Source: Membranipora membranacea
Lineage: Eukaryota > Bryozoa > Gymnolaemata > Cheilostomatida > Membraniporidae
Assembly: GCA_914767715.1 (NCBI GenBank)
Contig: OU612073.1
Coordinates: 3,350,001-3,410,000 of the forward strand
Direction of reading: 5' to 3'
DNA length: 60,000 bases
In this document: positions 1 through 60,000 of the stretch, one piece after another
How the letters are laid out: each line of letters begins with the position of its first letter
How positions within the stretch are numbered: the first letter of the stretch is position 1
Notes under the pieces: model-generated
Told to the model about the DNA's origin: nothing
The model's database searches: none
The model's input: only the letters and a program-made list of their open reading frames with translations
Position numbers and translations under genes: made by a program

Positions 1-245
1 TTATGAGGTTAGCGTGAACCATATTTTCCCTCTTCCATCCAATAAAATTCTGAATGTAGATTGAAAAAGTTGGGTCAGGTGACAAAATAATGGTCTCCAT
101 AGATTTTTTGTATGAAGAGATAGTTTTTGATCACACAAACAAAAAGTCACTATTGAATTTAGTCTAACATAGACTATATCAAAAACATTAATAAGTAGCT
201 TAGGGACTGCGGTTATGTTTGATCTTCTGAATTCATGATTTCCAG

Positions 246-3200
246 ACTTATTGGCGAGGAGGGATAGACGGTATTGATGAGTTTAGTATAATACTGCTCA
301 GCTTATCTGCGATTATCCTGACAGCTACGATAGTAACTCTGTTATACGCCAGGTAAGTCCAGTAATATCTCACACATGATCACGTGATAACTCATGTAAC
401 CGCCAGTTTATATGATTGAAGTTGTTGGCCTGTCTGCCTGTGTAGACAGTAGATTTGCAAAACATCAAACAATTAGTTGCTAAATTAGTCTCAAACTGTC
501 AAGTTATTCTATTGCACCATCTATTTAAGGTGATTTTAAATCGGTAAATTTTTTTTGATGTTGTGATGGGGAAACAAATTTTAATAAAAATGATTTTGTT
601 AAAAAATTTGAGGCTAGTGTGTGTTGGACACCCAAATACACAAACAAATAAGAAGTTGAAAGTGAGAAGAATTTTTTAAATATTCATATATTTCAATTTC
701 AAATGAAGTACTCCTTTTTTAGATGCATAAATTTAAGCTCCATAACTTGTGTCATCCCAACATTCCGAAAGACATGTGCCCGAATATTTCAGGCAGTTTT
801 GTAGGTCAATTTGAAATTATAGTAGGGATTATATGTGGGACATCTCTTGCTTGACTCAAACTGTTGATATAAGCGTAATTATAATGAACAAAATATTGGT
901 TTAATATCTGAAGACCCCTATCTTCTTACAAGAAAATGCGTACAGATAAGGTCTTGATTGTTATACACATTACTGCCCACCCGCGCACAATCAATGATGA
1001 TTTGTATCATATTTTAATTGTTATTTGTTCCACAATGACATAATCACGTTGCTTTGCGTAATTGAGCCATCAATCATGAACTGAATTTGAAGATATGTGA
1101 CGGTATTTAGAATATCATTTAGATGGACTTGCATCATTTTGCAAGTTTCAAATCCCTTAAATTCTGTATCAGTCATATTCCCAGGTATTTTACCAATTTT
1201 TTCATATTTTACATATACTATTTTTATATATATTACATTGTATAATATATTATATCTTTCAATTTGTATTCCAGGTCACAGGTAGATGTGGAGGAAGATA
1301 AAGATCTCCCATTACAAAGAATAGGAGTTTATCTTAATGTCTGCTTGGCGCATTTAATATTATGTCTTTGTGTGCTCTGTTCAGGGGGAACAACTGAGGT
1401 AAACTATATTTTTGATATATAATTGATTTTGAATGAAAATTTGAGGCAAATATTTTCACTATACATTAGAAAAAACAAACGGCAAGTCCGTGCAAATATT
1501 TACACCCAGGATTATCGAGAATAAATTTAACTGGTTATGCAATCTCAATACGGAAGCGGTGATGTCAAAGGCTATGGTAACCAAACAAGGTCACTTTAAG
1601 CTATGAACATATATATATTATATATCATAATTTAATATATATCGTCAAGGAGTAAATATTAGCTAGAATTTAGTTGAGCCAGTTTGAGAGTTACTTAATT
1701 TTAGCTAGCACCAATTTTCACTAGTTTAGTTGGCATTGGGTTACAAAATAGCGCACTAAAGCTGACATGTATATTTCAGTCGTTAGGTGGTCCTGATATC
1801 TAAACCCATAGACAAAACATGTCTATGTCTAAACCTGTGAATTCAGCAATTCTTGGTCAGATTGCTAAACCCTTAATCTCAAATTTTCTTACTTATTTCT
1901 TCTCACATGCTAGGAGTTTCATGAGACTTTTAGCTATAACACTAAAAGGGAAAAATGCTCAATTTTAATTTTGGTTGTTGTATTTTGTAGACGAGCTGTC
2001 TTGTATCCGTACTATCTATAACATTATCAGCAGTAGCCTGTGTGACTTGGCTAATGATAGATTCTCTCTCACTGCTGCTCAGCCTATTCAAAAGGAGGCA
2101 GTACTCTACTATAAAATACTGTCTGCTCGGATGGGGTGAGTGCGCTTTCTTTGTTTACTTCCAATTCAACAAAACTCACCAGACAACATCTAGCCTTGTC
2201 ACGTCGCAACATTATTTGTAGCCGTGTGACAAGGCTAGACGACATCTGTAACCAAATTTGTATAGGTTTATTCTGGAACAGAACAGAAACCTTTGCAGCT
2301 TTCCCTCAAAACATGCTGAAAAAGGTGGCTGTCGCTGAAATAGTGGAAACACTAGTAACTGGATTCTCATATTTAAGGCACACCAGAACAGTGACAAAAT
2401 AGATGATCTTTGACACCACTTTGATGTCAAACCATAGAGTTAATATACGGGATACTCTTTCATGATGATTTTTTGCTATTGCTTTTACAGGGTTCCCTCT
2501 ATTGGTGGTGGCAGTATATATAGCTTGCCAGTTTGCGATGCCGAACACCATTCTCAGTATGGATAAGTGAGTATATTGTTGCTTTTACCTGTACATGCCA
2601 TGAATACATGTACATGTTGTAAAAACCTTTCATCAAGGGCATATTTGATGTGCGCTGTGCTATTGGGATCCGGGGGAGACAATTCATTAAATTTTAGCAG
2701 GTTCTATTTGGTGTTGATCCGAATTGGTTATGCCAGAACCATATTACCATCATTTAAAACCATCTATAATTACTTAAAATGTAAAAAAATGGAAAATTAC
2801 TCTAAAATATCGACAGAAGTATGTTCACTCTCCCTAAGTATTTAATCATGGATTTGTGTATTTTGGTTATTATATTGGCAGATGCTGGTTTCAGGATCAG
2901 TTAGCGGTACCGATGTCCAGCGCCCCAATCACTCTAGTCTTCTTGGTGAGTGTGTGACTGACTACAAGACTTTCTGTTTATATACACACATATCAATCTT
3001 ATCATACAAAATATAAAGCAAAGTCTGCTTGAATCTTGCAGAGGACAAATGAATAATCTTTCGTTGTAACAGTCACTGCTGTCGGACCGAACAATGGCCT
3101 TACAGTAACTAGACTGAGGCTGTAAAAAAATCTAGTTTCACAACAGATTGATTTGAAATCCCAATTGTCCAAAAGCAGCCGCTGAACATTTTATCACCTG

Positions 3201-5071
3201 TCTACCATGCAGGGATACAAATCTAGAACTCTGCACAATTGATAACTTTCTCTGAATTTAAACTTTTCTTGAATTATTTAGATGTCACACATCATAATAT
3301 TTGTCCACTTATTTTTAGGTGCACTTAGCCTCAGCGATATTAGTTAACATAAACAATGATGACAAACAGCGGAGTAAGGATAAACTCCCTCCGGAATTTA
3401 GACTAGCAGTGAGGTAAGGAATTTATGTCTATGCTCTAATGAGTTTCCAAGACTCGATTATGCAATCAGAAATTTGTTCAAATAGACACACATGCAACCC
3501 ACTTAAGCTCAATTGAAGGAGAGAGAAGGTAGGGAGTAAAGTTTTGCCCTCCGCCATGCTTTCAGAGGAGAATTTTCCAAGGTCGTACTTCATTTAGTTT
3601 GATAATAATAAAAGCTTTGCATACCGATATGCTGACCCCCTCCTACCCAGCACATTGTAATAGGCTTTGATGCAATTGGGAACTATTGTGTATGTTAAAT
3701 GTAATCTGATGACCGATGGAAATACAATGCAAGGCTGAAAATGTGACTTTGAGTAAACTCAAATATCTTAGCAGGGTTGAAGCTTTGAAAGAATTATTGG
3801 AACACAAGGCATCGAAATCAAGTGTTTGTTCCGATCACAAAAAGGATATTAATAATTGAGTAGATACAAAACAAAAGAAATCGAAGGTTTCTTGAACGGT
3901 GCTGTCATTGGGTTATTGGATGTCTAATTAAATACGTCTGCGGCCAAGTTCTTCCAATCAATTAATCACATCCTCATGACTTCAAACCAAAGCTTTAATT
4001 GTATTGGAAAGACAAAGATCATAACCTTTCCAGAGAGGGCATAAGAAGCTGTTGTCCCATAATTTGTCCTTGAAGAACCGTCCAATAATCGGAACGCTGT
4101 TCATATTGTTGATCATGATATTGTTTATTGAATTTGTTAAACATAAAGGCGTACGATGGTACTACAAGGTTCAACCTTTAATTCATGCACGAACTCCCTC
4201 ACATTTCTCACGTAAACAATGACCTTGAAGACTCAAATTCGCTTGTCATGTCTGATACTGTTGGCTAAATGAGTAAGTGAATGATGAGGATTTGTCTTTT
4301 TGGCGGATGTTACTTTAGCCTATAACGGCGAAGATAATCATATATCTCACAAACTAACTTGAGCATTGTAGACAGAATCTGATATAATACAATACTAATA
4401 CTCTTTCTCAATTTTCACAGATGCAGCAACCTGAACTTTTTATTTCTGACGATACCGGTTTACAGCGGAGTTATAAACCTGTCCTTACTTTGGTTAACTG
4501 ATAATGTACTCATAGAATATGTCCTAGTATCTTCCTTTTCATTACAAGTAAGTGAATACAGGAAAATACCTGTGAACTCTCCTTTTGTCATCCTTTTGAT
4601 CTTGACAAAAAGTCCCCACAGATTACCGAGGAACAATTACAAAAGTGATAAGAATATGAAGCACAGCCTCATATTATTCTAGGATTGCGGAAGCTTCTTT
4701 TATAACATAAGATTCACCACTTGCTGGGTGCGTATGAACCCAACCAAGCTAGGTTTATACTCATTACAAAAAACAAAATCAGTGAGTGAGGTGTGAACTG
4801 GGTTGTAATTTACATATGCACCTTTCGCCCTATCTTTATTTCGAATCAATCAATTGATATCACACATACTGCATACAAGAAAAGCTCAGTAGTAAAATCA
4901 CTATTTTTCTCTTGTAAGAGTTATCCTCTTTTACAGAATTAAGGCACGACTCCAGTAATAATATCATTATTATATCATTAATTTTAGAGCCTCCTGATAT
5001 TCCTGAGATACATAATCTTTGACCCGATAGTAAGTTATTTAAATTTAAAAGTATATTTGAGCAAACACTAG
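246..5071 (+). CDS. Adhesion/secretin-type 7TM receptor, 3' part of gene (eight exons seen)
   Basis: Exons with GT-AG borders and consistent phase: 246-352, 1275-1398, 1991-2135, 2491-2566, 2882-2945, 3319-3413, 4421-4547 and 4988 onwards. The joined frame gives seven hydrophobic segments: TM1 (FSIILLSLSAIILTATIVTL), TM2 (YLNVCLAHLILCLCVLC), TM3 (SCLVSVLSITLSAVACVTW), TM4 with the family hallmark LLGWGFPLLVVAVYIA, TM5 (ITLVFLVHLASAILVNI), TM6 (NFLFLTIPVYSGVINLSLLW) and TM7 (SSFSLQSLLIFLRYIIFDPI). A Cys just before TM3 and the CWF before TM5 fit the conserved disulfide of class B2 receptors. The family signals through G proteins at the plasma membrane. The GAIN/ectodomain exons should lie left of the window. 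The end is uncertain: the last exon may read to TAG at 5071, or splice at the GTAAGT at 5030 into 5231-5260 (stop). Both give a very short tail. The ligand cannot be told. Confidence 0.72.
2190..2238. repeat. Short inverted repeat in a receptor intron
   Basis: CTAGCCTTGTCAC at 2190-2202 is exactly repeated in inverse at 2226-2238 with a 23-nt loop; flanking bases pair partly. It lies in the intron after TM4 and is probably a small fold-back element. Confidence 0.6.
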
Positions 5072-5916
5072 CAGATTCCTGCAAACTTATAAATAAAGGA
5101 CACTACATGACATTTGCGGCGATGAGATATAAAGCTGAGAAGATTTATGATCTATGCAATTTTAAGCTATATTATCAAGTCTCCTCCCACCTTTTTTATT
5201 ACTAGTCCATACTCTATCAATAATTTGCAGTTTTGCTTTTCAAGGTCAAAAACTCGATAGTTGACAAGGCAAGACAACTGTACGAGGGAAAACAAGAGCG
5301 ACCTATTCGAGGAACAAGGATTATGTATATTCCATAATATTTCAGCTTCTCCCTCCCTGAGCCAAGTAAGAACGCATGGCATGCTATAAACCTCATCTCA
5401 AGGTGTACGAGCACTCTAAATCCATAAAGTGTTACACTTTTATAACTGTGTGCTAAAGTGACAGGGTCATGCCCACCTTTCGTCGTCCGGACCAGATCTG
5501 TGTGCATTTTTGTTTTGATAGGGAGTTCGTTTTTGGCTTGGGGTTGAAACGCTACAGATTCATACTAACTTCAGATCATAGTTTTTTAAAAAGTTTTTTT
5601 CCTTCTATTTTTTTGTGATACAATGATGATGGCTCAAGTTTTTCGACGCATAATGTAACCTGAATGTTTTATACATGTATTTGTACCAATAAAGGAAAAT
5701 TTATAGCATTTACCCAGTGTTGAGCAGTAACAATTTTTATAAAATTAGTGGGATTTTGTCTCTAGAGAACTAACTTTTAAGACTGTTGTTTCTCAATGAC
5801 ATATAGATTATAGATAATTAGATCTAGTCAACCCAACTGATATTTGATATTGCTTGACAAAATTCACAGTCCGGATTTTTAGGTGTTACTTAGGACCTGC
5901 CCCCTAAATTAATGCG

Positions 5917-6040
5917 AAGTTGATTAGAGCGCCTGCTCTCTAACATGCAAGTGTTAGAGGTCTAGGTGCTAATCCTTCTGCGGTCTACTGACAACTGGAC
6001 TCTTTGTCGGCTGTGCTCTTATGACACCTTTATTTCTCAG
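5917..6040 (+). mobile_element. Degraded tRNA-like SINE copy
   Basis: TTAGAGCGCC followed by a hairpin built around AACATGCAAGTGTT, then GGTCTAGGTGCTAATCC in the box B position. It aligns with the better-preserved copy at 59371-59490 (TTAGAGCGCC, AACACGCAAGTGTT, GGTTCGAATCC). The 3' limit is approximate. Confidence 0.5.
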
Positions 6041-6400
6041 GTTTAAAACCTTTGGACAGACTTTGTGAATTTAACCAAAACGTATGCCATGCATCGCTAT
6101 AGAATAGTTCGCAGTTCTTCCCTCCTTGGATAGATAAACTCTAAGCATATTTTGAAATAAAACTCAACAGTGCAGTATGATAACCTCTGTATAAAATTGG
6201 GAATAAGGCCCAAAACAGTAGATTGGAGTTGTTGGCTCCTGATTCCAATTATAACCTCTGTAATACTACTGTGGCATAAATAGCCTAATGTTTAAATTGA
6301 AGGGGCAGGTAAACATCATTCACAGAATTCAACCTGATATTACGAGGACAAACAAGTCAATATTATGTATGTTTTCATTGTAATGATGTCACCGTGAATG

Positions 6401-6570
6401 GCATTGTGGGATGATTGGACACCCAATAATGTATCCTCACTCCAGTTCACTAAGTTCAGAAAATTTGCATTGTGGAATCAGAGGATGCCAAATAATGTGC
6501 TCTTACTGGGAATTCTAGAAAATTGCATTGTGGGATCAGAAGATGCCCAATAATGTGTCCTATGCTGAAA
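6401..6570. repeat. Three-unit imperfect tandem repeat (about 58-66 bp)
   Basis: Units start at 6401, 6467 and 6525, each with GCATTGTGG followed by an ATGCCCAATAATGTG-like core. The repeats are diverged. Nothing suggests coding. Confidence 0.75.
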
Positions 6571-6721
6571 TATTGCACCCATATTTCAGTAGAACAAGTT
6601 TAATCCAATTGCCTGCATTCCTGTTGCTCCCTTCCACTGGTCAGTGGATTGGGAGCGACTCATATTTACAGGCAAGTGGACCAAACTTGGTCTATATTTC
6701 AAGGTTAAATGAACAACTAAC

Positions 6722-9520
6722 CGTGTTGGAGAGCACACTACTCCGAGAGGACAGGCCGATGACAGGTATCTTATAAAACTCCAGAGTGAAAGGCACAGAG
6801 GTCATGAACTTCTCGTGTTCCGCTGACACTTCAAACAGCACCGTCACAACCTGAGAGAAAACAGAACATGGTGATAATACAACATACAAACATGAACTGG
6901 TCATGAGGCAATAACTCTAACCGAAGCTTATGATAATTTCGCTGCTTAGACTCGTCCCGGGCTGCTGGTAGGGGTATTCCATTATCAGTGACTGGGATGG
7001 GGTTGATAACTGATTATCCCTCTATCCGTAACCAAGGGAGAGTGGCCCGTTAAGGTAATGTCAATGACCCATCCGAATAATAACATATCATATACCACTG
7101 GAATGCTGCCTGGCTACTGAAAGTGAATATCCCCACACAACCTTGATACCATATGTTGATATTCGGATCAGTCGTTGACGTTACCTTATACTAAATTTAT
7201 AATGAAGTACCCATTAGCAATTCTGAAAGGCAATGTTCTCAATATTGTCACAGTAGGACATGCTATGATTTGGCTAACAATTGACTCTTGAAGAGTTCTG
7301 TCCTTGACACAGTTTCTCAACTTCCTGCTGTTTCAAACACTGGAGTGTAATGAGTGCATTCTAAGGGGCCCTACGTCACACATATTTCCTGTTCTCAAGG
7401 TCTTTTAAATCTGACACGGAGGAAAACGCATCACCATAAGAACTACAGATAGTAGCCAGGGATACCAAGAAACTGAGAAAAGTCAATATTCAGTTATGTC
7501 ACTGATAAACGGGGCTGCCTTGCATGTGAAAATTCTGTTTTCTAATATTGCGCGCCGCGGTTATGTATTCTTGTAAACGAAATTGTTACTCTCATGTTGA
7601 AAGTAAATTGGCTGTAGAATAGATAGGTTTCCTATATATGGTATATATACGGTATATGGTATATATGGTATATATATGGTATATATGGTATATATGGTAT
7701 ACAGTGCAGTTCACTTAATTCAAACCTCTGGGGACCACATAAATATGTTCTAATTAAGCAAAGTTTGAATTAAGTATCATTAGAAAGCATTGAAATCTGG
7801 CTGGAGGGACCAATTTTCCTTGTCTGAATTAACAGGAGTTTTGAATTATAAAGTTTGAATTAACCACCTTACACTCTATATGGTATATATGGTATATATG
7901 GTGTATATGGTATTTATGGTGTATATGGTATATATGGTATATATGGTATATATATGGTATATATGGTATATATGGTATATATGGTATATATTGTATATAT
8001 TGTATATATGGAATATGACACTGAGAATCATTTAGTTTGAGCTCTTGCACCTTATGACAGCCCTCCTCCCATCAAATTTAGCAATTGAATTTCAAGTTAC
8101 AACTTCTTCGCTAAAACTTTCTGGTCTGACAATAGTATAGCACTGGCCCACAGGATCAGGAGCTATAAACCAAAGTACAGCTGCGCTATGAGGATGAATG
8201 GTCATGTTCCTGAAGATGAAAGGTGAGACAAAAGACATGTTTGTCTTATATGATTGCCTCCGTTGAAAAATAAACACAGTTCTTAAACTATAGGGTAAAA
8301 TACCAATATCAAGATGTGTTTTGAACAAAACCTAATCCATTGGCCAAATATAGAGGATTGTAAACTTTTGATTGCCTGGAAATGTGAAGGAAGTTGAGCT
8401 TTGTGACATGAATCAGTAAATAGATTTGCTTTCCGACGAGAAAGGTTTACATGTGTTTTAAATTACTCCCTCTCTTCCTTTTTACAGTGAAAACTGGGTA
8501 CATAAGTGGGGCATCGGATAGGAAGTGAAACACTTCTTTTAGTAATCTATCGTTGGTCTGAACAGGTTTATAAAAAAGAGACATTTTGTGAAAATTACAA
8601 AATACAGTGATGCTGACCGTCTTTGGGATTCAATCTCAGGTGGCTCGTAAACTCGTTCAGCTTTTTAGTTGAAGTTATGGCCAAGATACCTTCTGAAAAC
8701 TGGTAGGTCATTTACATCTGACCACATAAGGTTGTTGCTAAAGGTTTTTAAATGTCAAACAGCATGTTGAAATTGAAAAGTCAATTAGCAAACAGCAAGC
8801 AGCAAACAACTCTACACCACTCGAAACTTCCAGATAATATATACTCCAAAGCGGTAATTGACCATTTTCTTTACCACGGTCAAACTGTTGGTCTGATTGA
8901 CCAATGAACTCCCTCTCCAGTTCATTAGTTTGACAAGCTCTTAACTGTTTCAGGATTTGACATAAGGACTTCCTCTTTCGTAACTCAAGGTCGTATTGGA
9001 CATATCCCAAGGTTAGATAACCAATGTGTTGGCTCTGATTGGCTTGTGGGATGGCGAGAGCCGATGACAGGTCGGATGGTACTTTGATGTATAGTTTCAC
9101 TTTATCTCAACAGCTACTTTTGGTGACCTGGCAGAACTGGCAATCTGATCAGAGCCATGACATTGGCTAAAGGCTAGACCAGTGACACGCTACCTCACAA
9201 CAGCAGGCCTGTACTCAGATTATTAATTCAAGTTATACCTAGATAAATATTACCTGTTTTGGTAAGAGATGATCACATATATCTGTTGCGGTGTTGACAG
9301 TGTTATTTGTAGCGGTGATTGCCACACTTCTGTAGGTATATCCGTCGGGCGCTGTCATATTCCCGACTAGTTGTGAGAAAATGGCAGCGTGGCTTGGATT
9401 TGAGAGGATGGCACCGATATGTATCTCTTTGTCATCGTTCTGTGTCAAAACTGACATTGGTAGGTTAAATAGTAGCAATATGGCAAGAAGAAGGCTGGCT
9501 TGTATGGACAATGGCATCAT
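6722..9520 (-). CDS. NMDA-receptor-like amino-terminal domain, first two exons only
   Basis: Exon 1 is 9520-9254 (89 codons) and exon 2 is 6850-6722 (43 codons), both phase 0. The ATG directly follows a splice acceptor (TTCTTGCAG), so a 5'UTR exon is expected upstream. Residues about 3-26 form a signal peptide ending near VLTQ. The mature start IHIGAILSNPSHAAIFSQLV matches the first strand and helix of the GluN1-type ligand-binding (ANF_receptor) fold. Exon 2 contains FYKIPVIGLSSRSS, the equivalent of the FYRIPVLGLTTR segment of GluN1. The domain sits outside the cell in glutamate-gated channels. The remainder (rest of the ATD, S1/S2, pore) was not found below 6722, and the 7TM gene lies there on the other strand. 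It may be a gene fragment, an assembly break, or a gene with very diverged later exons. A class C GPCR ectodomain is the main alternative. Confidence 0.6.
7632..8012. repeat. ATATGGT-type microsatellite in two blocks
   Basis: Blocks at about 7632-7701 and 7877-8012 repeat TATATGGTA with small variants; the intervening segment is a transposon-like insert. The minus-strand reading frame through it (Tyr-Ile-Pro/His-rich) is only translation of the repeat. Confidence 0.85.
7702..7876. mobile_element. Small pogo/Tc1-like MITE nested in the microsatellite
   Basis: The left end CAGTGCAGTTCACTTAATTC and the right end, read inverted (GAGTGTAAGGTGGTTAATTC), share a terminal inverted repeat ending in TTAATTCAAAC. 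Both sides are flanked by TA. CAGTG-type ends with TA duplication fit Tc1/mariner-pogo elements. At about 175 bp it cannot encode a transposase. Confidence 0.55.
9031..9156. mobile_element. MITE with GGCTCTGAT termini, copy 1
   Basis: The left end GGCTCTGATTGGC and the right end (inverted GGCTCTGATCAGATTG) form an inverted repeat. The inner GGCTTGTGGG and GGTCGGATGGTAC blocks recur in the copy at 17209-17379. Confidence 0.55.
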
Positions 9521-9819
9521 CTGCAAGAAAAAAAAAGGAGCAGACAACTTAAGTTTAAGGATAGAAGTCATGATGTACAAGCAGGGAGAGTACAAGGAGA
9601 CACAATGCATGAAATACTTTTTTTCTATAACCAACCTAGTTTTATCATTTCTTTCACTGGAAAATGATATTTTGGTTGTGAAATAAACACATACATACGT
9701 ACATACATACAAGCTTATAACCGCTAACATGTTCGCAACCTCTTTATATAGCCTGCCACCTCAGCTAGCCAAAAGTGGTGCTAGCTTACAGTTACATTAA
9801 AGCACCCCGCCCCAAACTA

Positions 9820-9912
9820 ACTGCCGTTGGACGATCAGTGCCTGCTTCAGTGTGGGCTTCAGGAGGTCTTTTATGGCCTCACACTTCTAGGATTAATTCT
9901 AGAATGGTCTTT
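9820..9912 (+). mobile_element. U2-derived SINE, 3' fragment (copy 3)
   Basis: It matches the body of the two longer copies, with blocks CGATCAGTGCCTG, TTCAGGAGGTC, GGCCTCA and TTCTAG in the same order. The snRNA-like head is missing (5' truncated), as expected of LINE-mobilised elements. Confidence 0.65.
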
Positions 9913-11047
9913 GATTACCTGCTGTTTTGTGCCTTGAATTTGACCAAGGTGAGTTACTTATCATAAAATTGAGGCGCAGAGATTCATCTTGAGAGGTAAG
10001 CCGTGATGATTAAACTGTTGAGTCATCTTTGGGAACAAGCAAGATAGCATGATTAATAAAAAAATACAATGGGTACTAAATACATAGAGGTTTTGTACTT
10101 ACGGACCTTAAATAATCTATTCTCTTAGGATGGAATTCTTGGGGACATTGAAAATATATTGGCTGTGGATGTCATAAACTTTCTGCTAGAACAAACTCTG
10201 GGCCAATAGGAGAAATTATCAACTTCATCAATGCTGGTTGACTTTCATTCTCCGGACCAAAGAAACCATGAATAAACTAATAACTAATAAGTCATCCTAA
10301 ACTCAGTTACATAAGGAAACAATTTTAAACCAAATGTGTATCAAAGTATGTGTGATATAATCGAGAAATCTAAACTTGCTGCAATCCACTAACAAATGTT
10401 AACGCTTGATCTAATTGGCTGTCCAGCGCCTACCAAAGGGAAAAACAATCTGCTGACTGCAGGCTGATAATTAGTCATCGATTACATAAAGGCAGACCTT
10501 CATCTGTCCACCTACTCGAGTTGACATTCAGTATATTAGCCTATAATCCAATGAACGAATGGAAAGTTGTATTCCCAGAGGACAACCAGCTACTTCTGAA
10601 AGGATTGATTTCCCCTGTAAACTTGATGACAAGTGTAAAAGCTCATGCACTCAAGTTGTAAAGGAAGCAACGCTGCCTTATTGCGAAGTATAAGCAGCTG
10701 CCTATGGTTTCGCACATCTTCTGTTATTTCGAAACAAACTGCAACTAGACAGTGTATGTAGGGAGGCAACTGGAAAAGAAAACAATCCGAATAGACTTGA
10801 GTTTTATGGGTCCCTGAGACCTGAACCTAGGTTGCTTTGAATTACTTCGGCCATTCCCCTTCTCAAAGACAGGAAAATAGACTGTATAACCTCCAGAAAT
10901 AAACTGGTAATAAAGACGAGTTGCTTGGAATGGTATGCTTAACGGCCAGCAGTTACAATATATGGTTTGTTGTCTTGACAAGCATTGTTGGTGGGTTTGT
11001 CTCCTCAACCGCAATAAAGTTTGTCAAGACCGCTTCTCTGGATGCCC

Positions 11048-11065
11048 GGGGGGGGGGGGGGGGGG
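11048..11065. repeat. Poly-G run
   Basis: Eighteen consecutive G. Such a run can form a G-quadruplex and is also a common site of sequencing or assembly length error. Confidence 0.9.
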
Positions 11066-14000
11066 TTTGTTTGTGGTCAAGTCTATTTAGCAATAATTAA
11101 CATCGCTATCAACTATTTATAATACTATGTCCCTCATGAGACAAAAACATACTTAGAGTTCGAGCGTTGGTTTGCTTCAAAATATTGACAAAAACAATAC
11201 AATGTGCTTCATAAGTTCTCTAAATTGAGTGTCAACAGTAAAATAGTGGCAGGCACCTGGATAAAATTCTACACCAATCCATCATCCACCTGTGACATTG
11301 GTTTTTGGCAAGCCGGAGTGAGGGGGGAGGTTAGCTGTAAAGAATCATTGATCTAATTGCAAGTAAAATAAGTCACAAGTGATCCAGAGTCACTGCGTTG
11401 CCTGGCAAACCGGCTTGTGTTGTGATTAAAGAAATCATGGTAGTGAAATTGGGATCTAGTCCATATTTGCCACTTCCCCATTATACTCTAAAATCAGGAG
11501 CGCTAGAAAACTTGTATCAACTATGTTGGAGTCTTAAGTCAAAATAAGCATTGCATTAAGGTGCTGAGTTCCAGGTGCTTTGTTCAGATTAACTAACAAT
11601 TCCACAATCGGTGACGCCTGCAACTGTATGGTGTAATTTGAATCCGCCAGTTACTGAAAATCACTACTATTCATACAGCTACGTGATTGGATACGAAATA
11701 CAATTATTGAGATCCTATGAGTGGAACAATGAACGAAGGACACCATGCACTAAATGTGTGTATGCTAGTAACAAGTTGTCACACGAAAATCAAGCTGATG
11801 TTGTAGTGAATAAAACTGAAAAGGGTTGGCAAGAAGTGTTTTGGTTAAAAACATGGTTCTCGCCGATTAAGTTGCTACATTTATAATTGAACCTGACCCA
11901 CTGACAACAATCGCAAGCCAGTCTCGGAGAAAAAACATGGAGCTGTACTGAAAAGGATGAATTTTGAATCGGCTAAATCATGCTTTGTATGTGTATCTTT
12001 TTACAATACACACGAGTCAAAGTGCGTGCTGCTGTATAAAAGAGATCCACCGTAGGAGCATGTCTAGTTATGGTCAACTACTTTTCATATAAGAGCCAAA
12101 CAATGACACCTTAGAGAGGTAATGAGTAATGAGTAATGAGTTGAGTTTGTCTAAAACTTACCATGAAAATATTTTACAGGTTTTTTCCTAGAAAGGTCAG
12201 ATCCAGAGAGAATATCCTTATGTATAGAGGTAAAGTTGAACGGTTAGAGTTCACTATTTGTTAGTCTACTTGTATGATGAATCCAATAAATCTACATCCA
12301 CTAGCAGAGTGAATCTCCATAAATTATGGATGGATGTATTCATATGAGAGAGCACCACTAGTTTTCCAATAATTTGATAAATAATCTCCCTCCGATTTAC
12401 CAATTCATCTCCTTGCAGGCATTGGCATCAAGTGAGTGAGCTTATACAAGGAAATTGTATTTCTAAAGATATTTGTTTGAATAATAATATGAATGATTGA
12501 TCGGAAGATATTTTGCACGTAATATATTATTGTTAGAATAGATTGAGCTGGTAATTAGAGTAGCGAGGGGAATGATATATGCCATAGATGTTTTGATGTT
12601 GGCACGATTTCTATTTATAGGGCTGTATCAATTACTTGTTTTTATAATGTTAATTTAAATTTAGAAACCTGTCCGAGGCGTGAAATCGCCACGGCCATAT
12701 TAATGGTTGATATAATAAAAAAAAAATGGAGGAATGAAATGTTGACCTACAATGGGGGATAAGACGATACTATATCTGTGTTCTATCAGTGGCGATAGTT
12801 CTTGCCAAACCTTAAAACGCAAAGCGAAGGAGTATACAGGTCACGAAATAGCGAAGATCAAAGGAGAAATGCTTGCCGGGGCAAAGGTTGGGGTGAACCC
12901 TAGCGTTGTGTTGTTATACAAGCTTTTCCGATACACTGCACATCCATTTAATCTGACCCTAAGACAGCACAATTTAGTTCTAGGGAGGTTTGCTGCCGTA
13001 TAGTAGAACACATATATATGAATAATTAAGCCAGCAGCATGTCTATGATAGTTTACTTAACATCAGTACAAACTAATTAACAAATCAAAAGAAATGGTTA
13101 TGGTTATTCTTAACGGTGGCACATGTTTCCATTTAGCATAGCATATGCTCTATTTCCAAAGTTTATGGGAGGAGGCGTCGGTAGAGGCGCCCGTCTCAAA
13201 CCACTCCAGTCCAGCTTAAATCAGTTAGAGAATTTAGCCTAGATATGCAACATGTAGAAAAGATGCCCAATGTTTGTTTAACAGTGAGTCGCATCCGTCT
13301 ACATTTATAATTGATGTTATTGTGCTTCTTCGTAATACTGACTGATACAGGCAGGCGTGGGAGTGCAATAGCACCAAGAATGGCTTTCTTTGTAATAATT
13401 AAGGTCTGGGTGTCTCCATTCCTAACTATGCAATTAATCTAAATGATGAAAGTAGGGCACAATTCTCATCAATAATTATAAAAGACCTTATGCAAAAACC
13501 TTGGGGAAAGGCTTAAATTAGAGTGCATTGTTTTGATATTAATACCACTGCTTGGAGTCTAGTAAAGTTAGGACTTTCATGATACAATAAAAATAGTTCC
13601 ATGATTGACCCACAAAACTTTGTTATCACAGGTTCTCCCTTTACTTGGCCTAGGGCCATTTGTAAGTCTTGTATCTTGACCTCTCTTTTGAATGCCGGCT
13701 CCATATAGCAGCAATCTGAGGAAATATGTATACATGTATATTGTAATGATTGTAATATTGTATATCATATATTTACTGCTGATTCAAGTTCATACACAAA
13801 GCAGATGAAACCGATTCGGAGAAAACAGTGACAGCTCCCTAGGGTTAAAAATTGTAAATAAAAATTTAGTTGACAATGTCCGCTCAAAATCCATAAAAAC
13901 ATTCTTAAATTCTAAGAATGGGTTCATAACAAAACTTCATCTCAAAGGACCCAAAATTCAATTTCCAATCATAATAGACATTCACTGATCCATGATTCCC

Positions 14001-15104
14001 AACAAATCAGCATGTCTAGGCTTGGCAGTGGGTTGCTAAAGTAGTAAGTTGTGGAGCAGTTGACTGAAAGAAGTGCTCTGCCATTGAGGCTTGAGTGCTC
14101 AAGCCAGCATGGTAATAAAAACAGTAGCACGGACCATAATGATTCTTAAGAACTAAAAAAAAGACTGGTATTTGTGAAAAAATATTGCCTCGAAAAAGCG
14201 TATAAAATGAAGGCTGATTTAAATTGAAAGATGTTGATCGCTTCAAGAAAAGGTTCATGCCAGTGCAATCAAGCACAGGATAAGATGTCCAGCATTTGGA
14301 TAAAATCATGAAATTTGTTACAAGATATCTAGAGTGGTGCAATCAGATATTGCCTTGCTATAATCAGACAGACGGGATGGAATGCCAAGGATGAAAAGAT
14401 GTCATGCAATTATCATTCATGAAATCATGACATCATTCAGAAACACAGCAACCGAATAAATTTCAGACAAATCAATAAATTGCAATCTATTAGATTCTGG
14501 TTTGATTTTGTGGACAATTATGAGTGTGTGTGCATCGTGGTTCTTAGACTAGCCTAGCTTACATGAGTTATGTCTGATTCTGTACCCTTTGTCGTAGGGT
14601 CAATGAATTTGGACGCAGCAACATGAAAAGTACTTGTTAGATGTTTGCTACCCTCCAGTAACTTAATTTACCTAATAGCACTTCATTTCTGATGCCTTCA
14701 GGTACACAATTTTTGTTAAAGCCAATTGATAATTAACAAAAAGCTGCCTATAAGGTGTACCTTGGTTGCATTACCTGTCAAGAGTAAAATTAATTGATTT
14801 AGAAACATCCTCATTACACTAAAAGCTAATATGAAATCTCAGCCGCAAGTTAAAAGATTCGAGTCATATAACTTATATACTTGTGAAGACCTAAGCATAG
14901 CAATAGTATGAGTATTCTTTGTTTATCCCAGCGCTCAAGGCAGCTGAATGATGATATGTAGAAGTAAGAACCAGTTTCGAGCACTTGGGCTGGCCTTATA
15001 TGTTCTGGGTTGTATACCGGCCAGGAAAATGGTCGGGATCGGCTTATCATGATGGTTCTGATCAACAATGGAACATATTAAACCTATCAGATCCACAGCC
15101 CTTC

Positions 15105-15210
15105 AACAGGGTGATGCCACCCCTACACCTCTCGTGTTGCCACCCCTACGCGTCTTGTGTTGTCACCCCTACACCTCTCTTGTTGCCACCCCTACGTATC
15201 TTATGTTGCA
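15105..15210. repeat. Four-unit tandem repeat (about 26-27 bp)
   Basis: Units of the form TTGCCACCCCTACACCTCTC repeated four times with small changes. It lies just beyond the PEX2 stop codon, in the presumed 3'UTR or flank. Confidence 0.75.
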
Positions 15211-15280
15211 GTCTATGCAGGGAGTAGCAATCAAGGAGCCACATTATCCTTCTCCAGATAGAATCGGTGACTAACCTCTA

Positions 15281-18200
15281 TCAGCTAGGCTTTATCTGAT
15301 GTACAGCCGGTTGTAACGGTGAGATCTCCGTTATTTTTACTTCGCAAGATTTGCATTCATAAACTCCATCTGCAGATATCAGACTCTACAAAAGAAGATG
15401 CTAAATTATTTATTTCCCATAACTTTCCATACCTTTGATACAATCAGTGTGACCAAGCGTCCAAAATCCAATACGCAATAGCAAATAAAACAATCAACCT
15501 TGGACGAAACCTGTTATGGCATCAGGGGCAAATGATTTGAATCAATTCCCCTGCATTCAACAACCATCCACACTGCTTGCAGGTCGACTCTGTGATACGA
15601 GTCTCTCTGCACCGTAGCAACAATGCCACAAACTGGCCTAATTGACCTAATTACACTTTGCTTATAGAAGCTAACTTTTTTCCAGTTCGGGTGGGTTTAG
15701 AACTATAATTTAGGAACTCAAACACATTTGAATTAGTTCAGTCTCTACGGTGCAAAGATAACCAACCTGAATTGACTGGTGCACATGCGCAAAGTGACAG
15801 TCATCAAATCATCAAAAATATAGAATGTCAAATGATTTGAATCTCAAATCTCACGTGAATGCCTAATGATCTAATCAAGGACATAGTAACAATTACATCC
15901 TACTTCGAATCATAACTAGTTCACTTGCAATGTCAACCACAATTTTGGGATGAGAAACATTTGTTCAATGTTATATAAAGGTCTGACAACTACTAAGGCA
16001 CTATGTTGCCATAAATGGCGCCATGATATGAGCGATTTCATGTGTACACATGTGCCACAACTATCAGGCTGTCAGTTGACGGCCATGAATGATTGACTAT
16101 AATATAAAGTTTTGGTTCTGAGAGAATGTACTATGACTAACTGAGCTTCCTATCCATTCAACTATTACAACAACAAAATATAAATTCTGCGAGACAGACT
16201 CTCTAGTATTTGCGCGACGAATTACTCACCGCTATACAATGGTAGCAGTAGAGATGTTTACAATCAGTAACCTGCTGAGGGTTTGTGGGCCATGAGTCGC
16301 ATATTGCACATGAATCTGCAAACTGGTGTTTGTCTCCACCTAACGAGAAAATGTTTTTCAGTTTTCTCATGTTGATGTAAGGCATTACAAACACCATGAA
16401 CTCCTGCAAAACAAATACATTTGACCCGTGTAAGATAAACAGGCTTAGAAGTTGAATGTACGGAAAATTAGAAGCTGCTGAGATCTGCATTTCACAAAGC
16501 GAGACAAATTTACCCCATTGTAGACATTCAAGTCTAAATTCCTCGGGCCAAACCATTAATTCTTTTGTAGATTTCAACATCTGGCGCTGTTGTAATTGCT
16601 ATATTTGAGAACGATAGACAGTATTTTAAAAAAGCAGTCTTCTAAAATAACTTGCTGCATAACATATGGGACAAAGCAACGAGCAACTGCGTTTCAAGGC
16701 TCCATTCACATACTTACAGCAAATGCATGCCACAATATCTCCCGATTCGAGAACTCAAATCCAATCTGAAAGAAATCAAGTCAATACGTAGACTGCAACA
16801 GAAACACATCTAAAATTTATTTAGCAAAATTAAGCTCGCACAGAGTGGCCCATTATTTTACCGTGAGTAGGCAACTTCTTTTTAAGAAGTAATGGCACCA
16901 AGGGGGTCCCTAGTCTCGCATGTGCGGGTTTGGCTGTTATGTAATTTCCACAAACACTTGAAATGATGCTTTTTGCCAACTTTAAGAGTTGCCCCCACCT
17001 TCCTTGTATAAATCAAGCAACTCATAATGCAGGCAAATTGGAATCAAACTTGATTTATCCTGACACTACTGAACCGAAACACCCCTTTCCCTGGGAGTGA
17101 GTTCATTGACAGAATGTATTATTTCAGCTCATACCTCAAAGTACCATACAAAAATTTACATAAATTCAAATGAAAATCAATCATCAATTATTCTAGTATT
17201 CAGTGTTAGCCCTGATAGGCTTGTGGGTCGGATGAGAGTCAATGTAGGGTCAGATGGTACCTCCCTGGTGTATAGTGAGCGTGAAAATAATAGTTTCGCA
17301 TTTATTAAATCTCAATAAGTGCTCTCTGTGACCTGACATTGGCTCTCTTTGCCAGCCAAAAGGCGATCAGATCAGAGCCACAACATCAGAGAAAGGTATA
17401 TGAGCGAATGAAATATGCACATATTCAAAGTTGTACTCACATCTCTAAGAGATCTGCCCTTGACATGCACAGTCCTCATACCACATAGCCGCTCATAGAC
17501 ATGTAAATACCGTCCATTGTAGAGAAAGAGAAGAAAATTGGACAGATTAGCACAGCACCACAGAGAGTTTAGAGCGAGCAGCAACTGGTGGAACTAAAAA
17601 ACATGATAAGTAATTTGATTATAAGAATCACAATTATGTGTGAATATTTGGAAGGATATATATTTTTATATTCGCTGATCTAGCCAATCGGGCATATTAC
17701 GAGACCATCCAAAATCAAAAGTAATAGTAAAACATATCGAATTCATTTGCAGTTATATATATTTTAATCAAGGAATGCTACTTTTTTGAAAAATTTGCCC
17801 AATCTGTGTGAAGATAGTGATGGAAATGGTAAATGTCATTGGATGTCAGCTATATTATAATAATATTGGCCTCATGTGAAACAGAAAATGTTTTGGCCTG
17901 CAAATGGTTTAGGGCAAGGCTTCTCCTGCAGCCCAGAACATAATGTGGGTTAACTTTGCAATTATAATATAGACTCATACGATTCATGGAATAAATTGCT
18001 GGAAAGCGATGAAGCCTCAACATAAATTGAAAGAATTAGGTGCTTATCTTCTTTAAAATAAACATTAGAAATATACAATACAGATTATTGAACGGACTCA
18101 CATACTTTGGGATATCTTTGAGGAATGTCTCTCTTTTGCTGCCTTTCCAATAGTTTAGCAGATATATAAGGTAGCACTACGTTACAGAGCATATACAACA

Positions 18201-19567
18201 CAGATTGAAGTTTACTGATACTCCCCAGCACAATCTTAGCTCTAGTTATACTGGTGTAAGACAACTCCAACATCTCTTGCCCTAGAGTGGCATTCTGTTT
18301 GCGAAACACAGCCTGTGAAAATAAGAATTATTATTTGATCAAAGACTTATTTGAGTAACCTCGCATCCATTGTAACAAGAAAACATTTGAAACTTGAAAT
18401 GCAACGTATTTGTACTGATCATTTGTCCCTTTCATGAGTAGATAACTTAGACAAAAGGAAAATCCAAACTGTTCCCTGAGACCCTCATCTTACCATACCT
18501 GTCAATATTGGTTTCAATATACCATACTATGCCTTCAACCTACCATAGAATAGTTTATATTATCTAGTGCTTAGTTTGACTGGTCTGAGATGAATTAACC
18601 TAAGCTTGCTCAGTAAATCTACGTTAGTCAAAATAGAGCAATAAAAAGGGGATGCTATTACTTCAGGGTAATAACAGGAATTACGTACCAGCCATAATAT
18701 TGTTTTGACGACAGCCTCAACTTCATTCTTGTAGGTAGTGAGGGCTGAAGAAAACTAAAAATATAAAGAAGAGATTACTGTAACATGATATTCGCATAGT
18801 ATATACAACTGTAAGTACTAATTATAACTGTAAGAAAGAATTATGGCAGAAGAATTACTGGACCTAACAAAAGTCATATCACATATATAAACTAGCAAAC
18901 TTCGTCCAAATCCTACTGGAATTCAATCTAATTGATTCTTAGCCATAATTCTCCCTTTATTTACTTATTTTACTTTGTTTATCCTTGAGAGATTCGTTGC
19001 CCGTTATCAAATAGAGCACAAACCTTCATATATTTGAGAACTTCTCTCAGCTTGTCCAGTATTACATCATAAATAAAATCATCAGAGTCGAGGGCATCGA
19101 GCTGTAACATTGAGGGTTTCATTGATTAAAAGATTGGACCAGAACAAGATTTTGCTACGCAATAAATGGGAGGTCTTTCAACATTGTGCATCGGGATAAT
19201 GTAGCAATCGAAGGAAGCTGGTCACAACTTTATTCACAGTGAATGCTCAGGCGTATGCTTATGACGTATGCTTCACACAGTGGGCATTGTATAAGATATA
19301 AAGTTTTAAAATTTTAAACGGGGAAGACATGAGTATGACCAGACCCAGTATTGAGAAGGTTTATCATGCCAAATTTACAACAATCATAGTCAGTAATAGT
19401 CTGCCTTGTGACTTGGTGACTTAGTGACTTAGCCTGTCTTGACAAGACAGGCTAAGTCACTATATGGTGAATGTGAATGGGCCTATCTCTATTGATGGGC
19501 TGTCAAATATTTTGCTTCATACCTGGTTAACTCTGAGAGGCTGATGACCAGATAATATCTGATCCAT
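15281..19567 (-). CDS. PEX2: Peroxisome biogenesis factor 2 (RING E3 ligase PEX2)
   Basis: Eight exons join in frame to 291 aa: 19567-19523, 19101-19024, 18754-18689, 18312-18106, 17593-17441, 16765-16718, 16403-16230 and 15385-15281. Human PEX2 is 305 aa. PEX2 acts with PEX10 and PEX12 in the peroxisomal membrane to ubiquitinate the import receptor PEX5. Family hallmarks in order: LRVNQLDA near the start, NATLGQ, the membrane region with FLLFLYNGRYLHVYERL, then EFSNREILWHAFAEFMVFVM. The C-terminal RING is C231-x2-C234-x12-C247-x-H249-x2-C252-x2-C255-x12-C268-x2-C271, complete and zinc-competent. The ATG follows the known PEX2 alignment (exon 1 has only 15 codons). The gene is divergent from STK40, 1.7 kb away, so they may share a promoter region. 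A pogo-unrelated MITE sits in intron 5. No defects were seen. Confidence 0.95.
17209..17379. mobile_element. MITE with GGCTCTGAT-like termini, copy 2
   Basis: It starts GCCCTGATAGGC and ends GGCGATCAGATCAGAGCC, an imperfect inverted repeat. The inner GGCTTGTGGGTCGGATG and GTCAGATGGTACC segments align with the copy at 9031-9156. It sits in a PEX2 intron, about 60 bp from an exon. Confidence 0.55.
19424..19460. repeat. Perfect 18-bp palindrome with a one-base loop
   Basis: GTGACTTAGCCTGTCTTG at 19424-19441, one A, then its exact reverse complement to 19460. It lies in PEX2 intron 1. It may be a mobile-element remnant or a cruciform-forming site. Confidence 0.85.
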
Positions 19568-21238
19568 AGCTCTGATTGATAGGATATCCCTAATCTGAAC
19601 AATGACTCAGAATGATACTATTCAAAAAGATCTGTGGCTCCTACAAAATACAGAAAATATTGAACATAACTGATGAAACCTTTCGGGGTTTGTGTCAAAT
19701 CGCCAGCGCTGATTTTAATAGTGAATAGTGAAGAGGTTGAGGTCAGGACGTTTTCCAACTAATGTAAGATAGGTATAAAAACCACATTGCAAGGCGTAAT
19801 GATGGGTTAGAATCTCATTTTATGGACTATAGTTTCTCATTCAACTTAGCATAATATATGCAGTACACTTAGGCCTATCTGATTTATTTATCATTATGCC
19901 TTTTTTAAATATTTCAATTTATAAAAATTAATGGCAAAAAAGTGCTTGGCTCATGCTATGGCTAATCAGATGACATTGGTTGGTAGTACCAATGAGTAAC
20001 AGCATGAGTCCATCATGTATAAACATACAAATGCAGACATATAGGCCTATTCCTATTGCAGTGACTGTGTGAGTTGAAGAGAAATTCATCATCATTCATT
20101 GATTGATGACTAGCCATGCTAGTTGCTTTAAACTGGTTGACATATGTGTTTATGGATTGAGACTGAAGTCTCCCTGACTCACAGTAGAGGCGAGAAGTAC
20201 CCCTTGGTAGATGATGGCTATGCTATAATATCAATATTCTGTACAACTATCATGTGTACTGAGGTTTAAGTTCATTGCTATGATTTACTATCCTCCTCTT
20301 TGCAAAAAATTAACAAAATGCCCTCAGCAAGGATCGCTAATTTGGAAAAGAAAGATATTTCTGCAGGTAAACCATAATGGATGTAAGATTAGAATTATAG
20401 AAAATCCTCTCTCAGACCAGTACAACATCTCAAATATAGTTCATGTCTTACAGTTTCCGGTTTTGTAATTTTCATTTTTCTTGGCTGTACTATTATAAGC
20501 TGTATGTTTGTTAGGGAGAGCACTCAGAATTGAAAATACCTAATAAAACATAGAATTGCAACTTCAAGGCAAGAGTTAAATCTACAGGATCGACCATTTT
20601 CCACAGGTATGTGTTTATATATTCATTCAAAATTGTGTGTTTCCATCAATCAAGATTGTAACTGTTGATTAAAAAAATCTCCCTGTTACAGTGTTATCTG
20701 TGTGAAATGTTCTCCTCTACACATTACTTGCAAGGAAGGATAGTAGTAGGTAATCTACAACCTACTACATCCATTGTTCTGTGTTTCTTACCCGGCTCTT
20801 TTAGGTGGCTAGATGGCAGGTCAAGGCAAGGGCCTATAATAACTTATTACTATTAAATGCACACAGGAATTCGGTTGCTTTTGATATTGATATAGCTGTC
20901 AATCCATTTATTTATTGTCCAACTTAAGATCTCAGAAAATTTTGGTGCATATGTGGTACCTGTTACTGGTCACAACACACATGGCTAAATCTCCTCTTAG
21001 CAGTAGCCTACCACTTATTTAGCAGATATTAAGAGGAGTAGTAGAAGGGGGATTTTGAAAATTAAATCGTAGCCTGTGCTTTTTGCGACTGTATTTTCAT
21101 ATCCCGCTATTGATTGTAATTTAAAGGTGTTTATGCTGTGGTATGGCTACATCAGAAGTACGGCTAGGTTGTGGTGACTGCTAACTATATCAAGCATAGT
21201 CTGCCTTCTGTTCCTTACACTACAAGTGACCATAGACT
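19568..21238. promoter_or_regulatory. Divergent intergenic region between PEX2 and STK40
   Basis: 1.67 kb between two start codons on opposite strands, so it must hold the 5'UTRs and promoters of both genes. I see no clear TATA box or other core element I would name. A small fold-back around 20751-20762 (GTAGGTAATCTACAACCTAC) is present. Confidence 0.4.
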
Positions 21239-24200
21239 ATGGCTGCAAATGCGAAGAAAGCTGGAAAATATACTCTTGGTGAGTATCAATAGAACACGTA
21301 TTTCACAAACATGCATAGAACATTTTGAACATATCAGTTGGAAGTCATTTAGGGTCTACTGCACTGTTAGTGTTTGCAATTAACTCAATTGTAAATTGCT
21401 TATTGGTGTAACATTGGGATAATCCAGTTAATTCAGTAAATTATTCTAACTATATGGTAGGGTATAAGTATGTTTATTGTGAAATCGGACCTTCACATTG
21501 TTGATTGTTGAGATTACCATATATATATATATATATATATATATAACAGCGAGTATGCCGAGGATAGGACCTTCACCTGTACCCAGTATAGTTACATGTC
21601 TAGGGAGGCTTCCTGGTCTGTACTCTGAAAAATTCTTCATGATTAAGGTTAGTAATGGGATAATATAGTCTCTTCTATACACTAGGTCTTATATGACAGC
21701 CCTATTAAGCCCCCTAAACTACTGCTGCCTCTCAGACAAATTTGTGCTCATTGTCTTCCGTATAGCTCTGACATAATTAGTTGAGACTTTAATCTCAGAA
21801 TTATCAGCTAATGTGCAAATAATTTGCACAAACTAGCTTATGACATATATAGTTTTCACTAGTAAGACGGTAAATATGTCACATTATACTGTAGATAATT
21901 AATTTCATACCCTAATTTTGACGATCAATTTGTGCAAATTATTAGCCCATATTTGGCTGTGTGGCAACAGTGGTTTAAGCATAGGTGATTTGAGTGGGGT
22001 AGATACCCTATGCCCTTGCCCTCCGTTGCCGGCTACTCTTTTTTTGAAGAGGCAGTGGAGAAATTTATACTGCATGCAAGCACACAGTAGACCTCCAGTG
22101 TTTATAGTCCTGATCCGAACAGACCTGGCCAGGATGACTATAAGGTTTATTGCTTAAACTGGTTTTTTTTTTTTTTTGTGAGACAAGATGATAATAGTGC
22201 TCCTCTATCCACAAACCAACCGATGTTGGCTGCCTCATCTACTTCCACTTTGGTATAGCGGGGCAATATCCTACATTGACCTTAGAATTTTCATCACCGA
22301 TATATAGGGTTGGCTCAATAATATGACCCTAGTTATTTCATCTAGTTAATTGAGAGTTTTTGGTCTCTGGTTATATTTAGGGATACCCCTACCATAGTGA
22401 TTCATCTGCTCAGGGTCCAAATATATTAAGTCTAGACCATTATCATGCCCTAAATTAATATGTATGTATATTGTATTGTTATCAATACTTGATAAAATTC
22501 ATTGTTGTTTTGCTCTGTGATGCCAAAAAAATATAAAATAAATTATAAATAAAAAATATTAAAAAGTATCTATAGTGTAAGCATTAGCATCATATATGCT
22601 TGCTTAACAATGTGTGCTGTTAGAATCAAAGCCATCCTGAATGGTCCGAATATTGAAGTCGTATTTCAAGCGATGCAAGTAAAATTTTTCTGTGTGTGAC
22701 CTATTTCAGATCTTGACTGTAGTAGATGAGAATGTTGAGACATATGATGAGAGACAGGGTAAGATGTTACTTCATACTGAGTACAGCCTGTTATCTCTAC
22801 TCAAATCACAGCCTGGGGTCGTACACTGCCATGACTTCTTCAAGGTAGGTGTTTGAAGTTACATTTTGTAGGCGTTTGCTGTCATTTGACTACAAATCTT
22901 TGAGTTAATAGTTATTGGCTCTATTCCGATGTGTGCTCTTTGATGCAATATTATTTTGTAATCTGGATATAGATACACCCAAGGGTGCTGTGAAAGCTTC
23001 CCAAATGGGACTCTAATCCCGACTCTTGCAGTTTGGTATGACTTTATGTTGTTATTCAACCTTTTTGGCCATACGGAGATAATCTCTTCCTATCTCATTT
23101 GTTAGTTTTTATATAAATATTGAGCACTCAAGCAGATAAATGAACCTGTGTAGCGGGCCATTTCCATACTTATGGATCTATGTTTGTTTATATGATTTTA
23201 TGGATTTATATTTTTATTTATATGGATTTATGGACTTATTTGCTTTGTTTGTTTTGTAGGATGAAGCATATGAGGAGAAGGACAGATATGGAGATTTAGG
23301 GAAGATTGAATACACAGGTGGAAAAGTCACCAGGTACTGTCTAGTCTTAGACTGTCTCGTGGCTCATGACTACAGGTATACCTACTAATGTATGATGCAA
23401 ATATAAAATTATTACAAATACATTGATACATCATATTATGACGCGTTGTGTCATTCGTGTTCGCCGTGTGTTTCATGATGCAAAGTCATGCTAGTTAATG
23501 TGCTCAAACTAAGTCTGGGTTGCTGACACAAGCCTTGTGCAGTGCATTCCCTCAATTCAAGTTATATCTTCCTAAATCAAATTATGATTCACTTGAGTTT
23601 TGGCTCAAGGGGCAAATGTTTGTGTGTGAATTGTGATGTCTGACAAGAGTGGAGTACATAAATGAAGTAAATAACAATGACGACAAACAAACTTGCCCAG
23701 CTGGATGAAATTTCCACATACATGAATGATACTCTTTTCCGATTGTAGCACAAGAAATGACTCGCTGATAAACTTACAGCACTATGTAATTAAAGAGAAG
23801 AAACTTACAGAAAAAGAGGCGCTGACTATATTCCTGAATATTGTACATACAGTATCAGACCTACATGAGGTAAGTACATACAGAATCATACTCATATGAG
23901 GTAGGTTCACTAAGTATCAAACTAAAATTAGGTAAGAACACACAGTACCAAACTTATATGAGGTTAAAACGTGGATAGGCATCATTAAAATAATCACTCA
24001 GTGCTTTTATCATGAGTTGGTTTATAATGAACGTATATTATCCATATAAAGGAAGCCTTGCAAATCACTGGTGATTTCTGGAAGAAGATCACTGTTACTA
24101 GATGAGTGAATGACGCTGCTTAACCTCATCACATCGACATCATATACGTAAGCAACAATGTGACCAACCTGGCAAACTATGTCATGTGGTACTTTATGAT

Positions 24201-27200
24201 AAGTAATTCTATTTTTAGTTGAATATAGTACACCGAGACTTGAAGCTGGGTAATATGATACTGAATAAGTCTGATAACGCTGTCACTATAACTAACTTCT
24301 GTCTGGGTAAACATCTTATTAACGATGATGATCTACTGAAGGATCAGAGAGGAAGTCCGGCTTATATCAGTCCTGAGGTACTCAGTGGTAAGTTACTAAG
24401 TTATATCTACTGAGCTACAGGATTGTGTTAAAAATGATATACACATAATTTAATGTACTTCTCTTTTAATGAGAATGATCACTGCTTTTTGAACCACATA
24501 ATTGCTAACACTTTGCTCAAAATTGTTGCCCTTTTGGTCTTCAATTCATTATCAACTCGTTCTTTCAGTAGATGCGATCGACCAACCGGGCGATTTAGAA
24601 AAGAGTTCTTTGGCAGGTCCCACAGTAATTTTTATTCGTAGTGATTTTGCAAGTTGATGTAATGCTAAGTGGGAGAATATTTCATCGATGAGGTTTAGAC
24701 AATAAAGTTTTAAAAAAAATTTTATACTCTAATAGTCTTCAGTGAAACTATAATTTTTTCATAGTATGTTATTCAATGGACTGTTTTACTTGCAGTGCAT
24801 AGTTTCTCACCTCAAATTTCACTGTTAGAAACTAATGATGGAATGACATGACTTTCTTTCTTCTAAGACATTATAATACTTTACACGCTTCGATTGACAG
24901 GACAGCCGTATAAGGGAAAGCCCAGTGATATATGGGCTCTAGGAGTTGTCTTGTATACAATGTTATATGGACAGTTTCCATTCTATGATCAGGTACCCCA
25001 GGAACTCTTCCGTAAAATTAAGTCTGTACAATATGAACTACCAAAGTAAGTACCTATGACCTATGACCTAAGACTAAAAACTGCGGATTTTGTTTTTCCA
25101 TATCTGGTCATGGTAACTTCATAACTTCATTATGGCCCTATTAACTATGATAGCATCAACTGAATTCCTGAGCAATAGGCTTTGCTAACTGTTACAATTT
25201 TCATAGTCACTGAGTTTGCAACTCTCAAAATGTTGGTAGTTCCTCCCTTAGTTGATGAGCAGATAACTCTTATTTGTTGGCAGTAATTGCTTAGAGCTAA
25301 ACAGGAAATGTACCTTAAATGAAATTGAATCTGTTGGAATCTATACTATGATATTTTGTAGCGATGAAAGAGTGTCGACTAAAACCAGAGAAGTGATGAA
25401 GAGACTGTTGGCTTTAAAACCGGAATCAAGATTTACTGCATCTCAACTGCTCTACACAATACAAGATCTCGTCGCCCAATGGTAAGACAAGACTGTGAAT
25501 AAAATACTGACGATTAACAGCCCAGATGGCAATAGTTGACAATAGAAGTCTGAAAGTGAACCCATCATAGGTATGCACTCAGGAGCTTGTGCTTAGCTTA
25601 TCACACCAGTTGTGACATTTTGAAGTCTCTTCCATTTTTGCTTGCAACCCGTCCTCTCCAGTTATGGCTAATGTAACTCAACGTAATTCATCAACAAAGA
25701 CTTAATGTATGGAATGTTTATAAATTATGTTTTGTAATCTCACCAAATAGCTAGGTCCAGGTTGATTCTAGTTAAGTGCTCAGACATTGCACAGGTATAT
25801 GGTAATAGCATTGCATTATCAACCACATATTCAGCAACAGAAAAGGAACGTGGTTGATAATGAAATGCTACCACCATCGATTCGGGCAATGTTTGAGTGC
25901 TTGATCCAAATAGGTTGATCTAGTTTGTCTGCATTTAGAGGTGCTCGCCTCGTACCTAGAGAGGCTTATTATTAGGAGAATGGGCAACTCGAAACGCCTG
26001 CAAACTGGAATCAAATTCATCTGTTAAATACCTAAGTTCTGAGTTCTAAGTATGCTGTTATCTGTTGTTTCAAGGCACAAGCCTCGGACGCCTAATGAGG
26101 ACCAGATCGTACCACAGATGGATGATATTGTAGTACCGGGGATCACCCCGGCTCTTATCGTTACAAACCACGAAAGGCCTTCAGTCATACAAAGGCATAA
26201 CTCTCAACATATCAGCGAGATTGAGAGATTCCTTAGGAATGTGGACAAAGAAGAACATGCATCTTCCCTCAATGAAAGTGTTGGTACGTTTCGCAATTGA
26301 ATGTAATTGTAGGCAGAAAAAAGCTAAATCCTAGAAAAAAAAATTGCTCCAGTTTGTCTGTATTTGAAGTTGCTCCACCCTTACAGCGACTTTTCTGGTG
26401 GAAGAAACAACTGCAGATGCAAGTAGACTGGAATAAATTCGGACTAGCTTACATTTGGCCCATATTTGAACATCTGGCTGGCATTACTTATTTTGTTGGA
26501 AAAATGTCCAAACCAACAGAATGATGATGATAATGATGAATTCCAGCCCTGTTAATACACAAAAGTCCCTGTGTCAGCAGAGAGTAAAACAGCAGAATAG
26601 TGCATTTACCTATGTCCTTACCTACCATCCTACCATCGGGTAGAGAGACAGACTGTTTTTATTGGGCACATCAGTGATAGAGCAAAATTATGGCAACTGT
26701 AAGAAGAGGTTATCTTTTAGGAATCTGATACTAAAAAATGATTTTGTTGTGTCTTTATCTTCATTCTGGATGTTTAACATTTTGTTTCTTCCCTTTCATT
26801 CAGTTCCTACAGCAGCTAATGATAAGTTAAGAGCGGGGATGAAGAGGAAAGCCCCTCCTATGCGGCGTATGAGTGAGGATGCTAGACCTCTGTCTAACGT
26901 TGAGATGGATATTCACAGAAACCTCATTCAAACACACTCATCACCCGAGAGACAAAGAGCTGCTCATCCAACAGCTCTGAGAACCACCATCGGCATCGAT
27001 CAGCGTAAAGTCATAGAGACACAACTCCGAAAGAGATATAATATCCGCCATGCTAGGAGGCCACAATATTCTCAGAGTGTCACTCAGTCGGAGTTGACAA
27101 GCTCCACAGTGACAGGTACCAGTCAGGTGCCCATGACACCAGTAATCTCTATCCCTTCGACACCTGCTATTGCTCCGAGTACAATCTCATTGACAGTACA

Positions 27201-27525
27201 TAGGCCTCACTCGACAACACCTGGCAGTTCAGGTATTAACTCAACCAATAGCAGCTCGCTATCTAGTCATAATGAGTCACTGCTGAGGCTGTCACCTGAT
27301 TCTAGACACCTGTTCACAAGGTCACTTTCTCAACCTGCCAATCTATTAAGACCACACACGATGACTTCCAGACAAGGAGTACCTGGCGCGCAGATGTCGC
27401 GAGACAGGGAGAGACAAATAATGCTTAGAAGATTAGCTAGTTATATGGCTGAGAGCCAAAGTTCTCATAACAGTACGCAAAGCTCTAGTTTATCCTCAAA
27501 CCATCAACCACCCTCTGTTGACTGA
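21239..27525 (+). CDS. STK40: Serine/threonine kinase 40 (SgK495) orthologue
   Basis: Ten exons join in frame to 624 aa: 21239-21278, 21550-21647, 22710-22844, 23260-23375, 23749-23869, 24219-24387, 24901-25045, 25362-25481, 26075-26283 and 26804-27525. Matches to the family run through the protein: NAKKAGKYTLG, HTEYSLLSLLKSQPGVV, ALKIL-type lysine at K46 (FFMIK), HYVIKEKKLTEKEA, IVHRDLKLGNM, TITNFCLGKHL, KDQRGSPAYISPEVLSG and LYGQFPFYDQVPQELFRKIK. HRD (175-177) is intact, but DFG is N196-F197-C198, as in vertebrate STK40, so catalytic activity is doubtful. STK40 is known as a scaffold-like (pseudo)kinase that binds the COP1 ubiquitin ligase. The conserved end APPMRRMSEDA is followed by about 200 extra Ser/Thr-rich residues absent from the roughly 435-aa vertebrate protein. 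Introns carry repeats, including an (AT)n against the exon 2 acceptor. Confidence 0.93.
21519..21544. repeat. (AT)n microsatellite abutting a splice acceptor
   Basis: About 13 AT units end 5-6 bases before the ACAG of STK40 exon 2 (exon starts 21550), replacing the usual pyrimidine tract. Confidence 0.85.
21965..22150 (+). repeat. Dispersed repeat family R1, copy 1
   Basis: ACCCTATGCCCTTGCC, CGGCTACTCTTT, GAAGAGGCAG, ACTGCATG, GACCTCC, AGTCCTG and GACCTGGCCAGGATGA blocks recur in the same order, inverted, at 36838-37015; the first half also recurs at 31935-32035. It lies in an STK40 intron. Class unknown; no terminal repeats found. Confidence 0.65.
22960..23050 (-). mobile_element. tRNA-like SINE fragment (family of 44281-44440)
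   Basis: Read on the minus strand: GAGTCGGGATTAGAGTCCCA (box B region), then GGGAAGCTTTCA, CAGCACCCTTGGGTGTAT. The copy at 44281-44440 has GGGTTCGAGTCCCA, GGGGGAGCTTTCA and CAGCACCCTCGTGTGTAT. Confidence 0.6.
25771..25905. mobile_element. Fold-back MITE family M1, copy 1
   Basis: Left end GTTAAGTGCTCAGACATTGC and an inverted right end ATCAAGCACTCAAACATTGC; the inner arms end in TTATCAACCA. AAGTGCTCAGA and the internal ATTATCAA motifs are shared with copies at 27654-27775 and 50471-50575. In an STK40 intron. Confidence 0.7.
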
Positions 27526-28497
27526 TATAAGGTATGCAGGTGTTGACTGTTATATTTTAAGATCTATCGATCTCAAAGATTGATCAAAAAGTGACTCAAA
27601 CAACCAAGGTCCTCAGGCTACATTTTAAGGTTGCCAAAAGGGGGATACAAAGTCTAAGTGCTCAGACCGCTACTATGCTAGTTAGTGGCATTACATTATC
27701 AAACACTCAATTTAAACTTTAGTGTTTGATAATGTAATGCCACTAACTTGCATTGCAGTCGTCTGGTACCTTAGACGAGGGGATACATGACAATTATGAG
27801 TAACAGTTAGTTTCATGATCTGGACGACCACACAAATTCACTCTTTTGATAAGCTCTAAACTTCTCCAGAATTTTGTACGTCCTTATCTTGTTCTTGAGT
27901 TGTTTACACCTTTAGGAGTGTTTTAAATTTTTGCTTGTAATTTTATAATATTGCTTTTAATGTTTTGAAGTGAATATCATTTTGAATAGCATGTGTATCA
28001 ATTGTGCCAATGTACAGGAGATTAAAAGCTGTTCGGATTTTTATAAGCAGACTTTGATATGACCAAAGCATATCAATAGCTGTGTGAAATTCATCAGAAT
28101 TTTGCCAGCCAATATAAAATTGTAGCTGACTGTAGGTACGGTTGTAATGTCTTGAAAAAATAATCCAAGTGTAGTGTGATTCTTCAATATCATATATTTT
28201 TTGCAAATCATGCGGTAGATATAAGTTAACCACTCGGGGGCCATTGGCATTATCACATTAAATTATGTCAGTATGTAAAAAAATGTCTTAATATATTTGA
28301 CAATACATGTATAGAGAGAGAAGGCTTCACAAGGAACTGAGCTCGAAACATGTGACTTAATGGCTGCCTGGGGTGAGTGGGTGGGTAAGGGTGCCCCCAC
28401 CCCAGACATGCTTGAATAGGATGAAAACAGATGATGAACTATCGCTTACTTTCCTTTTAACTTGACTCAGTTTAATTGAGGAGTTTCCTCTGTTGTT
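27526..28497. other. Convergent spacer between STK40 and the first kinase gene
   Basis: 3' ends of two genes meet here. It contains the M1 fold-back element at 27654-27775. No exon was recognised; polyadenylation sites must lie here but I cannot assign them with confidence. Confidence 0.5.
27654..27775. mobile_element. Fold-back MITE family M1, copy 2
   Basis: Near-perfect hairpin: the inner 27-bp arms run from GTTAGTGGCATTAC to CAAACACT, pair exactly, and are separated by a short AT-rich loop. The outer arms CTAAGTGCTCAGACCGC and CTAAGGTACCAGACGAC (inverted) are more diverged. Confidence 0.8.
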
Positions 28498-31400
28498 TCA
28501 TTGTCGCCTGACCCAGGGATATTCCAGCAGTTCATCAACTGTTGGGCGCCTAGCATGTTCAACAAACAGCTTCTCTATGAAGGTCTTTACTTCCGGGAAT
28601 CCATCGATATCTTTTGTGAACTCTGTGATATCGTCCATGCCATCTTCTGATGCTAGTAACATGAGCGTTGCCAAAGCTTTTCTGGGTGAATGCAAAGCTA
28701 TCGGTGGGCTCATGGTCAGCATCTCAACAACAGCAGCTCCAACACTCCTAAAAGTGTAAATGAGATTATAAATCACAATTTCACTAGCTAGCTATGCTAG
28801 AGTGTCCCCCTTTATTTGCTCATGATTAGAAGATTGATTAATTTTTAAAAAGGCCAACATCAAAACAAAATGCAGGAATTGTTTCACATTTTAACATTGA
28901 ACCTCTCTTGTTATAAGACAGAACCTACCAGATATCTGCACTCTTCTCGTAGCTGGCAGGTGGATTTCCGACGACTTCTGGAGCCATCCAGTACACACCA
29001 GTTTCATGCTTTTCATGTCTCATGCCGTCATTGCAGAAAGCTGACAGGACTTTACTGAGGCCTCCATCGGCTAACTTGATGTTATTTGTATCAGCAGCTC
29101 CCTTTAGAATGTTACTGCCTATCAACAAAGATGATTTATTGGTGTGACAACATGAGGGGGTCGTTGGACTGGTTGCAAGAGTTTACGGGGCTCAAATTGA
29201 GTGAATTGCTGAGAAAAACTCATCTTGTATGAACTATCAGCCATTCACTGCAGCTCCATGGATCGATCTGATGCTATTTTGAATGCTCTTAGAGCCATGA
29301 AACTACTTCCCGGTTAGCACTGAGCTCAAAGGTTCAGTTTGCACTGAGCTGTGTACGCTACAGTGGGCTGTCGTAGCTGAGTGGTTAGGGTCTTTGATAT
29401 TGGCCGGCGTGGTTGGAGTTAAAGTCTAGTTAGCGGCAGATTTTTTTGATGGGTGTTCTCAGGTCTAACCTTGGGAATAGATGCACATTTCGAAGGCGAG
29501 CCAAGAGATGACAACTCAGCTTGATCTAGGCCGACCTCAAAATTCACATGGAGACATGGTGATTGAGAGGGTAATATTGTAACATTTGTTCTACATTTTA
29601 AATCGAATGGGTTGATGAAACATGCATATATGCATGTTTCTTCAACCCATTCAATTTAAAATGTAGAACAAAGCTCTATTCTTCCGAATCGTAAGTAATC
29701 AACATCACTCAGATTCTAATGACGGGCTGTTTCCATTTTTGAAGAAGTTTTTAAAACACATGTTTTTGAAATTCAGAGGAATTGGCCTTTGCAAAATAAC
29801 AGAGTGGATTTTTTCTCTTAATGATTTAGGGAAATTATTTTGTCTTTGAAAATAGTTTACCCATCCAGCACAGGGAGCTTGTTATCGAAAGACAAACACC
29901 TTCTTGATAAATGAAGTTGAGAATAGTATGCTTACATTTAATATCGCAGTGAACAATCTCTTGTCCATGGAGATAGGATAATCCCTCCAGAACTTGCTGA
30001 ATGTATTCGCGAGTCTTCGGTACAGGAAATGGACCATTTTGTAGGTCATCCTTAAGAGATCCAGCGGGTGAATAGTCAGAGCATACAAGGAGCTTTCCTG
30101 TAAGTTTGAAGACTTCCTGTATTTTGTTGACTTTTTCGTGCTCAAGAGCTTTGATTTTGTTTATCACATCATTCCAATCTTCGTCTACCTTTAATTATCG
30201 AAACAAAAGAACTCTGTGTTTGGTTACCGTTTGGATGTGTGTTGATTAGTGGTTCATCAATGTGATTACTAGCCATTGGTTAGTATTGACACTTTATCTT
30301 TTAACATAATGACATTGAATTTAATAGGATCGCAAGTACACAAGTATACATTTTAAAGGCCGCCTAAAGGATCATATCCCACTATTAGTAATAGTTATCA
30401 AGCACTTAGAGTTCTGTGGCTAGCTTCAGATTAGACTCTGGCCTCGTTTCAGGCGACATACAATGAGAGGGGTTACACAACCATCTCATAAACCCCAAAG
30501 GTATCTTACCTTGAATGCACCTTCTATCAATCTAACGGCAACATCATCTCCTGATTTCTCGTTCTTACATAATGTGACCTCTCCAAAACATCCGCGACGC
30601 AGACTCTTTACCTCTTTCCAATCAGCCAGGTCTACACATTAAATTGACAGGTAAAACTTTAGAGAAATTCTTAAAGAATATTGCCTCCCCCCCCCCCCCC
30701 ACAGAATATTCAAGTATCAGTAATTGCCGAGAGGTTAACCATTCCTTTGATGATTGGTGATTTCTCTCCATAGCAGCCATAGAAGTATTAAAGGCTTTAA
30801 CATGTACGCCAAACATTCGCTCTGTCAACAGGTAGTTTCCAATTTTTTGTAAGTCAAATAAAGAAACTGTAAGTGTACCTGTCTCACTAGCATATACTAC
30901 GGCTACCTCAGCTGGCGGTTCTGATGAGTCCAATTCGGCTCCTGTAACACAAAAATGTAGCAAATTGTTCATTTGAAGGCTTTTCTCATTCGTACACAGC
31001 CTGGGTTATTAACTGGCTATTGAGAAGACGCTCTGTCTCTGCATGGTCATTAGCAAAAGCAAATAGAAAAGACCATCGTGATTATTCAATCCCCAATCTT
31101 CACTCTTCACAAATGGGTTTCAATGAGAAGGGTAGATTCCCTATGCTCATATCTGTGATGCTGAACTTGGGGTATACGCTATATATGCTAAAGAAAAACA
31201 TTTAGGCTGCGTTAGCTTTTTGCAATGAGAAACAGTATTCTTTGTTTACGCTATAGACAAAATGTCTTGTGTGAAGTATTTTATGATCTATATAATATAA
31301 ATTCTAGCTCATCTTTTGGTAACAAGGGCATGCTGTGGAGATTGGGAGTTTCCTATATCTTACCGCCCTGTGGCGCTGCTGCTGCACCACCAGTTACATC

Positions 31401-33108
31401 TGCAATCTGCAGTAGGCCTGGCTCTCTCTGGTCTGTAAAAAAATATTGGTCATCATCTGGATTGTGACTTCGTGACTTAGAGCAATGAAACAAATACATT
31501 TTAAATTTTCAAATCTCAGTCACACAAAGGTATAAACAATAAACATTGTATAGTCTTTATGACAAGGTTCTTTCATTGTGTGGGGGAGGAGGATGAGGGA
31601 CAAACAGAAAATTAAGTATACTTATGGGGCCACTTATAATACCTGTCCTGCCTTGGCTATCTTTGCCTATCACAGAAAAAGGTACACCCAAGGGTGGTTG
31701 GAGTGGCAGCAATCAATCCTATAATCCTTACCAATTGGGAAAAAAAAGCAAGCAAATCAATTTTGACATCTCACCAACCCCAAAACTAATTTGGTGATTC
31801 GCTAATCAAGCAATCCAGCTATTCACTCATAAACTTTCCAAACCGTTGCACCACTGTAACACTTGTTTTATCTCTCTTTACACTTGGTCTTGTTTGACAG
31901 CCCTGTCTAAACGGGCCCACTTAATCGCTGGTCGATCGTGTCGGGTGGTGACCCTATACCCTTGAGGGCATACTCTTTTTTCGAAGAGGCGGAGGGGGAT
32001 CTTTAAACAGGATACATATTTGGGGTTCTCGAAGCTTAATAGCATATTGCGAAGAGTTGATAGTGTTTAAATATTGTATAAATCTGTCAGATGACGTGTA
32101 TAGTATTCTCTACATTATATATTTATTATTATATAATATATATAAATCCTGTTCAAGTACCAAAATCCGCCTTTTTTTTGACAGTGTACATTTGGGTTCT
32201 GAGAAAATTCTACTTACTTATACACTTATTTCCCCCAAATTCCAGACAAACCACTGGTTGAAGGTCATTTGTGAGGCAATTGCTACAATGTTTCTTTGGT
32301 TTTATTGATTTTATTGTTAAATCCATACCATATTAGAAATGTAAGTGCTTTTTTAACTGAGAAGAGGAGGTATGTTGATCAGTCAACTTCGAAAATTATA
32401 TTGTGAAATAGTTAAGCCTTACTGACGCAAACTTAATTTCACCAACATCTTAATGTTTCAAAACTCACCAATTGCAAGATTAATTCCTGGCCTAGCCAAT
32501 GCAGCAATTACTTGCCCCTGAGCCTGCAACATGGCGCCTTGGGTCTCGATCATAGTCAGGGCCATCTGGTTCATAGAGGCCTGTAAAGCAACGTTCTGAT
32601 TCTCCAATCTATCAATGTCGCGCCTGTTGTTCTCTCTATGGATTCTTTCCTCTGCGAGTTTGATGTACTGATCTGCGTTCACTTGCTGCTGCTGTTCCTT
32701 GTGAGCGCCATAATCACGCTGAAGATCCTGTCGCTGCTCTGCCTCCTCATTAAGTTTTTCTCCCAGGCCGTTCAAGTTCGTTTTTGCGACCTCAAAATTA
32801 ACTTCAAGCTTGTGTCTTTCATCTCTCTCTGTATCGAGCTGATTGGACATACTTCCTACTGCTCCTTGAAGCCTGATTCTCTCATTTTCTTCTGTGGCCA
32901 GTTTGTAACTTAAATTTGTTCTTTCTGTTCTTTCCTGATTAAGCTGGGTATTGAGGCCACTCACTGCTAGTTGAAGTGTATTACTGTTCTGTCGTTCCTG
33001 CTCTAGATTTTGGTTGAGTGCCTCCCTTGCTCTTCTCTCTCCAATTATTTGATTTTGAAGCTCAGATCTAACATCCCTGACACTCCCCTTTGAGGCACCA
33101 CCACCCAT
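28498..33108 (-). CDS. Gene A: coiled-coil MAP3K-like (pseudo)kinase
   Basis: Seven exons join in frame to 528 aa: 33108-32469, 31432-31364, 30941-30879, 30631-30510, 30188-29936, 29118-28929 and 28747-28498. Residues 1-213 are one Glu/Arg/Gln-rich coiled-coil exon starting MGGGASKG, a good N-myristoylation signal. An Ala/Pro linker follows, then a kinase domain from about 258. Motifs resemble STE11/MEKK kinases (YIQQVLEGLSYLHGQEIVH, GVYWMAPEVVG) but several catalytic positions have changed: the Gly-loop is LRRGCFGEV, the VAIK lysine is R291, HRD is H378-C379-D380, and DFG is D400-G401-G402. D380, N385, D400 and APE are kept. Without the lysine I predict weak or no phosphotransfer. A 5'UTR exon ending at 34044 (CACTG|GTAAGTG) is likely. 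Closest relative: gene B, downstream in this list. Function unknown. Confidence 0.82.
29360..29450 (+). mobile_element. tRNA-like sequence (SINE head), degraded
   Basis: TAGCTGAGTGGTTAGGG fits a Pol III box A; GGAGTTAAAGTCTAG is a weak box B about 35 nt later. The arms do not fold into a tRNA. It lies in an intron of gene A. Confidence 0.4.
29585..29672. mobile_element. Near-perfect 88-bp hairpin element
   Basis: The arms run TTTGTTCTACATTTTAAAT to the centre CATATATG and back, 44 bp each with only a few mismatches and essentially no loop. Likely a solo fold-back MITE in an intron of gene A; no second copy was seen here. Confidence 0.75.
31935..32035 (+). repeat. Dispersed repeat family R1, copy 2 (partial)
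   Basis: GGTGACCCTATACCCTTGAG, GGGCATACTCTTTTTTCGAA and GAGGCGGAGGGGGATCTTT match the first half of the copies at 21965-22150 and 36838-37015. In an intron of gene A. Confidence 0.6.
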
Positions 33109-35563
33109 ACTGTTGTCGTGAACTATAAACTACAAGTAAAGTAAATTCAGTCATCATATCACACAGCAAAAATACCTTTCATTGTTTTTCGATCTCATGT
33201 TAACTTGGAAATTTTCTATCTGAATAAGACAGTGGTACTGGTGCCAAAATCCAACAAAGATATACTCAATGTAATTCATTTACTCATGCCACTCATATTT
33301 TTCTGATTATCACTGTCAAAAAATCTCAATTAGATGTAATATCCCGCCAATTTCCCCCACATAGGCCTAGTAGCCCAAGTGGTTAAGACTATGGCAGCTT
33401 GAGTCTGACCAACACCACCACTACTATGCTTGATGAGTCAAGTGCTTAATCAAATAGCAAGTAGCCTTGATCCATTTGAACCACTTTTGTTGGTGGCTTT
33501 GGTCTACAGTACCCCAGCCAATGTGCTGGCTCTCATCACCTCAATCATACAGAGCCAACGCGCTGCTTGCAGTGCCCTCCTGACTATCACATTACAGGCC
33601 CACTTGGTTCTGTCTGTTTCACACAGTTTATAAGTAATGTATATGATACTACATATTATTACTTTATTGTCAAACCTGTTGTTAACTTACCTGAAGGGTT
33701 TTGGTCAGACCTAAACCATCACCAAAAATACAAAGACAAATATTATGGGCAGCCACAGTGGCGAATTTGATCACACCATACATACATGCCATATGATTTT
33801 TCACTTTGTGACTCAGCCAACAAAGCAGCCATAATTGCAGGCATTGGGTCATTTTTGTATAAAACAATTGGCGATCTTGGTCAACCAGACAATATCATTG
33901 TTTACAGAAAATCTCGCTCGGCTTTTACTGAAACAAAAATTTCCCCCACAAGACGAAAGGTCATAAATATCATGTCAAGTAGCATTCATATGTTGTGATG
34001 GCAATAAGTATAAAAATTAAAAGGTGCGGAGTCAAACACTTACCAGTGAGGATGGCTGAATATTCAGCTGTTGATAGCTAGCCCTGGTTCAGCATAAAAG
34101 ACGCACAGCAGTTTTCCTTACTTGATTGAGGGCAAGGTTGGATGCTTTTTTTGTCAAAATAGATACAAATTGTCCTGTTAGACCAGAAATATGTAAGCTA
34201 GCCTTCTGCGAGCACAAGCAAATGAATTTTATCACATAGCTAATATCCAAGGTATCCATGGGCCTATGTGTGTTATATCTTATGACAATGCGCACCATTT
34301 GTGATAACGGAAACGATATTTTGTAATTCCCCTGATACGTAAGGCTAGTTTAGGGGAATTTGGCCGTTATCTTTGGGATTCACCCTTTCTCACCCTGATC
34401 AATGAAGAGGGAGTTCATTGCCCTGATAACTAAGGTTTTTATCTCTCAACAAAGGCTGTTTAGGGGTGTGTTAACAATTAACAATGTGCTCGATAGAAAC
34501 AGCTTTCACTCTTAGTTTCTTTATCTAGAGTTCTGATTGTTTTATTATCATGATTATAGTCATGTATTTCAACAATAAAGTAAAACTGATCTTTTCGGCT
34601 TTAAAGTGTAACCTTAGAAAAATTTCCTATTCGAATGCAAGAAATTGAACATATATCCGAGGAATTACCCTCTCATATGCAAGGGTCCCCTACCTGGTGC
34701 TCATGTAATCAACCGATGTCAGTCCGAGAGATGCAACTAACCACAGTAGAGGAGATGCTGATCCTTATGCATCATGATATAGGAATATTAATGGAAAACA
34801 GATTAGATTACCACCTCATATGCAAGGGTCCCCTACCTGGTGCTCTGTCATCAACCGATCTCGGTCTGAGAGATGCAACTAAACACAGTAGAGGAGATGC
34901 TGACCCTAATACATCATAATATAGGAATTTCAATGGAAAACAGATTAGCCTGCCTGCCTGCCTTGACTAAATCCTTTACCAGGGTACCCGATTGGGTCCT
35001 TTTTTACACCACTGTTACAACTATGAGAAATATTTATAGAAAGAATATATTCATTGATTTAGGTCATAGTTTTTACATTAGACTGAGAGTGTGAGGAAAA
35101 ACACTGTTTAAAGGATGATTCAAATGTAATCTAAGGAGTCACATGGGGAAGAGGACTTGTAGCAAATAATTATTTGTTGCTAATATACAATGACTATGTT
35201 TGATTATCAATTGTTTGATAAATTTCTATCTTTATCAATGTTGCTCACTTTATTATCAAGCCTTGTAATTGGGTCAATGCAAAATAATCGGTACACTAAC
35301 TAAGACAGTGGACTGAAGCGAGAATAAGAAAATGGCACACCTGGGACAACCTTCAAACTATAAAATGAGAAATAACCAGCAGTAACTTTAATTCTTGCTA
35401 GTTAAAACTGGGGCTAGCCAAAATTGAGTCACCCAAGAACTCAAGCTAATATTTGATCCTATAGGGTTGTTTTACTCTTCCTCACAACTTTGTAAACATA
35501 AACAATGACCAGCATTATGACACAGGATAACAATTGTGAGGAGATGCACACACACAAACTTAC
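33109..35563. other. Spacer between coil exon C and coil exon A, with a predicted 5'UTR exon
   Basis: No kinase exons were found here on the minus strand, although coil exon C ends in a donor at 35563. A strong donor CACTG|GTAAGTG at 34044/34043 with an acceptor before 33129 (CTTGTAG) suggests a private 5'UTR exon and promoter for gene A. It also holds a tRNA-like segment near 33367 and a 143-bp tandem duplication (34672-34950). Confidence 0.5.
34672..34950. repeat. Tandem duplication, period 143 bp
   Basis: CTCATATGCAAGGGTCCCC starts at 34672 and again at 34815; both units continue through GAGAGATGCAACTAA, AGTAGAGGAGATGCTGA and ATGGAAAACAGATTA with few changes. A plus-strand reading frame spans both copies but has no other support. 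Confidence 0.85.
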
Positions 35564-36089
35564 CATAAATAGAGTTGAGGGCATTGATGACTTGGCTCTG
35601 AGCGTTCAGCATCCTGTTTTGACTTTTAAGCACCGAGATCTGCAGCCGGCCGAGATCTTCTTCCAGAGTTTGAACTTTCTCATTAAGTTTTCCATTCTCC
35701 TCCTCCAAATGCTCAATCTGCACTTTCTTTGCTGCAAGTTCCAACTCACATTCACTGATCTTTTTCATCGCCTGTTCATAGTTGGTTTCACTTTGTTTCC
35801 TTGCACTTTTCTCTTGTTCCAAAGAACTTTGCTTATTGCGTAGCTGTATTTGGAGGTCGTTTGTCTTTACTCTCTCTAGATCCAAATCTTTTTGTTTAGT
35901 GCTCAGCTGGGTCCTCAAGCTTCGGGTTGTTGCCTCCTCTGAGTGAAATCTATTCCAGCCTGCTTTTGCTTCTGCTAAGCGTTTGTTGAGATCCTGGTCG
36001 TTCTCAACAAGGACATTTTCTCCATCGCCAATAGATATCGTTATCGAACCGCCAGACACTCTCATACCTCCATATAATCTCATTGCCAT
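35564..36089 (-). CDS. Coil exon C: type-II coiled-coil first exon
   Basis: ATG at 36089 opens 175 codons ending NALNSIY with a phase-1 donor (TATG|GTAAGTTTG). Residues about 30-165 are a continuous heptad-rich coiled coil (TQLSTKQKDLDLER, EELEEENGKLNEKVQTLEED-like). The N-terminus MAMRLYGGMRV lacks a myristoylation glycine. It is clearly homologous to coil exon D at 47145-47904. No kinase or other downstream exon of its own lies before gene A, so it most likely splices to gene A exon 2 at 31432, which has the right phase (giving ...NSIY-D-QREPG). A 5'UTR exon ending at 36501 (TAGGA|GTAAGT) with an acceptor before 36095 is predicted. The separate-gene alternative cannot be excluded. Confidence 0.7.
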
Positions 36090-36837
36090 ATTGCACTACA
36101 AATTTAAATTTAAAAAAAGTTGTTTGAATATTTTGTGATGCAACCATAGTATGTTCCCGTCACCTCAGTTGCAGGAGCATTGAAAGACTTCTGTTTGAGA
36201 AACAAAGTTAATTCAATGTTCTGATATAATCCCTACCTCTTTTATGTATATTGTTACACCGGGTTGAAATGTAAGATGATGTTGAGCTGGTTTGCATAAT
36301 GAAACGATGCAGTATAATGGAATTAGATTCTATTTAGACATCATGATTATATGTATGCTATCTTAAATGATGATTAGACCAATCAAATAGTTAGCACCAA
36401 CCTTATGATATGAAGGGAAGCTGATATACAGGGATATGGTGTTGCATGTAAAATGATTCTTTTGAGAGACTGGCTGTTGAGTTGTGGAAGACAAACTTAC
36501 TCCTACCATTGGCGAACTTTTCCTGACAAAACTTAAAACTAAACAGCAATTATTATTATTCCCACTACCATTTACTTGTACATTAGTTGCTTTTATCACC
36601 ATTGAAATTACAGGCATAGCGTCACTTTGTCTTGCAATCATTACCAGGTGTATAAAAATAATAATGGTGCTTAGGAAGTTGACTTATCGAGCTATTGAGT
36701 ATTTCAATAATCAAGAAATGCTCAGATATCGATGATACAGCTGTGTATTTTAGAATATTGTGATTGAGCTGAATAGAAAGACAGCTCTTAGACACTATCG
36801 GTCACCATACTTTAAACCACTCAGCGCATTTGGTACT

Positions 36838-37015
36838 GGCGCCCCATTCATCCTAGCCAGGTCCTTGCAGAACAGGACTAGAAATACCGGAGGTCCACTT
36901 TGTGTTGCAAACCCCACATGCAGTAAAAAGATCCCCCTCTGCCTCTTCAATAAAAAGAGAAGCCGGAATCCCGGCGGGAGAGGGTATAGGGCTCGGCTGG
37001 AGTACCATGGTCCCA
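36838..37015 (-). repeat. Dispersed repeat family R1, copy 3
   Basis: The reverse complement carries CCCTATACCCTCTCC, CGGCTTCTCTTTTTATTGAA, GAGGCAGAGGGGGATC, GACCTCCGG, TAGTCCTG and GACCTGGCTAGGATGA, in the order of copy 1. Confidence 0.65.
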
Positions 37016-37985
37016 GTAACTGTACTCTTTAGGGGAAAACCCTCTCCCCAATGGCTTAATCAGCTCAGAAATTTTCTCAGCTCGACCTCATGGAAATACA
37101 GAGATTGTACCTGACATGTTGAGAGCTTTGGTGAGTAGTTAGCCTAGTGATAGCTCCCTATGCAGAGGATTAATCAAGGTTTGCACTCACTCACCACCCA
37201 AATCAGGTTGCCAGGTTAGACAAGTGGTTGGCAGGTTGGATTACTGCACTCTGACGGCCGGAATTCAATTCCTATGCATGCACTGTTATTACCTGAGAAG
37301 CCAAGTAAGGTAGAGCGTTTCAATGGGTACCAGTGCTTTCTGCGATGTTGGTTAGTAAATTTAGCAGATGTCAAGTAATCTGAGTGCGTTTTTTCTGTAG
37401 GATACCCTCATTTATCACCTCAATACAATCTAAGCACATATTTTATTACAGAACTAAACGCCGAGTCAATGTAACAACAAGTTTCATCTGCTTCAGTCAT
37501 CACCCATCGTTATTATTAGTCAGGTAAGTCAGGTGCGAATGACTCTCTATACCATTATATGTCCCATTGCCAACTTCTTTATATTTACAGCTCGCCACAA
37601 GGGCCAAACAGAACTACTTGAGGTAACAATGTTACTCTATTCAGCCTAGTTTCAGATTGCCTTGTCGTAAAAAAGGCATATGCAAGAGTTTATCCTGGTT
37701 TAAGACATAACTGTTAGCAAGGAGGTACACCTTGTTGTTAGTAAGGCCAAAAGGTTGACCGGGTTAACATGCAAGTTTGTTACGTTCTTTGGATTCATCA
37801 ACTCGGTTTTTTCACCCTTCACCTTTTTCTTTTATTTTTTAAAAATCATATAAAGCTAAACAGACAATCATGTAGAAAGCTCAATTTTTAATAGGTTAAC
37901 TACAGAAAATATGAATGATATACGGATATAATCAAGCAGTAGAAGAAATCGTATCATTTAAACCTTTTACAATATTCATGCAGAG

Positions 37986-38059
37986 ATATCTGCTTCTGGT
38001 GCAATATCCGCTTCTGGTGCTATATCCGCTTCTGGTGCTATATCCGCTTCTGGTGCAAT
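37986..38059. repeat. Four-unit 18-bp minisatellite
   Basis: Unit ATATCCGCTTCTGGTGCT repeated four times with one or two changes. Confidence 0.9.
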
Positions 38060-38551
38060 GGTACCATAGAGGTCTAAAGTACTCGCAGAAGGAAAAGTTT
38101 GTTTTTTCACACAGGCTTGAAATAATAAAAAGTTTTGCAAGCTCAGCCTCTTTACTTTACGCTCCCACCGACTAGTATAGCTAACCTAAACTCCGGCTAA
38201 TATTCCCTCATCTAATGTATAGTTATCTACATAAAATGGCTTAATATAAAAAAAGTCGACTCTGAACTTTCATCCCTATCCCTTTTTGTTGGAATGAGAC
38301 TGGAAAAACCGAAACTAAAGAGTGAAGAGAAAAACTACAGCCAGCCATCAAGTTTGAATAGTGCTTCAGCTGTGTACAATGTTAATGAGCGTGATGATAA
38401 GAATACACGATTATTGTGGAACAGTGAACTCAAAATAAGAACTAGCAATCAGCATTGAAAGAAGCATTTATGAATTTATGATCATCCATACTCAAAAAGT
38501 ACACAACATAAGTTCCTTATCTCTGCAGGTTTGTTTCGCGAATATGTCAAT

Positions 38552-41500
38552 CTACTCAGCTTTCTCATTTTCCTCCTGGATCCAGGAGTCTTGGATCATT
38601 GATTCAGCAGTCGGACGCTTGTCCTTCTCAACAAACAGCTTCTCCAGGAAGCACTGCACTTTCCCTCCTTCGATCCCTTTGATGAACTTTTTTACATTGA
38701 TTCCATCCTCAGCTGCTAGCTCCAACTTTAATGCAGCTTTTTTGGGTGAATATGAAGCCATCGGCGGCTTAGTAGTAACCATCTCAACAACAGCAGCTCC
38801 AAGACTCCTTCAAACAGAAATAGGACTTCTCTTTCTCATATCAAGCCTTGTACACATTTTATAATGCAGAAACTTAGTCTCACTTGCAGCTGTATTAAAA
38901 TTCTCAAGCTGTGCAAATTAGAGTTGGTACAACATGGTGTTGAAAAATAATACACTTATACAACTACAGTCTACAACTATACAACTATAGTCTGTGAGAA
39001 GCTGGATATCACACTAGCCTTGTCATGCAGTCACTTTTTTGTTTAGATGGCAAAACCTGTAACTACAGAGCCAAATAATGTGGCCACATGGCAAGAGATA
39101 ATATCGCTTCTCGGCCTATTGGCTAAGATCAAAGTGTCACTGCCAATGGCCGATTAGCGCCAGTTCAGTTTTGGCAGCTTGCTGCACACTTATGATTAGG
39201 AGGTCCTCTATGGCCTCACCTCTAGGATGCATTCTAGTTTTCTAGAACGTATCACATTCTCAGTATGAGGATTAGGGCACCTTGCGTCCCTCTTTAGGGG
39301 CAGCCCAATCTTCTGTTTCTTAGCAAACAGCAAGAGATAATATCACAACTTTTGAATCCACGTAAAACTCATTTGCCTACAGAGAGCTCAACAACAAGAA
39401 ATGGGAAGTCAGGCTGTAGGAAAAAGAAGTTGATTTTTCACTCAAAGCGATGAGTTAATACCATAAGCAGGGAGTCATTGTGATTTACCTTACCACATAT
39501 CTGCACTTGACTCGTAGGACTTGGGCTGGTTACCCACAACTTCAGGCGCCATCCAGTATACACCATGTTCTCCTCTTTGTTGCATGCCTTCGCTGCAGAA
39601 AGCTGACAGGACTTTGCTGAGTCCTGTATCAGTTATCTTAATTTGATCTGAGTCAGCTACCTTCAGAATATTACTGCCTGCAAAAGTGAGGATTTTAGAT
39701 GTGAGTAGGTTTGTCGAATGTGACTCAAAGCTTTCCTTTGTGACAATGAACACAGTTTTATGGGTTGGAATAGTGATATACCGATATCATAGAATTCAAG
39801 GTCTGAACAGCTCCTTCATCTAAACACGGCTGACCAACAAACAACCAGTGTGTGGTGTATGCTGGATGAAACAATGCTATAATATGTCATGATAGTGGCT
39901 TGCGATTCAGACCTCATTCAGACCTTGTTTGAACGTCATTCAGACCCAAATTATGAGGACCCGATTAGTTACATTGAAGGATTTATTTCATTGCCATTCG
40001 AATTACCATGTTCTGGTTCCCATCCAGTGTGAAAGACAAGATTATAAGAGACAGGGGAAAATGAGGAAAGAGAAAAAGACATACCAATAAAATTAAAGGG
40101 TCTATAGTATTACAATTAACCACTCTAGCGCTTGGAAAGGGGTTATCCTCTCTCAATAGAGGAACATTCATAACCTGACGAAAATTGGACTTTCTGAATT
40201 GACCACTCATGACAAGGTTGACATTCAATGTTGTGGGTATTTCCCATAGACATGTTAGACATGTGTGCCACAGACATCTGTGTTTTGTCTATGGTTTTTC
40301 CTATTATATGGCATCAGATCATTAATATAGCTAGAGTAATTGTATTTTGTGAGTCAACTGCGTCAGAAAAGGGCAACACTTAGTACATCAAGACTGAATT
40401 GACATCAGAACTTGAATCTGCGACTTGAATTGCCATTACTACCCTTGACTTTGAAATGACTGCGAGACATAGAGGTCAAAAAGGACAAATTGCTTACATT
40501 TTATGTCGCCGTGTACGATGCCTAGTCCGTGAATGTAGGCTAGCCCCTCCAAGACTTGGCGAGTGTATAAGCGAATCACAGACTCCAGAAGAGGACCACC
40601 TCGGAGCTCATCCTTCACAGACCCAGCTGACAGGTACTCAGTACACATCAGAAGCTTGTTAGGCAGTTTGAACATTTCAAGGATTTCAGCGACCCTCTCA
40701 TGCTCTATTGATTTTAACTTGTTCACCTCATTGTTCCATTCTTCGTCAGGCTAGACAGGTTAGAAAATGAAAATGTAAAAAATAACTATCATTTTTATTA
40801 GGTATAAGTAGTTTATAAGTTATTTTTTTTCAAAAAGCTGCTGATGGTTAATCTTCTATTACCTACAGGACGGAGACTGGGACTGGTTGAGATGGATAAG
40901 ACCATGCGTATTTATAACACAGATTGACATGAATATCACAGTAATATAAGAATGCTTATATTACTGCTGTATCTTAAACACAAAAAAAACACACTTGCAG
41001 GCCGGTACATGCTCCTGTCAAAAATACATTACACTGCATTGCATACTGCAGTGCATTGCAATGCTTTACCATTGCAATGCATTACATTGCATTGCATTGC
41101 ATTGCATTGCATTACATTACATTACATTACAAGCGAGCATGCCTACCTACATACAAAATCATGCATATATGTATACGGAATAACAGCTTATTATGTTTTA
41201 GAATATCATTGATCTCTCGGTAGCCAAATGTAAAACATATTTTCAAATCAACTCAAACCAAGCAAGAATTACAAATCAATTAAGTTTTTATCGTTTAAAT
41301 AAAAGTATTGCTTCTTAAACATAGTCATATTTACAAACCTTGAATTCACAAGGGATAAACTTTACAGCAGCATTGATCTCAGTTTTCTCATTCTTGCAGA
41401 GAATGACTTCGCCAAAGAATCCGTCTCCAAGCTTTGTTACTGCAGTCCAATCTTTAAAATCTAAACAGTAAATGAATTAACAAAATGATGAATTTTAAAA

Positions 41501-43941
41501 GACATCAACATACATCTATATATGGCGGTAAATATAAATGATAAAGGATATTGACAGCTAATCTCTTAGGTTCTAATTATTTTTTTAGCTTCCTGCGTGG
41601 ACATGGGTGATCTTATTTGGGGTTGACATGTCAACTCCAACCAGGCACATCTGTTAAAAAATCGCCGCAGGATACAGGTGTTTCCAGGATTGTTTACCAC
41701 TTCAGAGAAACCTTTTTCTGTAATGAATTTGGCTATGCTTCTACAATGACCTGTTGGGGTCCATTGCTTACTCACTAAAACTCAAACAAAGTTTTTGGAT
41801 GATGGTGATTTTTATGGCACCAAACACTATCTCAGCATCAGAATATTATCGATATAATTTATCCTCAAGTAATCTATATGTCATGATTTTTACAAAGCAA
41901 TCTATAGACACTTGTCTCTCCTGTTTCTGAATGAGGTTGGTTCTAACTCAAATAAAGTTTACTGCCCTGCTAGTGTTACCCGATTCGCTGATGTAAATGA
42001 CTGCTCCATCTTCAACCTCCTCTTCAATATCTTCAACCTGTGCGCTGGCACCTAATGCTGCTGGTAGGCCTAAGAGACCAAGGGATTTAACCATCGGTAG
42101 CTGTTCCTGTCCTCCTGTGGCCCCTGCTGTATAAGAATCTTTGTCAAACAGGAGGCAATAATTATAAATATCTCAAACATTGACATGCAAATTAAACTCA
42201 AAGGTGGAAGCATCTTCTGTGTGAAATACATCTACTTGCAACAAAGGAGGATAGCTCCCAACACAACGGCACTATTTATTAAAAATTGAGCACTTGTACC
42301 CTAGCGGGGTCGAGTGTTTGTCTGAATATACTATTTTCGCTCCCCTGATGACTAATTTATTGGCAACAAAGCTTTTAACGCATCAGAAGTAAAGTTCTGG
42401 CATCCCAATTCCTAATCAATATCCAAGATGTCAGAATGTGGAAGGTGTCATTTCTTTTATCTTATTTGCAAAGTAGGTTCATTGAGAAGGTCGTTGAGAA
42501 GGTAGGGATTTGGCAACTGATGCTGTCTGAAACTGCTCTGCGCATGAAGGTGACATACGTTTGTTTCTGCAGCATAGGGCCTGAATTAATTCACCTAAAC
42601 TGAGAACCTAAATTGGAAAAACAATCGAATCCCACAATTTGGAATTATTTTGGCCTAAATGGAACACTTGGATTGCCATCTCATAAACTTGAGCTTTGGA
42701 GTTGTCTTCCTTCTACCACCATCACTGGGCTGCAGAGATAGACTATGTCTCAAGGCTATCCTGCAGGCAGAATGTTCTGCAACTGTTATTGTTGGTGAAA
42801 AAACTCTCCGCATCAAATATTTGAATCATACATAATATAACAACATACCAATAATGTTCTACTTAAAAAAAAAATTTTTTTATTGCACAATACCTCTACA
42901 ATCTCTGTGCAGAGAGGTAACCCAGCATATAATTATTTGTAAGGAAAAATACCAAACTGCCTTAAGAAAAAGAGATTGTTTCGCCTTAACAACACTGCTG
43001 ACCCCTGACATAGTTATTGCATTGGAAACAGTTCAGGTATTTTAAGGTATATTAGAGGAACATGGAAGGACCAATACAGCGCACTGAATTCATAAAATGA
43101 TCATTTAATATTTCACCTGGCAGTCCATGTTACAATACTTTGGCATTCATGAATAATGCTTTTATGCACACTCACCGATGGCAATCCCAGTTAATGCACC
43201 AATAATACTACTCTGGGCATGCATCATCGCAGCTTGTGATTCTAGCATTCTATTAAACATCTGGTTCTGAGACGACTGCATCGCTTCAATCTTCTTCTCC
43301 GACTTATCAATCATATCCTTGTGAATTTCCCTATGTTCCTTTTCCACCGCAAGTTTAACTGTGTGATCTGTGTTTAGTTGCATCTGGCCCTCCTCGAATT
43401 TCTCCCTACGTCCTTTCTCATCAGAAAGTTGACCTTCAAATTTCTTTTGGTTTTCTTGAAGCTTTTTTCTTTCCTGTTTCTCAGAGCTAAGATGCGCTGT
43501 TGTATCCGTCTTAAATGTTTCCAGGTTCTTGATTTGTTCTTTGAGTGCGCGTTTTTCAGCTTCCGCTTCTTTTTTATAATCTACCAGTGTTTTGATTTGC
43601 CTTTCGAGTGCGCCTTTTCCCTCTGTAGTAGTAGTCTGAAAATCTTCCAGGTTCTTGATTTGTGAGGTAAATCTTTCCAGGTCATTAGATTGTTCTTGAA
43701 CCTTTGTTTCAAGTTCCTTCTTTTCAGTTTCAAGATCCTTCTTTTCAGTTTCAAGTGTATTCTTTTCAGTTTCAAGTGTATTCTTTTCAGTTTCAAGTGT
43801 ATTCTTTTTAGTTGTTAATGTATCTATTGAATCTTGCAATTCCTTCCCTTTCGCAGCAATCTTTTTACTTACATCCTCGTTTATCCCTTCGACAGTTTTA
43901 TCAAGCTTGCCTTTGCTAACTATTCCCAAGATGTTCCCCAT
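38552..43941 (-). CDS. Gene B: coiled-coil MAP3K-like kinase, tandem paralogue of gene A
   Basis: Six exons join in frame to 575 aa: 43941-43176, 42126-41980, 41460-41339, 40750-40498, 39677-39494 and 38807-38552. Residues 1-255 are one coiled-coil exon beginning MGNILGIV, a good N-myristoylation signal, with a run of identical heptads (NTLETEK). The kinase domain from about 305 has an intact glycine loop LGDGFFGEV and ATP lysine K338 (AAVKF). HRD reads H425-G426-D427 and DFG reads D446-T447-G448; N432 and APE (473-475) are kept. Kinase exon lengths 122 and 253 equal those of gene A. The motif order and LYTRQVLEGLAYIHGLGIVH suggest a MEKK-like origin. I infer a membrane-tethered, self-associating kinase that may still be active; substrate unknown. 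The ATG was chosen because it follows an acceptor (TTTTATAG) by one base; a 5'UTR exon ending at 45617 (AAGAG|GTAAGTG) is likely. The last acceptor (TTTGAAG) is weak. Confidence 0.82.
39091..39344 (+). mobile_element. U2 snRNA-headed SINE, full-length copy with target-site duplication
   Basis: The head ATCGCTTCTCGGCCTATTGG at 39103 continues GCTAAGATCAAAGTGT, matching the first ~35 nt of metazoan U2 snRNA (stem I). An unrelated body follows, then a short tail. The perfect 15-bp direct repeat GCAAGAGATAATATC lies at 39091-39105 and 39330-39344. This is the signature of LINE-type retrotransposition. The rest of U2 (branch-point region onward, Sm site) is absent, so this is not a U2 gene. It sits in an intron of gene B. 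Confidence 0.85.
41033..41129. repeat. CATTG pentanucleotide microsatellite
   Basis: Repeats of CATTG/CATTA, cleanest at 41070-41129, in an intron of gene B. Overlapping reading frames here only translate the repeat. Confidence 0.9.
43710..43806 (-). repeat. Coding 21-bp tandem repeat (one coiled-coil heptad per unit)
   Basis: The unit AAGAATACACTTGAAACTGA (plus one base) repeats about four to five times within gene B exon 1, giving NTLETEK / DLETEKK heptads in a row. The unit length equals exactly one heptad. Confidence 0.88.
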
Positions 43942-44280
43942 TCTATAAAACAAATATATATGCTTTGGGATGTCTTTTTTTACGCAAAAGGAAATTTGAC
44001 GGACCATTTAATATAGGAAATTATTACATACATAATTATTAGACAGTAGTTTTTTCAGAAATATTTACATTTTCTGCCTTGTGACAGGTTTTTTCCAACA
44101 GGCAAGTGAAATGTGTTAGTTGGGCTTGGTCAGAAGGAAGTTAGAATCTGAGGCACTCCCTTTAAAATTTGATATAATATTTCAACTTAACTGATGACAC
44201 AATCCATACTCTAAGCCAGGACTAATATATGTTTCAAGACTGTGTACTATGTAAGTTTGTTAAAGGCTGTGAATTTGTAA

Positions 44281-44440
44281 ATGAGTAGGAGAGGTATACA
44301 CACGAGGGTGCTGGGGGCTGGAACAATCAACAATGAAAGCTCCCCCAGTGGGACTCGAACCCACAACTCCTGCGGCACTAATCGCCTGGCAGTGAATAGC
44401 AAGCGCGCTAACTGCGCCATCTCACCACCCCCAAAAAAGA
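44281..44440 (-). mobile_element. tRNA-derived SINE
   Basis: On the minus strand: GGTGAGATGGCGCAGTTAGC (box A TGGCGCAGTTAGCGCG), then GTGGGTTCGAGTCCCAC (box B) and a non-tRNA tail GGGGGAGCTTTCATTG...CAGCACCCTCGTGTG. The D and T stems are intact, but the acceptor and anticodon stems do not pair, so it is not a functional tRNA. A related fragment is at 22960-23050. Confidence 0.7.
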
Positions 44441-45407
44441 ATAGGTCGATGGCGCTAATTAGATAGCCGCTATTCAAATTACTCATTTATGAATTTGTAA
44501 ATGAGTAAATTTATTTTGATGCATTATGCCTTCATATAATTATGCAGTAAATTGTTCATGGAGAATCTATTTATTGCTTTTGGCTACAACTTAGTTTTGA
44601 GCATATAACAATGACGTCAAGTTTCCATATTAATTGTCCTACCATCTTTGTATTTCACACATATCTTTGCAGCGTAGCGTTTGGATTAATCCAAACGTGG
44701 CTGAGTTCTCAAATTAAAAAATTGCCAAAGTCGTCAAAGCCGCCAATGCCACGATGAGAGAATGTAAGGTTCCATACATGGTCAAAATGTAAATAGGTCA
44801 ATCAGGCCACTTTGTGGCAGTGTCGCTATGGCGCAGAGAAACTCATATATCAGAGTTGATCTACATGCAGTATAGACTGGTATAAACTTCACAACCCAAA
44901 AATATTTCGCCAAAATAGTTTAATCAATCAAAACAATTGTAAAATAATAGTAATGAGCCATATATATAAGGTCTAAAAACTGCAACACATACTTTGTTAT
45001 ATTGTGACAACGGTGGAATAATATTGGCTTGGCGTAGGATGCTGGGAAGTGAATAGCGGGATTACTAATAAGTGCTATCAATCTGCCCTGTTTTGGGGAT
45101 GGTCAGGTGGCAAAAATTGGTTAGCATGAATACTATTCACTGCCAGCAGTCACAGGATGGAGGCCTAATGTGGGAGAGCTTTGATTGATTGCTCCAGTAC
45201 CCATATGTGTGTATTAGACATCATTACTGATACCTACTGATGGCTAGGACAACATCAAATGCGATCAGTTTGAGGCTAGAAAGCCTCTATACGCTGCGCA
45301 TAGAATCCAACCTCATTGCACAACAAACCACAAGATCAGACCATGGTCAGACCAGACCAGGTCCATATGGCATTGCCTGTATTAAACTGGGCTGCGATAT
45401 TAAGAAT

Positions 45408-45561
45408 ATCGCTTCTTGGCCCATTGGCTAAGATCCAAGTATCACTGCCAATGGGCGATCAGTGCCTGTTTTCATTTTTTGGCAGCATGCTGCACACTCA
45501 AGTTCAGGAGGTCCTCTACGGCCTCATCTCTGGGATGCATTCTAGTTTTCTAGGATGTATC
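45408..45561 (+). mobile_element. U2 snRNA-headed SINE, copy 2
   Basis: ATCGCTTCTTGGCCCATTGG then CTAAGATCCAAGTATCACTG, then the same body blocks as the 39091-39344 copy (GATCAGTGCC, GGCAGCATGCTGCACACT, AGGAGGTCCTCTACGGCCTC, TTCTAGTTTTCTAG). No target-site duplication was recognised. Confidence 0.78.
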
Positions 45562-46399
45562 TATTCAATCGTCAAATCTACATGATGAACGTAATAGACT
45601 CGTGTTTAACACTTACCTCTTGGTCAGAAGTTGTTTTCCCACACACTGTCACAGTAATATCTAGTATTGGATGATATACGAATCACGTTTGCAGTCCGTA
45701 AAAGCAATGTGACTTATGGCCAATGAATCGAATATTTATCTATGCTTGTGTAAATGGATTTAGGCTAAGCCTGTAAAAACTGGTTTTTATCTCAGCCTGT
45801 GAGCTAGTAATATAAATATTTATATCTTTTAATATGATAAGCATAGAAATATGAAACATGGGAAATGGTGGCTCATGACACCTGCAGATATCTCTAAAAT
45901 ACACAACTTGCAATCCATTTTCATGCTTCACTGAGTCCTTGTTATTACGGCAACTGCAATGCCAAATCCACTAGGCTACGTGCTGCAACATGCAACAATG
46001 CTTCATGTTCGCCATAAACATTGTTTCTAAATCATTGCTATGCATCCAGTTTATTATCAGTGAATTTATTGCAGTATAATTGTGGGGTTTGTTTTTTGTT
46101 ATGAGCGTAATTCACCCTCACAGTTCTCATCACTAGAGAATACACTAGTCGCATACATAACCATACTGTAAAATTGATGGTGGTGGACATCATTCCAATT
46201 GCCTCTCGGATACTGATTCATAGTATATGTAAATATTTACAGGTCCTGGGCCCAAAAACGATACTGGAAAATATTGACAATACAACATATGCGTCCATCA
46301 ACTAAGAGGAAGATGTGCGGTTGACTTCATCATAAGGATTTGAGGTCTTCATATATAAGTCATAATTTATAGGTTATTATGTTCTATTCCTTTTTAGTC

Positions 46400-46490
46400 A
46401 GTCAGTTTTTGCGCAATGGTAAGTGTGTCTGCCGCATGACCCGCCAGTTGTGAGTTTGAAACTCATCCGGTACCAAAAGACATTGCGACT
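46400..46490 (+). mobile_element. tRNA-like SINE head
   Basis: TGCGCAATGGTAAGTG (box A-like) and GAGTTTGAAACTC (box B-like, with a perfect T-stem) about 40 nt apart; the outer stems do not form a tRNA. Confidence 0.45.
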
Positions 46491-47144
46491 TCAACCGAAC
46501 ACATAGTCCCTTCAGATAAGTATTCAAAATAATGTAGGTCTTATGCATGTAAAACAGCATCGTATATGTACATAAAAGAACCATCCTCTGTGGTATAACT
46601 CCATACATAAGGACACTGTCACCGCCCACTCCATCTCCAGCCTTGTTTTGATTGCTTAACGCTGGGTACCTACCAGCTGTCAGTGGATGATGAGTGGCAA
46701 TAATGACTTCGAAACCTAGTGCTCGCATTCAGAACTCTTCCTATGCATGCAAGTCATCATCAGCATTGACAAACAGCAATATTGTGATCCACACCTTTTA
46801 ATAAGACATATCTGTTTTCGCATATAGGATGATGAAAAAAAAATTGATTGTAGTATGAAAAACCATTGCATGATCGATCACCAATCACAAGTTATCATCC
46901 CTATATGAGTGATTGGGTTGTGAGACCACATCATCCGATTAAATAGCATGTGTAGGTTTTAGTTATCAAATGGATGGTTTTGCCATGAATTTGCTTTCGT
47001 TTTTCGAATTGATTTGCAATTGCGTGCTTACATATTCAACGTTTGAATTTAGGCCACTGAGTCCACGCTTGAATTCAACGTTTGAAATCTCCACCACCCA
47101 TGATACGATGATTGAAGACAAGGTAGAGTAAAACATGAACATAC

Positions 47145-47904
47145 CGTAATTGGAGATCAGAGCGCTTACAACTTGGCTTTGTGCCTGAATCATAAAACTT
47201 TGACTTCCCATCATTCTACATTGCAGAAAGCTCACATAGTCTTCGAGTTCCTTGGTCTTTGCCGTCAGTTTTTGGTTATCCTCTTTGATATAATCAATGT
47301 CTATCTTCTGCACTGCAAGTTTAGCTTCAAGGTCACGATTTGTCGCCAACAAATTATCAACTTTCTTTTCAATGTCCTTTCTCATCTCTTTCTCACTCCT
47401 GACTTCCTTCTCAGCACTCGATCTCTTAGATTTTTCAGTATACAGAGATGTCTGTGTTTCACTCAGTTGGCCTCCGAGGCGACGAGATTTAGCCTGCTCT
47501 TGGTTTAATGCAGTTTGTTTACTGCTCAGCTGGCCTCGCAGATCCCCTGAAATTCTCTGTTCCTGCCTGTAATTGTTCCATCCTGTCGTAGCAGACTTAT
47601 ATTCAATTTCAAGCATCACTTCCAAGCCTCTTTTTTGTTCCTTCAAGCTTCTTGTTTGTTCCTCCAAGCTTCTTGTTTGAACCTGCACAGACCAAAAGTT
47701 ATTTTGGTACCTCTCCCTTTCTTTCTTTTCAGAGAAATACCTGCTTTCGTAATGCTCTTTTAGCTCTTGTGCATTTCTTCTTTTACTTTGCTCTTGTTCA
47801 AAAACCCTTTCAAAGTAGTTTCTCATTTCCTGCACACTTGAAACATCGTTCCTCAAGCTATCGACCCTTTCATTGTATTCCTCACGAGAAACGTTGTCGC
47901 CCAT
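47145..47904 (-). CDS. Coil exon D: type-II coiled-coil first exon
   Basis: ATG at 47904 (MGDNVSREEYNERV) opens 253 codons ending SALISNY with a phase-1 donor (TACG|GTATGT). It is almost wholly coiled coil and is homologous to coil exon C: both share GWN, LRxQLSxKQ, IEYIKEDNQKL-like and xxSQxxxLxAQSQVxxAL segments. Asp after the glycine makes N-myristoylation unlikely. No downstream exons lie before gene B, so it most likely splices to gene B exon 2 at 42126, in the correct phase. A 5'UTR exon ending at 48252 (CTTTG|GTAAGC) and an acceptor before 47916 (CTTCAG) are predicted. Confidence 0.7.
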
Positions 47905-49488
47905 TCTCTTGTTCACCTGAAGTTTATTTATATACAACATTACAAAATATACTACTATATACATTCAGAGATAAAAAATTCTAATACCTCAATAATCTTG
48001 CCAAGAGGGCCCAATTTAAAAACAACACTTTTGACCCCAAAATTAACTTTCAGATGTCACTGTGACGCAACATGAACTATTTGAGAGGCTTGGATAGGGA
48101 AAATGACCGTTAGCCATGAGTGCACATATCGTAAAATATACAAAAGCTTTAAAGCCATATATCACACTAACAGTAGATTTGATTATCCCACATCATGTAT
48201 AACATGTACTGTGAAGGTAACAGCAGTCAACAAAGAAATGATTAAGCTTACCAAAGAGAATTGAGCAGATTTACCCTGAATGGAGGAAGAAGCAAGAGAA
48301 AATTGAAAAGTGAGAAAAGTGAGATCAGAGCAGGCTGACTGTCCAATGAGCAATTACTCAGTGAGGGTAATGCATTATATATATAAAATGACTGATGATA
48401 ATTATGATTGCGTCCCATTTGGACTATGGCTGCTATCATTGGAGGGTTAGCAACAGCATAGGTGTCATATATTTTTATGAAATGTTGGTGATGCGAGCAC
48501 ACAATTCATATAATATCTTTAGGGTTAAGCCCACCCTTCAAAGGTTCCCGGCCATAATGCCATGGTCTTAAGCTGACTGACTGACTAACCAGGAGAGGTT
48601 CATAGACACTGCAACAATCCGTGCTCAAGATTTGCGACATAACTTAAAAAAATCAACGAAAAGGAAATGTTGTCCCTTAAATAATATCACACAATAAGCA
48701 GCTAATTCCCAAAAACACTGTCGGAAATAAAAAAAATCATCAATAAAAGCCTATGTTTGCAGAGCCTGACAAGTCTGAAAGAGCACGCCAGAGTGATGTT
48801 AGTGTACAATATACATGGATCTCCTATTATCTATAGTCGAAGAAAATGTAAATCTTCTTTTCACTTTTGCTACTGCCTTGAAAACTGGCTTCAAAACTTT
48901 CTATGGTGACACTGTATTAACACTCTCTTTTGCTTTATCAAAAACGTTACAGAATTATACAATATTTCAAACAAACAATAAAAAAGATGATCAATAAAAA
49001 ATATTCTAAATGACAGTATATGCATGTGTTTGTATCAGGGCATAAATTGGCTGTCAGTGAATAAGAACTCATTTGATTATCTCTAATCATGACAAAACAT
49101 CACCCATAGAGTCTCAAGGTCAATATCACCTAATAGTCCCAATGGTTTATCTCAGAGGTATAGTTTTAGATACCTCATATCCTAATATTTTCTGAAACAC
49201 TAATGTTTTCACCTTGAATATAATTCCACATGAGACTGTTTTTGCTGAGATAGCCAGGTTGAAAATATATATTTTTCTATAGCTCAGATTTTAAAGCCAG
49301 GACTAGCATCTCATTCTTAGTGACTGGTCACTCAAAACTCGTCAAGTGGATAGACCAGAGGCTAAATGTAGTGTCAGTAGGCCCTACTCCCCTCCCCAAC
49401 CCCACTGGGGCTGGGCTATATCGTGTGCAACATTTAGCATATTATGAAATTTGGGGGCTGAATTCCTGATAAATCACTATTATTATTG
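47905..49488. other. Spacer upstream of coil exon D
   Basis: Contains the predicted 5'UTR exon end at 48252 and presumably the promoter of coil exon D. No other gene was recognised. Confidence 0.4.
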
Positions 49489-50199
49489 ATGAAAGCCGCT
49501 TTCATATCAACCTTGGCTTCGGTATGTTCTTGATTGATATGGCAGGCAATATGAACTATAACTATATAGTTTTAAGTTTTCCCTGGTGAACATTTGCTGG
49601 AAAGAGTACTTCCAGTTCACTTTACGGGCATGATCATATCTGATCAACTCTATAACCTGCGGTTGAACTGTCCTTGCTTTCTCAATGCTGTACTTATGTG
49701 ATACGATGGTCATCCAAACAAAGATCATCTATGGCCTCTGACGGTCCTACCATAGGATATAATATCGAAATCAGAAGTAAAAATCACAAATTGTCAGTGG
49801 CGCAATGATCAGACAAAAAATGGGTGTCTCATTATGTTTAAAAGGCTGTGAAATAAATCGAAAATAGGGATCTCTAAGTATTTCTCAAATCACACAAACC
49901 AAGGTTAGAGCTAGTTCTGCACGATTAATGCAATATTTTAAGACTAAAAAAGTACATAGCACTTCTTGGTGAAAATTATGTTTAGTGTAAGAAATTGTCC
50001 ACCCCCATTTCATCTAGGAAGTATATGACATATTGGTTTGGTATTTTTGTAATCTTTAACGAGATGTTTTTTTCCACATACATCATTTTGAAACAGTTTA
50101 CTGGCGCTCTAAGTTTCAGTGACTGAATGTTGCCCTTTGCTCAGCAGATAAATATGGATTTATCATGTGAGAATTCTCACACATGTCACACAAGTAAAG
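49489..50199 (-). pseudogene. Decayed duplicate of the last two DFFB exons
   Basis: 50199-50095 matches DFFB exon 6 and 49700-49489 matches exon 7 at the nucleotide level, including the shared donor CCAGTAA. The catalytic-strand Trp codon of the NLDH segment region is TGA, a frame break lies near the Cys/His cluster, and the LVHIACH region has drifted (NLKLYSYSSY). The SIEKARTVQPQVIELI and KVNWKY segments remain readable. It is a partial tandem copy of the DFFB 3' end; no copies of exons 1-5 were seen nearby. Confidence 0.82.
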
Positions 50200-51589
50200 T
50201 AGCTCTGAGACACAGATGATAGGAATCAAGATAAGGGTTTTAAAATATTTCACTAGTGCTAATCTTCAGACATAATATTTTAATTCCGTCTCGCTTGTGT
50301 CAACAGACGCCATATCAGTGACTGAAGACACAACGACAATAGGCTTAACTAACCTACTGAGTGGGGGACTGGGGGTATCTGAGGGGATTCACGTTGCACC
50401 AATCTTAATAATTCCCAGCATAACTTTGTGACAAGGTACATGTGTTTTATGTTTTAATGTTGGTCTAACTCAAGTGCTCAGATGGCTGCATTGTAAGTTA
50501 GTGGCATTACATTGAAATTAGATGTTTGATAATTTAATGCTGCTAACTCGCCATGCAGCCGTCTGAGCAGGTCTGAATTGGACAATGAAGTCAAATAAAA
50601 AATTACTCTCGCACTCCAACGGATTCTTTCTGAGATAGATTCTTCTTTCCCACCTTTTTTTCAGCCTCGCCTCAGTTTGGTTGTATAAGCTCAATGGGAC
50701 AGCAGAACTCCTTTTGTTAGTGATACCAACGTGGCCCTTTATCCTGTTGACACAATGTGGATTGATGTCTTCTCATTGCTTCTGTTTCACTTCTGTTGGC
50801 AGATCATATTTACAGAGGTCTGTGGTAATGGTATCTGTACTTGATATGTCTATATATGTTCATACAGGTATTTTGCATAATTATCAGATACTCATATCAA
50901 TCAGATGGAATTCAAGCATTATATACAGTTATATATTACCACTACCATATTACCAGTATGAATGGCCATATCTGAAATATATCCAGAAGTGAGAATGAAC
51001 CTTGAACCTCTAAGCGACCAGACATCACTATGTTCATTGAACTGGACAAGCTGATAGCCAATAAATTATCATCTGTGATTTTTGACATATTTGAGTATTT
51101 GAAGTGTGTATGTATGTAATATGTATTGTGTTTTATGTATGTATCACTCAAACCTTTATAAGAAGAATTAAGGTTGCAAGTTGCAAATGTGGGATGAAAC
51201 TGAACAAAAATATGTATCAAAATATAGACTGATCTATCCAATAGCTGATTGTAAAATACCACAGAGGACGACCTGGGTTGAGTTTGAGTACGTAAGCCGT
51301 ACACTCATTAATATATATATATATATATATTATAATTCAGTGTTTCAATATGGCACATTAAAACTTTCAAACCATATTTTATATCAAGTCTCTTTGATAA
51401 AAAAATCAGGGAGAATGGAGACCATAATATATATATATATATATATATACATATGGTCACATGTATATATTATATATATTATTATGAACTTTATTTTAGA
51501 TGATACTCATTGGTTTTACAGAATCATTTACCATCATTTTCATGTATTCCTATTTCAATGGTGTGGTTCTAAACCTATAAAAACAGCAC
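50200..51589. other. Spacer between the DFFB pseudogene and DFFB
   Basis: Contains MITE M1 copy 3 (50471-50575) and two AT microsatellites near 51310-51330 and 51425-51450. A plus-strand open frame at 50681-50992 follows an acceptor-like sequence but shows no recognisable domain and was not called. Confidence 0.45.
50471..50575. mobile_element. Fold-back MITE family M1, copy 3
   Basis: Left end CAAGTGCTCAGATGGCTGCA, right end inverted GACCTGCTCAGACGGCTGCA, inner arms with GTTAGTGGCATTACATT; same design as the 27654-27775 copy. Confidence 0.72.
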
Positions 51590-54500
51590 TTATCTTCTAG
51601 TAAAAGCTGCTTTCATGTCTATCTTGGCTTCTGTGTGCTGCTTTTTGTCATGGCAGGCGATATGAACTAATTTGAGGTTCTGTCTTGTGAACATAAGATC
51701 GAAGAAATAACTCCAGTTAACTTTAGCCGAGCGATTAGACTTAATGAGCTCTACAACCTTCGGCAAAACTGTCCTAGCTTTCTCAATTCTGTAATTAAAA
51801 GTATAGCAGGGTCAGCAAAATGGGTTGTATTTAGTCTCAAGTGGTGCTGCATGTTGGCGTGGTGATAGGCTTGGTAAGGGAAAATCACATCCAGCTGGTT
51901 TACTTACGATATGAAAATGCACAGATACTAGACACATCATATAAAAGGGACAATGTTGAATTGTTGATGAAGGTATACTATTTAAGCACAGATAGATCTC
52001 TGAACTTATTTTAGTTTATTTTTTCAACGTCATTTCGTTGCTGCACTTGAACCACTGCTGACACAGCTGGGCTTTGCCCAGCAGAGCCACCAGTCAAAAA
52101 TTTGGAAGCAAAAATGTTGGATCTCAGCTAGATTTTAAAGGCACCTGATTGGTCAGGGTCAACTTTTGTCATCACTAATGACAGATGGATGGGGAAGAAG
52201 ATACTCTCTTCTTTTTGAGAGCTCATATAACTCCATGCAAAGCTACTGGCTAGATGTTTTGATGCCACAACTCTCCATTTAAATTTTTGACTGGTGGCTC
52301 TGCTGGGCAAAGTCCAGCTGTGCCAGCAGTGGTTTAACTACCAAGGTTGTATTTGACCCAATCGCTTCTTTGCATGACTGACAAATGATTAAAAATTCTC
52401 CACATATCACTATAGTTAACTTACTGGTGGTCCAGGTTCCAGGTGCTGAATATTACCCTTTGCTCTGCTGATGCGTACGGATTTATCTTGTGGGAAGGAT
52501 ACAAACACCTGTCACAGGCATAACTCTGAAATACAGATTACGGGTATAGAGGAGAGGATTTTCAAATAAGTTAACTGAAATCTGTATCAATTATTAGCAA
52601 TCTGATCATGTATAACAACAACTGCCACACTGGTTTAAGCAAGGAGTATGTCTTTTACTAATTGGTTTAAGCAGACACAATGGAATATTTTGTAAGCTTG
52701 AACTACTGGGAGCTCGAGGATACTAAGACTATAAAAACCCATATGACTTTAATTCAGTGCGACCTTCTTGAACTCATGTGAAATTAAGTCAATTATAGCT
52801 ATATGAGGTTAACTTTGTCTCTCTGAGCTTCGCACTTATGACAACCTTGTTAACATGCATTGTTAAAAAAGGTGGTATACCCCTTGACAGATAAACAATC
52901 CATCAGCAGTACAAAATGTAATGGACTTCCGATTCCTTCTGGAAAAGTAATGTTTGAACATTGATTCTTCTTTTAGCATTGCATGCCATTCTTTTAAAAT
53001 TGAGTCAGCATTTTTTCTTTGAGCTGTAGTAAAATCTTCTTCCTTCAATACTTTCTTAGCCTGAAACAAAACATCTAAGTAATAGAAAATGTGATGAGAG
53101 GAATGCAGCCTGTTCATTTGATGTGTTCTACAGCCAACAGCTCGAAAGTTTCTCACAGATTTCTGCAACTATTATTTCACAGTGCATGTTGGTAGAATCA
53201 GGGAGTTGCCGTAAACCCTTTGGTAGAATTCAAAGAAAATTGAAGTTGTCCCCTTATTTAAAGTGAGCAAAGAACTACACATAGGTTTTAGATTAAATCA
53301 GGGAGCGGAGGAGATATCCAACCCACCCTAATTAAATCTGAACAAGCTGAACATATGCAGGCTGCGGTCTTTACAGTATTCAACTAACACCTGTTTATAA
53401 CAAGGGATAGATTTATATTATCACGTTACAACTGAATCGCTTGTTCCATTGCCAACCTATATATAGGTTATAAAACGTGAATAAAAGTGAGCAATGTGTA
53501 GATACAATATCAAGTTATTTAGGCTGGACTCTTCCGACTTACTTCAGAGAAGTATCCTCTCACTCTATTCATGGCACTGGATTCCATAACCTCTGATTTT
53601 GTCTTAACTTTTTTGTCTGTTACATCTAAAAAACAAACATCTAGAGTCTATAAGACATATATAACCAGTGTTTGCTTTACGCTTCATCTTGCTAAAAACT
53701 TGGTTACAGAAATGCTCTGATCACCCTTACAATGGATTACCAACAGCTTGGAATGCTCTGGCTGGATAAATCCATCAATTATCGACCACTTGGACTTGGT
53801 GAGACCAATATAACAAAATAATTATACTTTTATTAACCATTTTTTTCGCTTATTCAAAGGTTAACAGAGGATTAAAATGGGAAAAGCCATTTCTTTGTTT
53901 GGTTATGGCAGAGGTGGATTATGATGTGAATTTGTTGAAAACTCCTAATTATGATCAATTGAACTCCAAATTAATGTTAACCTTCATTCAATCCAATCCT
54001 CGTATTTTATTAAGACAAGAAACCAGTTTGAAAGAGATTGAAAATGCCACAATTTCAATCAGAATCAGAGTCTTGAGTTTACCTTTGCAATAACCAAGAT
54101 AACCTATTGCTATCTTGATGTAAAGCTAATTCAAGACATCATAAATGATAAAGTACCGCAGATTTGTCAGTGTTTGTTAACTTAACTATACGGAACATAG
54201 AATTAAAATTCTCACTTTCGAACCAGTGGGCATCCTCTTCTCGAGATTCTGCTCCCACATTTTCATTTGTTTTGCTGACTATTTCGCACACTATGCTCTT
54301 AAGCTGATTATCATCCAAGCACCCAGCTGCTTTCAGAAGTTTGTCAGTGTCACACTTTTTCATTCGGATTATAGACAACAAGGATACAATTGCATCTACT
54401 GGTGAACCTGAAAAAGTAGACATATGACATTCCAGATTGGTATGAGCAGCAACACCAACTTACATGAAGCAGCTTGAGTTGCAACATGTGATTATATGTT

Positions 54501-55935
54501 TGTTTGTGATTACTTTAATTTGTTGATCAATTAATTAATTAAACACAGAGGCTTCATGCTCACTATCATTATTATAAAAGAGACATGTCAGCTTAGATCA
54601 GTTTACTTACACTAGCCATATTTGATGAAGAGACTGTTATTTCATTAATTTTATGTTGTTACAGTTGTATGGGCGTACTAAGATTTGCCATAATGATGTT
54701 AGACATTTTATTTCTTCATGATTGGTAATGGCTATTCTGTTATTAATCAGTTTTGATAGAATTATCGGAGGGGACTACCCAAAGACCAAAACATGTTATA
54801 ATCAGGCACCTACTTATGATAAACGTGTGTCAGATTTGCATAGTAAAATAATGCAATGCTCTACATGGCATGAATTATTGATAGTGGAAGAGAAAGAACG
54901 TTACTCCCATTCTCTGCATTATGATGTCACAGTCTCCCGGATGTGACCATTTCTTGTATTGCACATCTGGGAGACTGTGACATCATTATGCAGAGAATGG
55001 AAGTCTCATGTCACAACAAGAAATAAGGCCTTCAATTATATAATCTGTCACTAGTGCATGAAAGAGCTATTTGCTAGCTTCAGAGAATTTATGTTGTGTT
55101 CTTATTAAGATTGGTCACAGATAACCGGGCAAATGTCTCTTCTTTGTTAGGAAAAGTTCGCCTTTAATTCAGTTCAACAATAGAGTGAAAAAAGATAAAG
55201 GAACTATCATCATACCGGATGATTTGCCTGGTTTCAGATGGAATATAAGCAGAGTATCTTTGTCCAGAGTCGTAAAGTAGTCTGCATCCTGTATTTTAGT
55301 GTTGTCTGTCGCCAGTGATATGTGACCAAATTCTTTCCTTCTGTCGATCTAAAAGAATCAACAAAGATAAACCTGATTTGTCTGAAGCAAGGGTAAAGTC
55401 TTTATCAATCTTGAAACTGCAATAAACTGTTCACAGCACAAACAAACCATAGTAAATGATATGTTTGCCTTACACAAGCAGTTGAGAAGCAATGTGATAA
55501 CTTCCTACTCAAAATATGAGCTAGGCAATACCATATTGCTTTTACCATTTTGAAACCGCTCATTGCATAAGTAAGTGTAGGAGTGTGTTATTGACAAAAA
55601 CTTTTGGCCTTGAATGTGGTGAAATTAGTTTATTTATTTTTTCAATTTTGACATTATTATTTCCATCAATCTGTTTAGGATTATTGGCCTTTCTTCGTAT
55701 AAACCTGAGGTTAAGTGAAAGCAAGGAGAAAAGAGAGGAGTGAGAACTATGCAGCCACGGCAAGATTAAAATTCCTTTTTACTCCTTGGTTAAAGCGGTC
55801 ATACATTGACCCATTGGATATGAGATGGCTTACTTGTAAATGTTGACATCCTTTCTCTATACACTGATCCAGACTTCTGGCAGCGATTCCATGTGTCTCG
55901 AGGCTGTCACTCCTTCTAACCTTTAACCTTATCAT
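51590..55935 (-). CDS. DFFB: DNA fragmentation factor 40 / caspase-activated DNase
   Basis: Seven exons join in frame to 329 aa (human 338): 55935-55834, 55348-55216, 54407-54216, 53625-53543, 53060-52881, 52525-52425 and 51788-51590. Residues 1-78 are the CIDE-N domain (MIRLKVRRSDSLETHGIAAR, then DADYFTTLDKDTLLIFHL). Next come the helical C2 region with NENVGAESREEDAHWFE and the His-Cys nuclease domain. Zinc/structural residues in ICQG, C234/C237 and H242, and catalytic D262-H263 (FSTWNLDH), H310, K312 and H315 (LVHIACHDKKQH) match those known in mouse CAD. The enzyme is held inactive by ICAD/DFFA and cuts chromatin between nucleosomes after caspase cleavage. DFFA is not in this window. A 5'UTR intron is implied by the acceptor at 55957 (TTTCAG). 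MITEs lie in the introns and a decayed 3' copy lies downstream. Confidence 0.94.
52050..52334. mobile_element. MITE with 55-bp terminal inverted repeats
   Basis: The ends AACCACTGCTGACACAGCTG and, inverted, AACCACTGCTGGCACAGCTG continue through GGGC(A)TTTGCCCAGCAG and GAGCCACCAGTCAAAAATTT on both sides. The ~170-bp core is not coding. In the last DFFB intron. Confidence 0.82.
54907..55000. mobile_element. Fold-back MITE, 38-bp arms
   Basis: CCATTCTCTGCATTATGATG through CCCGGATGTG pairs with the inverted right arm with about three mismatches; the loop is about 17 nt. In a DFFB intron. Confidence 0.8.
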
Positions 55936-58485
55936 CCTGGTTACAATATAGCAGCTCTGAAATAATTGGATATCATAATCTATAGTCAGTAGGGTTTATT
56001 ACATTGTCAGTGCAGCAACACAGAAGCCTTGGAATACTTGCCAACACAGGGAGCAAATGATTTTGGAAATCTCTATAAGTTTTTGTTGGATGGAGAGAAC
56101 CCTCACCATTTCACGCTCCCTGTCACAACCCTTCTAGTTTGCTGGACGAGCAAGTATGAGACTTGGTATGTGTATATATAGGTACAAATGAAAAATCAGA
56201 GATTCTGGTGCAGGACAATACCTAGTATGATAGACAAGAATGATTAATATTACAGCTGATGATTGCTCTGAGTAAAAACAAAAACTGAGTGTACAACATT
56301 GAGTGGCACAGCTTCACTCAGCCACACATCTACAAATTCACCTCTCCCCAGCCCAGGAACAGTTGATGCATGTCAGTCAGCCTACACCGCTATTTCTTTA
56401 ATCTAGTTTACTCAGTGATAAAGTAATTGCATACACATATGACAATGACATATTGAACATGTTACAACCGTGAGCTCATACACCCATACATCAGTGAGCT
56501 TCCACAACATTCCAGCCATGTCAAGAACCTACAAGTCTATGACACAAAAAGCATTTAAGGGCTCATTGAGTTCAACCGCATGATCAAAAGATAGGTAGGT
56601 AATCTAGTCTTGGCATCAACTAAACCGGTTATGAAAGCTCAAACTTAATCACTCTCTAAATACTCATGATGGTATAGATAGAGTAAAAGCACAGGTCTAC
56701 TCCAAAATCTGGGATTTTGGCAATGTTTGACTGCCCCCCTTGAGTTCTCAAGGGGGGCAGTCAAACATTGCCAAAATCATAGGACAGGTTTTGGAGTAGA
56801 CCTGTGAGTAAAAGCTATAGTACTGTCGGATCGAGAAAGATCACAACAGTTCACTGCTGGCAGAGTTCTTTATAATACTGAATGCAGTTTTTCGGCAGTT
56901 TGATGATTTTATTACTGAACTACACCCTGGGGCAAATGCCCCAGGCAACTGATAAATTGCAACGCCAAGTTGTAACTGAATCTTCAGAGCAAAAACCCCT
57001 GTTCTTTATACTGACCTGTATAAATAGGTCGTAAAAATAGAAACAGGTGGGATGATACGTCATTATATTGATGGCCAACCTCCGCATTTAGATGGTAATT
57101 AAATGTGCAAAAAATGGAAGTAAATGCTGAAGAGTATAACAATTAATCAGATTAGGACCATGGCAACCATGACAGTGCAATATACAATGCCTAACTTCAT
57201 GTAGAGTCATGCACCAGGCGTGTCACATACAGTGTATGTGTCAGTACCTTGCCTGTTCAGTCTGATGTAGATTCTCTCCAATGTTGAGTTTCTTCTTTCC
57301 TTCCCTAGTTGGTCGGACTTTGTAGTCTCGCTTCAACTCTGTTGTGATATTTCAATCAGTCTTAGTTGGATCTACTAATGACAAGCCTGCTTTTGCTGAA
57401 GAAGTGATCCTCTTCAGTTCAATTTCTTTTCTTGCTTGTGAGCAGTTTCTTTTTAGTGAAGGTGGTAACCTTGAACCTTAAACAATTTGTGATTGGCCAG
57501 CAAATTAAAAGGTCATCCTCATTGGCTGCATGAATAATAATCAAGAGCAGCCAATTCTGCAAGTCAAGGACATAGAGTTGCCAGTAATCCTGCAACTAGA
57601 ACCTCTAGGGACGATGACACAAACGAGCCGTACAATATTGAATTATCAGAACTGGAGTCTAGGTCTAAAACTTGTGTGGAGCAGGTGCAAGAAAGTGACA
57701 AATAAAGTAAAGTTAGTGGCTGGAATATTTTCTTCTCACTAAGCCCACTAAACTCAGCCCATAGTGTACAATAAAGAGAAATCAGTTCCATTACTAGCCG
57801 ATAGATCGAAGCTCACTGATGCTAGAATGGGAAACTCTTATTCTTATTTTTTTATAGGCCAGAGACTGAAACATAGTTATTGAATGAATGCTGAACTCAA
57901 GTCAAAGTTTTGACTCATTTACCTAATAAATACCCCTCCCCCTGCAAGTGCAAGCCAACTCTCCCCACTGTCTGTTACTTATTCTGCTGTACTAACAAAA
58001 GAGCTTAGAGCTCGCAAATGTACTCACCTTACAGCCAACAGAACTTTCAATGTGGAATTTGAATTTGATTTATTGCTCTGCTATTGTTTGTTACATATTC
58101 CAATACTTATATTATTAATTGTGAGCATAAAACTGAATTGGCATGTGGTCTAAAGCGAGCCCTATACTGCATAAATGGCGCTTGACATATTATGCATTTA
58201 CATTCACCATTTGTACTGCGAAGGACTGCAAGCGGCATCAACTCTCGCAGCTCCAGATCATCTGATTTGAAGTTTGGTTCCATATTCCATGCCTGCTGCG
58301 TACGGCTACCCTTATGCAGAGGCAGAAGAGGTGCCTTAATGTGTGTGCTATGATAAGACGCTATAATAAGATGTTATAATAAGAGGATGTTTATTCAAAA
58401 TGTATCACAGTCTTGTATGTGACAATTGGATGCTTACTCTACTCCTTCTTTGGACCTACATCCTAGTTTTATTTTAGCAGGTATC
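55936..58485. promoter_or_regulatory. Divergent region between DFFB and NSUN4
   Basis: Must hold the promoters of both genes. A possible DFFB 5'UTR exon ends at 57248 (GCAAG|GTACTGA, minus strand), with low certainty. It contains the hairpin element at 56690-56806. Several short open frames here have no support. Confidence 0.4.
56690..56806. mobile_element. Long fold-back element with direct-repeat flanks
   Basis: The arms CACAGGTCTACTCCAAAA and, inside, GATTTTGGCAATGTTTGACT, GCCCCCCTTGAG are mirrored almost perfectly. Flanks on both sides read AGTAAAAG (8 bp, or GAGTAAAAGC as 10 bp if the outer C/G belongs to the flank). An 8-bp duplication fits hAT; 9-10 bp would fit Mutator-like elements. 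Confidence 0.8.
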
Positions 58486-60000
58486 ATGATCCAGCCTATC
58501 ATAGAAGGTATTGTGACACACAAATTCATCCAGTTTCAATCAAGAGCAATCCATACATCCGCATGTAGGCTGCGGTATAAGAAAAAATGGGTAAGTTAAT
58601 AATATATATTTACTACTAGCTTGTACTCGATGGCCTCTCATACATGTTGTCATACATACATGAGCCCTAATTGTATTATCTCAGACCTGGTTGGTTAACC
58701 CTACCCAACAGCTTCATTGGCTAGATCAAACGTAACCAAAGGATATTCAAACATTTTTTATGCAATCTCTCATTCCTGAAAGTGGAGTTCCATATTCTTA
58801 TGAATCAAACATTTGTATGATGTGTTTTCGCGTATTTGACAGGTTGAAATGGGTAGAAAAAAGGTTTTACCACGTGAACTGGCGATGGCATATTTTGATA
58901 CTTATTATCCGAAGATATACGGGGAAAAGTGTTGGGATCAGATGCGAGTGGCTCTCACAAAGAGGAAGAAAAAATACTGCGCTTTAGTCAACAACTACGC
59001 TAACAGTCAGAACACGGTGGTCGGGCTCATCTCTGAACATGAGGCCTATGATATGTTCACTGTTACAGGTAACCCAATCAAGGTTTGTATTGTCAAATAA
59101 TCAACGCTGTCTTCACATTTTATCTCCTCTGGTTGATCGGTGTTTGATCATGTTCTCTGTCAATTTCGCTTTCCTTGCACAATTATCAATCATTATCATC
59201 ATCATTTATCCAAGACAGCTTTGAAGTTTATTTTCGAAGACCCTGCTTTCAGGAAGGAGAAACTCCTCGCTTGTAAGTCAGGAAACACAATCTTTGTGAA
59301 TATTTAGGTAGATCAGTCATGTTTAGAAGCATATCAGGTTGTTGTTTGCAGATCAGCCCAATTATAGGAGTAGGGGGTGGCTCAGTTGGTTAGAGCGCCG
59401 GACTTCAACACGCAAGTGTTGGATGTCGTTGGTTCGAATCCCACTGCAGTCCATCTTCTACTGGGGATTGGTTGGCCCCCAGTTGTGCTCCGACCTGCCT
59501 GCAATCAGAGAGCAAACTGGTGCAGTAATTGCAGCCTCGCCAATAAGGCACCAATATTTCGCCGCCCATGCCTCGGGATGGGCAAGTGATAAGACATCCG
59601 ATTTTAATCAACCTTTAAATAACTTTGTATTTACCTTTGTATATGCTTTATACACATTTCCTGTGCAGTTGTGGTTGTTAATAGGCTGTCACTACTGGTT
59701 ACCCAGTAAGAGTTTGAGTGCTTAAACTACTCCGTAATATAAAATATATATTCTTATTTTCCAGCCTCCACCATACAGAGCATCAGCTCGTAACACTGGC
59801 ATAGGAAGGCAGGACGGCGCTCTGTCCGATTCAGAATCAGATGAAATACATGAGGACGAGATAACTAGTACTAGAAGGTGGGATGACATGGCAATAGACC
59901 TAGGTGATAGTAAACCTGCCAGTAAAGAAGTGGAGTATATTGAAACCCCTGAAGGTATGACACGTTGGTTTAATGACAGAAACTGTGAAGGTTCATTACC
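58486..60000 (+). CDS. NSUN4: Mitochondrial rRNA cytosine-C5 methyltransferase NSUN4, 5' part
   Basis: Exons 58486-58590, 58843-59082 and 59765 to the window end join in phase 0. Residues 1-35 (MIQPIIEGIVTHKFIQFQSR, then AIHTSACRLRYKKKW) are basic, Ser/Thr-rich and lack acids after residue 7, as in a mitochondrial presequence; RYKKKW is also present near the start of vertebrate NSUN4. LAMAYFDTYYPKIYGEKCWD and KKKYCALVNNYAN match the NSUN4 N-terminal region (FDVTYSVQFGDLWPSIR, YGALVNNFA). NSUN4 modifies mitochondrial small-subunit rRNA and, with a MTERF4 partner, helps assemble the mitoribosome. The SAM-binding and catalytic-Cys exons lie beyond the window. An acidic insert (DSESDEIHEDE) is in exon 3. 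An acceptor six bases before the ATG (TTTTAGCAG) implies a 5'UTR exon. NSUN3 is the nearest alternative. Confidence 0.85.
59371..59490 (+). mobile_element. tRNA-derived SINE
   Basis: GTGGCTCAGTTGGTTAGAGC has a perfect D stem and box A; GGTTCGAATCC is a consensus box B. The anticodon arm is replaced by a hairpin AACAC-GCAA-GTGTT extended by GACTTC/GGATGTC, and the acceptor stem does not pair. A diverged relative is at 5917-6040. It lies in NSUN4 intron 2. Confidence 0.65.

Follow-up and report, generated by a model that had tools for sequence, protein, structure and literature searches.

Within a 60,000-nucleotide stretch of Membranipora membranacea DNA (“the window”), the minus strand carries two kinase bodies in tandem, each preceded by two exons that encode long coils. 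Read 5' to 3' along this strand, the order rebuilt from the DNA is coil C, coil A, kinase body A, coil D, coil B and kinase body B, with the unit of C, A and kinase A, at the higher coordinates, preceding that of D, B and kinase B. An earlier note on this DNA had reversed the order of the two units, while its order within each unit was right. The exons, phases and splice sites that we rebuilt agree with the coordinates given there, the one ambiguity being a NAGNAG acceptor at exon 2 of kinase A. The features are:

47145..47904, minus strand: coil exon C, type II head, 253 codons, phase-1 donor ACG/GTATGT
43176..43941, minus strand: coil exon A, type I head, 255 codons, start MGNILG, phase-1 donor
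41980..42126, minus strand: kinase A exon 2, linker, NAGNAG acceptor, start at 42126 or 42123
41339..41460, minus strand: kinase A exon 3, glycine loop, AAVK
40498..40750, minus strand: kinase A exon 4, helix-C glutamate, HGD
39494..39677, minus strand: kinase A exon 5, DTG, APE
38552..38807, minus strand: kinase A exon 6, last exon, with stop
35564..36089, minus strand: coil exon D, type II head, 175 codons, phase-1 donor ATG/GTAAGT, paired with C
32469..33108, minus strand: coil exon B, type I head, 213 codons, start MGGGASK, phase-1 donor
31364..31432, minus strand: kinase B exon 2, linker, accepts phase 1
30879..30941, minus strand: kinase B exon 3, linker, phase 1 in and out
30510..30631, minus strand: kinase B exon 4, onset of the kinase domain, with a degenerate glycine loop and with VAVR where AxK would carry its lysine
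29936..30188, minus strand: kinase B exon 5, helix C without glutamate, HCD
28929..29118, minus strand: kinase B exon 6, DGG, APE
28498..28747, minus strand: kinase B exon 7, last exon, with stop

As the earlier note had described, each of the four coil exons (“heads”) starts with ATG, is stop-free over 175-255 codons and ends in a phase-1 donor, and exon 2 of both kinase A and kinase B accepts phase 1. Around all four head ATGs, A is found at position -3 and G at +4.

The genes of the window are split, as in eukaryotes, and the neighbours of the kinases look animal-like. The duplicated kinase locus sits between pieces of a DFF40-type nuclease and exon-sized open reading frames on the plus strand (22683-25482) which we take to resemble the kinase STK40. 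Pfam identified minus-strand pieces of the DFF40 apoptotic nuclease (51590-51811, 52863-53168 and, as a weak match, 54142-54459), and the list of open reading frames contains an additional similar copy of the last exon of this gene at 49507-49728, also on the minus strand. Farther away on the minus strand, the reading frame at 16203-16598 has a RING-finger start (PF00097, 9.8e-06, above cut-off), and that at 9239-9760, which is without a Pfam match at E up to 0.1, presumably resembles the N-terminal domain of a glutamate receptor. Rfam gave no match at gathering score, and ARAGORN found no tRNA genes.

Both kinase bodies are recognized by the Pfam Pkinase model, with 161.5 bits for kinase A and 142.5 bits for kinase B, and kinase models alone pass the Pfam cut-offs. 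Among solved structures, the best match of kinase A (best of 60 listed) is MAP3K2 (6e-40), making this its closest solved relative. With residues 215-574 of kinase A as the query, at least 205 matches were obtained among 8000 candidates scored; in the best 120 listed, an unnamed PB1-kinase ranks at the top, followed by mixed STE kinases. The corresponding search with residues 160-528 of kinase B returned at least 1516 matches at E up to 0.001 among 7993 candidates scored; of the best 120 listed, two soybean kinases are at the top, followed by MAP3K-like animal proteins, among them some named MAP3K2 or MAP3K3 with 32-34% identity, and many of these listed matches carry PF00564. The kinase bodies may be closest to MAP3K2 and MAP3K3 (MEKK2/3, STE11 group), for which the PB1 domain is typical; they differ from them in that PB1 (PF00564) was found by Pfam in neither protein at E up to 0.01, in that the HRD and DFG motifs are altered in both, and in having a long-helix N-terminus instead.

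Using the common naming of kinase residues (glycine loop, beta-3 lysine, helix-C glutamate, HRD and DFG), we compared both bodies with six MEKK-like proteins. In kinase A, the glycine loop is intact and the beta-3 lysine, helix-C glutamate and two aspartates are all in place, although HRD reads HGD and DFG reads DTG; as judged from these residues, it is probably a working kinase. In kinase B, the loop reads LRRGCFGEV, with its first glycine lost, the lysine motif is VAVR, the helix-C glutamate is replaced by V, and HCD and DGG are found with both aspartates kept. With its glycine loop incomplete and both the ATP-binding lysine and the helix-C glutamate gone, kinase B is probably a pseudokinase, a feature absent from the earlier note.

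Structurally, coil C is predicted by AlphaFold2, with the four heads as input alignment and only C modelled, to form a single helix over residues 7-251 (mean pLDDT 90.9). The heads probably self-associate as coiled coils. The N-terminal residues set the two head types apart. The N-myristoylation pattern used is of the PROSITE PS00008 type, and it fits heads A and B, while C fails due to Asp at position 3 and D due to the lack of Gly at position 2. Type I heads, therefore, would probably also carry an N-terminal myristate and type II heads would not. As a predicted pattern, this agrees with the proposal that the head may affect membrane tethering, with a fit for A and B and none for C and D.

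The pairing of C with D and of A with B, as originally proposed, is evident from tblastn searches (D-C, 38% over 150 residues, E 3e-24; B-A, 28% over 215 residues, E 2e-17). C and D are the closest pair of heads, with 38% identity over 175 codons, followed by A and B with 31% over 209 codons. In a quartet test, only the grouping ((C,D),(A,B)) was retained; the alternative groupings lose 13.8-17.4 lnL units and were rejected (AU p 0.004-0.007). Across the types, the likeness is concentrated at the end of the heads. The last 45 residues are alike in all six head pairs, with heptad-preserving shuffles reaching the observed score in 0 of 500 cases for five pairs and in 5 of 500 for B-C. When these 45 residues are left out, the cross-type likeness is weak, and shuffles reach the score in 8 (A-D), 15 (B-D), 22 (A-C) and 201 (B-C) of 500 cases. 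The invariant residues of this C-terminal block, Q..M..AQ and AL, are located 4 to 9 codons upstream of the phase-1 donor in all four heads. Given that the cross-type likeness is weak outside this block, what all four heads share lies at the seam with the kinase linker, and we regard this common block as the best sign within the sequence that C and D would belong to the kinases.

Conservation by codon position bears on whether C and D are coding. Identity at positions 1, 2 and 3 is 0.53, 0.58 and 0.38 for C/D and 0.52, 0.57 and 0.34 for A/B; for the kinase domains of A and B it is 0.71, 0.77 and 0.53 over 266 codons, with 56% identical residues. Since positions 1 and 2 are better conserved than position 3, the comparison indicates that the coding sequences of C and D are under selection. 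In neutral simulations without indels that started from present C and D, the frames were still open in 0 of 2000 (C) and 8 of 2000 (D) runs at 0.4 substitutions per site, and in 2.6% (C) and 11.9% (D) at 0.1 substitutions per site; the open frames of C and D would accordingly be more than a product of chance. Together, head homology, the grouping test and this constraint support the two head types and the duplication of a unit of type II head, type I head and kinase, both of which the earlier note had put forward.

At the DNA level, comparing the C-A gap with the D-B gap, and the sequence preceding C with that preceding D, gave no match at E up to 0.01, and the DNA matches outside the corresponding gaps are short or are repeats; with no likeness left between corresponding gaps, the two units appear to be old, and this lack of likeness also counts against the model favoured below. 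Two repeats may be recorded here: the D-B gap contains two adjacent copies, 90% alike, of a 142-base unit (34664-34948), and a 157-base repeat, 86% alike and perhaps a mobile element, occurs at 45405-45561 in the C-A gap and at 39100-39253 in an intron of kinase A. At the protein level, none of 70 translated fragments (C-A versus D-B gaps) or 29 (stretches before C versus before D) was conserved as an exon at E up to 0.5, and a tblastn-type search with kinase B as the query gave no match to kinase remnants in the gaps after C and D at E up to 10. The claim that C and D are without downstream exons of their own consequently holds for exons that are kinase-B-like or conserved between the gaps, and leaves room for unrelated exons of their own.

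With respect to splicing, joining C to exon 2 or 3 of kinase A, or D to exon 2, 3 or 4 of kinase B, yields single open proteins with one terminal stop. Cross-unit junctions, from C or A to exon 2 of kinase B, also keep the frame. Donors and acceptors were scored with home-made weights and no trained model; on this scale, C and D have good donors, equalled by 3.1% and 0.3%, respectively, of minus-strand GTs, and the two in-frame positions of the NAGNAG acceptor at kinase A exon 2, 42126 and 42123, are both poor, 34% and 37% of minus-strand AGs being as good. The required introns measure 5018 bases for C and 4131 for D, which is about four to five times the length of the longest other intron (1052 bases) and counts against such splicing. 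By a hand estimate, two phase matches have a chance of about 1 in 9, and are weak evidence alone. Taking these observations together, we rate the splicing of C and D to the kinase bodies at slightly better than an even chance. Phase, donors, frame and the common C-terminal block agree with heads that would be interchangeable, and the locus has tandem variable exons, homologous to each other, that precede a single constant set and share one splice phase, the arrangement by which multiple variable first exons are recognized.

The word “first exon”, used in the earlier description of the heads as alternative first exons, is weakened by acceptor-like sites before all head ATGs, located 6, 21, 12 and 1 nt upstream in D, B, C and A, respectively. 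Among the 1277 minus-strand ATGs, 11.5%, 9.0%, 22.3% and 8.1% have an equally good acceptor-like site, and the four signals combine to a modest p of about 0.03 (hand calculation). These sites, 1-21 nt before the ATGs, speak against true first exons, and the heads may instead be alternative first coding exons with non-coding leaders.

On this basis, we lean, with rather modest confidence, towards an ancestral two-head gene that was duplicated whole and whose heads can be swapped on each body. The ancestral gene would have had two alternative first coding exons, for long-helix heads of type II and type I, before one MEKK2/3-like kinase body, and the whole unit of two heads and kinase body would then have been duplicated. 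Each head, having its own start codon, would join the kinase linker via a phase-1 junction, resulting in one body with either head, and the choice of head would set the position of the kinase and the pairing of active A with inactive B.

Among the other readings, the one that survives best, though we hold it unlikely, regards C and D as separate, coil-only genes, in which the apparent donor is unused and the transcript, encoding a helical rod with a hydrophobic tail, ends in the gap. Beyond the donor, C stays open for 59 codons, to a stop at 46966, and D for 30, to a stop at 35472, while in A and B a stop is reached within 4 codons, and the read-through tails are membrane-like, with a mean hydropathy of 1.56 (borderline) and 1.68, respectively. 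Of the 177 donor-like sites in the window, 8 are followed by such a tail, with C and D counted and exons kept in the control; the tails of C and D are, however, not alike by eye. Past the D stop, poly(A)-type hexamers are located at 80 and 218 bases, and past the C stop at 164, but such hexamers occur elsewhere too (8 and 4 in the gaps overall, 3 and 3 after the kinase stops) and are not decisive. Gaps of 2.5 and 3.2 kb could indeed hold separate genes; against this stand the good donors of C and D and, above all, the block shared with A and B, which ends 4 to 9 codons before a phase-1 donor in all four heads.

A second reading, which we find distinctly improbable, takes the coils as alternative or serial internal exons behind shared non-coding or trans-spliced leaders, rather than exons that each have a promoter, with D maybe joined to B in a double-coil head. 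It would account for the acceptor-like sites that precede all four head ATGs, although their combined signal is modest. Serial splicing of C to A was rejected, meeting an early stop a few codons in at both AGs tried; D to B likewise meets an early stop at two AGs, and is open and in frame via a third AG, 14 nt before the B ATG, but this acceptor is weak, 27.5% of AGs being as good. Finally, it is very unlikely that C and D are leftover heads of formerly complete genes now spliced to no kinase, since, even though the gaps after them lack kinase exons recognizable with the kinase B query and kinase B itself has catalytic losses, both frames are intact over an old divergence with coding constraint, and both donors are intact.

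Returning to the model of swappable heads, we compared it with known systems. PRKG1 is one gene, whereas a tandem pair is present here. Furthermore, PRKG1 is an AGC kinase with cyclic-nucleotide-binding domains, none of which was found here by Pfam. In PRKG1, as in the model proposed here, a single kinase body is combined with alternative N-terminal regions; those of PRKG1 carry different leucine zippers that mediate homodimerisation and confer isoform-specific partners (PMC9417419). These regions comprise 89 and 104 residues, compared to 175-255 for the heads. The UGT1, GCNT2 and clustered protocadherin loci (PMC1885805) likewise have tandem homologous variable exons before a constant set, and differ in not being kinases. 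Duplicated Ugt1 clusters are described there in zebrafish, as are variable exons that seemingly arose from a duplicated unit of two variable exons. For UGT1, a separate promoter is stated for every variable first exon (PMC3325998); there are two heads per body here, and an acceptor-like site before each ATG. The earlier statement that no described family has this layout was, hence, too strong as regards the design, for which PRKG1 (PMC9417419) and the tandem variable-first-exon loci (PMC1885805) are precedents. Each element has a precedent; as a variation on this design the locus is plausible, and it is the head swapping that we infer.

Among the titles of the open-licence papers searched, none combines a MEKK-like kinase, long coils and a tandem pair of active kinase and pseudokinase. 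An alignment of head, linker and first kinase exon (four rows, two of them the hypothetical C-A and D-B proteins) gave 0 matches at E up to 0.01 among 7995 candidates scored, the coil motif pattern was found in 0 of 239 distinct proteins among the listed matches of kinases A and B, and no relative with the same layout was seen among the scored protein candidates. This layout search is weak evidence of absence, because the scored candidates are those sharing most words and coil words are unspecific.

A further possibility, which we advance tentatively and regard as doubtful, is that the locus forms a lineage-specific signalling switch, in which an active and a pseudokinase body share four homologous long-coil heads, type I myristoylated and type II not, and in which the head would regulate location and active/inactive pairing. 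If the junctions from C and D to the kinase bodies are not real, the locus reduces to two tandemly duplicated kinases and a pair of stray coil genes. If they are real, the locus would represent a compact natural case of a MAP3K-like kinase with swappable heads, a design that outlasted duplication of the whole unit while one of the duplicated kinases lost residues needed for catalysis, and it would open the way to studying how the choice of a coiled coil controls kinase location and the pairing of an active kinase with a pseudokinase.
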